44,887 bases of DNA, taken from assembly GCA_024711005.1 (NCBI GenBank), contig JANJTQ010000004.1, forward strand, positions 1 to 44,887. Direction: 5' to 3'. The notes under the pieces are model-generated. The model did no database searches. It was not told the DNA's origin and saw only the letters and a list, made by a program, of their open reading frames with translations. This stretch comes from Opitutaceae bacterium. Lineage in GTDB: Bacteria > Verrucomicrobiota > Verrucomicrobiia > Opitutales > Opitutaceae. Below are positions 1-44,887 of the stretch, piece after piece. The translations under genes were made by a program, and so were the position numbers. How positions within the stretch are numbered: position 1 is the first letter of the stretch; each line of letters begins with the position of its first letter.

Positions 1-703
1 GATCGATGCCCACTACGGTGTCGTCACTCGCGTCGACGTCACCCACACCGGCACCGAGGCCTTCAAGTTCCGCCGCCATTCCTCTTACTGGGATGTCGTC
101 GCATGCTCCGCTTCCGACACTGGCGTCAACTCCGGCGAATACGGGGAGGGTTTCTACGTCGGAGATTCCAGTGGCAATTGGGAGACCGACAGCTCTGGAA
201 ATCCCATCCCCGACACCACCGGTTATATCACCTTCACCGATTGCCACACCACCGACACCCGCAGCGACGGTTACGACGTGAAGGAAGGCAGCCACGACAT
301 CAAGTTCGTGCGCTGCGTCGCCGATTTCTCCGGCTCCATCGAACCCGCTCACGACACAACCACCGGTGGCTCGGGCTTCGCCTTCCGTGGCTGCGAACGC
401 GTCCAATTGATCGATTGCAGCGTAAACGACCTCGGAAACAGCGAACCTGCCTTCAAGCTCTACGGCACGACCATCAACGGCGTCACCTATGGCGGCACCG
501 TCGAATACAAAAACGTCTCCGCCACCAACATCACCAATCTCAGCGGTGAAAGCGGCGCCGCCATGTTCTTTCTCGCCTATGTCTCGGCGAGCGACGCGGT
601 CATTTACTCCGACTACTCCGCCTCGAACGTCACGACCTTTCTGCTCGGCAACAGCGGCTACACGTCCGGCACCCCGGCGAACTTCATCGAACTCGCATGG
701 TGA
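1..703 (+). CDS. right-handed beta-helix (pectate-lyase-fold) protein, 3' end only
   Basis: The open frame starting at base 2 runs without a start codon from the left edge to a TGA at 701-703, so only about 233 C-terminal residues are present. The translation shows the short repeating strands of parallel beta-helix proteins: turns rich in Asp, Gly, Ser, Thr and Asn alternate with short hydrophobic strands such as YITFTDCHTTDTRSDGYDV and VQLIDCSVNDLG. Proteins of this fold are usually exported and bind or cleave acidic polysaccharides, but no catalytic residues can be assigned from this fragment. There is no C-terminal sorting signal; the protein ends in FIELAW. A decayed rhombosortase-like gene follows 31 bases later. 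Fold assignment is fairly safe; function is not. Confidence 0.7.
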   Translation, partial: IDAHYGVVTRVDVTHTGTEAFKFRRHSSYWDVVACSASDTGVNSGEYGEGFYVGDSSGNWETDSSGNPIPDTTGYITFTDCHTTDTRSDGYDVKEGSHDIKFVRCVADFSGSIEPAHDTTTGGSGFAFRGCERVQLIDCSVNDLGNSEPAFKLYGTTINGVTYGGTVEYKNVSATNITNLSGESGAAMFFLAYVSASDAVIYSDYSASNVTTFLLGNSGYTSGTPANFIELAW

Positions 704-734
704 TCGACTTCTGGATGCGACCGGGCCCGGTTTC

Positions 735-1131
735 ATGACCCGTCTCGCGTGGGCGTGGATGGTCCTGTTTCTGGCCCCGCTGATCACCGTGACCTGCGCT
801 GGTGCTCGATCCGGATCTAGCGCGGTACGGCGGCCTCTCCGGCTTGGCCATGGCACCCGTTGTATGGCTCGGACTGCACTGGGCCATTCGTGAGCGTGGC
901 ATCCTGCGCGCGGTGGGCGGGTTGGTGCTGGCCGGCGCGGGTTCGAAAATCGTCAACGAATGGGGCGGACTTAATCCGGGGTTCGCCGAATTCAACCCCG
1001 TCGAGGGAAACGTGCGCGTAGCCTCGTGGGCGCACGTCGCGGGAGCACTGGGCGGGGCGTTTTTCGCGACAGTGCACCTCGTACGGCGACACAAGCGGAT
1101 TTTCGGGCCAACTCAGCCGCACGGCGAATGA
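735..1131 (+). pseudogene. rhombosortase/rhomboid-like membrane protease, truncated and frameshifted
   Basis: The intact frame starting with GTG at 802 encodes 109 residues. It contains the rhomboid active-site serine context RYGGLSGLA (Ser13) and, after two hydrophobic segments, the partner histidine in SWAHVAGALGG (His78). This Ser/His pair and spacing fit the rhombosortase branch of the rhomboid family of intramembrane proteases. The preceding membrane helix MTRLAWAWMVLFLAPLITV lies in a different frame from 735, and the two frames join at about 789-801 where a one-base shift would restore continuity. The N-terminal helix with the usual HWxWxH-type motif is absent, since the upstream gene ends at 703. 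The gene is therefore probably a remnant, although a sequencing error at the shift cannot be excluded. Known rhombosortases process GlyGly-CTERM proteins; none was recognised here. Confidence 0.55.
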
Positions 1132-1200
1132 CCGCTTTCGGCCACGCCGTGCGACTCGATCCCGCGGATGGAAAACATCCCGATCGCTCGGGCATGCATC

Positions 1201-1668
1201 TCAGTCCATTGACTTTTCGAGTTCGGACTCGGAGATCTCGCCGTCGTTATTTTTGTCCATCGAGTCGAACTTCTGTTTGGCCATCTTGGCATGTTCGGAC
1301 TTCGTCACGCGGTCGTCTCCGTTTTCATCCAGTGCCTTGAATTTTTCAGCGGCAGTCTGGCCGTCGTCGAAATCGCGTTCGAGGCGGTTCTTGCGCTTGC
1401 CTCCCTTGAGGTCGCGTCCGAGGACCTTGTCATCCTGGTCCTTCCAGTCTTTCAATTCGGAAAGGCTCAGCTTTCCGTCTCCGTCCTTGTCGATTTTGTT
1501 GAAGATGCGCTCGGCCCGCGCGGAGTGCTCCGCGCGAGAGATACGCCCGTCGTTGTTGCGATCGAGCCTGTCCATTTTCTCATCCGCCTCGATGGCGAAA
1601 GCGGCGGAGGGCAAGAGCAACGCCAGGGCGCAGGCAACGATGAGCGGGGATGATTGGGTGGGTTTCAT
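1201..1668 (-). CDS. exported EF-hand calcium-binding protein
   Basis: This 155-residue protein begins at the ATG whose complement is at 1666-1668, chosen because it gives a clean signal peptide (hydrophobic core LIVACALALLLPSAAFA). The mature part carries four EF-hand loops at about residues 36-47, 60-71, 114-125 and 138-149, each with the Asp/Asn ladder of a calcium ligand loop, for example DRNNDGRISRAE and DKDGDGKLSLSE. The third loop has Asp where the conserved Gly at loop position 6 normally stands, so its geometry may be altered. The linker between loops two and three is strongly basic. Such proteins are common exported calcium binders of unknown partner. It stands alone on the minus strand. 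The upstream in-frame start at 1710 would spoil the signal peptide and is not preferred. Confidence 0.8.
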   Translation of the reverse strand: MKPTQSSPLIVACALALLLPSAAFAIEADEKMDRLDRNNDGRISRAEHSARAERIFNKIDKDGDGKLSLSELKDWKDQDDKVLGRDLKGGKRKNRLERDFDDGQTAAEKFKALDENGDDRVTKSEHAKMAKQKFDSMDKNNDGEISESELEKSMD

Positions 1669-1873
1669 GATGGGTGAATGATTGGGTTTTGAACGATTAC
1701 GATCATACACATATTACCTCCCGCCCAACGGTCCCGCCACCGGGACGCCTTCTGTTAAGATCACCGGACCGTCTTCTTTGCAGCACTCCCGTTTTTCCCG
1801 TGCCTCAGCGTAGACCCCGTCGGGGAAACCCCGATTTCGGTATCCGCCATTCACCTACACATTAGTCGTTTGG

Positions 1874-4210
1874 GTGGAGAACCTGGCAACGGCCACCGTT
1901 GACCGGTTTGAGTCGGCCTTGTCGCCGGACGCGGGACTTTTCATAGGTTGCGGAGTGTTTACGCCGCTCACCGAACGCCGTTTGGCGCGCCTCATTACTT
2001 TCGCGACCTTTGTGCTGGTGGTGGTGGTGCTACGACTGGCGGCCGATGTCCTCATCCCGGTCGCGCTTGCCACGCTTCTGGCATTCCTCCTGTCGCCGAT
2101 GGTCGTCTGGTTTACGCGCCGAGGCGTGCCCAAGATTCTAGCCATCAGCGCCACCGTCACGATTGTCTTTGTCTTGCTCGGCGCACTGGGCTGGGTCGTC
2201 TTCACCCAGGCGGTCAACCTCGCCGAGCGGCTGCCCGATTACGAAGAGAACATCCGCGCAAAAATCGAAAAGGTCAGGCATCCGCAGACACCCGCGGCAC
2301 TCTCCCGAACGACCGAGATGGTCGAAAAACTGCAAAGGGAAATGAAGTCCGTCTCCGGCGAAAAAGAGCCATCGGAGCCGGGTGAACGCGCTCCCCTGCC
2401 CGTGCAAGTTAAGGAGCCCGAGCGTTCCCCCCTCGCGCTTGCCCGTGGACTCGCGGGTCCCTTGCTCGGACCACTCGCCCTCGGCGGCATCGTGATCGTA
2501 TTGGTCGTCGCGATGCTGATTCAGCGCGACGATCTCCGGGACCGCTTCATCAAAATCGTCAGCGCAGGGCAGCTCAATCTCACCACTCAGGCGCTGGACG
2601 ACGCCGCACGTCGGGTGACCCGGTACCTCTTGATGCAACTGGTGGTGAATGCGACCTACGGTGTGCCCGTGGGCCTGGCGCTCGCATTTATAGGTGTGCC
2701 CAACGCGCCGCTCTGGGGCGTGCTGGCGACACTGTTGCGGTTCATTCCCTTTCTCGGACCTTGGGTCGCAGCGGCCTTTCCCATCGCCCTCACCCTCGCG
2801 GTGGATCCGGGATGGACGATGGTGCTCTCAACCCTCGCGGTGTTCGTCTTCATGGAGGTCGTGAGCAACAACCTCATCGAGGTGAAACTCTACGGCACGA
2901 GCACCGGCATCTCCAACCTGGCGTTGCTCGTCGCCGCCGTTTTTTGGACGTGGCTCTGGGGCCCGGCGGGATTGATCCTCTCCACCCCGCTGACCGTTTG
3001 CCTGCTCGTGCTCGGACGCCATGCGCCGGGGCTCAAATTTCTCAGCATGCTCCTCGGCAGTGGTCCGGTGCTGGAGCCTCCCGCCCAGTTCTACCAGCGC
3101 ATGCTTTCCATGGACTTGGATGAGATGATCGATATCGCCCGCAAGTTCGTCGCCGAACGGTCCCTGACCGCATTCTACGACGATGTCTTCGTGCCCGCAC
3201 TGCGCATGGCTGAACACGACCGGGAGGACGGTTCGCTCGCGGAAGTGCGGCAGAAATTCATTATCCAAGGCGGTCGCGAACTCATCGAAGAACTCGCCCG
3301 GGACGACACGGAAAAAACCGAAACCGAGAACCTGAAAGACATGCCCTCGATCCTCGGATTACCCGCACGCGACGACGCCGACGAACTGGTTGCCCTCATG
3401 TTGGCGCACGTGTTGCGCACCCAAGGACGCACCGTGTCCGTGCTTCCGCTGGCCGAGGCGGTTCAGTCCGGAGAGCGATTCCGCGACGGCAACGAACGCA
3501 TGTTCTTCATCTCCGCGTTGCCGCCGTCGGCGGTGCTGGCCGCCCGCCAGGCGCTTCGGCGACTGACACGCGAAGCCACCGGCGCACGCGTACTCACCGG
3601 CGTGTGGGATCGTGCGGTTTCCCCCGAAATGCTGGAGCAAAAGCTCGGACTGTCCGGGCGCGGTCAGGTCGTGACAACACTCGGCGAGGCGGTCGTTGCG
3701 CTCGCCAATCCCTCCACCGTTCCTGCGACGGCGCACGGCAACTCGACCTCACCGCATGACCCCGGGAACCACGGCCGGCGCAGGATTGAGGAGCGTTTTG
3801 AACAACTCATCCGCGAGCTCGCACAGGCTTTCGAGGTGCCGTTGTCGCTCGTCTCATTGGTCGAACTGGATTCCGCATTCTGGAAAAAATACGCGGCATC
3901 GCTGCCCGCTCTCGCCAAGGCAAGCGAGGCGGCCTGCGACGATGCGCTCTGTAGCGCCGTGCTGGCGGAAGAAGAGCTGCTCGTCGTCGAGAACGTCGCA
4001 AAGGATCGCCGTCTCACGGGCAACTCCTCGCTGTTCGCGGCAGGTGTCCACTTTTACGCCGGCGCGGGACTGCGGCTTAAAGGCGGCCACCCGGTGGGCG
4101 TGCTCTGCGTGAGCGACACCAAGTCCCGACCAGCTCCCCCCGAAGCCGTGCGCCGTTTACGCGATGCGGCAAACGAGATCATGGCCCTGATCGAGATGCC
4201 GAAAGGATGA
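1874..4210 (+). CDS. AI-2E/PerM-family permease with long C-terminal regulatory tail including a GAF-like domain
   Basis: The protein has 778 residues and starts at GTG 1874. Residues about 35-400 form the AI-2E transporter (PerM/YdiK) fold: two paired N-terminal helices, a hydrophilic segment around 125-195, then several further helices including the conserved FIPFLGPWVAA-like region and the motif VVSNNLIEVKLYG. Members export small molecules or exchange ions; the substrate is unknown for most. Typical AI-2E proteins have about 350 residues, so this one carries over 350 extra. The tail first shows an acidic helical region (FYQRMLSMDLDEMIDIARKF) and a segment GLPARDDADELVALMLAHVL, and then from about residue 640 a GAF-like domain. 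The tail suggests cytoplasmic sensing; this is inference. It converges with the cytochrome gene with only 28 bases between stops. Confidence 0.8.
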   Translation: MENLATATVDRFESALSPDAGLFIGCGVFTPLTERRLARLITFATFVLVVVVLRLAADVLIPVALATLLAFLLSPMVVWFTRRGVPKILAISATVTIVFVLLGALGWVVFTQAVNLAERLPDYEENIRAKIEKVRHPQTPAALSRTTEMVEKLQREMKSVSGEKEPSEPGERAPLPVQVKEPERSPLALARGLAGPLLGPLALGGIVIVLVVAMLIQRDDLRDRFIKIVSAGQLNLTTQALDDAARRVTRYLLMQLVVNATYGVPVGLALAFIGVPNAPLWGVLATLLRFIPFLGPWVAAAFPIALTLAVDPGWTMVLSTLAVFVFMEVVSNNLIEVKLYGTSTGISNLALLVAAVFWTWLWGPAGLILSTPLTVCLLVLGRHAPGLKFLSMLLGSGPVLEPPAQFYQRMLSMDLDEMIDIARKFVAERSLTAFYDDVFVPALRMAEHDREDGSLAEVRQKFIIQGGRELIEELARDDTEKTETENLKDMPSILGLPARDDADELVALMLAHVLRTQGRTVSVLPLAEAVQSGERFRDGNERMFFISALPPSAVLAARQALRRLTREATGARVLTGVWDRAVSPEMLEQKLGLSGRGQVVTTLGEAVVALANPSTVPATAHGNSTSPHDPGNHGRRRIEERFEQLIRELAQAFEVPLSLVSLVELDSAFWKKYAASLPALAKASEAACDDALCSAVLAEEELLVVENVAKDRRLTGNSSLFAAGVHFYAGAGLRLKGGHPVGVLCVSDTKSRPAPPEAVRRLRDAANEIMALIEMPKG

Positions 4211-4238
4211 CCTGTTTCCATTGAACGAAGGCGGCGGT

Positions 4239-6536
4239 CTACGAGATGTCGTTTGCCGTGTCGGTCCCGGTTTCTCCCGGCGGCGTATCCGAAAGCGGAG
4301 ACGTCGTTGCGTCCGGGTTTCCAGCCGCCTCCTCCGCCTTCAAACGCGCAAGTTCCAGCGGATGCTCTTCGAGCATTTCCTTCTCGGACATCCGGCCGGT
4401 TAACCAGGCAAGATTCATCGGGTAAACGTCCGGGTTGAAAATCACAAAGTAGAAATGCCAGACGATGATCGCCAGCGTCGCGAGGATTGCCTCGTAGAAA
4501 TGTACCGTGCGCGAAATGTCGAAACCCAGCTTCGTGAACAAACCGATCGAGGTGTTCTCAAACCAGAGGATCGCACCCGTTACGCCCATCAACACCGTGC
4601 CCCACACGAGCGCCCAGTATTCCGCTTTCTCAATGTAGCTAAACCGTGGGAACTCCGGTTTTTTGGGTGAAAGTCCGATGTTGTATTTGAGCACGCGGAA
4701 CGGGTCCGTCAGGTCGCGCAGGCGAGGCAACAGCGCGAGGAGCAGCGACCGGCCGGGTCGGGTAAAGAGCAGATACGCCACGTGCCAGGCTCCGCCCACC
4801 AACATCGCGACACCGGCGACGCGGTGAATCCAACCACGCCACTCGAAGGTACCGTGGCTCAGATTACGAATCGCCAACACCCACCAGGCCTCGGGGTAAC
4901 GCAACATGAAGCCGGTCACCACCAACAGCACGAAACTCAACACCAAGACCGCATGCTGCACGCGTTCGTGCGCGGTCATGCGCAGATACAGCCGGTGCGC
5001 CACGTGCTCCTCTTCGATCAGTCCTTGCTGAATCGCCAGCTTGCGCCGGATCTTCTTCACGAAATCGAGCAGGTTGTGGACGAACATACCCCCGACAACC
5101 ACCACGATGAGGATGACGTAAGCGGTGGAGACGATGTAGAGAATGGGACTGTTGCCATGCTTTCCGTTCGCCGCCTCGGGACTGACGTGCACGTTGCCGA
5201 CGGCAAAACCCGCGTTCGCGCCGGGGTGGCACTGGCCGCAGGTCTGCACGAGGTTGTTCTTGTGCACGGTCGACGCCGGATCCCGCGAAGACCTGATCGC
5301 GTGCGCATTATGGCAACTCGCGCAGTTCACGATGTCGACGGAGCCTCCACGAATGGCGAGCCCATGATAGCTGTCGGAGAACGTCTGAACCGACTGGGAC
5401 GGCAGTCCATATTTGCGCGTCAGCCGCAACGAATCATGGCAGCTCGCGCAAACATCACGGGCAACATTGCTGGCATGGGTCGGCGAGGTCGTGTCCGCAC
5501 GACTGCGAATATCGTGCTCACCGTGGCAATCGGTGCAGGTGGCGGACTCGACGTTGCCCTTCCTGAGCCCCGCGGCATGCACGCTTTCGTTGAACTCGTG
5601 CGCCGCCTTCTCGTGACATTGCGCACAGGTTCCGGCCACGTGCTGCTTGTTCATTCGCGCACCCGCGGCCATGGCGCGATCCATCTCGTGCGCGCCGTGA
5701 CAATCGACACAGTTCGCCGCCTCGGCCTTGCCGTTCTGCAGGGCCGCGCCGTGGACGCTCTGCTCAAAATCGGGGACGAACTTGGTGCCGCGCAGCGCCT
5801 GGCCGGCGACACGCTCCATCCCGACATGGCAGGATTCGCACTGCTTTGTCTGCGCGAGTTTCTGCTCAAGCGAAGCCTTGGAGCCCGCACGCGGAACCAC
5901 GGGTTGTTGATGACACGTGAGACAGTCGGGAGCGCTGGTTTCCTGCACGGCAAAGGCCCGCCCGTGAGCGGACGCGGTAAAATGATCACGCGCCGTCTCG
6001 TGACACGTTCCGCAAGCCTTGACTTGCGCCCCACTGGCGAATGGAAAGCCCGCTTTCTTGATCGGCACCACGTCGTGTTTGCCGTGACAGGAAGCGCATG
6101 ACGTGTCCTCGCCCGCAGGAATGTCCTTCAACGCGAGCCTTGGGTGAAACGCATGTTTCTTGCCGGTGTCCTCGTGGCACGACGCGCAGTCGACCGCGAC
6201 CATCGGCTTGCGATGCGGGGAAGCGTCGCCGTCAAACTCCTCATGACAATCGACGCAAGAGAGGGAACTGTGCGCCGACTTCGCCACGGTCTTCGGCTCG
6301 ACAAAAAGCGATAGTTTTGCCCCGGCCTTGCGCATCGAAAGCTGTTCGTCGCTGTGACATTCAAGACAGGCGGCGTCGGAATTCGGCGCCGGCATCGCGG
6401 TTTCCTCCGCACACAATCCCCAACCCGCGGAAGCGATCATCAACAGCCCAATCATAAACAACCGCAACCTTGCGACGGTGCGCTTCGGGAAACCGGATGA
6501 GCCCCGCGACACCATCCTTGGAAATAACATGAGCAT
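4239..6536 (-). CDS. 13-haem cytochrome c fused to a b-type membrane cytochrome
   Basis: The 765-residue product begins with a signal-anchor (RLRLFMIGLLMIASAGWGLC) followed by a periplasmic region with thirteen CxxCH haem c motifs, among them CLECH, CVDCH, CASCH, CGTCH, CLTCH, CESCH, CAQCH, CTDCH and CGQCH. Additional histidines at regular distance fit bis-His ligation. After about residue 455 come five membrane helices with conserved histidines (VQHAVLV, WIHRVAG, GAWHVAY, VHFYEAI, WHFYFVIF), like the diheme cytochrome b of b561/FdhI-type quinol oxidoreductases. The layout suggests quinol oxidation in the membrane coupled to a multihaem wire in the periplasm, all in one polypeptide. The C-terminal 50 residues are acidic and probably cytoplasmic. 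Start choice is uncertain; 6515 is an alternative. It is divergent from the U32 gene. Confidence 0.88.
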   Translation of the reverse strand: MLMLFPRMVSRGSSGFPKRTVARLRLFMIGLLMIASAGWGLCAEETAMPAPNSDAACLECHSDEQLSMRKAGAKLSLFVEPKTVAKSAHSSLSCVDCHEEFDGDASPHRKPMVAVDCASCHEDTGKKHAFHPRLALKDIPAGEDTSCASCHGKHDVVPIKKAGFPFASGAQVKACGTCHETARDHFTASAHGRAFAVQETSAPDCLTCHQQPVVPRAGSKASLEQKLAQTKQCESCHVGMERVAGQALRGTKFVPDFEQSVHGAALQNGKAEAANCVDCHGAHEMDRAMAAGARMNKQHVAGTCAQCHEKAAHEFNESVHAAGLRKGNVESATCTDCHGEHDIRSRADTTSPTHASNVARDVCASCHDSLRLTRKYGLPSQSVQTFSDSYHGLAIRGGSVDIVNCASCHNAHAIRSSRDPASTVHKNNLVQTCGQCHPGANAGFAVGNVHVSPEAANGKHGNSPILYIVSTAYVILIVVVVGGMFVHNLLDFVKKIRRKLAIQQGLIEEEHVAHRLYLRMTAHERVQHAVLVLSFVLLVVTGFMLRYPEAWWVLAIRNLSHGTFEWRGWIHRVAGVAMLVGGAWHVAYLLFTRPGRSLLLALLPRLRDLTDPFRVLKYNIGLSPKKPEFPRFSYIEKAEYWALVWGTVLMGVTGAILWFENTSIGLFTKLGFDISRTVHFYEAILATLAIIVWHFYFVIFNPDVYPMNLAWLTGRMSEKEMLEEHPLELARLKAEEAAGNPDATTSPLSDTPPGETGTDTANDIS

Positions 6537-6755
6537 AGTGGAGTTCGGTCCCCGATGATACGCCCGTCACCTTGCTCCGTCTTCGCATCGGTTGCCAAAA
6601 CTCCTGCACGAATTGCCTGCGCAAGGCCCGACCCGACCGACTCTTGCAAGACAACGTCAACGACTCGAAACCTGCGTATGGTCCGCGTCGGATCCGAGAT
6701 TCTCTCTCGCGTTCACCGACTGAAACTGACGAAGAATCTCGAAACCGCCACCGCC

Positions 6756-8042
6756 ATGCCACGCCATCCCTCTCATAATACCATCGAGCTCATGGCTCCC
6801 GCAGGCTCGTGGGAATCGCTTTCCGCCGCGCTCAGAGCCGGAGCTGATTCGGTTTATTTCGGCGTCGGAAAAATCAACATGCGCGCCCGGTCCGCCAATA
6901 ATTTCCTGGTCGGCGATCTGCGAGAGATCACCGCGAAATGCCACGCGTTCGGGGCGAAGGCATACCTCACACTCAACACCATCCTGTTCGACGAGGAACT
7001 CGACGAGGCGAAGTCCCTTTGCCACGCGGCAAAGAAGGCGGGCGTCGACGCGGTCATCGCGGCCGATCCGGCCGTCCTCCAAATCGCCCGGGCCGAGGGC
7101 TTGTCGATCCATCTTTCCGTGCAGGCCAACGTCACCAACCTGGCCGCCGTCCAATTCTTCTCGGTGTTTGCGGACGTGATCGTCCTGGCTCGCGAACTCA
7201 GTCTCGACCAAATCAAGGGAATCATCGACGGCATCCGTGAGCGACGCATTCTCGGTCCCTCCGGGAAGCTCATGCAGATCGAGATTTTTGCGCACGGTGC
7301 GATGTGCGTCGCCTTCTCCGGAAAGTGTCAGATGAGCCTCTCGCTTTACGGCCCCAAAGCCTCCGCGAGTCGCGGCGCCTGTTTTCAACCCTGCCGGCGC
7401 AACTACCTGGTTACCGACACGGAGACAGGAAACGAACTCGTCATCGACGGCCATCAGGTCATGTCGCCGAAAGACCTCTGCACCCTGCCGTTCCTCGATC
7501 AGATTCTCGACGCAGGCGTGGCGGTCTTGAAAATCGAAGGCCGCGGTCGCGCCGCCGATTACGTTGCGACGGTCGTACGCGTTTACCGGGAAGGAATCGC
7601 CGCCTGGAAGGATGGCACATTCCGCACTCGAAAAGACTCCGGCACCTGGATGGCCGAACTAAAAACAGTGTTTAATCGAGGCTTTTGGGAAGGCGGATAT
7701 TATCTGGGGAAAACACTCGGCGAATGGACCGTCTCCTCACAGCCGGAGACCACCGAGAAAAAAGTATTCGCCGGTGAAATCATAAAATTTTATCCGCGGC
7801 TCGGCGTCGCGGAAGCCTTGGTCCGCGCCGGTCCGATCGCCGTCGGCGATGAACTTTGGATTCTGGGCGATACGACCGGAGCCGTTCGCACGAAGGTCAC
7901 CGAACTCCGCATCGGCGACGAAGGCACGCCGGTCACCCAAGCAGACAAGGGCATGATCGCCGCCTTCCCCGTTGCGGAAAAGGTCCGGGAAGGCGACAAG
8001 GTTTACCAGATCGTCGCCTCAACCAACGCGACGGATCTTTGA
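6756..8042 (+). CDS. U32-family protein (peptidase U32; TrhP/YegQ-like)
   Basis: The ATG at 6756 gives MPRHPSHNTIELMAPAGSWE, directly ahead of the conserved U32 opening ELxAPAGxxE, and a length of 428 residues as expected. The open frame extends upstream to 6555 but that part has no family resemblance. The TIM-barrel-like N-terminal half contains DSVYFG, LTLNTI and a cysteine-rich segment CVAFSGKCQMSLSLYG and SRGACFQPCRRNY, the signature cysteines that hold an iron-sulfur cluster in U32 enzymes. The C-terminal part is a beta-barrel RNA-binding-like extension. Better known U32 proteins (TrhP, RlhA, UbiU/V) hydroxylate tRNA, rRNA or quinone rings with prephenate or other electron partners; tRNA hydroxylation is the nearest guess, not proven. 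It has its own divergent promoter region shared with the cytochrome gene. Confidence 0.85.
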   Translation: MPRHPSHNTIELMAPAGSWESLSAALRAGADSVYFGVGKINMRARSANNFLVGDLREITAKCHAFGAKAYLTLNTILFDEELDEAKSLCHAAKKAGVDAVIAADPAVLQIARAEGLSIHLSVQANVTNLAAVQFFSVFADVIVLARELSLDQIKGIIDGIRERRILGPSGKLMQIEIFAHGAMCVAFSGKCQMSLSLYGPKASASRGACFQPCRRNYLVTDTETGNELVIDGHQVMSPKDLCTLPFLDQILDAGVAVLKIEGRGRAADYVATVVRVYREGIAAWKDGTFRTRKDSGTWMAELKTVFNRGFWEGGYYLGKTLGEWTVSSQPETTEKKVFAGEIIKFYPRLGVAEALVRAGPIAVGDELWILGDTTGAVRTKVTELRIGDEGTPVTQADKGMIAAFPVAEKVREGDKVYQIVASTNATDL

Positions 8043-8155
8043 CCAGCGAGTGAGTTTTCCCTCGGCGATCGCATGCCCCTGAGCGGAGTCAAAGCGCGGC
8101 GGTCGAAAGCCAACAGAACCCCAAATTGAACCAGTAAGCGCGCATTATTGGCCAA

Positions 8156-9880
8156 ATGCCGCGCAGCCACGGACCGACCCAACCGGGTAAGGTGTCGGCG
8201 CTTATGAACCCTATTCCCCGTGACCCTGGTTTATCTCCGTCAGGCGACACACCGATGCCCCGCGGCGCCGCCCTGCTTGCCAATTCGCTCCTCAACAAGG
8301 GCACCGCTTTCACCGAGCGTGAGCGCGATGCCCTGGGCCTGCGCGGCCTGCTGCCGCCGCGCATGTTCACCTTGGAAGAACAAGTCGGCCGTGTGCTCGG
8401 CAACCTGCGGCGCAAGGAAAACTCGCTGGAGAAATACATCTTTCTCACGACGCTTCAGAATCGCAACGAGACGCTGTTCTACCGCCTGATGCAGGATCAC
8501 GCCGAGGAGATGATTCCCCTCATTTACACGCCGACGGTCGGCCAGGCGTGTCTCGAATATGGCGCCATCTTTCGCCGTCCGCGCGGACTCTTCATCAGCA
8601 TCCGCGAACGGGGACGCATCGCCGAGATTCTGCGGCATTGGCCCATGACCGATGTGCGCATGATTGTGGTGACCGACGGCGAACGCATTCTCGGTCTCGG
8701 TGATCTCGGCGCGCTCGGCATGGGTATTCCCGTGGGCAAGCTCGCCCTTTATACCGCGTGCGCCGGACTTCACCCCGCCTATGGTCTGCCCATCACCCTG
8801 GACGTGGGCACCGACAACGCCGCTCTGCTCGCCGATCCCTTCTATCTGGGCCTGAACCAACAACGCGTGCGCGGCGCCGCCTACGACGAATTTCTTGCCG
8901 AATTCGTCGCCGCCGTGCGCGAGGTGTTCCCCCGCGCACTCATGCAATGGTAGGATTTCGGAAAAACCAATGCTTTCCGTCTGCTCAACTACAACCGCCC
9001 GCGCCTGTGCAGTTTAAACGACGACATTCAAGGCACCGCCGCCGTCGCCGTCGCCGGCCTGCTCGCGACCTTGCGCGAGACCGGCAGCCGCCTCGCGGAC
9101 CAACGCCTGCTCTTCCTCGGTGCCGGCGAAGCGGGCACCGGCATCGCGGACCTCTTCGTCGCGGCCGCCTGTTCCACCGGTCTGCCCGTCGCGGAAGCAC
9201 GCTCTCGGTGCTGGTTTGTCGACTCGGAAGGACTTGTCGTCCGCAATCGCCCGGGTCGTCCGCTGGCGCATCATAAACTCCCCTACGCACAAGACCACGC
9301 GCCCGTGCGCACACTCGCCGAGGCCGTGGACGCCGTGCGTCCCACGGCCCTCATCGGTGTCTCGGGACAGGGCGGTGCCTTTACGCCGGCGATCCTGCGA
9401 CGCATGGCGGAGTTCAATAAACGGCCGGTGATCTTTGCGTTCTCCAACCCGACGAGCCACGCCGAATGCACCGCCGAGGCGGCTTACCGGGAGACGGATG
9501 GCCGTGCACTGTTCGCCAGCGGAAGTCCGTTCGATCCGGTCACGTTCGGCGGACGCACCTTCCACCCGGGTCAGGGCAACAACGTGTATATTTTCCCCGG
9601 TGTCGGTTTTGGAGCGCTGGCCTGCGGAGCGCGTGAGATCACCGATGCAATGTTCCTCGCCGCGGCGAAACGACTCGCCGAGTTGGTCACCGACGAGGAC
9701 CTCGCGATGGGCCGCATCTACCCCGCGTTGACGCGCATTCGTGAAGTCTCGATGGAGCTCGCGATCGCGGTGGTCGCGGAGGCGCGATTCGATGGACTTG
9801 CAACCATCCCGCTGCCCGAAGACCCTCGCGCCGAACTGTGCGCACGGCGCTACGAAGCCGTCTATCGCGACTACGTTTAG
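8156..9880 (+). pseudogene. NAD(P)-dependent malic enzyme interrupted by one in-frame TAG
   Basis: One continuous frame of 575 codons encodes a full-length malic enzyme except for TAG at 8951-8953 (codon 266). Before it lie the substrate-binding elements FLTTLQNRNETLFYRL, IYTPTVGQACLEY, and VVTDGERILGLGDLGALGM. Directly after it the same frame continues DFGKTNAFRLL, SLNDDIQGTAAVAVAGL, then the nucleotide-binding FLGAGEAGTGIADLF and FALSNP-like FAFSNPTSHAECT. In the family the interrupted motif reads Q-F/W-E-D-F, so a GAG to TAG change would explain it. That Glu is one of the divalent metal ligands. Malic enzyme converts malate to pyruvate and carbon dioxide. Without readthrough the product stops at 265 residues, lacking the NAD domain. 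It could be a sequencing error, a true nonsense mutation or readthrough. Confidence 0.85.
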
Positions 9881-9901
9881 GCTATCTTGATAGTTACCAC
9901 T

Positions 9902-9948
9902 GCCCCGTCCTGGTCCCGTGAGCAAAGCCGGGCGGCGGGGCTTTTTTT
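9902..9948 (+). terminator. Rho-independent terminator after malic enzyme
   Basis: The arms GCCCCG (9902-9907) and CGGGGC (9936-9941) can pair, the intervening bases contain further GC pairing, and a run of seven T follows at 9942-9948. The hairpin starts 22 bases after the malic enzyme stop. Confidence 0.7.
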
Positions 9949-10149
9949 CCGGGTGTCGAGGTGCTTGGGGGCACCCTCGACCGAACTGGCCCCGACCGGA
10001 AAAACGCAGTTCACTTGAGCCAAAAAACAAATTGGCGACGCACTCGCGCGTGTATCCATGATAATCTTCCATCCGCAAAATTCCGGGTCATAAAAAAACC
10101 ATGAATTTACCTGACCCGAATGGCTCCCGCCCACACTCATCGTAGCTCA

Positions 10150-12381
10150 ATGGATCAAACCACACGTCTCACGCCTGGTGTTTCGCCTCGCCTGGTTCCT
10201 CAAGAACACATCGCACCTTGGTCCAAGGTCAGTTTCGCCCCGCCCGAACCGTGGGTCGAAGAAGACGGCTATGACACAACCGTGCGCGGCAAAGAGGGCG
10301 ATCATCTCACGCACCTCTTGTGGGCCCGACAGCTGCGCGCCGGCACTGGTCAGAGCTTTCACTCCACCGCCATCCGCCTGGAAACGAGCCTCGCGGTTCA
10401 ACACCAATCCCAATGGAGCGTGCAGTTGGACCCGCGCACGCAGACACTCACGGTGCATTGGTTGCGCGTCGTCCGCGACGGCCGGCGGATCGATCACCTG
10501 CAACGCGAACGGATGCGACTCATCCAACGTGAAACTCAACTCGAGCGTCTCATCATCGACGGCATCTGGACCTTGATCGCGGTGTTGGACGATGTACGTC
10601 CCGGCGATGTGCTGGAGGCGGCGTTTACCTACGAAACGACCCACCCGATCCGGCCCAAGGCCACCGAGGCTTTCTTTATCGTCCCGCCTCAAATGACCGT
10701 GGGCTGTTACCGCCTGGGTGTGGTCTCGGACGCGTCAACGGCGGCCCTGACGTGGAAGGCATCGAGCGATGCTCCGCAACGTCGTGAAGACATTCTCTCC
10801 GACGGACGCCGACATTGGATATGGGAGGGATCGCAACTGACGCCCCGCGAACCGGAGCCCAACCAACCCGGCTCATGTCTGGACTACACGTGGGTGCAAA
10901 TCTCCGACCTCGCCCACTGGCGGGATCTCGCCATCCGCACATCCGAAGTCTGGACGGGAGTGGGCGACGCGAACGGTCTTGAAACGATTCCCGCCTTCGC
11001 GCGCCCCGAGCAGGTGAACGAAGCCACCGTCACCCGCCTGATCCAGCACATCCAGGATGATTTTCGCTACCTCAGCATGAACTTGGAGTTGGGCGGCTGG
11101 ATTCCGTCACCCCCGCTTCTCGTCGCTCAACGACGTTATGGTGACTGCAAAGACCTGGCTTGGTTGACGGCGGCCGTCTTGCGAAGCTGGGGCTTGGCCG
11201 CACGACCGGTACTGGTCGAGACCGGCTTGCGCGAACAGATCGTCTCGCTTTTGCCGATGACGCTTTTGTTCAATCACTGCGTTGTCGAGGTCGAGGTCGC
11301 AGGGAAAACCCGTTGGTTCGACCTTACCGAACCTTCGCAAGGAGGGAGCTTTTCCACCCAGGCGATTACTTGGTTCGGTCACGGTTTGGTCATTGACTCA
11401 CAGTCCAAGGGCTTGCGCAGCCAACCCGGCGAACGTGCCGGCGGCACCTATGAGTTGCGCGAAACCCTCCTCGTGGCCACCCGACGCGGCGTGGCGTCAC
11501 TCGCCGAGCAACGCGTCCGGACCGAAGGATTGCAGGCGGACCATCTCCGTCACCTGCGAAAGCAGTTGGGTGCCGAAGAATTCGCCAAGGACCGCGAGCA
11601 GCAGGCCCAACGTCGCTACGGCAAGGCCCGCCGGACCGGCACGCTTCAGTGGCGTGACGATCGCCAAAAGAACGTCTGCGAACTCGTCGAAACCTTCGCG
11701 ATCAAAGATGTCGTCCATGCCGATCAGAGCGGCCGTCGCGCCTCCTTCGAGGTGCCCGCCAACCTCGCGTTGCAGACACTCGTGCTTCCCGACGACAAAC
11801 CGCGGCGTTCCCCCTGGGCCATGCCCTTCCCGTTGGAGGTTCGACATGAAATCACCGTCAAGGCGGGCGGCATGACCACGGGCAATCGCCGCAGGCGATT
11901 TTGGACGGAACCGTTCTTCTCCGCGTCTCTGGACGAGCCGAAGATTCAAGGAGCATGGACGAAAACCGTTCAGTTCAAAATAAACGCCCCCGAGATTCCG
12001 GCGGATCAGTTGAAAGACTACCGAAAGCAGCTGGAAAAATTCCTGATGGAAACGGGCTGGCAGCTTTTTCTGCCTTGGGGACAACCGCGCGGACGCCGTG
12101 GAAACGGCTTCGGCGAACTGCCTCGTACCGAGGAGGAGCGCATGGCCTATGTCGCTCCGACACCCATAAAGGAACCCTCGCGCCCGCCCATGCCGGAAGC
12201 GGAGGCAAGCGACATTAAGCTGACTCCGGGAGAACGCCGACATGGTCATCGAAGATCATCCCGCCCGGAACACCCGGTGGCCAACTTGCCGAGTTGGTTA
12301 TGGCGCATCGTGGGACTCGCGCTCGTCCTCCTCATGCTGTGGTTCCGCTTCTTTCACGTCGTCACCCCGCCGGAGAACTGA
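10150..12381 (+). CDS. DUF3857 and transglutaminase-like membrane protein
   Basis: This protein of 743 residues from ATG 10150 (MDQTTRL; an in-frame ATG at 10120 is possible) has an N-terminal DUF3857-type beta domain to about residue 220, marked by the phrase TVHWLRVVRDGRRIDHL. A transglutaminase-like core follows, with Cys333 in RRYGDCKDLA, His376 in LFNHCVVEVE and Asp391 in RWFDLTEP. These form the expected Cys-His-Asp triad. The C-terminal half contains a second beta domain, and a single membrane helix WLWRIVGLALVLLMLWFRFF lies at the very end. There is no N-terminal signal peptide, so orientation is unclear. Proteins with this layout are widespread in Bacteroidetes and Verrucomicrobia, often near cell-envelope genes; their substrate is unknown. 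It stands alone between two terminators. Confidence 0.82.
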   Translation: MDQTTRLTPGVSPRLVPQEHIAPWSKVSFAPPEPWVEEDGYDTTVRGKEGDHLTHLLWARQLRAGTGQSFHSTAIRLETSLAVQHQSQWSVQLDPRTQTLTVHWLRVVRDGRRIDHLQRERMRLIQRETQLERLIIDGIWTLIAVLDDVRPGDVLEAAFTYETTHPIRPKATEAFFIVPPQMTVGCYRLGVVSDASTAALTWKASSDAPQRREDILSDGRRHWIWEGSQLTPREPEPNQPGSCLDYTWVQISDLAHWRDLAIRTSEVWTGVGDANGLETIPAFARPEQVNEATVTRLIQHIQDDFRYLSMNLELGGWIPSPPLLVAQRRYGDCKDLAWLTAAVLRSWGLAARPVLVETGLREQIVSLLPMTLLFNHCVVEVEVAGKTRWFDLTEPSQGGSFSTQAITWFGHGLVIDSQSKGLRSQPGERAGGTYELRETLLVATRRGVASLAEQRVRTEGLQADHLRHLRKQLGAEEFAKDREQQAQRRYGKARRTGTLQWRDDRQKNVCELVETFAIKDVVHADQSGRRASFEVPANLALQTLVLPDDKPRRSPWAMPFPLEVRHEITVKAGGMTTGNRRRRFWTEPFFSASLDEPKIQGAWTKTVQFKINAPEIPADQLKDYRKQLEKFLMETGWQLFLPWGQPRGRRGNGFGELPRTEEERMAYVAPTPIKEPSRPPMPEAEASDIKLTPGERRHGHRRSSRPEHPVANLPSWLWRIVGLALVLLMLWFRFFHVVTPPEN

Positions 12382-12460
12382 TCCCGGCGTCCAAGTCTCG
12401 CCAAGTCCGGCAAAGTGTCGCCGATGAGGACTCCTCGCCGCGATTCGCGTTCCACTTCCC

Positions 12461-12493
12461 AAAAAAAAGCCGCCCGATACCGGGCGGCTTTTT
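12461..12493. terminator. bidirectional Rho-independent terminator
   Basis: The perfect 8-bp stem GCCGCCCG (12469-12476) and CGGGCGGC (12481-12488) has a four-base loop. Eight A precede it and five T follow it, so it can stop transcripts from both the DUF3857 gene (plus strand) and the RGG-rich gene (minus strand) that converge here. Confidence 0.9.
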
Positions 12494-12516
12494 ACTGACA
12501 GGGTTGAGTCGGCGAA

Positions 12517-14382
12517 TCAGCTCGCGGGCGTTTCCGGCTTGGGCTCCTCGGCGGCGGGAGTCTCCGTTTCCGCCTGCGCCGACGCTTCCTCCGAAGGGTT
12601 GGCGGCCGCTTCGGGCGTCGGCACGTCCGGGAAATTCTCCGGATCATGTTCGGCTCCTTCGATCTCCTTCTTGCGCGACTCCACCACCGGAGCCGGCGCA
12701 AAAAGACGTCCGTCGATGAACTCGGTCACGTAGCCTTCGCTCACCAGCCAGCGCAGATCACCGTTCAGGCGATTAAGCTTGGCCTGTTGTTCGCCGCTGA
12801 GGGTCGGAGCCGAGACTTCGGCGACAACCTCTGCTGCTTCGGCACCCTCCACGGGAGCGGCGGGCTTGGCCGGCGCCGCAGGTGCGGCAAAGCCAAGGAA
12901 CTTTTCGGAGAGCTCGCTCGCCTTGATCATCGGGTGGGTCTCGATGAACGAAATCAGCGCGCCGATTGAATCGGAGAACGTTTGATTCGGGATGCGGAAT
13001 TTACGCTTCACCGCGCAAACGTAGCTGATGCCCTTCGACCCCTTCTTGAAGATCGTGAAGCCTTCGCGACGCAAACGACCGCGCAGTGCGTTGGCCGTGT
13101 CGAGGGGGAAACGACGCTGGCGCTCAAGGGCGCCCTCGATCGTACGGCGAAGTTCTCCGTCGGGCAGCAGTTCGAGATTCTTGCCGGCAAAACGCACCGA
13201 CTCGACGGTGCGAACAACCTTTTCCTTCGCGGTTGAGAGCAGATATTGGCGGGCCTCTTCAATCGAATCGAAGGCCGGCGCCGGTGCGGCTTCAGCGGCG
13301 GGAGTCGCAACGGCCTTAGGGGTAACCTCACCCTCGGCGGGCTCTGCGGCCGGGGCGGATTCGGCGGCGGGGGTGGCTGGAGCCGCGGCCGCCTGCGTGA
13401 GTTTCCAAGTATAGCGAGTGGCCTTCTTCATCTTTTCCAGCCACTGGGCGATCACCTCGGGCTCGCGAACGGACTCGATCTTGTTCCGATAAACTTCGAA
13501 CGGCAGCTTGATGTTGGCCGCGTGATGCTGCTGCACAATCTGGTTATAACGGTGGTAATTCGGGGGCCCGAGCAACTCACCGGTCACCGTGCAGCGGTTG
13601 ACCACTTGAAAATTCCCCTTCGGCGCATCGATCTCGACATCGGCCACATCGAAGAAGTGTCCAAGATGCTTTTCGAGAACATGGTCGATCGCAGCCGCCT
13701 CGCTCTCGAAGGGAATACCGTCCGGCACGGAGATGGCAAACGGCGCAGGCTTGGTTGCAGCGGCGTTTTCGGCCGGCTTGTGCTGAACAACCGCGATGAA
13801 GCGGTCGTTCTTGCCGATGATCACCCGGGCGATTTCGAACAGCTCGTAAGTGCGGCAGGAGCTGCGGATGGCCTTTGCCAGCGCGGCAAAGCCGGTGTCG
13901 TCGGGATAAAAGGTAACGTTGAAAAACGGGCTGATGTACGGGCCCTGTTCACGCGGGGGAAAACCACCCTCGCGAGGGCCACCGAAGCGGGGACCGCCTT
14001 CGCGACGTGGGCCTCCCTGGCCACGGAAGTCGCCGCGATTGGGAGCACCGCCGGGACCTTCGCGGCGCGGGCCGCGTGAATCGTATCCGCCCTCGCGGCG
14101 CTGTTCTCGGGGCGCGGCCGGGGTGTCGCCAGCCGGGGCGACGGCATCACTCTCTGAACCCGCGGGTTTGCGAAATCCACGACGATCACGAGGGGCGCCG
14201 GCACCGGGGCCATCGCGACGGGGACGTTCATCACGGCGTGACTCGCGTGGGCCACCGGAGTTGCCGGGAGTTTCGGCTTTGTCTTGGGACCACTGAGTTC
14301 CAAAGCTGAAGCTTTGAAGTTGGGCCAGATCGATTTTGTTAAAATCCTTGGCCGGTTTATCGTTGGAGGGCGTCTCGGACAT
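12517..14382 (-). CDS. conserved hypothetical protein with RGG-rich N-terminal region
   Basis: Function was not recognised. The ATG with complement at 14380-14382 starts MSETPSNDKPAKDFNKIDL and gives 621 residues; starts further upstream add an unlikely leader. Residues about 35-150 are a disordered, strongly charged stretch with repeated RR, RG, GG and RE units (for example PRREGPGGAPNRGDFRGQGG), which resembles RGG boxes of RNA-binding proteins. Next is a folded segment beginning ISPFFNVTFYPDDTGFAALA. A second segment contains NYHRYNQIVQQHHAANIKLP, then come an Ala/Pro/Glu-rich linker, a third domain (GFTIFKKGSKGISYVCAVKR) and another acidic tail. The mix of folded blocks and low-complexity linkers suggests a nucleic-acid or ribonucleoprotein role. 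It is transcribed away from the tRNA-Leu gene. Confidence 0.7.
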   Translation of the reverse strand: MSETPSNDKPAKDFNKIDLAQLQSFSFGTQWSQDKAETPGNSGGPRESRRDERPRRDGPGAGAPRDRRGFRKPAGSESDAVAPAGDTPAAPREQRREGGYDSRGPRREGPGGAPNRGDFRGQGGPRREGGPRFGGPREGGFPPREQGPYISPFFNVTFYPDDTGFAALAKAIRSSCRTYELFEIARVIIGKNDRFIAVVQHKPAENAAATKPAPFAISVPDGIPFESEAAAIDHVLEKHLGHFFDVADVEIDAPKGNFQVVNRCTVTGELLGPPNYHRYNQIVQQHHAANIKLPFEVYRNKIESVREPEVIAQWLEKMKKATRYTWKLTQAAAAPATPAAESAPAAEPAEGEVTPKAVATPAAEAAPAPAFDSIEEARQYLLSTAKEKVVRTVESVRFAGKNLELLPDGELRRTIEGALERQRRFPLDTANALRGRLRREGFTIFKKGSKGISYVCAVKRKFRIPNQTFSDSIGALISFIETHPMIKASELSEKFLGFAAPAAPAKPAAPVEGAEAAEVVAEVSAPTLSGEQQAKLNRLNGDLRWLVSEGYVTEFIDGRLFAPAPVVESRKKEIEGAEHDPENFPDVPTPEAAANPSEEASAQAETETPAAEEPKPETPAS

Positions 14383-14575
14383 GCGGAGCGATGCGGGCAT
14401 AATTGCCTGCGTAGGTGTTGGCGGGAGGCGGGCTAGAGAGGCGCTAATGCGCGCAAGCAGTGTCCATGCGGGCAGGTGAGTAGCAAGCAGTTTCCCGAAA
14501 ACAGAAAAATGCATTTCGGGGCTTTACACCGCCGGAGAGATTTATCTTAGTCCGCCTTCCTCTCCGTCAGACAAT

Positions 14576-14660
14576 GCTCAGGTGGTGGAATTGGTAGACA
14601 CACACGTTTGAGGGGCGTGTGCCGAAAGGCGTAAGGGTTCGAGTCCCTTCCTGAGCACCA
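14576..14660 (+). tRNA. tRNA-Leu (anticodon GAG)
   Basis: The acceptor arms GCTCAGG (14576-14582) and CCTGAGC (14650-14656) pair perfectly, followed by discriminator A and an encoded CCA. The D-arm reads TGGAATTGGTAGACA, and the anticodon arm is CACGT-TTGAGGG-GCGTG with anticodon GAG at 14610-14612. A long variable arm (GCCGAAAGGC), typical of a class II tRNA, precedes the T-arm GGGTTCGAGTCCC. The gene reads CUC and CUU codons. It is likely the integration target of the recombinase that starts 106 bases downstream. Confidence 0.97.
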
Positions 14661-14665
14661 ACTTT

Positions 14666-14690
14666 TAACCTGCGTAACTCACGCAGGTTA
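14666..14690 (+). terminator. hairpin terminator after tRNA-Leu
   Basis: The 10-bp perfect inverted repeat TAACCTGCGT (14666-14675) and ACGCAGGTTA (14681-14690) has a five-base loop and is followed by a T-rich TTTCGTTTA. It lies six bases after the tRNA CCA end. It could also be part of an attachment region. Confidence 0.7.
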
Positions 14691-14742
14691 TTTCGTTTAT
14701 ACGATTCGGCACTCGACCCAAATCCCCCAGAATCGACTTTTC

Positions 14743-14759
14743 GTGACAGATTAGTGACA
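14743..14759. repeat. direct repeat GTGACA in front of the recombinase
   Basis: GTGACA occurs at 14743-14748 and again at 14754-14759, an 11-base (one helical turn) offset, just before the recombinase start at 14767. Short direct repeats of this kind can be recombinase arm-type sites or an autoregulatory site, but the motif is short and the assignment is tentative. Confidence 0.3.
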
Positions 14760-14766
14760 ATGGAGC

Positions 14767-16056
14767 ATGGCCAAAACCAAGTTCCCCATCACGGTCAAAA
14801 GAGGCTCCGCCTCTGTTAAAATCTACCACACCCCCGACACGCAGAAAGCGGGTCCCAACGGGAAGCTCGTGCGTTACGACGCCTTCACCTTGAGCTACGT
14901 TTTCGGAGGTAGACGCATCCGCAGAAAGTTCAGCGACCTCACCGAAGCTCGCACGGAAGCCGACAACGCGGTCACCGCCATCGCGAATGGTGCCATGGAT
15001 ACACGCGTTCTTTCCACGTCGGAAGTCAGCGAATACTGCGACGCACGCGAAAGCCTGAGCCGGCTCAACATCACCCTCGCCTCAGCGATCACCGAGTTTG
15101 TGGCTGCCAAACAAGCAGCCGACTCGGTCAACCTAGTTCAAGCCGCGCAGTTTCTTAAGCGCTACGGAGGCGACAAGATCACACGGCAAACGGTGCCGGA
15201 TCTATTCGATGCGCTGCTCGCCCTGAAGAAAGCCGAAGGAGCGGGCGCCTACCACATCAACGATCTCGATACCCGCCTGCGCAAGTTCAAGGAAGCGTTC
15301 ACAAGTTTCATCGACGAGATCACGACCGATCAGATCAACGCATGGCTCACCGGGCTCGGCTTGGAAGCGCGGACGCAGAACAACTATCGCGCAGCAGTAG
15401 TGCAGCTCTTCAACTTCGCGAAAGCGAAGGCGAAGGCACTTCCGCATTGGTTGCCTCATGCGGCTGACGAAGCGATGCGAGTCAAAGAGGCCGTTAAAGA
15501 CACCGGACTTTACACCCCTGAGGAGATGATCACGATCATGCGGAATGCCCCGGCTGATCTAATCCCCGCCTTGGCGATTCGCGCCTTCGCCGGCATTCGC
15601 AACGAAGAGCTTTTCAAGCTCTCTTGGCAGGAAGTCGATTTGGACGGCGGTTGGATCAAGCTCAAAAGCGCGACAACGAAGCTGCGGGCGCGACGCTTGA
15701 TTCCCGTTTCCGATAACCTGCGTGAATGGCTTACCCCGCATCTAAAAAAGAAGGGGCCGTTTCAGCCCGGCTACGCTTCTGCGAAGACGCTGAGCGAAGC
15801 TATCTCCCACGCGATCTCCACCACCGGAACCCCGGTCAAGCGCAACGCACTTCGCAACTGCTACACGAGCTACCGCATGGCGATCTTGGGCGACGTCGCC
15901 AAGGTCGCCGAAGAAACCGGCAACAGTCCTCAGATGATCAGAGAAAACTACCTTGAGTTGGTGACGCCCAAGGAGGCAGAGGCGTGGTTCTCGATCAAAC
16001 CCCTGCACACCGAGAGTACTGCCGCAGGTGCGCTGGTCGCGAAAAGTAAGTCCTAA
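14767..16056 (+). CDS. tyrosine recombinase / site-specific integrase
   Basis: The 429-residue protein has a basic N-terminal region (residues 1-60) of arm-binding type, a core-binding SAM-like domain at about 95-220 and the catalytic domain from about 245. Catalytic landmarks are Arg in AFAGIRNEELFKL, Lys in LKSATTKLRARRL, Arg in NALRNCYTSYRMA and the nucleophile Tyr in MIRENYLELVTP. The positions that are usually His (H-x-x-R and the GH before the Tyr) are Asn here (NALR, GNSP). Recombinases of this family stand next to tRNA genes in many Verrucomicrobiota genomes. This one follows tRNA-Leu directly, which points to insertion at its 3' end. No phage or plasmid cargo follows, so the element is either small or a remnant. 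The product is probably still folded; whether it is active is open. Confidence 0.85.
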   Translation: MAKTKFPITVKRGSASVKIYHTPDTQKAGPNGKLVRYDAFTLSYVFGGRRIRRKFSDLTEARTEADNAVTAIANGAMDTRVLSTSEVSEYCDARESLSRLNITLASAITEFVAAKQAADSVNLVQAAQFLKRYGGDKITRQTVPDLFDALLALKKAEGAGAYHINDLDTRLRKFKEAFTSFIDEITTDQINAWLTGLGLEARTQNNYRAAVVQLFNFAKAKAKALPHWLPHAADEAMRVKEAVKDTGLYTPEEMITIMRNAPADLIPALAIRAFAGIRNEELFKLSWQEVDLDGGWIKLKSATTKLRARRLIPVSDNLREWLTPHLKKKGPFQPGYASAKTLSEAISHAISTTGTPVKRNALRNCYTSYRMAILGDVAKVAEETGNSPQMIRENYLELVTPKEAEAWFSIKPLHTESTAAGALVAKSKS

Positions 16057-16602
16057 CAAACTCCGCCGCTGCCCAAGCGTGGTAAACCTTCATCGAAGTG
16101 ATCACGCAGGAAGAGTCTCATGGACTCGAAAGAGCGAACAGATTCGCCATTTCGCCGTCACACGACTCTCAAAGACGACACAAACGGCTCGTTTTAGTTG
16201 TTTCCAGTTTAAGCACGAGAAGTTGACGAGCGGGTAGAACGGGTGGGTAGAAAAATCACGCGTGTTTTCGTGTCGACGGCACTATTGGTTTCCGACGCAT
16301 CGACGAAGATGAAGCTAGAGTAAAGATAAGCCCTCGCCGTGAGGTCTTTCTTCGTGGCTGCAGCAACCGAATACGACAGCGTCCAAATCGGTGCATTGGA
16401 TCGCCTCTGGAGTAGCATGTGCTCAACTTGATGCTTAGCGGCGCTACCCAACTACGGAACTCGAATTAACGATGGCGCAAGATGCGGCCTTCAGCGGGTG
16501 ATCGGCTGACGGGGAACTGCTCGCATTGATGATGGTGATTCCGCCATATAATTGGCAACGCTTCTGAATTTCAGGGAGGGGGACCGGCCGGCCAATCGCC
16601 GC
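16057..16602. other. gene-poor stretch after the recombinase
   Basis: No convincing gene was seen. The short minus-strand frame at 16209-16451 (80 residues) has no recognisable features and an atypical composition. The DNA looks somewhat richer in A and T than its surroundings, which fits leftover mobile-element sequence. No second copy of the tRNA 3' end was found here. Confidence 0.5.
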
Positions 16603-16614
16603 TTGTTCAAACAA
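16603..16614. promoter_or_regulatory. candidate operator TTGTTCAAACAA upstream of the deacetylase
   Basis: This perfect 12-bp palindromic site (arms TTGTT/AACAA) is the exact reverse complement of the site at 36060-36071. It lies about 96 bases (centre to start) upstream of the deacetylase start and is the leftmost member of a family of similar palindromes in this window. Confidence 0.65.
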
Positions 16615-16704
16615 ACAGTCCAAGAAACCCTGCGGGCGGCGGGATCAATCGGTGCAACCCACCCCCTCGCGGCTTACGTTTTACTCCCACTTCCCCCATC
16701 CCGC

Positions 16705-17736
16705 ATGATCACCACCTTCCTCAACCAGCGATTCAACCAGGCGCTCGCCATCCTCCTTTTGATCGGGTTCGTCACCCAGGCGCACGCCGCTGTCGGCGAT
16801 ACCCGGATCACCACCTGGAAGGACGATCGCACCGCCGCCTTTCTCCTCATGTTCGACGACGGGTGGCCCAGCCACTGGCAGGTCGCCATCCCGGAGATGG
16901 CCACGCGTGGATTGGTCGGGACGTTTTATATCAACCCGGCCAAGGCCGAATTCACCAAGTTCAAGGCCAAGTGGGACGAACTCATGCCCGCAACCGGCAT
17001 GGTCTATGGCAATCACACGATGTCCCATCATGGCGTAAGGGATCTCGAACACGCCCGCTTTGAAATCGGTGAGTGCGCGCGCATCGTACGCGAACTCCAG
17101 CCGGGCAAACCCGACCGTCTCGTTTCCTACGCCCAGCCCGGCGTCCCCAAGGGAAAATGGAACCTGTCCAACGAAGATCGCGCGATGTTGCTGGAGGAAT
17201 ACAACCTCGTCAGCCGCCCGCCGTTCAAAGACCACGGAGCGGTCTATCACAAGAAGACGCTCGAAGATATGACTGCGCTGATCGACAAGGCGATTGCAAC
17301 CAAGGGCATGGAATACCTCGTGGTTCACGGCGTGGAGCGCATCGTGCCCAACTGGAGTTATCAGGATTTCTGGCCGCTCAAACAGGCCGTCTTTCTCCCC
17401 CTGCTCGACGTGCTGAAAGACAAAAGCGACAAGCGGGAACTCTGGGTAACCGACCACATCTCCCAACATCAATACGCCACCGAGCGCGACACCGCGACCA
17501 TCACAGTGCTCAAGACCGACACCAACGACATCCAGCTCCGGCTCAAGTCCGCCGCCGATCCCCGGTTTTACGATCATCCGCTCACGCTCGTGACCGAAGT
17601 TCCCGCCGACTGGCGCGAGTGCACCGTCGCCCAAGGCGCAACCCAAACGCAGGCCGTCGTCGTGAACGGTTTCCTCACATTCCACGCCATTCCCAACGGT
17701 CCGGTGATCAGTCTCTCGCCCGCCAACGCGCCCTGA
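16705..17736 (+). CDS. exported polysaccharide deacetylase (NodB-like, CE4 type)
   Basis: The ATG at 16705 gives 343 residues with a signal peptide (core ALAILLLIGFVTQAHA, cleavage near residue 28). The NodB homology domain shows the metal/catalytic motif MFDDGW (Asp51, Asp52) and the metal-binding HTMSH (His103, His107), as in CE4 esterases that remove acetyl groups from chitin, xylan or peptidoglycan sugars. The C-terminal part (residues 265-343) is a small beta domain. The substrate cannot be told from sequence. A candidate operator of the local palindrome family sits in front of it, and the AraR-like regulator follows 76 bases downstream on the same strand, so it may be co-transcribed with its regulator. 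Confidence 0.82.
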   Translation: MITTFLNQRFNQALAILLLIGFVTQAHAAVGDTRITTWKDDRTAAFLLMFDDGWPSHWQVAIPEMATRGLVGTFYINPAKAEFTKFKAKWDELMPATGMVYGNHTMSHHGVRDLEHARFEIGECARIVRELQPGKPDRLVSYAQPGVPKGKWNLSNEDRAMLLEEYNLVSRPPFKDHGAVYHKKTLEDMTALIDKAIATKGMEYLVVHGVERIVPNWSYQDFWPLKQAVFLPLLDVLKDKSDKRELWVTDHISQHQYATERDTATITVLKTDTNDIQLRLKSAADPRFYDHPLTLVTEVPADWRECTVAQGATQTQAVVVNGFLTFHAIPNGPVISLSPANAP

Positions 17737-17812
17737 ACCCATTCGTTTCGCAGCGGGCGGTTCCGCGCTCGGAACCCTTGACCCTTGATCGTCGCCCATC
17801 TTTTTTAGCCTC

Positions 17813-19657
17813 ATGTCGTCCGGCCAGGTAGTGAACGAAGCAGAGGCAAAACTGCGCGAATGGCTGGAGACTTCCGACCCCAGCCCAGGAACGCGTCTGC
17901 CCTCGGAGCGAACGCTGGCCCGTCAGTTGGGCGTGGGGCATTATGCCCTCAATCGAGCGATGGGACGATTGGTCTCCGATGGCATTGTCGTCCGGGATGG
18001 ATACAGACTTTTTTTTGCGGATTCCGCTCATACCTCCCTAGCCTTCACCTGCCATCTGATCGCCGCACGGCGCTCGGTCCACCTCCGCAGCTATCTGCAG
18101 GTCGCCAGACGAATGGGCATTCGACTCATTCTCCACCCCTGGCTTTCCATTGAGGAATCACTGCTCCTGCTCAACCAACTGGATATCCAGGACACTGAAG
18201 CCGTGGTCTTCGACCCGACCCATGTACTGTCGGATCCAGGTTGGGAAGCCGTGACGACTCGCTTCGCCAAACGCGGGATCCCGCTCATCGGCGTAGGCCA
18301 GCCGGTCCCTAATCTATTCTCCGTCGTGCCCGACCACCCGAACTCGCTGCTGATCGCCATCGATCATCTGACCAAGCTCGGGCATCGTGAGATCGGTCTG
18401 GTCACCGCTCCGCCCGCCAATCCCGCGGCCGTCGAGGTCCTCCGCGCCTGGGGCGATCAGTGCCGGCATCACGATCTGGTTATGTCGATCCCGCGCGTCC
18501 ATCTGCAGTCCTTAATCCGCTACAAGGAGGAAGCCGACGACCTCGCCGGGATCGTGGTCCAGGAATGGAATTCCGTCACCGCGTTGGTCATTTCCTCCAC
18601 GGTCGACTGCAACATCCCGCTGCTGCAAAAACGGCTGGACCGCCTCGGCCGAAACGTGCCCGACGATCTCTCGTTGCTGTCCATCGGCAACGCCTCGACG
18701 GAAGCCGTCGCCAAGGCAATCGACACCGTCAGCTTCGACATGACGGTCCTGCAGGAAGCCGCGTTTCATTTCGCGCAACGAGCGATCCGCGAGAAAAAGC
18801 CCATGGGCATCCTCCCTCGTGCGTCCACGCTGCGCATTCAATGCCAGCTATCGGAGCAAGGCTCGATCAAACCCATTCTTTCGCCAACACCGCCGATGGC
18901 GGGCGGCCCCCTCCCCTCGCCTGCATCCGCCCTTTCGTCATCGTACGAACCTCCGCCGCAAAAAGATTATCCACTCGCGGTGCGGGCGTCGCTCTCCGAC
19001 CGGCCGCGCTTTGCGCAGCTCGACCTCGGTGCCCACGTGAACCGGCCCTTGCATTTTCGCCGTGGCTGGCTGGGCGACCTGCCCCTCAAACAGCTGCCTC
19101 CGGGTCCACGCGAGATCCACGGCGTGCCGTTCCAGATTCTCGGCGGCCCGGGTCGGAACGACTGCGGCGCGATCGTCTTCCACTCCGCCATTAACACGAC
19201 CGGCAATCGTCAAAAACTACCCGACCGTCTACGCATTCCCATCGGCTCAAAAGCCCGGGCCATCTACATCCTGCATGGCTGCGGTTATACAAAATTCAGG
19301 CAAGCGTTCGCCGATTACGATTTTTGCGGCCCTCGCTCGCGCATCGAGCGCATCCCGATCGTCTCCTTGGGACTGCCCCCGCCCGGCTACGATCCCCGCG
19401 CTCCGGTCGGCGATGGTCCGATCCCCAACATCCAGGATTGGTGGTCGGACTACCCGCATGTCGATTTCCCGCACGCGCACAGCATGCCGCTCCAAAAACT
19501 CGAAACGGCACACGATGTCCCCCGCCAGGTTTACCTCTACACCTTGGAATGGATAAACCCCTCGCCCGACACGATCGTCAGCCACTTGGACATTAGCGTG
19601 AACAGCGACCTGACAACCACGCTGGGCGTGCTCGCGATCACCGTGTTGTCGCCCTGA
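17813..19657 (+). CDS. AraR-like transcriptional regulator (GntR HTH plus LacI-type sensor) with extra C-terminal domain
   Basis: The 614-residue protein starts with a GntR-type winged helix-turn-helix (residues about 10-70, RLPSERTLARQLGVGHYALN then GRLVSDGIVV). Next is a LacI/GalR-type periplasmic-binding-like sensor at about 75-345, with elements such as LIGVGQPVPNLFSVVPDHPN and HLTKLGHREIGLVTAPP. This pair of domains is the arrangement of Bacillus AraR. After a proline-rich linker at 350-390 there is a third beta-rich domain to residue 614, marked by REIHGVPFQILGG, ARAIYILHGCGY, NIQDWW and VYLYTLEWINPSPD. A domain of this character is known to me mainly from secreted glycosidases. Its role here could be dimerisation or a second ligand site. 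It is the best candidate to bind the palindromes in this window. The stop lies 24 bases from the convergent propeller gene. Confidence 0.8.
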   Translation: MSSGQVVNEAEAKLREWLETSDPSPGTRLPSERTLARQLGVGHYALNRAMGRLVSDGIVVRDGYRLFFADSAHTSLAFTCHLIAARRSVHLRSYLQVARRMGIRLILHPWLSIEESLLLLNQLDIQDTEAVVFDPTHVLSDPGWEAVTTRFAKRGIPLIGVGQPVPNLFSVVPDHPNSLLIAIDHLTKLGHREIGLVTAPPANPAAVEVLRAWGDQCRHHDLVMSIPRVHLQSLIRYKEEADDLAGIVVQEWNSVTALVISSTVDCNIPLLQKRLDRLGRNVPDDLSLLSIGNASTEAVAKAIDTVSFDMTVLQEAAFHFAQRAIREKKPMGILPRASTLRIQCQLSEQGSIKPILSPTPPMAGGPLPSPASALSSSYEPPPQKDYPLAVRASLSDRPRFAQLDLGAHVNRPLHFRRGWLGDLPLKQLPPGPREIHGVPFQILGGPGRNDCGAIVFHSAINTTGNRQKLPDRLRIPIGSKARAIYILHGCGYTKFRQAFADYDFCGPRSRIERIPIVSLGLPPPGYDPRAPVGDGPIPNIQDWWSDYPHVDFPHAHSMPLQKLETAHDVPRQVYLYTLEWINPSPDTIVSHLDISVNSDLTTTLGVLAITVLSP

Positions 19658-19681
19658 CCCGCGTCGTTGTCCACGGGGGGT

Positions 19682-22297
19682 TCACCGCCCGGTCTTGTGC
19701 AGAACCGTCTGACCGGACCAGAGCTCATGGGTGCCGGGATTGAAACGCAGGATCTGTGGCTTGCGATGCGAGAGGTCGCCCGTGACTTCGACCCAGTTCG
19801 CGCCGCCGTCGGTCGTTTGATAAACCCCGCCGTTGTCACTGTTGTCCCACGTGACGGCGGAGATCCACATCGTGCGCGGATCGCGCGGATCGGTTTCGAT
19901 TCCGACGACGGCGCGCTTCTCCTTCAACCGGGTGATTTGTTGCCAGGTCTCGCCGTGATCGGTGCTGCGCCAGAGGTTGCTTCCTCCGGCGTAGAGCGTG
20001 CCGGTGCCGTCCACATGCACGTTGAAGATCCACTGATCGCGTTTGAAAACGTGTTCCCACGTCTGTCCGCCATCCTCGCTGCGGTGCACGCCGCCGTTGC
20101 GATCGCACGCGCCCCAATAAAGGCGTTGCGGATTGGTCGGATCGACCGCCAGGCCGTAATACATACGACGGCTCGACGGTTGGTTGGGCAGTTGTTTCCA
20201 CGTATGCCCCCCGTCCTCGGATTTGAAGATGCCGCCGCCGGGTTTATTGCCGGACGGGTCGCCGTCGATGCCGAGATAAACGATCAGGGGATCGCTCGGA
20301 TCGACCGCGAGCGCGCGAGCGTATCCACGTCCCCACATCGTATTGGCGGTGATGCGTTCCTTGGGCAGGCCTGCCGTGGTGGTCGTAAAGGTCTTGCCGC
20401 CGTCCTCGCTGATGACGACGACGTTGGCATGACGGCCGTTCCAGGAGCTGGCGGTGGCGATGATACGATCGACGCCGTTGATGTTATTCACCGCGAGACG
20501 CCAGTTATGGCCGGAGAGCTCGCTGTCGTATTTTCGAGGCCAGAGCGCGCGCCATGACTTACCCTGATCCTCGCTGACCAAGGTGCCTTCGTCCATGGCG
20601 CTCACGTAGACGCGATCACCACTGAAACGGATGTCGGTGTGCACGGTGATGTCGGCACCACGCACACGCTCCTCCCAGGTGCGACCCCCGTCCTCACTGA
20701 AGACCGGTCGCCAGTTGGCGCTGATATAAAGCTGTCGCGGGTTGCGCGGATTGAGAGTGAGATTGGTCGGGGTGCTGAGGCTGGAGCCGCGCGCCTCGGC
20801 GGGCAGCGTGGGGTTCATGGTAGGATCGACGGCGACACGAGAGGAGCGCGTCCAGGAGGCTCCGGCGTCGGACGAATGATAGAAGCCTCCATTCCAGCCT
20901 TCGGAACCGATGACATACACCTCGCGCGGATCGTCCGGACTGACGACGATCTCGCGGGCGGAGAATTTTTCCCCGAGGCCGCGGACGGATTTCGTCCAAG
21001 TCGCGCCGGCGTCGGTGGACTTCCACACGCCGTCGGCCCAAAAGGCGCCGTGGATCACGTCGGCGTTGCCTGGGTCGAAGGCCACGATCGCGGCCTTGGC
21101 CGGCGTGGACAACACGCGCCAGGTCTCGCCCTTGTCGTCGCTAAGAACCAGACCGTGGTCCGCGGTGGCCGCGATGACGCGGCTGGGTTTCACATGGGAA
21201 ACCACGACGCTGTAAATGGTCCCCGCCACGGGATCGCCGAGGCGGATGTTGCCGTAGGTCTGGACGCGCTTGTCCTTCTCAAAGTCGCGCACGGTGTGCG
21301 GCACGGGGTTTCGGTTGGCGTCATGGGCGACGAAGAACACGCGGCCGAGGCGGACAACGGACGCCTGCGTGGGCAATGCGCCGGCACAGGCAAAGTCCAG
21401 ACGGGTGACCGTCGACCAATCCGGCGTCTTCCGCGCAGCGGCGGCTTTCTGGGGTTCCTTCTTGGCGAAGGTCGGGTCGATCGCGAAATCGGACGCACCC
21501 AGAATCACGTCGCGCGGGGTGTCGTCGGTGAAGGCGTCACCGAGGTTGCGACTGCGATAAATCGCGCCGGTGGCGGTGCGCAGGGTCAGATGGCAGTCCT
21601 TGGGTCGGGAGCCGTCGCCCTGGAGCGTGAGACCGATGCCGACGGCGTCCGCGGGCGCAAGGTCGGAGGGGAACGCCAGGGGCGTCCAGATGCCGCCGAA
21701 ATACGCGTCGTTCACCTGGCCGAACTGCACGCGCAAGCCGGAGGCGGCGCCGGCCTTTCCGTCGCCAGATTTCTGATACACGGCGCGCCAATTGCGGGCG
21801 CCGTCGGTACTCTTGTAGATTTTTCCGCCCGGGCTGGCCGCGTAGACGATGTTGCCGTCGGTCGGGTCCACCGCGATGGCGCGCACGCTGCGGTTTCGTT
21901 CGGCGGTGATGCGAAGCTCCTTGCGTCCGGTGCCAGGCACGAAGCTCCAGGTTTCGCCGCAATCGACGCTCTTGTGCAGGCCGCCCTCGGTGACGGCGTA
22001 AACGACGTCCGGGTTTTTCCAGTCCGCCGCGAGGGAATACATGGCGTAGTTTTTCAGGCCGGTGTTGACGAGGCGAAAGGTCCGCCCGTGGTCGGTGGAC
22101 TTTGCCACGCCCGAGACGTCCATGCCGAGAAACAACACGCCATCCCGGGTGGGGTGAAACGCCGCCGAGAAATAGTAGCCGCCGCCACCCCAGCCGACCG
22201 GCTCCCAATGCGGTTCAACCCGAGTCTGGCCGGCGGGAACGGCCGGCGCGGCCACCGCGGTAAGGAGAAGAAGTGTGAACAACGAGGACTTGGTCAT
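19682..22297 (-). CDS. exported beta-propeller protein (BNR/VPS10 repeats) with an inserted beta-sandwich domain
   Basis: The 871 residues begin with a signal peptide (SSLFTLLLLTAVAAPAVPA). Most of the protein consists of BNR/Asp-box repeats, S/T-x-D-x-G-x-T/S-W, for example KSTDHGRTF, KSVDCGETW, LSDDKGETW, KSTDAGATW, HSSDAGASW, SEDGGRTW, SEDQGKSW, SEDGGHTW and STDHGETW, as in two-propeller VPS10/GH74-like proteins. The first repeats hold GGGGYYFSAAFHP and FLGMDVSGVAKS, resembling the GH74 opening but not fully matching its catalytic motif. Residues about 178-325 interrupt the propeller with a sandwich-like segment (VGIGLTLQGDG, CHLTLRTATGAIYRSR, TRLDFACAG, VVRLGRVFFVA). This looks like a carbohydrate-binding CIA30/CBM-type insert. 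It is divergent from 22651 with two candidate operators between. Enzymatic activity is uncertain. Confidence 0.78.
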   Translation of the reverse strand: MTKSSLFTLLLLTAVAAPAVPAGQTRVEPHWEPVGWGGGGYYFSAAFHPTRDGVLFLGMDVSGVAKSTDHGRTFRLVNTGLKNYAMYSLAADWKNPDVVYAVTEGGLHKSVDCGETWSFVPGTGRKELRITAERNRSVRAIAVDPTDGNIVYAASPGGKIYKSTDGARNWRAVYQKSGDGKAGAASGLRVQFGQVNDAYFGGIWTPLAFPSDLAPADAVGIGLTLQGDGSRPKDCHLTLRTATGAIYRSRNLGDAFTDDTPRDVILGASDFAIDPTFAKKEPQKAAAARKTPDWSTVTRLDFACAGALPTQASVVRLGRVFFVAHDANRNPVPHTVRDFEKDKRVQTYGNIRLGDPVAGTIYSVVVSHVKPSRVIAATADHGLVLSDDKGETWRVLSTPAKAAIVAFDPGNADVIHGAFWADGVWKSTDAGATWTKSVRGLGEKFSAREIVVSPDDPREVYVIGSEGWNGGFYHSSDAGASWTRSSRVAVDPTMNPTLPAEARGSSLSTPTNLTLNPRNPRQLYISANWRPVFSEDGGRTWEERVRGADITVHTDIRFSGDRVYVSAMDEGTLVSEDQGKSWRALWPRKYDSELSGHNWRLAVNNINGVDRIIATASSWNGRHANVVVISEDGGKTFTTTTAGLPKERITANTMWGRGYARALAVDPSDPLIVYLGIDGDPSGNKPGGGIFKSEDGGHTWKQLPNQPSSRRMYYGLAVDPTNPQRLYWGACDRNGGVHRSEDGGQTWEHVFKRDQWIFNVHVDGTGTLYAGGSNLWRSTDHGETWQQITRLKEKRAVVGIETDPRDPRTMWISAVTWDNSDNGGVYQTTDGGANWVEVTGDLSHRKPQILRFNPGTHELWSGQTVLHKTGR

Positions 22298-22444
22298 GAT
22301 CGGAGACGTTGGGAAATGAGCTGTGCCGACCTCGCGCTCCGCGAGACGGATTATTCGACGGGACGGGCTAAAGGAACTCCACGCTTCCCCACGTCCGGCT
22401 CGACGCGATCAGATTTCAAGCCACCGGAGGGTTCCTTGTGACTA

Positions 22445-22456
22445 TTGTTTAAACAT
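22445..22456. promoter_or_regulatory. candidate operator TTGTTTAAACAT
   Basis: Palindrome of the local family, centred at 22450.5 in the divergent region between the propeller protein gene and the gene at 22651. Its centre is exactly 51 bp from the centre of the next site. Confidence 0.7.
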
Positions 22457-22495
22457 TCCGCGGGTCGGGCGCGATCCCCCCCTCGGAGGAGGCGT

Positions 22496-22507
22496 TTGTT
22501 TCAACAA
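22496..22507. promoter_or_regulatory. candidate operator TTGTTTCAACAA
   Basis: Palindrome with perfect TTGTT/AACAA arms, centred at 22501.5, 51 bp from the first site. The spacing is close to five helical turns, which suits cooperative binding with a DNA loop. Confidence 0.7.
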
Positions 22508-22650
22508 TACCGATAAGCTTTTCCCCTCTCCCGCTCTTCGGCGTTTTCGCGGCGGCGTGTGCCCGTTGGTTTTACAGGTAGCCGCTTCCCGGTCGATCCC
22601 GGCCCCGACCACTGGCCGCCGACCGCCACCGTTTATCCGCTCCACTTTCC

Positions 22651-23700
22651 ATGAAACGTTTTTTCAACGACTCCAGCTTTTGGAATCAGCCCATTGAGCC
22701 CGCTCCCGCGATCGACCCCGCTTCGCGCGAGCTGCTCGCCTTTCTTGCGAAACACGATGACCGCGGATTCTGGATCAACCTGAACCGGTGGACCATTCCC
22801 ATCTACGAAGTGAATGCATCCACTCCTCGTCGCAAGGTGCACCGGCGCTTTCACCCGGGAAGCGATGGTTCGTTCCAACGCAGCGTGCCCTACCTGCACG
22901 CGAACCACCCCATGGGACACGGGCGCGACTTTTCCGCCGACGCACAAGCCGGGCTTATTCCTATTCCCGACCATGCTCGGCCCGACCCGGAGGACGACAG
23001 TCACATCGCCCTCGTTGACAGCGAAGGCGGCTGGATCTGGGACATGTGGGCCGTCCGCATCCGCCCCGACGGCGACTGGGAGTGCAATTCCGGCATGAAG
23101 TATCGGCTCGATGGCTCCGGCGTGTTCGACCGCTCCGAGTTCGCGGTGCGCAACGGCGAAAGCATCCACCCCTACGGCCCCAGCCGCGCAGCCGGCGTGC
23201 CCGCGCTCGCCGGCACCATCATGCACGACGAGATTCTGGCCGGGCGCATCGCCCACAAGCTCGGCTTCGCCACGCAGGCCGCCGGTCTGCAACGCTTCGT
23301 ACATCCCCCTGCCTGCTGGACCGATGGCGGCTGGGACGAGGGCCTCCCCGAGGGCGCGGTCGTCCAACTCGACCCCGCGCTCGACCTCGACTCGCTCGGC
23401 CTCTCCCCCTCCGGCCGGGTGGTCGCCCGCGCGCTCCAGGCCTACGGCGCGGTCTGCGTCGATGTCTGCGGCGGCCACGCGCTCTATGGGGAAGGACTCT
23501 ACGCTGACGACCGCGGACGCACCTGGCGGGGATTGCTCTCGGAAAACGACGTGGTCGGCATTCCCCTCGACCATTTCCGCGTGCTGAAAATGGAAGGTAT
23601 CGTCCGGCAGGGCATGGGGCGCCGCCAGCCCGACGGCATCTACGCCGGCGAGGTGCCCGCCGCTAATCTGGAAACCGATCACGCAGGGCTCCGCCAGTAG
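22651..23700 (+). CDS. unassigned 349-residue protein (FNDSSFWNQPI type)
   Basis: I do not recognise a named family. The protein starts RFFNDSSFWNQPIEPAPAID, a beginning I associate with a group of uncharacterised proteins of the form F-x-D-x-S-x-W-N-x-P-I. It continues with WINLNRWTIPIYEV, DSHIALVDSEGGWIWDMWAV and a C-terminal block GAVVQLDPALDLDSLGL and RALQAYGAVCVDVCGGHALY. High content of Trp, Asp, Gly and aromatic strands suggests a beta-rich, jelly-roll-like polysaccharide-acting or binding protein. It has no signal peptide, so it may be cytoplasmic. It shares its promoter region and the operator pair with the propeller protein. It converges with the GH94 gene, with a GC-rich hairpin between the stops. 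Confidence 0.7.
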   Translation: MKRFFNDSSFWNQPIEPAPAIDPASRELLAFLAKHDDRGFWINLNRWTIPIYEVNASTPRRKVHRRFHPGSDGSFQRSVPYLHANHPMGHGRDFSADAQAGLIPIPDHARPDPEDDSHIALVDSEGGWIWDMWAVRIRPDGDWECNSGMKYRLDGSGVFDRSEFAVRNGESIHPYGPSRAAGVPALAGTIMHDEILAGRIAHKLGFATQAAGLQRFVHPPACWTDGGWDEGLPEGAVVQLDPALDLDSLGLSPSGRVVARALQAYGAVCVDVCGGHALYGEGLYADDRGRTWRGLLSENDVVGIPLDHFRVLKMEGIVRQGMGRRQPDGIYAGEVPAANLETDHAGLRQ

Positions 23701-23708
23701 GAGGCGGA

Positions 23709-23730
23709 GCCCGCCGGACGCCCGGCGGGC
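23709..23730. terminator. GC-rich hairpin between convergent stops
   Basis: GCCCGCCGG (23709-23717) pairs perfectly with CCGGCGGGC (23722-23730) across a four-base loop. There is no T run on either side, so termination strength is uncertain, but the position between two convergent stops fits a terminator. Confidence 0.5.
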
Positions 23731-23731
23731 C

Positions 23732-26137
23732 TCAGCCCAGTGTGGCGACCACGCGGGTGCCGTCGCGGAGCCGGGCGGCGGGCGCCAGGTTCCCCGGGAG
23801 CGGTTCGCCGTCGACGGTCAGGTTCACGACCCCGCGATTCACGCCGCGCGGGTTGTCCACCTCGACGTGAACCGTGAGGCCGCGGAAACGGCGGCTTGCC
23901 GAGAAGCCCGGCCAGGCCCTGGGGATGCAAGGGTCGATCCGCAGACCGCCGACCTCCGGCTTCAGGCCGAGGATGTGGTTGATCGCCGTGTGGTGCGCCC
24001 ACGAGGCGGTGCCGGAGAGCCACGGAACCCGGGACCGGCCGGTCTTGGCGGAGAACCGGGAGTGGGTGCTTTGGCAATGGACATACGGCTCGATCTCACG
24101 GAGGTCCGCGCGGTCGTTTTGCGCGGCCGGGAGAAAGGACCGGTAATAGGCGTAGGCCCGGTCGCCGTCGCCGCCGGCGATCTCGGCGAGCACGGCCCAG
24201 CTCTGGGTGTGGGAAAAGATGCCGCCGTTTTCCTTGTTGCCGGGATTGAAGAGCACCGCGCGCATGACCGCGACGGGCGTTTCGACAAACGGCGGGGCGC
24301 ACATCGCGACTCCCCACTCGCAGGCCAGGCGGTCGCGCACGGCCGCGAGGGCGAGGCGGGCCTGCGCGGGGGAAGCCGCCCCGGAGAGAATGGCCCAGGC
24401 CTGCGTGTTCAGATAAACCTGCCCCTCCGGATAATCCTTGGTGCCGAAGATCGTGCCGTCCTCGGCGATGGCCCAGCGAAACCACCCGCCGTCCCAAGCG
24501 ACGCGCCCGAGGGCCTCGTCAAGCCGGGCGAGCCCGGCGCGCGCCCACGCGGATTCGGCGGACAGCTGCTTCCGATCGGCGATCCCGGCGTAAACATCGA
24601 GGCCGAGCCGGAGCTGGAAGGCGACAAAGAGGGACTCGCCCCGGTGGCCGAGCTTGAGGCAGTCGTTCCAGTCCGCGGCAAGCCCGCAGGGCAGGCCGTT
24701 GGCTCCGGAGCGTTCGAGGTTGAATTCAAGGGCGCGGCGCAGGTGGCCGAGCACCGTGGCCGCGCCGGCGTCTGCATAGGGCACCACCTCGTCGTAGAAG
24801 CCGGTGTCGCCGGTCTCGTCGACGTAGGCGGGGATGGCGTTGAAAAACCAAAGACAGTCGTCGGAGCGATAATGCGACGACGGGGTGGTCTCCATCTTCC
24901 CGGGCTCGTGGCTCCAGGGCCGGACCTCCGGTCGGGCGCCGCCGGTGGCGTCCTGCGCGGAGAGCATGAGGAGCAGGCGCGCGCGCACCTCCGCCGGAAG
25001 CATGGAGGTGACGCCGAGGCAGTCCTGCACGGTGTCGCGAAAGCCGTAGCCATCCCGCTGGTCGCCGGTGTAAACCAACGAACAGGAGCGTGACCACTCA
25101 AAGGTCATGAGGGCGTTGTAGGCGCCCCACGTGTTGGCCATGGCGTCGAAGGCGGGATCGGGGGTCCTCACCCGGCAGGTGTCGAGCAGGCCGTGCCAAC
25201 GGGCCTTGAGACGGTCGAGCTCGGCCTCGCAGGCCGGGACCGAACCGTATTCGGCGGCGACTCGCCGACCGGTCGTGTCCGCCCGACCGATGCCCAGCAG
25301 GATGATGACGTCGGCGGACTGGCCGGGTTCCAGAACAAGGTCGGACTGGAGCGCCCCGCAGGTGTTGTCGGAGAACCCCTGACTGCCGGTGCAACCGCCG
25401 ACGACGACGGCGGCCGGGGCGTGAAACCCGCCGTAGGGACCGACAAAGGCCTCGCGGTCGCAGTCGTGGCCCGTGACCGGAGCGACGCACTGGGTCATCC
25501 ACCAGTGGCGCGACTGGTCGCGGTTGGCGAAGTTGCCGGCGTCGGTCGGCAGGTGCGCGCACGAGGAGGCGGCGATGCAACCGGAGGCCGGGTCCCAGGC
25601 GGCCCGGCCGATGTATTGGGTGTATTGGAGATTGAGGGTGTCGTTGAGCAGGTTCCACTCGGTGGTGAATTCGCAGAAGGCGAAGACGCGGAGCCGGCGG
25701 CGCGCCTCCCCCGTGTTGACGACCTTGAGGCACCAGTATTCAAACTCGGCGTCGAGCGGGATGAAATAGGTGCTCTCGGCGCGGATGTCCGCGTAGTCCG
25801 AACGCATGGTCGCGTAGCCCGGACCAAAACGCGTCTCGGTCTCATACCGATCAAGGGGCTTGGCGGTGGCCTGCCAGGCGGCAGACCAGAATTCGCCCGA
25901 GTCCTGATCGCGCAGGTAAAACTGGCGGCCGGGCAAGTCCGTCGGCACGGCATTGTAGCGGTGACGAAGTATGCGGCCCTCCGCCGGGGATTGGGCGAAC
26001 GAATAGCCGCCGGCTCCGGTGGTGATGATGCCGCCGTAGCGACGGGAACCGAGATAATTGGACCAGACCCGGGGCGTGTCGGGGCGGGTGATAACGTATT
26101 CGCGAGCGACGGAATCGAAGTGGCCGTAGGTGGACAT
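23732..26137 (-). CDS. GH94 glycoside phosphorylase (chitobiose/cellobiose phosphorylase type)
   Basis: The 801 residues match the usual length of GH94 enzymes. The N-terminal beta-sandwich opens YGHFDSVAREYVITRPDTP and contains SNYLGSRRYGGIITTGAGGYSF, almost the textbook start of the family. The (alpha/alpha)6 barrel carries the general acid Asp489 in LAADWNDCLKLGHRGES and the phosphate-region motif HCQSTHSRFS with GRSRVPWLSGTASW. The spacing of ADWNDCL and the total length are closest to N,N'-diacetylchitobiose phosphorylase, but substrate choice needs testing. Such enzymes release sugar-1-phosphate from disaccharides in the cytoplasm. It has no signal peptide, as expected. A candidate operator lies about 85 bases upstream. 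Confidence 0.9.
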   Translation of the reverse strand: MSTYGHFDSVAREYVITRPDTPRVWSNYLGSRRYGGIITTGAGGYSFAQSPAEGRILRHRYNAVPTDLPGRQFYLRDQDSGEFWSAAWQATAKPLDRYETETRFGPGYATMRSDYADIRAESTYFIPLDAEFEYWCLKVVNTGEARRRLRVFAFCEFTTEWNLLNDTLNLQYTQYIGRAAWDPASGCIAASSCAHLPTDAGNFANRDQSRHWWMTQCVAPVTGHDCDREAFVGPYGGFHAPAAVVVGGCTGSQGFSDNTCGALQSDLVLEPGQSADVIILLGIGRADTTGRRVAAEYGSVPACEAELDRLKARWHGLLDTCRVRTPDPAFDAMANTWGAYNALMTFEWSRSCSLVYTGDQRDGYGFRDTVQDCLGVTSMLPAEVRARLLLMLSAQDATGGARPEVRPWSHEPGKMETTPSSHYRSDDCLWFFNAIPAYVDETGDTGFYDEVVPYADAGAATVLGHLRRALEFNLERSGANGLPCGLAADWNDCLKLGHRGESLFVAFQLRLGLDVYAGIADRKQLSAESAWARAGLARLDEALGRVAWDGGWFRWAIAEDGTIFGTKDYPEGQVYLNTQAWAILSGAASPAQARLALAAVRDRLACEWGVAMCAPPFVETPVAVMRAVLFNPGNKENGGIFSHTQSWAVLAEIAGGDGDRAYAYYRSFLPAAQNDRADLREIEPYVHCQSTHSRFSAKTGRSRVPWLSGTASWAHHTAINHILGLKPEVGGLRIDPCIPRAWPGFSASRRFRGLTVHVEVDNPRGVNRGVVNLTVDGEPLPGNLAPAARLRDGTRVVATLG

Positions 26138-26218
26138 GGTCGGAAAAAGCCGAATCCTGAAGCCGCCGCAGACACGGCGCCAGAAACCTCAGGTTTGGCC
26201 GCGAGGTAATCGGCCCGT

Positions 26219-26230
26219 TTGTTTAAACGC
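26219..26230. promoter_or_regulatory. candidate operator TTGTTTAAACGC
   Basis: Local-family palindrome with the core GTTTAAAC, placed between the stop of the upstream gene and the GH94 start at 26137. One arm is degenerate. I saw no partner 51 bp away. Confidence 0.6.
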
Positions 26231-26247
26231 CCCCCGGTCTCCGCGCG

Positions 26248-27153
26248 TCAGCGGCGCGACGGGTGGCGGCGGGGCGGGCGGATCGCCGCGCGGCGCGGCG
26301 CGACGGGCATCAGGAGTATTTCGGAAACCGCCACGCCCTCCCCCGCCAGCGGGGTGAGCTGCTCGATCTCGGTGAAATGGTTGTGCGCGATCCCCATGTA
26401 AACCTGCGTGACCATGCCCAGATCCGGCACGACTTCCGACATGCCGCGCATCTCCCCGCGTTTCAGGGTCAACCGATACCCTCCGATCTCCGCCACGATG
26501 TCTTGAGGCTGGACCGCGATCTTCTCGGCCACCACGCCCGTGTTACGCAACGTGATCTCGTCACCGTCGATTCGCGCCACCTCGGGCGAAACCTCCCGGT
26601 CGGTCAACAACCCGTCCCGTTTGTAGATCGGCGGCAACACATAGCCCAGGGCCAGCTCCGGGGTGATCCGCCGCTTCACCCGCACGACGGCGTCGGGCGG
26701 GATCTGCAGGATGTGGATGCCCTGAAACCGGGCGTCCGACCAGGACGCCATGCAATGCAACACCCCGCCGCGCCACTCGTAAACGCGGGTGAGCGCGGGA
26801 TAAGCCGGATCGGTATGCGGATGGACCACGCGTAACACCCCGCCTTCCGTCTCGATCCTGGCTGCGGGGCTGGTTTCCCAATCCGTGGGCGGCGGCCAGA
26901 CGACTTTCCAAGCCGTCTGCGGCCCCAGCCAAAACCGGTGGCCGCCCCACGAGAACTGGGTCTTGAACTCGGCGAACAACAGACTGTCTCCACCACCGGG
27001 AGGCGTCAGCGCGATCAGCCGCGCACGCTCGGCCGACACGACCGCGGTCCAGCCGCACGAGGACGATTCCCAGGCCGGCTCGCCCCGCCACTGTGTCGGC
27101 GTCCACTCTCCGCCGAACACCGACGCCGTCAGCACCACCACAAACGCGACCAT
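26248..27153 (-). CDS. exported hypothetical protein, mutarotase/DUF4380-like beta-sandwich
   Basis: The start at 27153 gives 301 residues opening with a short signal peptide (VAFVVVLTASVFGG); an ATG at 27237 is an alternative. Conserved-looking phrases are LLFAEFKTQFSWGGHRFWLG, VVWPPPTDWE, VVHPHTDPAYPALTRVYEW and LHCMASWSD. These recall DUF4380 and galactose-mutarotase-fold proteins, where a WGGH and a WPPP segment line a sugar-binding sandwich. No catalytic role can be named. The C-terminus is very basic (ending PPRRHPSRR). It lies between the two GH94 genes on the same strand, probably in the same transcript as the downstream-reading GH94-like gene at 27285. Confidence 0.55.
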   Translation of the reverse strand: MVAFVVVLTASVFGGEWTPTQWRGEPAWESSSCGWTAVVSAERARLIALTPPGGGDSLLFAEFKTQFSWGGHRFWLGPQTAWKVVWPPPTDWETSPAARIETEGGVLRVVHPHTDPAYPALTRVYEWRGGVLHCMASWSDARFQGIHILQIPPDAVVRVKRRITPELALGYVLPPIYKRDGLLTDREVSPEVARIDGDEITLRNTGVVAEKIAVQPQDIVAEIGGYRLTLKRGEMRGMSEVVPDLGMVTQVYMGIAHNHFTEIEQLTPLAGEGVAVSEILLMPVAPRRAAIRPPRRHPSRR

Positions 27154-27284
27154 GATCGCCCCGCGCCAACACTTCGGTCGCACACGTGTGCACGGCCGGA
27201 ACACGGCCCGATGCGGAGTCGAAAGGAAGGATAGCATAACGTGGAGAGCACGGTGCCGCTGCGACCGGCCTGCGGCAATCCTGG

Positions 27285-29642
27285 TTAATAGACAACAATG
27301 ATGCCGTAGTGTTTTTTTCCCCAAGGCAAAGTGCGCGAGGGTATAACTTCGCCATCCACCAGAATCCGCATTGTCTCACCGTCCGTCAGACCTCGCCGCA
27401 TCGCGATCACATAGGTGGATCCCCGGAACTGGCGGACCAAATTGGCTCCCGCCCAGCTGTCGGGCATGCACGGATTGATCAGCAATCCCTTGGGCGTCGC
27501 CCGCACGCCGAGAATGCCCTCGACCATCACCCAAAGCATCCACGGAGCCGTGCCTGTGGAGATGAGTCGGGTGGAGACGCCAAAGTCGGGCGCGCCCTCC
27601 ATACCAAAATACGAGTTGGGCACGAAGATGGGCGGCTGCGTGTTGCGGCTCGGCGGGTTGGCCGCGTTGAGCGGCAGGTTGCGGATGATCTCGCGCAACG
27701 CCGATTCGCCATCCCCGAGGAAACATTCGGCGTAGGCCTTGAACATCCCCGCGTGACAATACACGGACCCGTTCTCGGACGTGCCCGGCTGCTTCAGGCT
27801 GATCCGGCCCCAGGTCGGATTCCACCGGGTAAACGCCGGCTTGAGCACCAGCGAGCCCGCCGGCGTTTCCAGCGAACGGATCGCGGCCAGCGTCGCGTCA
27901 AGGCGGTCTTCACTCACGTAGCCCGCCATGATCGCCCACGTCTGGCTGTTGAGAAAAATCCGCCCTTCCTCGTCGCCCGACGTGCCGAAGGCCACGCCGT
28001 CGTCGTCAAATCCGGTGACATACCACGCCCCGTTCCAGCAGTGCGCATGCACGGCGGCGCGCAACTCGTCGTCGATTTGACGAAGCCAGTCCGCCTCCGC
28101 GATCAAACCGAGCGCCCCGGCCACCTCGCGCAATCGCTGCACGGCCACGCCGAGCGCACACGTGGTCCAGGTGGATTCGCCGCGGCCTCGACGTCCGGGA
28201 CCGTTGATCGGATCGGTCCAGTCGCCGTCGCCAAAAAGGCAAAGCCTGTGCGCCCCGCGACTGTCCGCCAGATTGCGCACCGCCCGCAGCAGGTGCTCAA
28301 ACACGGTCACCGGCCGGGCGTCGTCGCGAAAGGGGAACGTCTCACTCATGAAGTCGAGCGAGCCGTTTTGATTGGCCACGATGATCGAGCAGATAACCAG
28401 CCAGATGCCGCCGTCCTTGTAATCGAGCGAGCAGACTTCGTGCTTGTCGGAGTCGCCCTGGGTCCACCATTGGCGCAGGTAGCCGTCGGTGTTTTGCAGC
28501 GGCAGCCGGGTGCGGAGGTAGGCGAGCGCCGCCGCCGGATCGAGGAGCGCGTAACCCAGGAAGTCTTGCAGCTGGTTGCGGATCGGAAAGCCCGTCGCCA
28601 GCCGGTTGAGACGGGACTGAAACACGATCTGTTTTTGCAACCAGTGGTTAAAAAACGCGTTCAACATCGTATCCGGCGTCTCGATACGCAGGCCGTCGCG
28701 ATAGTTCGCCCAACCCGCCCGCACCGCCGCCAGAGCGGCGGCGAATGCCGCGGTGTCGGCCAACTCCGTTTGCAGCCGCCGCACGACCGTCTCCTCGCGC
28801 TCCACGCCGGCGCAAAACCCGATTTCAACACTCTCCCCCGCATCGAGCTCGATGCAGTGGTGCAACGCGCCGACCGGAAACTCCGCGCCGCATGCGTCGC
28901 CCGAACACGCGCCCGCGAGCACGGCGCGCGGCACCGCGGAAAAATCCGGTCCGCCAAAAAAACCTCGTTCGCCGGACTCGCCGGATGACGGTCTCCGCGT
29001 GCTGAACAGATACCTCAACGTGGCTTTGCCCCTGTGCTGCTCGTAACCTTCGTAGCGCAGATGATGCGGGAAATACCGGCTGAAACATGCACCGATCCCG
29101 GAATCATACCAGGCCTTCGCGTGCATCACCCCGCCGTCCTCAAACGGAAACACCGTGAACAAGGAAAGTCGCCGGCTCGATCCGGAGGTGTTTTTCAAAA
29201 CCACCGTCCACAGTTCCCGGCTTCCCGCCAGGGGCACAAAACCGCTCACCCGACTTTCGATCCCCAAACGCCGGCCCCGATACTCCGCCTGGGCCGGGGT
29301 GTGGATCGCCTCGTAGGCCTCCATTGTTCGGTTCAGCGGTCGGCAAGTCAGATTCCATACATCGCCGTCTTGTTCATCCTTGAGGTAGAAGTAGCGATAG
29401 GAAGCAGGGAGTTCCCGGCGCGGGTCGGCCAGCACGAGGGTGCGGCCCTGGGCGCATTGATCCAGCTCGATGTAATACTCCGGATTGAAGAGATAGTTTT
29501 TCCAATTCGCCGGCGGATTGGCGGTGAGCACGTGCAGCGCGGCATCGTCTTTTTCGAGACGAAACAACCCGTCTTCGGCGGAGACCAACGTGGCGGCGGA
29601 TTGGGAGAATTGAGGAATGGCGGAACGGTCGATTGTCGGCAT
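27285..29642 (-). CDS. second GH94-like glycoside phosphorylase
   Basis: The ATG with complement at 29640-29642 gives MPTIDRSAIPQFSQSAA and 785 residues, typical for GH94/clan GH-Q. The N-terminal sandwich has WKNYLFNPEYYIELDQ and FYLKDEQDGDVWNLTCRPL, and the barrel has LQDFLGYALLDP, WWTQGDSDKHEVCSLDYKDG and Asp474 in FGDGDWTDPINGPGRRGRGE, which aligns with the general acid. Late motifs are NSYFGMEGAPDFG and STGTAPWMLW. It differs from the first GH94 (DWTD, not DWND), so it should act on another disaccharide or oligosaccharide; beta-glucan or oligosaccharide phosphorylases are options. It follows the PEP-CTERM gene at 29782 across a hairpin. A fossil of its 5' end is found at 34832-34926. Confidence 0.83.
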   Translation of the reverse strand: MPTIDRSAIPQFSQSAATLVSAEDGLFRLEKDDAALHVLTANPPANWKNYLFNPEYYIELDQCAQGRTLVLADPRRELPASYRYFYLKDEQDGDVWNLTCRPLNRTMEAYEAIHTPAQAEYRGRRLGIESRVSGFVPLAGSRELWTVVLKNTSGSSRRLSLFTVFPFEDGGVMHAKAWYDSGIGACFSRYFPHHLRYEGYEQHRGKATLRYLFSTRRPSSGESGERGFFGGPDFSAVPRAVLAGACSGDACGAEFPVGALHHCIELDAGESVEIGFCAGVEREETVVRRLQTELADTAAFAAALAAVRAGWANYRDGLRIETPDTMLNAFFNHWLQKQIVFQSRLNRLATGFPIRNQLQDFLGYALLDPAAALAYLRTRLPLQNTDGYLRQWWTQGDSDKHEVCSLDYKDGGIWLVICSIIVANQNGSLDFMSETFPFRDDARPVTVFEHLLRAVRNLADSRGAHRLCLFGDGDWTDPINGPGRRGRGESTWTTCALGVAVQRLREVAGALGLIAEADWLRQIDDELRAAVHAHCWNGAWYVTGFDDDGVAFGTSGDEEGRIFLNSQTWAIMAGYVSEDRLDATLAAIRSLETPAGSLVLKPAFTRWNPTWGRISLKQPGTSENGSVYCHAGMFKAYAECFLGDGESALREIIRNLPLNAANPPSRNTQPPIFVPNSYFGMEGAPDFGVSTRLISTGTAPWMLWVMVEGILGVRATPKGLLINPCMPDSWAGANLVRQFRGSTYVIAMRRGLTDGETMRILVDGEVIPSRTLPWGKKHYGIIVVY

Positions 29643-29707
29643 CGGAGGAACAGAATAAAAACAGGAGGACAGGCGCGGGCGCGGGGGCCTTGCCTCGCGA
29701 CGACGCC

Positions 29708-29741
29708 AAAACAAAGGCGGAAGGGACAGGTCCCTCCCGCC
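29708..29741 (-). terminator. hairpin after PEP-CTERM gene, upstream of GH94-like gene
   Basis: On the minus strand a 12-bp stem (positions 29716-29741, one G-T pair) with a very small loop is followed by TTTGTTTT (29708-29715). It lies between the PEP-CTERM stop and the GH94-like start, so it may be a partial terminator that lowers enzyme expression relative to the PEP-CTERM protein. Confidence 0.7.
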
Positions 29742-29781
29742 TCGGGAAAACAAATGCTCGGACTAGACTAAGTCCCGGCGC

Positions 29782-30603
29782 TCAACACACCCGACGACGC
29801 CGGACGGCGGCGAGGCCGAGCGCCGCGAGACCGCCCAGCACCGCGTAGGTGGACGGCTCGGGAATCGTCGTCGCGGTGATGCCAAAGTTATCCATCCGGA
29901 TGGTATCGGTGAAATTTGAATTCAAACGCATGCCGACCTGACCGTCACCAATCGTGCCACCAACGGCCGTATAAGAGATCGACGAGCCAATTTGAGTGCC
30001 ACCGATGGTCCAAAGCGAAGCGACGAACTCCACATTGCCCCCGATGTCGGCCACCTCAAGTTTGACCGTGTAGCTGGTGTTCACCGAGGTCGCCGCGAAG
30101 GTTCCGGTGGCAGCCCCCACTTGCGTGCCGGTTCCGATGCCGTTGGTGACGGTGGCGTCCGCCCCGCTCCAGAGACGGAAGTCGGCGGAACCCGCGCCAT
30201 TGTTCAGTCGAAAGATACCGAGATACCCGGAGGTTCCCGAGTCATTGAGCTTGGTGTAGAATCCAATGGAGTTGTTCGCACTCGTGGTGCTGGCTCGGAA
30301 ATCAGCCTGGACAGTGAAGCTGCTGAACTTGTCGAGCGGCGTGCCGCCGGCCGTGCCCGCCAGGTTGCCGGTTCCGCCCGTTGATCCGGTGTTGTAGATG
30401 AGCGTCGTGGTTCCGACTGTGTTGCGCTTGATGGCCTGCAATGTCCCGTCGTAGGAAGTGGCCGAGTTGCCGATGGGCGACCAGAAGTTGTTCTGGTAGT
30501 CCGAAAGAACATCGAAATCGATGACGGCTGCCGACAGGGACGAGGCCGTGGCGAGGCCGGCGAGGAGCAGGAGGGACTTGATGATGTGGGATGGAGGTTT
30601 CAT
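29782..30603 (-). CDS. PEP-CTERM protein (copy A)
   Basis: From ATG 30603 the protein has 273 residues: signal peptide (KSLLLLAGLATASSLSA), a Gly/Thr/Ser-rich beta-sandwich of lectin-like character beginning VIDFDVLSDYQNNFWSPIG, and a C-terminal sorting region IPEPSTYAVLGGLAALGLAA followed by RRRR. The PEP motif, helix and basic end are the signal recognised by exosortase, which is not in the window. PEP-CTERM proteins become surface or matrix proteins. A close paralogue lies at 35082-35912; by eye about four of five residues agree, with a four-residue gap near residue 176. The candidate operator at 30747 stands upstream and the second GH94 gene is downstream. Confidence 0.88.
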   Translation of the reverse strand: MKPPSHIIKSLLLLAGLATASSLSAAVIDFDVLSDYQNNFWSPIGNSATSYDGTLQAIKRNTVGTTTLIYNTGSTGGTGNLAGTAGGTPLDKFSSFTVQADFRASTTSANNSIGFYTKLNDSGTSGYLGIFRLNNGAGSADFRLWSGADATVTNGIGTGTQVGAATGTFAATSVNTSYTVKLEVADIGGNVEFVASLWTIGGTQIGSSISYTAVGGTIGDGQVGMRLNSNFTDTIRMDNFGITATTIPEPSTYAVLGGLAALGLAAVRRRRVC

Positions 30604-30746
30604 GCGATTGCGGGTTTGGGATAAACTGGATGGTGCGGTCGGACGGAGCTGGGACGACCGACTCCTGTCTTGATGCTTCATTTCTACCCGCACCATTCCC
30701 GCACCAACAGCCGCCGTTGAATACGCATCCGGTTTTCACGCCGCGT

Positions 30747-30758
30747 TTGTTTGATCAA
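30747..30758. promoter_or_regulatory. degenerate candidate operator TTGTTTGATCAA
   Basis: Resembles the local palindrome with one changed base in the right arm. It is the counterpart of the perfect site at 36060 in the paralogous promoter, about 150 bases upstream of PEP-CTERM copy A. The second site found in the other copy is not recognisable here. Confidence 0.5.
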
Positions 30759-30788
30759 TTTCCCGGCGACACACCCCACTCGTCCGGA

Positions 30789-32777
30789 TCACGCCCCGAA
30801 ACACCGACTGACGGTCATTCGTGCATCGTCAGAATAAACCCGGATTTCGAAAATCCGGGTGTGATCCAGTCCGTTGGTGGCGTGGACGCGAACGCGCAAG
30901 GCGGTGGTCGAGCGGGATTCCGGAAGGACATGCGAGCGTCTCCGCTGGTAGTTGTCCCGCACCGAAAGGATAGCGCTCCAGCCGTCCGGCGATTCAATCT
31001 CCAGATCGTAGTCGCGCACGGTCTCCGGCTGGGGGCGCCCCCAGTGCATTTTTTCCGTATATCCGTCAGCCTGAGACAAGGTAAGCAGGCGGTGCATGCC
31101 GGTGTCGAAAATCAGGACAACCTCCCCGATGCGCACCGGCGCGGGCCAGCGAAGTTCCAGCCAGGCCGGCAGGCCGGCGGTCGGATCGCTCATCCAGCGA
31201 TGCGTGCCGGGGAACGCCCGATCAGGCGGCGCGCAGGTGCGCGGCAACAACGTCGTCTCCGGATCGGCGGAGTCCAACACGCGCATGCTTTGCTCCCACA
31301 GGTCGGCGGCGCCATCGGCGGCCGGGGGCGGGTGACCGTCGCCTTGCACGGCGCGGGTCTGGCCGGACAGGACGAGCGCGGGTTCGCCGCCGGGTTGGTG
31401 GCTGGAGGCGGCGACCTTCGCCCGGCGGGCGAGATCCTCCGCGTCCTCGTTGCGCACGCCGATCAGATAGGCGTCGTCCTGCAACAGGCGCTGGCGGATG
31501 GCCTGGAGCAGGCTCGGCGTGCGCGTGATGTCGGCCGCGTCGACCCCCTCGCGCAAGGCCAACGCGGCGGCGGTGCCGACGCCCTGGCCGACGGCGGCAC
31601 AGGTGGCCATGACGCGGGTGGAGGCGAAGGCGATGTGGCTGGCGGAGAGGTTGCGCCCCGCGAAAAAGAGATTTTTCAAAGTCGAGGCCACGCAGGCGCC
31701 CAGCGGAATGTCGTAGAGATAGGGCAGGTGGTTCTGAACGCAGGGCGGTGAATCGACGGCGTCCACACCCTCGGGCGGATGGAGGTCGATCGGCCACCCT
31801 CCGAAGGCGATGGCGTCGGGAAAGGAGCGCGATGAAAACAGGTCGCCTTCGGTGAGAACGTGCTGACCAAGAAAGCGGCGGCTTTCGCGCTTGCCGGGGA
31901 CGAAGCCGATCCACTCCAACGCCCACTGCGAGGCGTCGAGGCCGGAGTCGTTTTTGATGTGATGCCAGATGCCCAGCGCGATGGCCATGAGCTCGTCGCG
32001 GATGCGCTCGTTGTCCCTGATCGTGTCCAGGTGGCCTCCCCACTCAAGCCACCAGTAGCCGTATTCGAGACCGAGGTCGGAGCCCGCCTTTCCGAAGGGG
32101 CGGTGTTTGAAGTCGGCGGCGGTGAAGCGCCGCGCCCACGCGGGCGCCTGATAAGGCATGGGTCGTCCGTGTCGTCGCGCCTGAAACATGATCGAGGAAC
32201 CGAGGGTAAGTCCATCAGCCGCGGGCGGAGCGAGCGGCTCGGCGTATTCGTCGCGGCCTTCGCGCCCGTGACGGAAAGGGGCGCCGGCCTCCAGCCCCAG
32301 CCGACCGTCGCCGGTGCAATCGGCAAACAGGGTCGCCGAGATGACGAAGCGATCCTCGGTCGAGGGCCGCTCCGCCTTGACCTCGATGATGCGCCCGTCC
32401 TCGACCCGGGCCGACGTCACGGTCGTGTTGAGCAACAACGTGAGCGACGGCTCGGCCCGGCACAGGTCGTAAAGCATGAGGTCCATCATGTGGGGCGAGC
32501 GCTGCGGGTTGCGCACGGCCTGCTCAAGACGCATCTCCTCGATGATCCCGCCTTCGCGCGGCTCCAGCGAAAGCGGCAGCCCCGCGTTGAGTCCGGTGGC
32601 GCCGACGATGTGCATGCGGATCTCGCTGGAGGCGTTTCCACCGAGCACGGGGCGATCCTGACACAGGATGACGCGGGAACCGAGACGGGCCGCGGCGAGG
32701 GCGCAGCAAACGCCGGCCACGCCGCCACCCGCGACGAGCAGATCGCACTTCAATTCGTGTTCGTTTGTTTTTTCCAA
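30789..32777 (-). CDS. FAD-dependent oxidoreductase with C-terminal discoidin-like domain
   Basis: The 662 residues begin with the FAD-binding dinucleotide motif DLLVAGGGVAGVCCALAAAR, followed by VILCQDRPVLGGNASSEIRM, typical of the FAD_oxidored (PF12831) family found in carbohydrate loci of Verrucomicrobia, Planctomycetes and Bacteroidetes. A second FAD element is NLFFAGRNLSASHIAFASTR. The C-terminal 150 residues look like an F5/8-type C (discoidin) sandwich (AWLELRWPAPVRIGEVVLIF ... TRIFEIRVY). The family is thought to oxidise sugars or uronic acid derivatives, but individual substrates are rarely known. No signal peptide is present. It follows the heparinase-family gene by 45 bases and is probably co-transcribed with it. 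Confidence 0.82.
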   Translation of the reverse strand: MEKTNEHELKCDLLVAGGGVAGVCCALAAARLGSRVILCQDRPVLGGNASSEIRMHIVGATGLNAGLPLSLEPREGGIIEEMRLEQAVRNPQRSPHMMDLMLYDLCRAEPSLTLLLNTTVTSARVEDGRIIEVKAERPSTEDRFVISATLFADCTGDGRLGLEAGAPFRHGREGRDEYAEPLAPPAADGLTLGSSIMFQARRHGRPMPYQAPAWARRFTAADFKHRPFGKAGSDLGLEYGYWWLEWGGHLDTIRDNERIRDELMAIALGIWHHIKNDSGLDASQWALEWIGFVPGKRESRRFLGQHVLTEGDLFSSRSFPDAIAFGGWPIDLHPPEGVDAVDSPPCVQNHLPYLYDIPLGACVASTLKNLFFAGRNLSASHIAFASTRVMATCAAVGQGVGTAAALALREGVDAADITRTPSLLQAIRQRLLQDDAYLIGVRNEDAEDLARRAKVAASSHQPGGEPALVLSGQTRAVQGDGHPPPAADGAADLWEQSMRVLDSADPETTLLPRTCAPPDRAFPGTHRWMSDPTAGLPAWLELRWPAPVRIGEVVLIFDTGMHRLLTLSQADGYTEKMHWGRPQPETVRDYDLEIESPDGWSAILSVRDNYQRRRSHVLPESRSTTALRVRVHATNGLDHTRIFEIRVYSDDARMTVSRCFGA

Positions 32778-32822
32778 GATAACAGCGTGCGTTTTCCGGT
32801 TCGATTCGGCTTGTGGCGGCGA

Positions 32823-34646
32823 TCAGGAGGCCGGGATCAGGCGGGCTCTCGTGACGAACGAATGTTCGGGCTTTGAAACGCCGAACACCGCTCCCACGCG
32901 GCGCAGGCCGGGCTGCGCCGCATCGTAGGCGGCGGGCGGGCGCGAGGCGTCCTCGTCGACGATCTCCAGCGGGGCGTCGGCGATGAAGTCGATGCGCAGG
33001 GTCCTGCCCCCGTGGCGTAGCGTGACGCCGGTTACGTCGGTCTCCACCGCCGCGCGAGTCATCCAGGAGAACCGGTAACGCGCGCCGGGCGCGGCGCCCG
33101 CCAGTGTGTCGCCGATCACAATCGTATCCGACGATTCAATACGCAGCTCGCGATGCAGTCGCCCGGCCCGGCCGGCGTAAAGCGGAGTGAGGTCGATGAC
33201 CGCGGATTGCGTTCCGGCGGAGAAGCGATGCAACGTGGCGGCGGCGTTCTCGTCGGGCGGAATATCGTCGATGAGCGGGATGGAATGGCTGTGCGGTCCG
33301 AGCGCGTAAACGCTCCAGCGATCCTCTTCGAAAAGCCGCACGCCCGCCTGCTCAAGATCGTGATAAACCGGGGCGCCGAGGTCGGCGGTCCAGCGCACGC
33401 CGCCGAGTTCGAGGATGAAACCACCCGCGTCCATGTGGCCGTGGTGGCTGCGGGCGCGTCCGCCCTTGATGCCGGCGAAGAGCGATTCGCGACCTTCGCC
33501 GCGACGGAAGATCGCGAGCGGATTGACCCCCTCGGTGGCCCAGGCGGCGGGCGGCTGAACGGGGTCGGAGGCGGGATCGACGGACATCCACAGCAAAGCG
33601 AGCGCGAAAAAGGGATCGGGAAAGATGATGCGGCCGGGCCCCGTTGGCCCATCGTTCGGGAAGACGCGCAGGCGGGCGTGTTCGGTGGCGGCGACGCCCG
33701 GACGGGCGGTTTCGCGGGCGAACCAATACATGACGGGCAGAAACGTGCGTTTCTCGCGGGCATCGCCGTAGTTGAAAAAATCCCCGCCGGGACCGGTGAG
33801 TAAATTGACGACGTCCGCGCTTTGAAGAAAGGAGGCGTCAACCAAGTCGCCAAAAGAGCCGGTGGCCGTGCGGAGGGCCTCGGCGAGGAGAACGTGAAAA
33901 GTGGTGCCGTAGGCCCAATACGAAGGGCCCTCGGCGTAGGAGCCGGAGGGGGCATAAGTGTCGAGGATCCCGGAGACGTTGCGCCGGGCGCGGGCGATGG
34001 TGACCGAGGCGAGTTCGGATTCGTCCTCGGCAATGGCAAGGGCGGAGAGCGCGAGTCCCGTCTCGCAGACCTGCACCCAGTTGTTGTGCAGAGCGCGCCA
34101 GTGGAGTTGGTCGGAGTCGCCGGGTCGGAGCGCGTGCCTGACGAGGGCCTCGCGGATCGTGCGCCGGGACTCGGGCGAAAGGGTGTCGTAAAGCCAGTCG
34201 TAGCCGATGGCAACGCCGGCGGCAATCGTGGCGGTGTTGAGGAAGAACGAGGGGTTCCAGTCGGCAAAGGCGGCCACGGCGAGCATCTCCCGCTCGGCGC
34301 GGGCGGCCCATCTGGTTTCTCCGGTGAGCCGGTAAAGCAGCGCAAAGTTAAGGATGCGCCGGAGGGCTTCGCCTGCGGAGGGAAGCCGGAGACCGACGAA
34401 GATACGCTCGACGGGTGGCTCGGCGTATTCGCGTTCGGCGGTCTCCCGCAGGAGCAGAAAGGCGTCGCGCAACGGACCGGGCCGCGCGCTCCCCTCACGA
34501 ATGCGATCAAAGTCGCCGGCACTCGCGAGCAGACGAGGATGCGGAAGCGGTGGAGTACCGGTGACGGGAATTCCGGTCTTCGCAGTGACCGATCCGGGAA
34601 AGCGCATGGAGTGAAGAAGGGTTCTGACGACGACGAACGTGTCCAT
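32823..34646 (-). CDS. heparinase II/III-family polysaccharide lyase
   Basis: The start at 34646 (MDTFVVVRTLLHSMRF) gives 607 residues; the frame extends 15 bases upstream to a TTG. The N-terminal (alpha/alpha) barrel has ALHNNWVQVCETGLALSALA and the catalytic-region GSYAEGPSYWAYG. The beta-sandwich has the family motif HHGHMDAGGFILELGGVRW with a metal-binding and catalytic His cluster. Such lyases cleave uronic-acid-containing polymers (alginate, heparan-like, chondroitin-like or hyaluronan) by beta-elimination. No signal peptide is clear at the chosen start, so either it acts on imported oligosaccharides in the cytoplasm or the start is wrong. It leads the pair with the FAD oxidoreductase and carries a candidate operator about 115 bases upstream. 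Confidence 0.82.
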   Translation of the reverse strand: MDTFVVVRTLLHSMRFPGSVTAKTGIPVTGTPPLPHPRLLASAGDFDRIREGSARPGPLRDAFLLLRETAEREYAEPPVERIFVGLRLPSAGEALRRILNFALLYRLTGETRWAARAEREMLAVAAFADWNPSFFLNTATIAAGVAIGYDWLYDTLSPESRRTIREALVRHALRPGDSDQLHWRALHNNWVQVCETGLALSALAIAEDESELASVTIARARRNVSGILDTYAPSGSYAEGPSYWAYGTTFHVLLAEALRTATGSFGDLVDASFLQSADVVNLLTGPGGDFFNYGDAREKRTFLPVMYWFARETARPGVAATEHARLRVFPNDGPTGPGRIIFPDPFFALALLWMSVDPASDPVQPPAAWATEGVNPLAIFRRGEGRESLFAGIKGGRARSHHGHMDAGGFILELGGVRWTADLGAPVYHDLEQAGVRLFEEDRWSVYALGPHSHSIPLIDDIPPDENAAATLHRFSAGTQSAVIDLTPLYAGRAGRLHRELRIESSDTIVIGDTLAGAAPGARYRFSWMTRAAVETDVTGVTLRHGGRTLRIDFIADAPLEIVDEDASRPPAAYDAAQPGLRRVGAVFGVSKPEHSFVTRARLIPAS

Positions 34647-34705
34647 TGAAATGCCGGGCAATGACGAAGCGGGCCGCCCCTGCCCCCCAAAGAAGTCAGC
34701 ACCGG

Positions 34706-34717
34706 TCGCTTCAACGC
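34706..34717. promoter_or_regulatory. degenerate partner site for the operator at 34757
   Basis: TCGCTTCAACGC matches 8 of 12 positions of TTGTTTCAACAA, and its centre (34711.5) is exactly 51 bp from that of the good site at 34757. The match is weak alone; only the spacing raises it. Confidence 0.3.
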
Positions 34718-34756
34718 GAACAGATTCAAAATCGTCCCGGATGTCCCTTGTGGGTT

Positions 34757-34768
34757 TTGTTTAAACAT
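34757..34768. promoter_or_regulatory. candidate operator TTGTTTAAACAT
   Basis: Identical in sequence to the site at 22445. It lies upstream of the heparinase-family gene, between it and the pseudogene remnant. Confidence 0.65.
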
Positions 34769-34831
34769 CGCCCCCGGATGGCTTGGGGTTCGTGGCAAGC
34801 GCGTCAGCGGCGCACCGGATGTCGGCGCCGC

Positions 34832-34926
34832 GCCCGGGTGACCCCGTGCGGCGCGGCCTCCTCTTTTTCGAAACGGAACAGCCCGTCCGCGGGGGAGATC
34901 AACGCGACGGATGGCAGGAACGGCAA
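34832..34926 (-). pseudogene. fossil 5' end of a GH94-like gene
   Basis: Translated on the minus strand, this stretch reads PFLPSVALISPADGLFRFEK and then EEAAPHGVT. The start of the intact gene at 27285 reads PQFSQSAATLVSAEDGLFRL and EKDDAALHVLT, so about 30 codons are clearly homologous. Homology continues upstream into the leader, where the start codon has been lost, and stops downstream at about 34835. It sits immediately behind PEP-CTERM copy B, exactly where the full GH94 gene sits behind copy A. Confidence 0.8.
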
Positions 34927-35003
34927 GACGATCGCCCCGAATAAAACAGGTGACGAAAACCGAAGGGAACGCAGGCGAGGACGGGCCCTGCCTCGCGACG
35001 ACG

Positions 35004-35041
35004 CCAAAACAAAGACGGGAGGGGACACGGTCCCTCCCGCC
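35004..35041 (-). terminator. hairpin after PEP-CTERM copy B
   Basis: On the minus strand the stem GGCGGGAGGGAC with GTCCCCTCCCGTC is followed by TTTGTTTT. It is the counterpart of the hairpin at 29708 with one extra G and one mismatch. Confidence 0.7.
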
Positions 35042-35081
35042 TCGGGAAAACAAATGCTCGGACTAGACTAAGTCCCGGCGC

Positions 35082-35912
35082 TCAACACACCCGACGACGC
35101 CGGACGGCGGCGAGGCCGAGCGCCGCGAGACCGCCCAGCGCCGCGTAGGTGGACGGCTCGGGGATCGCGGTCGCGATGACGTCGAAGTTGTCCATCCGGA
35201 TGGTATCGGTGGAATTTGAACTCAAACGCAGGCCGACCTGCCCCTCACCGGTCACACCTCCGACGACCGTGTAGGAAACCGAAGTGCCAATTTGAGTGCC
35301 AGCGATGGTCCAAAGCGAGGCAACGAACTGCACATCCGATCCAACATCGGTCACGTCAAGTTTGAACGTGAAGCTGGTGCTGTTGTTCGTCCAAGTCGAC
35401 GAGCTCGCCGCGAAGGTTCCAGTGGCCGCACCTATCTGCGTGCCGGTTCCGATACCGTTGGTGACGGTGGAGTCCGCCCCGCTCCAGAGACGGAAATCGG
35501 CGAAGCCAGAGCCGTTGTTCAGTCGAAAGATGCCGAGATACCCGGAGGTTCCCGTGTCATTGAGCTTGGTGTAGAATCCAAGGGAGTTGTTCGCACTCGT
35601 GGTGCTGACTCGAAAATCCGCCTGGATGGTGAAGCTGCCGAACGTGTCGAGCGGCGTGCCGCCGGCCGTGCCCGCCAGGTTGCCCGTTCCGCCCGTGGAC
35701 CCGGTGTTGTAGATGAGGGTCGTGGCTCCGGAGGTGCTGCTCGTAACGGCCTGCAATGAGCCGTTGTAGGCAGTGCCCGAGTTGCCGATAGGCGACCAGA
35801 AATTGTTCTGGTAATCCGAAAGCACGTCGAAATCGATGACGGCTGCCGACAGGGACGAAGTCAGGCCGAGGCCGGTGATGAGCAGGAGTGACTTGAGGGA
35901 TCGGTGTTTCAT
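35082..35912 (-). CDS. PEP-CTERM protein (copy B)
   Basis: From ATG 35912 (MKHRSLKSLLLITGLGLTSS) it has 276 residues with the same layout as copy A: signal peptide, lectin-like beta region starting VIDFDVLSDYQNNFWSPIG, and exosortase signal IPEPSTYAALGGLAALGLAA with a basic end. Changes from copy A lie mainly in the middle (a few extra residues SSSTWTNNSTS near 175) and are mostly conservative. This indicates that both copies are under selection and functional. Its promoter has two operators 51 bp apart, while copy A kept only one degenerate site, so regulation of the two may differ. It is divergent from the giant pseudopilin gene. Confidence 0.88.
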   Translation of the reverse strand: MKHRSLKSLLLITGLGLTSSLSAAVIDFDVLSDYQNNFWSPIGNSGTAYNGSLQAVTSSTSGATTLIYNTGSTGGTGNLAGTAGGTPLDTFGSFTIQADFRVSTTSANNSLGFYTKLNDTGTSGYLGIFRLNNGSGFADFRLWSGADSTVTNGIGTGTQIGAATGTFAASSSTWTNNSTSFTFKLDVTDVGSDVQFVASLWTIAGTQIGTSVSYTVVGGVTGEGQVGLRLSSNSTDTIRMDNFDVIATAIPEPSTYAALGGLAALGLAAVRRRRVC

Positions 35913-36059
35913 AGGACTATGGGGGGCGCGGGGTAACGAGGTGGAATTGCGGGAGCAGGAGTCGCGGAGCGCGATGTGTTTCATCCCGCACAACCTCTAG
36001 CAAACGCTCCCCAAACGACGACAGCGCATTTGCCTCCGCACCCGGTTTTCACGCATATT

Positions 36060-36071
36060 TTGTTTGAACAA
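36060..36071. promoter_or_regulatory. candidate operator TTGTTTGAACAA
   Basis: Palindrome with perfect arms, centre 36065.5, about 150 bases upstream of PEP-CTERM copy B and 160 bases upstream of the pseudopilin gene on the other strand. Confidence 0.7.
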
Positions 36072-36110
36072 CGCCCCCTCATTCGTCGGCACGAGCCCGA
36101 AGCCTGCGAG

Positions 36111-36122
36111 GTGTTTAAACAA
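36111..36122. promoter_or_regulatory. candidate operator GTGTTTAAACAA
   Basis: Second palindrome of the pair, centre 36116.5, 51 bp from the first. The core GTTTAAAC agrees with the sites at 22445, 26219 and 34757. Confidence 0.7.
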
Positions 36123-36231
36123 AGATCCCTTGAAAAATCCGTCCCAGTGAGATGCCGCTCCTGATCAAAACAAGATTTGGGCTAATATTTCGTACGTGGG
36201 AGCCTAATGTCCCCGTCCCGCTTCTTGCTCC

Positions 36232-39200
36232 GTGAAAAATTTCCCCCACCCCTCCTTGGACCCGACCTCCGTTCTCCCGTCCGTGCAGGCCGGCGAAGGT
36301 CCAGACCGCTCCGATGTTCGCCAGCGGTCCCGCGGTTTCGCCCTGCTCATCACCATCACCCTGCTTGCGTTTTTGGTCCTGTTACTCGTATCGCTGGCGG
36401 CGCTGACACGCGTCGAGACCCAGGTGGCGAGCAACAACCAGCAACTCTCCCAAGCCCGTCAAAACGCGCTCATGGCGCTGAACATCGCCCTCGGCGAACT
36501 TCAGAAATACACCGGCCCCGACCAGCGCACGACCGCCCGCTCCGACATGGACGCCACGCTGGCCAACACCACGACCTCCAGCGGCCGCTGGCTCGGCGCC
36601 TACGGCAGCGGCGCGCCCGCCGACTACGCCATGGAGCCCTCGGCCATCTCCGACACCGTGGTCGCCGCCTCCGATACCCGCGGCAGTCAGGCCAAGCTGC
36701 TCAACTGGCTCGTCAGCGGCAACGAGAACACCGCCTTCGATCCCTCGTCCCATGTCGGAGCGACCGGCAACATTTCCACACCGCCGCCATCTTCGAGTTT
36801 CCAATTCACTCCGGATGGCACGGTGAGCGGCCTCGCAGTCGGCAGCACCGCCCTTACGGAAACCATCACGATCGCCGATAAAAACGGCATCGCCCAACCC
36901 GCCCGCCTGCTCGTGGGCGCCCACACCGCAGGCGCTTCCCCCGCCGATTACGTCGTTGCTCCTCTTAAAGAAGTCACCGCGGAAGCAACCGGCTTGGGCA
37001 CGACTCCCGTGCCGGTTGGCCGCTACGCGTGGTGGGTGGGCGATGAAGGATCCAAGGCCCGTTTTGACCTCCCCATGTCCACCGCCTCGCAGGCCCCTCA
37101 TGGCTTCGTTTCGGCCCAGCGTGCCGCCGTCGAACTGGTCGACGCCGTAAACCCCTCCGCCAGCACCTCGCTCGCCGCCGGAGACATGCTGGATCCCGCA
37201 GGCGCCCTCTCCCGTTACAATCCGGCGGCAACTGGTCTCACCCAACTGCTTTCGCCCGACCAGTTCCCCCTGTTGTCGACCACGGACGCCGCAACCCTGC
37301 GCCAGGCGATTCAATACCGCTACCATGATCTGACCGCCTATTCCTCTTCGGTCCTCTCCGATACCTACGCCGGCGGTATGAAAAAGGATTTGTCAGCCGT
37401 CTTGGCCACGGGAGCGACCACGCCCGCCGATACGGATTTCATCTTCACTCCCAAGGCAAACACCGGATCCAGCTCCCATGAGTTCGGCCTGCCCACCTGG
37501 GGTCAACTGCGCGACCATGTCCGCACGTTTTCCAGTTCCGCCGGCCTCGACCCCCGCTTCCCAGTCATGACGAAGCTGTCCACCTTCGCCGCACCGACAC
37601 CCACTTCGATCGGCATCTCGCCGGTCATGACCTATGCGAACCTGGGCTTCGCCTACGGCGTTCCCCAAACCGAGACCGCGCCGTTCGATCAGGCCGGCAA
37701 CCCGATCCGTCTGGCGCTCTTCCCGGTTGTCGTGCTCTGGAATCCCTACACCACCTCCATCAACCCGTCGAAATATGTCGTGGGCTTCAGGAAATACTTT
37801 GACGCCAAGTTCGAACTTCAGGCCTCGCGGCCCAACCCTCCCGGCGGCTGGGACGTTCTTAATAGTTTCGACATGGATGGGAATCGCTACCTGCGCTTCG
37901 TGATCGACGCTCCCGCCATTCCCGCCGGCCAAAGTCTGGTCTTCACCCTCGGCCAGAACGGCGTGACTTACAGCCCGGCCAACACGAGCAACCCCCTCAC
38001 CCACGGATTCCGTCCAGGTAACCATGTGCTCGTGAATCCGTCGGCCACCGATCTGCCCAAGATGGTGGTTTCCACCCCTGGCCGGACCTACCGGGTGGGG
38101 GTCAACGGACGGAATGGCACGTCCGACTCCGGACTACCGGTCCCGAAAACGTTCTTCGGAAACACGACGGCTCACTACGGACGCGGCACCACCGGCGTCT
38201 GCTATCTGTCTCCTGTCGGCGCACCGGCCCCCGACAACGAACTACCCTACAAGGGTTCCAACTTCTCCAGTTGGCAGTGGTATCAATGTGTCACCGCACT
38301 GGGCACCAGCAATAACATCAGCCCCTACGGAACCAACGTCGGCTACGCCCGCCACCAGGACGCCAACGGCCTGATGCGCGAGGAGGGTGACATCGACATG
38401 ATCGTCGAGCCTTCCTTCCGGCTTTCGTTCCGCATGCAATTCAAAGACTCCCGCTACCGATGGATCGCCCAGGCCAACCCGCACGCGTTCATGATGAGCA
38501 GGCCGTCCAGCCCCACCGGCAGCGGCGGCGTCGTCAACTGGACGTTGGAACCCACCGACACCAGCTGGCCCAACGATCTCGCCGTGCTCGGTTCCGCCTC
38601 CGCGCCCCGCGCATCGGCCGGCCTGACGCTGAACCACAGCGGCACGAACCCGGTGGATGTCACCCTCTTCGAATTCCGACCCGACAACCAACCCCTGCTC
38701 ACGATCGGTCAGCTCCAGCATGCCAATCTCGCGTGGCTGAGCAGCTACCCGGCCTACGCAATCGGCAACAGCCTCGGCGCAACTTTCTTCGACAACGCGA
38801 AATTGGGCACTCATCCGGCGGCCCTCATGCTCGTCACCAATCCGACGGGCGCTTACGACCTCAACGTCGCCAACCGGTCCTCCGCCTTCTACGATCTGTC
38901 GTGGCTGCTGAACCACGCCTTGTGGGATCGCTACTTCGTATCGACCGTGCCTCACCCAGGCTCGGGCACCGCCGCCGACGCCGCCGTAACGCAGGACACG
39001 GACGTGCCTCCGGTCCTGCCCAACCCTCGCCACACACGCCTCGGCGATCCCGATAAAAAAGATCTGAAGAGCGCCGACCGCGCGGCCGCCATGCTGATGC
39101 TCAAGGGTGGCTTCAACATCAACTCCACCTCTGAACAAGCCTGGCGTGCCGTGCTCGGAGGCACCCACCGGCTGGCGTATGACCCCGAGACCCAAAGCAC

Positions 39201-39963
39201 CGGCGGCACGCCCCTGCAAGTGGTCTTCCCTCGGTTCGCAAAACCGATCGCCGGCGCCCCGGCCGTCATCGACAACGACAACGCATGGCTCGGCTATCGC
39301 ACGCTTGGGACCGATCAAATCGCCAATCTGGCCAGGAACATCGTTTCCGAAATCCGCCGTCGGGGCCCGTCCATCTCGCTCGCCGACTTCATCAATCGCC
39401 GCCTCACCCATGCCATCAACCCGGATGGAACCGACCCTTTCCCCCGCCAAAACGACAAGCGCATCAAAGGGGCGATCCAAGCCGCCATCGAGATGACCGC
39501 GACCGGTGTTGGCGCCATCAATGACGCCGCTACGATCCCTTACGCCGACCCGCTCGTCTCGGAAAAATTCAACAACCCGGTCACCAATGCCTTCAAGGCC
39601 GGCGAGGCGGTCGACGGGGCGCCTTCAATCGCCGCCCCCTACAGCGCCACCGCCGCTTTTTCACCTCAATACGTCACACAAGCCGACGTCCTCTCAACCA
39701 TCGGCAGCGGACTCTCCGCACGGTCCGACACCTTTGTGATTCGCACCTACGGCGAGACGATCAATCCAGTGCTCTCGCCCTCCTCGCCCGGCTACATTTC
39801 CGGACGCGCCTGGTGCGAGGCCGTCGTGCAACGCCTGCCTGAATACCTCGACACCGTCGCAAACCCCAACGCCTACGAGGCGCCCGTTTCCGCGATCAAT
39901 CGTCAGATGGGACGTCGCTACAAGATCGTCTCCTTCCGCTGGCTTACTCCCAACGACATATGA
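36232..39963 (+). CDS. giant type IV pseudopilin-like protein (PilX/Verru_Chthon cassette A-like)
   Basis: The 1243-residue protein from GTG 36232 has a short leader ending RQRSRG directly before the hydrophobic helix FALLITITLLAFLVLLLVSL (residues about 36-58). This is the Gly-Phe cleavage site and N-terminal helix of type IV prepilins. The acidic residue at mature position 5 is missing, as in PilX/GspK-like minor pilins. The helix continues into LTRVETQVASNNQQLSQARQ and NALMALNIALGELQKY. Then follow about 1150 residues of beta-rich extracellular sequence, far larger than a normal pilin, as in the Verrucomicrobia-specific cassette proteins. Its role is likely in pilus or secretion-like surface assembly; this is inference. 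The stop overlaps the start of the next gene by four bases (ATGA), so the two are translationally coupled. Confidence 0.72.
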   Translation: MKNFPHPSLDPTSVLPSVQAGEGPDRSDVRQRSRGFALLITITLLAFLVLLLVSLAALTRVETQVASNNQQLSQARQNALMALNIALGELQKYTGPDQRTTARSDMDATLANTTTSSGRWLGAYGSGAPADYAMEPSAISDTVVAASDTRGSQAKLLNWLVSGNENTAFDPSSHVGATGNISTPPPSSSFQFTPDGTVSGLAVGSTALTETITIADKNGIAQPARLLVGAHTAGASPADYVVAPLKEVTAEATGLGTTPVPVGRYAWWVGDEGSKARFDLPMSTASQAPHGFVSAQRAAVELVDAVNPSASTSLAAGDMLDPAGALSRYNPAATGLTQLLSPDQFPLLSTTDAATLRQAIQYRYHDLTAYSSSVLSDTYAGGMKKDLSAVLATGATTPADTDFIFTPKANTGSSSHEFGLPTWGQLRDHVRTFSSSAGLDPRFPVMTKLSTFAAPTPTSIGISPVMTYANLGFAYGVPQTETAPFDQAGNPIRLALFPVVVLWNPYTTSINPSKYVVGFRKYFDAKFELQASRPNPPGGWDVLNSFDMDGNRYLRFVIDAPAIPAGQSLVFTLGQNGVTYSPANTSNPLTHGFRPGNHVLVNPSATDLPKMVVSTPGRTYRVGVNGRNGTSDSGLPVPKTFFGNTTAHYGRGTTGVCYLSPVGAPAPDNELPYKGSNFSSWQWYQCVTALGTSNNISPYGTNVGYARHQDANGLMREEGDIDMIVEPSFRLSFRMQFKDSRYRWIAQANPHAFMMSRPSSPTGSGGVVNWTLEPTDTSWPNDLAVLGSASAPRASAGLTLNHSGTNPVDVTLFEFRPDNQPLLTIGQLQHANLAWLSSYPAYAIGNSLGATFFDNAKLGTHPAALMLVTNPTGAYDLNVANRSSAFYDLSWLLNHALWDRYFVSTVPHPGSGTAADAAVTQDTDVPPVLPNPRHTRLGDPDKKDLKSADRAAAMLMLKGGFNINSTSEQAWRAVLGGTHRLAYDPETQSTGGTPLQVVFPRFAKPIAGAPAVIDNDNAWLGYRTLGTDQIANLARNIVSEIRRRGPSISLADFINRRLTHAINPDGTDPFPRQNDKRIKGAIQAAIEMTATGVGAINDAATIPYADPLVSEKFNNPVTNAFKAGEAVDGAPSIAAPYSATAAFSPQYVTQADVLSTIGSGLSARSDTFVIRTYGETINPVLSPSSPGYISGRAWCEAVVQRLPEYLDTVANPNAYEAPVSAINRQMGRRYKIVSFRWLTPNDI

Positions 39964-40742
39964 TCTCCCTGCCACGCCATCTGCCCGTTCCTCGCGTCCT
40001 GCGCCAAGGCATCCTGCTGTCTGCCGCGCTCCTGCTGCCCGGCCCACTGCCTTCCGCCCGCGCAGCCGTCGGCGACGCCCCGCCACCGGCCGTCTTTCGG
40101 GCACTCGCTGTCGAGCGCGGCATTTCTCAACTGCATTACGACCTCGCCGGGAAACCCATCACGTTTTCCGCCCGTATCGGCTCGCTCTCCCCTCCCTGCA
40201 AGCTTCCGGAAACAGGCCGGCTCGTCCTCTACAAACGGGTGCCCTCCGCCAAACCCGGCGAACCGCCGAAAAAAGTGGTCCTCGCCGAAGAACACGTCGG
40301 CACGGAAGGACCCTACCTGATCCTGCTGGCTTACGCCCCCCCCGACCCCGCGACCGGAGCCCGTCGCCTCGTGCTGCGGGTGATCGACGATTCATGGAAG
40401 GCTCATCCACCGGAATCCGTGCGTGTCCTCAACTTGTCGGCCCGTCGCACCGCCATCCAATTCGACACCGCCACCCTGGAACTCGCATCGGGAGAGTTCC
40501 GTTTGTTTTCCCCGATGCCGGACACCGGGGTTGTCGATTTCAAGGCTGCCGCAATGGAAAACGGCACGTGGAGTCTTCGCGTGCAATTGCCCCAAGCCCT
40601 CTACCGGCGAACACGACAAACCTTTCTCATCAAGGACACCCTTCCCTCCGAAGAAAATCCCCGGCCGGTCGAGCTCAACATAACCAACATCGTGGACACC
40701 GCCCAACCTCCCCAAGACACGCAGCCGGCCCCTCGTCTTTGA
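39960..40742 (+). CDS. exported hypothetical protein coupled to the giant pseudopilin
   Basis: This 260-residue protein is not recognised. It starts inside the stop of the preceding gene (overlap ATGA), so both are made from one message. It has a signal peptide (QGILLSAALLLPGPLPSARA) and a beta-rich mature part with phrases such as ISQLHYDLAGKPITFSARIG, EGPYLILLAYAPP and SLRVQLPQALYRRTRQTFLI. The end is proline-rich. The coupling suggests it acts in the periplasm or outer membrane as partner of the pseudopilin. No domain can be named with confidence. Confidence 0.72.
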   Translation: MISLPRHLPVPRVLRQGILLSAALLLPGPLPSARAAVGDAPPPAVFRALAVERGISQLHYDLAGKPITFSARIGSLSPPCKLPETGRLVLYKRVPSAKPGEPPKKVVLAEEHVGTEGPYLILLAYAPPDPATGARRLVLRVIDDSWKAHPPESVRVLNLSARRTAIQFDTATLELASGEFRLFSPMPDTGVVDFKAAAMENGTWSLRVQLPQALYRRTRQTFLIKDTLPSEENPRPVELNITNIVDTAQPPQDTQPAPRL

Positions 40743-40888
40743 TCGATCCCCTCGCCCCTCCTCCGGACGTGTAACCGGCCCCGCCCCCTTTACCCTTACT
40801 TCCCCCCTTCCCCACCTCTTTCCTCCGGGACATCCTGCGTCCCCCCAAGGCTACTGCCTTGCCCAACCCCAAACAAAAACCAAACCGT

Positions 40889-43800
40889 ATGAAAACCACC
40901 CCCGCACCCCGGTCCGCAGTCCGGTTCAAACTGCCCCGCCTCGCCGCACTGACTCCCCTCGTCATCGCGTTCGCACTCGCAGCCTCCCCCGCCCGCGCAA
41001 CCACCACCCTCTACGGCTCGACCGCCGACCGCCAGGTCTCCTCCGCCGGCGCCGTCACCGACGTCAACCCGATGCTGAGCGGCTACTCCGGCACCACCGG
41101 ACTCAACGCCGTATTCGTTTTCCAACTACCCACGCTGCCCGCCGGCAAGGCCTTCGCCAACGTCAGCGCCCGCATCTACCATCAGGGCAAGACCGGCACT
41201 CCCAACTTCAACGCCGACCTCTACGGACTCGGCTCGTCCTCCAGCCCGACCGTCAACGCCTCCGACTTCTACGCCGGTTCGCTCGACACCTCCTCCCTGC
41301 TCCTGCAGGACAACCTGCTCACCCCGTCCAGCGGCGCCGGCGGCAAGGTCGCTTCCGGGGCCGTCCTCACCGACTACCTCAACCTCGCCTACGCCGGCGG
41401 CTCCGGCGCGGGCCACTACGTCTTCCTGCGCGTCAGCCCCGACGTCGCCGGCCTCAACAACTACACCCGCTACAACTTCTACAGCGCCGAGACCACCCTC
41501 GGCACATTCTATGAACCCTCCCTTACCTACGACGTCGTCGACGCCCCGCCTGCCTGGGTCTCCGTGCCCCTCGGCGGAGGCGGCTACGTCACCGGCATCG
41601 TCTCCGATCCCACCGGCGCCGACATCTACATCCGAACCGACGTCGGCGGCGCTTTCCGCTGGGTCGAATCCGCCGGCGCCTGGGTCTCCATCACCGATAC
41701 CATCGTCCCCACCACCACGCCCGGCGCCCAGACGCTCATGAACACCGCGGCCATCGCCGTCGATCCCTCCAACTCCAATAATCTCTACGTCGCCGCCGGC
41801 AGTCCCGTGTCCGGCTCCCTCCGCGGCATCTATGCCTCGACCGACGGCGGCGCCAGTTGGACCGCCATCGAGACCACCATCGCCATGGACGGCAACGGCG
41901 CCTTCCGCGCCTTCGGCGAACGCCTCGCCGTCGATCCCAACAACTCCAACGTCCTCTGGTTCGGCTCCCACTCCCAGGGCCTCTGGAAGGGCGTGAAGTC
42001 CGGCGGTTCCTGGACGTGGTCGCAGATCCCCTCCGGTTCCGTGCCCTTCGGTCAGGTCGCCTCCGGTGACAAGGCCGGCGTCGTCTTCGTCGCCTGCGAT
42101 CCCAACGGCGGCTCCACCCTCACCTACGCCGGCGTCTACGACAGCGTCGGCTCCACCGGCGGCGTCTATCTCAGCACCAACGGAGGCTCCACCTGGGCCA
42201 AGGTCGCCGGCACCGCGCTCACCAAACCCGCCCGCGGTCAGGTCGCGCCCAACGGCACCCTCTACGTCAGCGCCAACGGCGTCATCGCCAAAATGCCCCG
42301 CGGCGGCTCCCTCGCCGCCATCACCCCGCTCGCCGGCGTCAACTACCGCGGCGTCGCCACCGATCCCAACGACTCCACCGGCAACACCGTCTACGTCGCC
42401 GAGGCCAACGGCGCCGCCCAATACAACAAAATCTGGCGTTCCACCAACGGCGGCTCCACCTGGGTCCAGCAGTATCAAAACCTCAACGACAGCCTCGCCA
42501 TCGCCCGCACCGAACCCGACGGCACCCCCGCCATCACCGGCTACTGGTTCGGCAACATCACCTCCCTGCTCGTCAATCCCGCCAATTCCGCAGAGCTCTG
42601 GGCCTGCGATTTCTTCGGCGTCGCCCGCACCCAAAACGCCGGAATGCTCGGCGGCTCCGGCGTCGGCAACCAGGCCATCTGGTATATGCTCCAGAAAAAC
42701 CAGGATGAGACCGTCGTCGAAACCCTCAAAAACGCCCCCACCGGCGCCGCCCTCATGACCGGAGTCGCCGACGTCGGCGGCTTCCGCTACAACGACCTCT
42801 CCGAACGCCCCCAAGGCACCGCCGGCAACAACTTCTCCAACCCCTACGGAGCCAACAGCAACAGCCTCGACTTCTCCGAGGGCAACCCGGACCACTGGGC
42901 GCGCGCCTGGACGAGCAACACCCTCATCAGCGGTTCCAGCTACTACGGCGGCGGCGCCACCTCGCGCGACGGCGGCGTCACCTGGCTCTCCTTCGGCGAG
43001 ATCGACCGCCACACTGTCTCCAGCGGCACCGCCGGCTGGGAAACGTGGGACCTCACCACCTACCTCGCCTCCCGCAAAGCCAAGGGCGCGACCGTCGTCA
43101 CCCTCGTCCTCGCCTCCGGCCCCGCCACCAACGACTCCACCACCCAGCTCATGTTCGCCTCGCTCGAAGCCACCGACACCGCGCTCCGTCCGCGTCTGGT
43201 CATCAACGGATCCACCACGCTGATCACCACCGCCGACGCCTTGGTCTCCGGCTACGGCGGCGCCACCAACTACGGGTCGTGGGACACCGTGCGCGTGGCC
43301 TACGCCTGGGGCAACGTCTCCAACGAGAAACACACCTACCTCAAGTTCGACCTCACCGGAGCCCCTTCCTCCATCACCAGTGCTGAGCTGCGCCTGCACC
43401 GCGTCGCCGACGCCGCCGGCATCGACCGTCCGGTCGGGGTTTATGCCTGCTCCGACACTTCATGGAGCCAATCCACCATCACTTGGAACAACCGGCCCAC
43501 GCCGTACGCCAGCAGCGCCGGCCGGCCCATCAACAACCATCGCTACCGCACCGCCACCGGACTCAATCCCAGCGGCGGCCGCGTGGCCATCTCCGCCACC
43601 AACTCCGACCTGCTCGTCTGGATGCCCTTCGGCGGCGGCACGATGCCCCTCTACAGCGATGACCGCGGCGTCCTCTGGAGAGCCACCACCGGCCTGCCCG
43701 CCAACGTCAACCTGCTCATCAGCAAGGCCAACCCCAGCTACGTTCTCAACCAGCTCACGTCCGACCGCGGCAACGGCAACTTCTACATCGCCCGCTTCGC

Positions 43801-44287
43801 CGCATCCGGGGGCGCCCACCACATCTACCGCAGCGCCGACGGCGGCGCCAACTGGTCGCAGGTCGGCACCATCCCGTTCACCGGGGGTTCCTACAACATC
43901 TACCGCTGCCAGATCGTCGCCGCCCCTTCCGCCGGCCACGTCTGGGTGTGCGACGACGGCGTCAGCGGTACCACCAACGGCGGCCTCTGGAAATCCACCG
44001 ACTCCGCCGCCACCTGGAGCACCCGCCTCGTCAACATCCGCGCCGTCCGCCAGGTCGCCTTCGGCAAGCCTCCCGCCGGGTCCTCCTACGACTACTCGGT
44101 TTTCATCAACGGCTATTACAACGGCGTGAAAGGCGTGTATCGATCCGACGACTACGGCTCCACCTGGACCGCCATCCCCGACCTGCCCACCAACGCCGAC
44201 ATCGAGTCCCTCGCCGGTGATCGCCAGATCCACGGCAGCCTCTTCATCGGCACCCACGGTCGCGGCGTCCTGCACTACCAACCCTGA
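40889..44287 (+). CDS. GH74 xyloglucanase-family enzyme with additional and inserted beta-sandwich domains
   Basis: From ATG 40889 the protein has 1132 residues with a signal peptide (LAALTPLVIAFALAASPARA). Residues about 29-215 form a first sandwich domain. The GH74 two-propeller fold then begins with VPLGGGGYVTGIVSDPTGAD and RTDVGGAFRW, whose Asp251 is the catalytic base in GH74. The second propeller has GVADVGGFRYNDL with Asp628 as the general acid. Both catalytic Asp are present, so it should be active as an endo-xyloglucanase or related beta-glucanase. Residues about 707-890 interrupt the second propeller with a DNRLRE/CBM96-like sequence in swapped order. BNR Asp-boxes such as STDGGASW, STNGGSTW and SADGGANW are frequent. 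No candidate operator was seen in its promoter. Confidence 0.88.
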   Translation: MKTTPAPRSAVRFKLPRLAALTPLVIAFALAASPARATTTLYGSTADRQVSSAGAVTDVNPMLSGYSGTTGLNAVFVFQLPTLPAGKAFANVSARIYHQGKTGTPNFNADLYGLGSSSSPTVNASDFYAGSLDTSSLLLQDNLLTPSSGAGGKVASGAVLTDYLNLAYAGGSGAGHYVFLRVSPDVAGLNNYTRYNFYSAETTLGTFYEPSLTYDVVDAPPAWVSVPLGGGGYVTGIVSDPTGADIYIRTDVGGAFRWVESAGAWVSITDTIVPTTTPGAQTLMNTAAIAVDPSNSNNLYVAAGSPVSGSLRGIYASTDGGASWTAIETTIAMDGNGAFRAFGERLAVDPNNSNVLWFGSHSQGLWKGVKSGGSWTWSQIPSGSVPFGQVASGDKAGVVFVACDPNGGSTLTYAGVYDSVGSTGGVYLSTNGGSTWAKVAGTALTKPARGQVAPNGTLYVSANGVIAKMPRGGSLAAITPLAGVNYRGVATDPNDSTGNTVYVAEANGAAQYNKIWRSTNGGSTWVQQYQNLNDSLAIARTEPDGTPAITGYWFGNITSLLVNPANSAELWACDFFGVARTQNAGMLGGSGVGNQAIWYMLQKNQDETVVETLKNAPTGAALMTGVADVGGFRYNDLSERPQGTAGNNFSNPYGANSNSLDFSEGNPDHWARAWTSNTLISGSSYYGGGATSRDGGVTWLSFGEIDRHTVSSGTAGWETWDLTTYLASRKAKGATVVTLVLASGPATNDSTTQLMFASLEATDTALRPRLVINGSTTLITTADALVSGYGGATNYGSWDTVRVAYAWGNVSNEKHTYLKFDLTGAPSSITSAELRLHRVADAAGIDRPVGVYACSDTSWSQSTITWNNRPTPYASSAGRPINNHRYRTATGLNPSGGRVAISATNSDLLVWMPFGGGTMPLYSDDRGVLWRATTGLPANVNLLISKANPSYVLNQLTSDRGNGNFYIARFAASGGAHHIYRSADGGANWSQVGTIPFTGGSYNIYRCQIVAAPSAGHVWVCDDGVSGTTNGGLWKSTDSAATWSTRLVNIRAVRQVAFGKPPAGSSYDYSVFINGYYNGVKGVYRSDDYGSTWTAIPDLPTNADIESLAGDRQIHGSLFIGTHGRGVLHYQP

Positions 44288-44323
44288 TCGCCGGCCAGTC
44301 ACGCCCGACGCTATCCGTCACGA

Positions 44324-44396
44324 GCCTCCCCGTCGCCCCGACTTCCGACCGCCGCGCAACCCGGCACGGAAGATCCCGAAGACGGGGAGGCTTTTT
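44324..44396 (+). terminator. terminator with an 11-bp stem and long loop
   Basis: GCCTCCCCGTC (44324-44334) pairs perfectly with GACGGGGAGGC (44381-44391), followed by five T (44392-44396). The loop of 46 bases is unusually long but GC-rich and may fold further. It follows the GH74 stop by 36 bases. Confidence 0.7.
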
Positions 44397-44526
44397 ATCG
44401 GCCGGCGGCCTTCCGCATCACAACAGGAAATCCGGCCCGACAAATATACCGGGCAGTCCGTGCATCCGTCGCTTGTGCCGTTCGTCCGAAACCGCCACCT
44501 TCGCATCACCGCCACCACGCGATCCG

Positions 44527-44887
44527 ATGCCCCCGCCCAACCCCCGCCGAGCCACCCAGCGCGACGTCGCCCGCACCTCCGGCGTCTCCCAGCCGACCGT
44601 CTCGCTCGCCCTGCGCAACGATCCGTCCGTCGCCCCCGAGACCCGGGATCACATCCTGGCCGTGGCCCAAAAACTCGGCTACACCCCCGACCCCTATCTC
44701 TCGGGTCTCGCCGCCTATCGAACCCGCACCCGTCCGCCCGTCTATCAGGCCACCCTCGCCTGGCTGACCAACTACCCCCGACGCACCGAGTGGCGCCGGG
44801 CCCTTCATTTCAACGTGTACTACGAAGGCGCTGTCGAACGCGCCTCCGCCCTCGGCTACCGCATCGAGGAACACTGGCTGCGCGAGC
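44527..44887 (+). CDS. LacI-family transcriptional regulator, 5' part only
   Basis: The frame opens at ATG 44527 and runs off the right edge after 120 codons. The N-terminal helix-turn-helix has the LacI pattern RATQRDVARTSGVSQPTVSL followed by ALRNDPSVAPETRDHILAVA and the hinge-type QKLGYTPDPYLSGLAAYR. The beginning of the periplasmic-binding-like sensor (ATLAWLTNYPRR) is visible. LacI regulators in such loci usually respond to sugars released by the neighbouring enzymes, which here would be GH74. The effector and operator are unknown. Confidence 0.88.
   Translation, partial: MPPPNPRRATQRDVARTSGVSQPTVSLALRNDPSVAPETRDHILAVAQKLGYTPDPYLSGLAAYRTRTRPPVYQATLAWLTNYPRRTEWRRALHFNVYYEGAVERASALGYRIEEHWLRE

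Follow-up and report, generated by a model that had tools for sequence, protein, structure and literature searches.

A circularly permuted CBM96-like domain inserted in the second propeller of a GH74-like enzyme from Opitutaceae

The window (the whole stretch of DNA analysed here, 44,887 nucleotides from an Opitutaceae bacterium) carries near its end a gene for a GH74-like protein of 1132 amino acids (aa), in which a second domain interrupts the second of two propellers. The ATG at 40889 is the inferred start of this ORF, and the frame is already open from 40775. The features referred to below are the following:

23735-26188 and 27288-29762, both minus strand: two GH94 phosphorylase-type proteins
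30792-32822: FAD oxidoreductase, between the GH94 genes and the GH74 gene
32826-34760: heparinase II/III-like protein, also between the GH94 genes and the GH74 gene
36208-39960, plus strand: large 1251-aa ORF, the second gene upstream of the GH74 gene, without Pfam matches at 1e-5
39960-40742: ORF of 260 aa between the 1251-aa ORF and the GH74 gene
40889-44287, plus strand: whole enzyme of 1132 aa, GH74-like, with two propellers and a permuted CBM96-like insert
41000-41542, plus strand: N-terminal extra domain (aa ~38-218), no Pfam family at E≤1
41543-42988, plus strand: first GH74 propeller and beginning of the second (aa 219-700), by alignment to solved GH74 chains
42989-43204, plus strand: first part of the CBM96-like insert, its C-terminal half (aa 701-772), approximately positions 106-150 of a 155-position in-house HMM
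43205-43231, plus strand: linker NGSTTLITT (aa 773-781) between the old termini, C to N
43232-43498, plus strand: second part of the CBM96-like insert, its N-terminal half (aa 782-870), from ADALVSG (782) to ITWNNRP (864-870)
43499-43573, plus strand: low-confidence tail leading from the insert to the propeller (aa 871-895; pLDDT <50, model residues 174-198)
43574-44284, plus strand: remainder of the second GH74 propeller (aa 896-1132), 6p2m_A residues 484-691 aligning with aa 898-1130

The 1251-aa ORF begins with a prepilin-like hydrophobic N-terminus, which presumably resembles that of Verrucomicrobia cassette proteins. The window also encodes a second Asp-box propeller protein (19685-22408, minus strand), which has Sortilin/BNR matches and aligns with GH74 chains at E 9.2e-14. 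After an early blade, this protein has approximately 180 residues (aa 213-393, 21772-21230) without a clear Asp-box pattern. The stretch gives one loose Asp-box motif match and matches no Pfam family at E≤1; possibly it is a further inserted domain. The second propeller protein and the two GH94-type proteins would fit a beta-glucan-degrading locus, the substrate class being a prediction from sequence.

Alignments to solved structures support a GH74-like protein with two tandem Asp-box propellers, for which glycanase activity is predicted. The chain 6p2m_A matches in two pieces (E 4.2e-56), its residues 8-483 falling on aa 219-715 and 484-691 on aa 898-1130. Residues 483 and 484 are adjacent in 6p2m_A, so approximately 185 residues of the window protein intervene at this point. 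When the enzyme model was used as a structural query, the 17 best matches were GH74 or xyloglucanase-type chains (Z 36.8-39.6, with 576-614 residues aligned at an rmsd of 10.7-11.7 across both propellers), and the next match had a Z of 28.0. Both lines of evidence agree with the GH74 host named in the first-pass annotation. In the alignments, Asp251 (in IYIRTDVGG) falls on the residue which is mutated in 6mgl (D60A in the title of that entry) and Asp628 (in TGVADVGG) on that mutated in 2ebs (D465N in its title), positions which we take to be the GH74 catalytic Asp pair. The Asp628 column is invariant in all 19 aligned homologue rows. By eye, the N-terminal domain (aa ~38-218, 41000-41542, plus strand) is partly common to relatives such as L019 and L044.

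The window enzyme is like the xyloglucanase-type double propellers (6p2m, 1sqj, 6mgj) in that both propellers align and both catalytic-type Asp residues are kept. GH74 has been classed as a “type 3” Asp-box propeller, i.e., an uninterrupted run of Asp-box blades (PMC2716378), whereas in the window enzyme a domain interrupts the second propeller.

Immediately before the insert lies an Asp-box, SRDGGVTWLSFG (aa 692-703), and the propeller picks up again at GGRVAIS (aa 896). By motif, the C-terminal half (C-half) extends from EIDRHTV (704) to RPRLVI (767-772), and it is followed by the linker and then by the N-terminal half (N-half). Aa 701-895 (42989-43573) are one circularly permuted CBM96/DNRLRE-type domain, and its new ends lie in the loop after WNNRP. 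In the second propeller, these ends are spliced in after the Asp-box and before the strand that follows it (GGRVAIS). The first-pass annotation had described a DNRLRE/CBM96-like domain at 43000-43560 with its C-half before its N-half, which is correct to within approximately 15 bases. It had put this domain between the second-propeller Asp-box and GGRVAIS, with the old ends joined and the new ends in a loop, and the Asp-box, the linker NGSTTLITT and the cut after WNNRP all lie as it said. Because the halves are in reversed order, we call the domain a circularly permuted derivative of CBM96, not plain CBM96.

The evidence for the permutation comes from comparing native and rejoined orders. On the window protein, Pfam CBM96 (PF24517) matches in two stretches, the best being aa 776-878 on profile positions 3-105, and NCBIfam DNRLRE_dom (NF033679) also matches in two, the best being aa 782-884. 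The isolated insert in native order likewise gives two complementary Pfam CBM96 stretches (99.5 bits in total, best 3-105). When the tail is trimmed and the halves are rejoined as N-half plus C-half, there is a single match to profile positions 3-163 of 164 with 106 bits (cut-off 26). The gain in bits is small, so the weight rests on one unbroken alignment which spans the whole profile. Solved CBM96-type chains also match the rejoined order: 8wab at residues 16-173 of 175 (E 3.9e-7) and 7vbo at residues 36-173 of 175 (E 7.5e-6).

We also scored the window insert, rotated in 5-residue steps, against an in-house HMM of canonical domains. The best-match score climbs smoothly from 66.9 in native order to a maximum of 90.0, reached by the rotations which begin with VINGSTTL and TTLITTAD, then goes down to 37.1 and up again to 50.4 at the final step. 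A peak at the old-end linker, where the first-pass annotation had seen the old termini joined, is the pattern expected of one rotated domain. With an in-house HMM of 20 canonical domains, the window insert scores 86.1 bits rejoined vs 70.7 for its best native half, and rejoining produces one full-length match in 18 of 20 GH74 inserts and in 9/9 inserts of GH16-like enzymes (described below). In the two remaining GH74 rows (L048 and L029), rejoining does not add the C-half because the halves abut or overlap at the cut.

In a Pfam scan of inserts doubled in silico, the halves were joined in both GH16 inserts tried (best 5-163, across the junction) and in none of the four GH74 inserts tried. The GH74 result is probably due to the tail of approximately 25 residues, which stays in place when an insert is doubled. 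With the tail trimmed and the halves rejoined, a single match appeared in both GH74 inserts tried (those of the window and Chthoniobacter flavus).

AlphaFold2 predicts the insert alone as a compact single domain with mostly beta structure (pTM 0.78). Mean pLDDT is 72-96 in 13 of the first 16 ten-residue blocks, and the last 25 residues are below 50. In a larger model (aa 219-1132; mean pLDDT 66.7, pTM 0.51), the insert blocks (model residues 481-650) are at 58-94. The predicted models were based on 6 sequences. With the insert model as query, Foldseek found nothing in the PDB at E≤0.001, and the best match of a VIA structural search (Z 7.3 over 113 residues) may reflect no more than a shared sandwich. 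No CBM96 structure (7vbo or 8wab) was among the matches listed in these searches, and an aligner which keeps chain order would be expected to miss a permuted relative.

The first-pass annotation had itself raised the prospect that the segment is two partial or unrelated domains. Two unrelated domains are ruled out by the compact AlphaFold2 model, the rejoined full-profile match and the rotation scan; the halves are complementary parts of one profile. A related alternative is that two separate, adjacent CBM96 copies each left a degenerate half, and that these halves do not fold together. The sequence does look like a tandem array minus both outer halves, and the C-half is weak by itself (3.9-24.6 bits). 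Against this, complementary halves are retained across homologues, and both are largely confident in the model of the insert alone. The GH16 inserts, moreover, are cut into pieces of approximately 120 and 32 residues, the shorter of which would be unlikely to fold alone. We consider degenerate halves very improbable and read the insert as a single domain.

A single rearranged locus could be an artefact, so the distribution of the arrangement matters. Searches for the insert were made within the phylum Verrucomicrobiota. A query made of the insert and its flanks gave full-length matches in 5/114 genomes (the window genome counted) and any match at 1e-10 in 8/114; wider searches gave full-length matches in 7 of 372 genomes of the order (1e-20) and 4 of 387 of the phylum. 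Selecting proteins by an Asp-box upstream of an N-half match yielded 20 distinct GH74 proteins with the permuted insert from nine genomes, and all 19 aligned homologue rows agree in the permuted order and in its site. Carriers include a Rariglobus sp. MAG (Opitutia), “Opitutia bacterium UBA4506” and C. flavus Ellin428 (Spartobacteria), and the window genome has two additional paralogues on other contigs. The contig scan behind these names yielded 4 loci from close relatives, and two others were distant propellers from Saprospiraceae. Within Verrucomicrobiota, the permuted arrangement spans two classes and at least four families, and the permuted GH74 insert is therefore widespread but uncommon.

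These homologues bear on whether the window contig is misassembled or holds a one-off rearrangement, a doubt which the first-pass annotation had attached to its claim together with the prospect of normal order in homologues. The window genome is a 351-contig assembly, which makes the question reasonable. However, separately assembled genomes have the same order and site, with 20 proteins from nine genomes in agreement, among them the C. flavus protein and the two paralogues on other contigs. This rules out misassembly, and we give a one-off rearrangement practically no chance.

GH74 relatives also occur with the site empty. The part of the propeller after the insert, used as query, matched in 21/226 genomes of the order. 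Between the flanking motifs there are 191-212 residues at 10 loci vs 11-38 residues at 16 loci, out of 27 loci with rows. For this count, 30 loci plus L053 were entered, of which L102, L110, L117 and L053 did not yield rows; the site of L053 was judged empty by eye, and L099, a known carrier with a spurious downstream match, lies outside the 10 and 16. In the post-insert propeller search, carriers score at least 174 bits and proteins measured as empty at most 122 bits, which suggests that the insert is characteristic of a single GH74 subgroup.

A second permutation occurs in GH16-like enzymes. Three such enzymes in the window genome contain CBM96 as profile positions 35-163 (or 38-163) followed by ~4-37, inserted between FW[LV]MP[DE]R and a GGMExD segment which we take to hold the GH16 catalytic motif E-x-D-x-x-E. 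Another 10 GH16 proteins with the same order and site come from G001, G004, G010, G118, G538 and G566, making 13 in total, and a dedicated search gave full matches in 3/189 genomes of the class. The rejoining described above used 9 of the 13, the excluded proteins being one in L056 (without the expected end motif) and L078-L080. The second host is a GH16-like enzyme whose GH16 profile is split by the CBM96 insert: in all three proteins given, the best PF00722 stretch starts at profile position 67-70 right after the insert, and GH16 structures align on both sides of it, residues 118 and 141 of the 4bq1 chain being the flanks (P0005). The GH16 inserts are cut at profile position ~34, unlike the GH74 inserts.

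How the permuted domains arose can be approached through their old ends. The old-end linker has 6-9 residues in 16 of the 17 GH74 inserts measured (17 residues in the other) and 6-7 in all 12 GH16 inserts measured; L048, L049 and L060 (GH74) and L003 (GH16) were left out because their halves fell below the cut-offs. Canonical tandem CBM96 pairs, counted only if above the cut-offs (L066, for one, was not), have linkers of 8-13 residues in five of six cases and 105 in the sixth. That only 6-9 residues bridge the old ends suggests that the natural termini are already close.

Candidate sources for such a domain exist among the relatives. In L053 (G010), a GH74 protein whose site is empty, two canonical CBM96 domains stand in tandem at the C-terminus, and a stretch spanning their junction (L033) scores 105.9 bits against the permuted model, covering 163 positions. 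The single chain of L047/L029 (G004) combines a permuted insert with a canonical CBM96 at the C-terminus. Elsewhere, an ORF of L090 (G092:C47, 866-3727) holds three tandem canonical CBM96 domains with linkers of 10-11 residues, possibly the type of array which could serve as donor. In L086 (G484:C66, ORF 477-4355, aa ~677-1047), a CBM96 in canonical order is interrupted by approximately 230 residues after a WNNRP-like motif, the N-half being HMM positions 2-101 at aa 680-775 and the C-half 110-155 at aa 1004-1047. The GH74 inserts are cut in this same loop.

In a tree of 49 rejoined CBM96 domains, the GH74 inserts form one clade (support 97/88), adjoining canonical C-terminal domains of GH74 enzymes (91/78), and the GH16 inserts form a separate clade (99/99). 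This sister relation, at 91/78, is suggestive but not decisive. One alternative is that the GH74 and GH16 inserts share a permuted ancestor which was later re-cut. Forcing all permuted rows together is not rejected by an AU test (p 0.062), and the linkers are similar in both hosts; on the other side, the cut points differ, the two clades are separate at the support values above, and the constrained tree is 22.25 log units worse. We regard a shared permuted ancestor as improbable and prefer separate origins.

The permuted inserts are most likely one-period slices of tandem arrays, produced in two events, as judged from domain order, linkers and the tree. The permuted unit would be an out-of-phase slice of a tandem CBM96 array, made up of the end of copy 1, the linker and the start of copy 2. 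Its source would probably be an array like that at the C-terminus of a GH74 relative, from which the slice would have been copied into the propeller loop. The permutation could instead have come from one canonical domain, by relocation of a segment or by duplication and trimming inside the GH74 loop. In favour of this single-domain route, no intermediate with two full copies inside a propeller was found among the loci read, and the sister support is only 91/78. Against it, old-end linker lengths are near those of tandem linkers, and a GH74 relative has a tandem pair at its C-terminus. We think that route less likely than a tandem-array slice.

What the inserted domain does can be considered by comparison with TM6-N4 of the alginate lyase Dp0100 (PDB 7VBO), described as the characterised founding CBM96 and as binding sugar (PMC9971899). 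Its groove residues are given as Lys10, Lys22, Lys25, Lys27, Lys31, Arg36 and Tyr159, with R36E abolishing alginate binding (PMC9971899). By hand mapping, the window insert has Ala and Lys at the Lys27 and Arg36 positions, so these two sites give no support for alginate-type binding there, and C. flavus (L050) keeps both residues as Lys and Arg. On this mapping, the replacement bears on predicted alginate specificity and not on homology to CBM96. The GH16 cut, mapped in the same way, lies in a loop which has the Lys27 equivalent on one side and the Arg36 equivalent on the other.

The insert may be a putative carbohydrate-binding module which two anchor points fix rigidly to the catalytic domain. 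So anchored, it would extend the substrate cleft or hold a polysaccharide chain, rather than dangle on a flexible terminal linker. It might instead be a structural or protein-contact spacer without sugar binding, which the Ala and Lys of the window insert would suit. Retention of both residues in some members (C. flavus) speaks against a spacer, as does sugar binding by the founding member of the family (PMC9971899). Specificity would be expected to shift with the enzyme. A spacer seems to us rather unlikely. We have good confidence in the overall reading, i.e., one rotated domain in the propeller, with a likely tandem-slice origin and, as its weaker part, a doubly anchored putative binding module.

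Compared with CBM96/DNRLRE domains in general, the window insert is the same in its full-length profile match once rejoined and its 8wab and 7vbo matches, and it is different in its reversed halves, its insertion in a catalytic domain rather than appended to one, and the two replaced alginate-binding residues. Work by Montanier in 2010 reportedly found CBM36 and CBM60 to be beta-sandwich CBMs related by circular permutation. Those permuted forms are separate CBM families, whereas the type in the window consists of insertions in catalytic domains, with two cut points in one family.

Inserted domains are also known. In Vibrio cholerae sialidase, a “type 2” Asp-box propeller, an inserted lectin-like domain similarly breaks the propeller, though this enzyme is of another family and has a single propeller (PMC2716378). 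CE20 esterases have an inserted beta-sandwich ancillary domain, described as helping to form the active-site cleft, and in their case the word “circular” is absent from the main text of the source (PMC12313940). A xylanase-xylose-binding-protein chimera also fuses an enzyme with a sugar-binding protein and is described in terms of circular permutation and domain insertion, but it is a recombination fusion made in the laboratory (PMC4896006). In the open-licence PMC literature, covered mostly at title and abstract level, we found no permuted CBM96 and no CBM inside a GH74 propeller. CBM permutation (CBM36/CBM60) and inserted ancillary sandwiches (CE20) are already known.

Circular permutation is usually inferred from distant folds, with the donor and the steps lost. 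Here, the same trick with a different cut point appears in two unrelated enzyme families, providing a natural case of rearranged domains entering enzymes. One genus has the tandem pair, the empty-site and occupied enzymes and a second family with another cut, so the slice model is directly testable. As a tentative generalisation, about which we have more doubt than belief, tandem CBM96 arrays may feed phase-shifted, foldable slices independently into catalytic domains (GH74 propeller, GH16 jelly roll), with the groove turned to the cleft each time. Profile searches give two broken half domains for one such domain, so binding surfaces inside catalytic domains can be overlooked. The doubly anchored insertion is also a natural template for fusing binding modules to glycanases.
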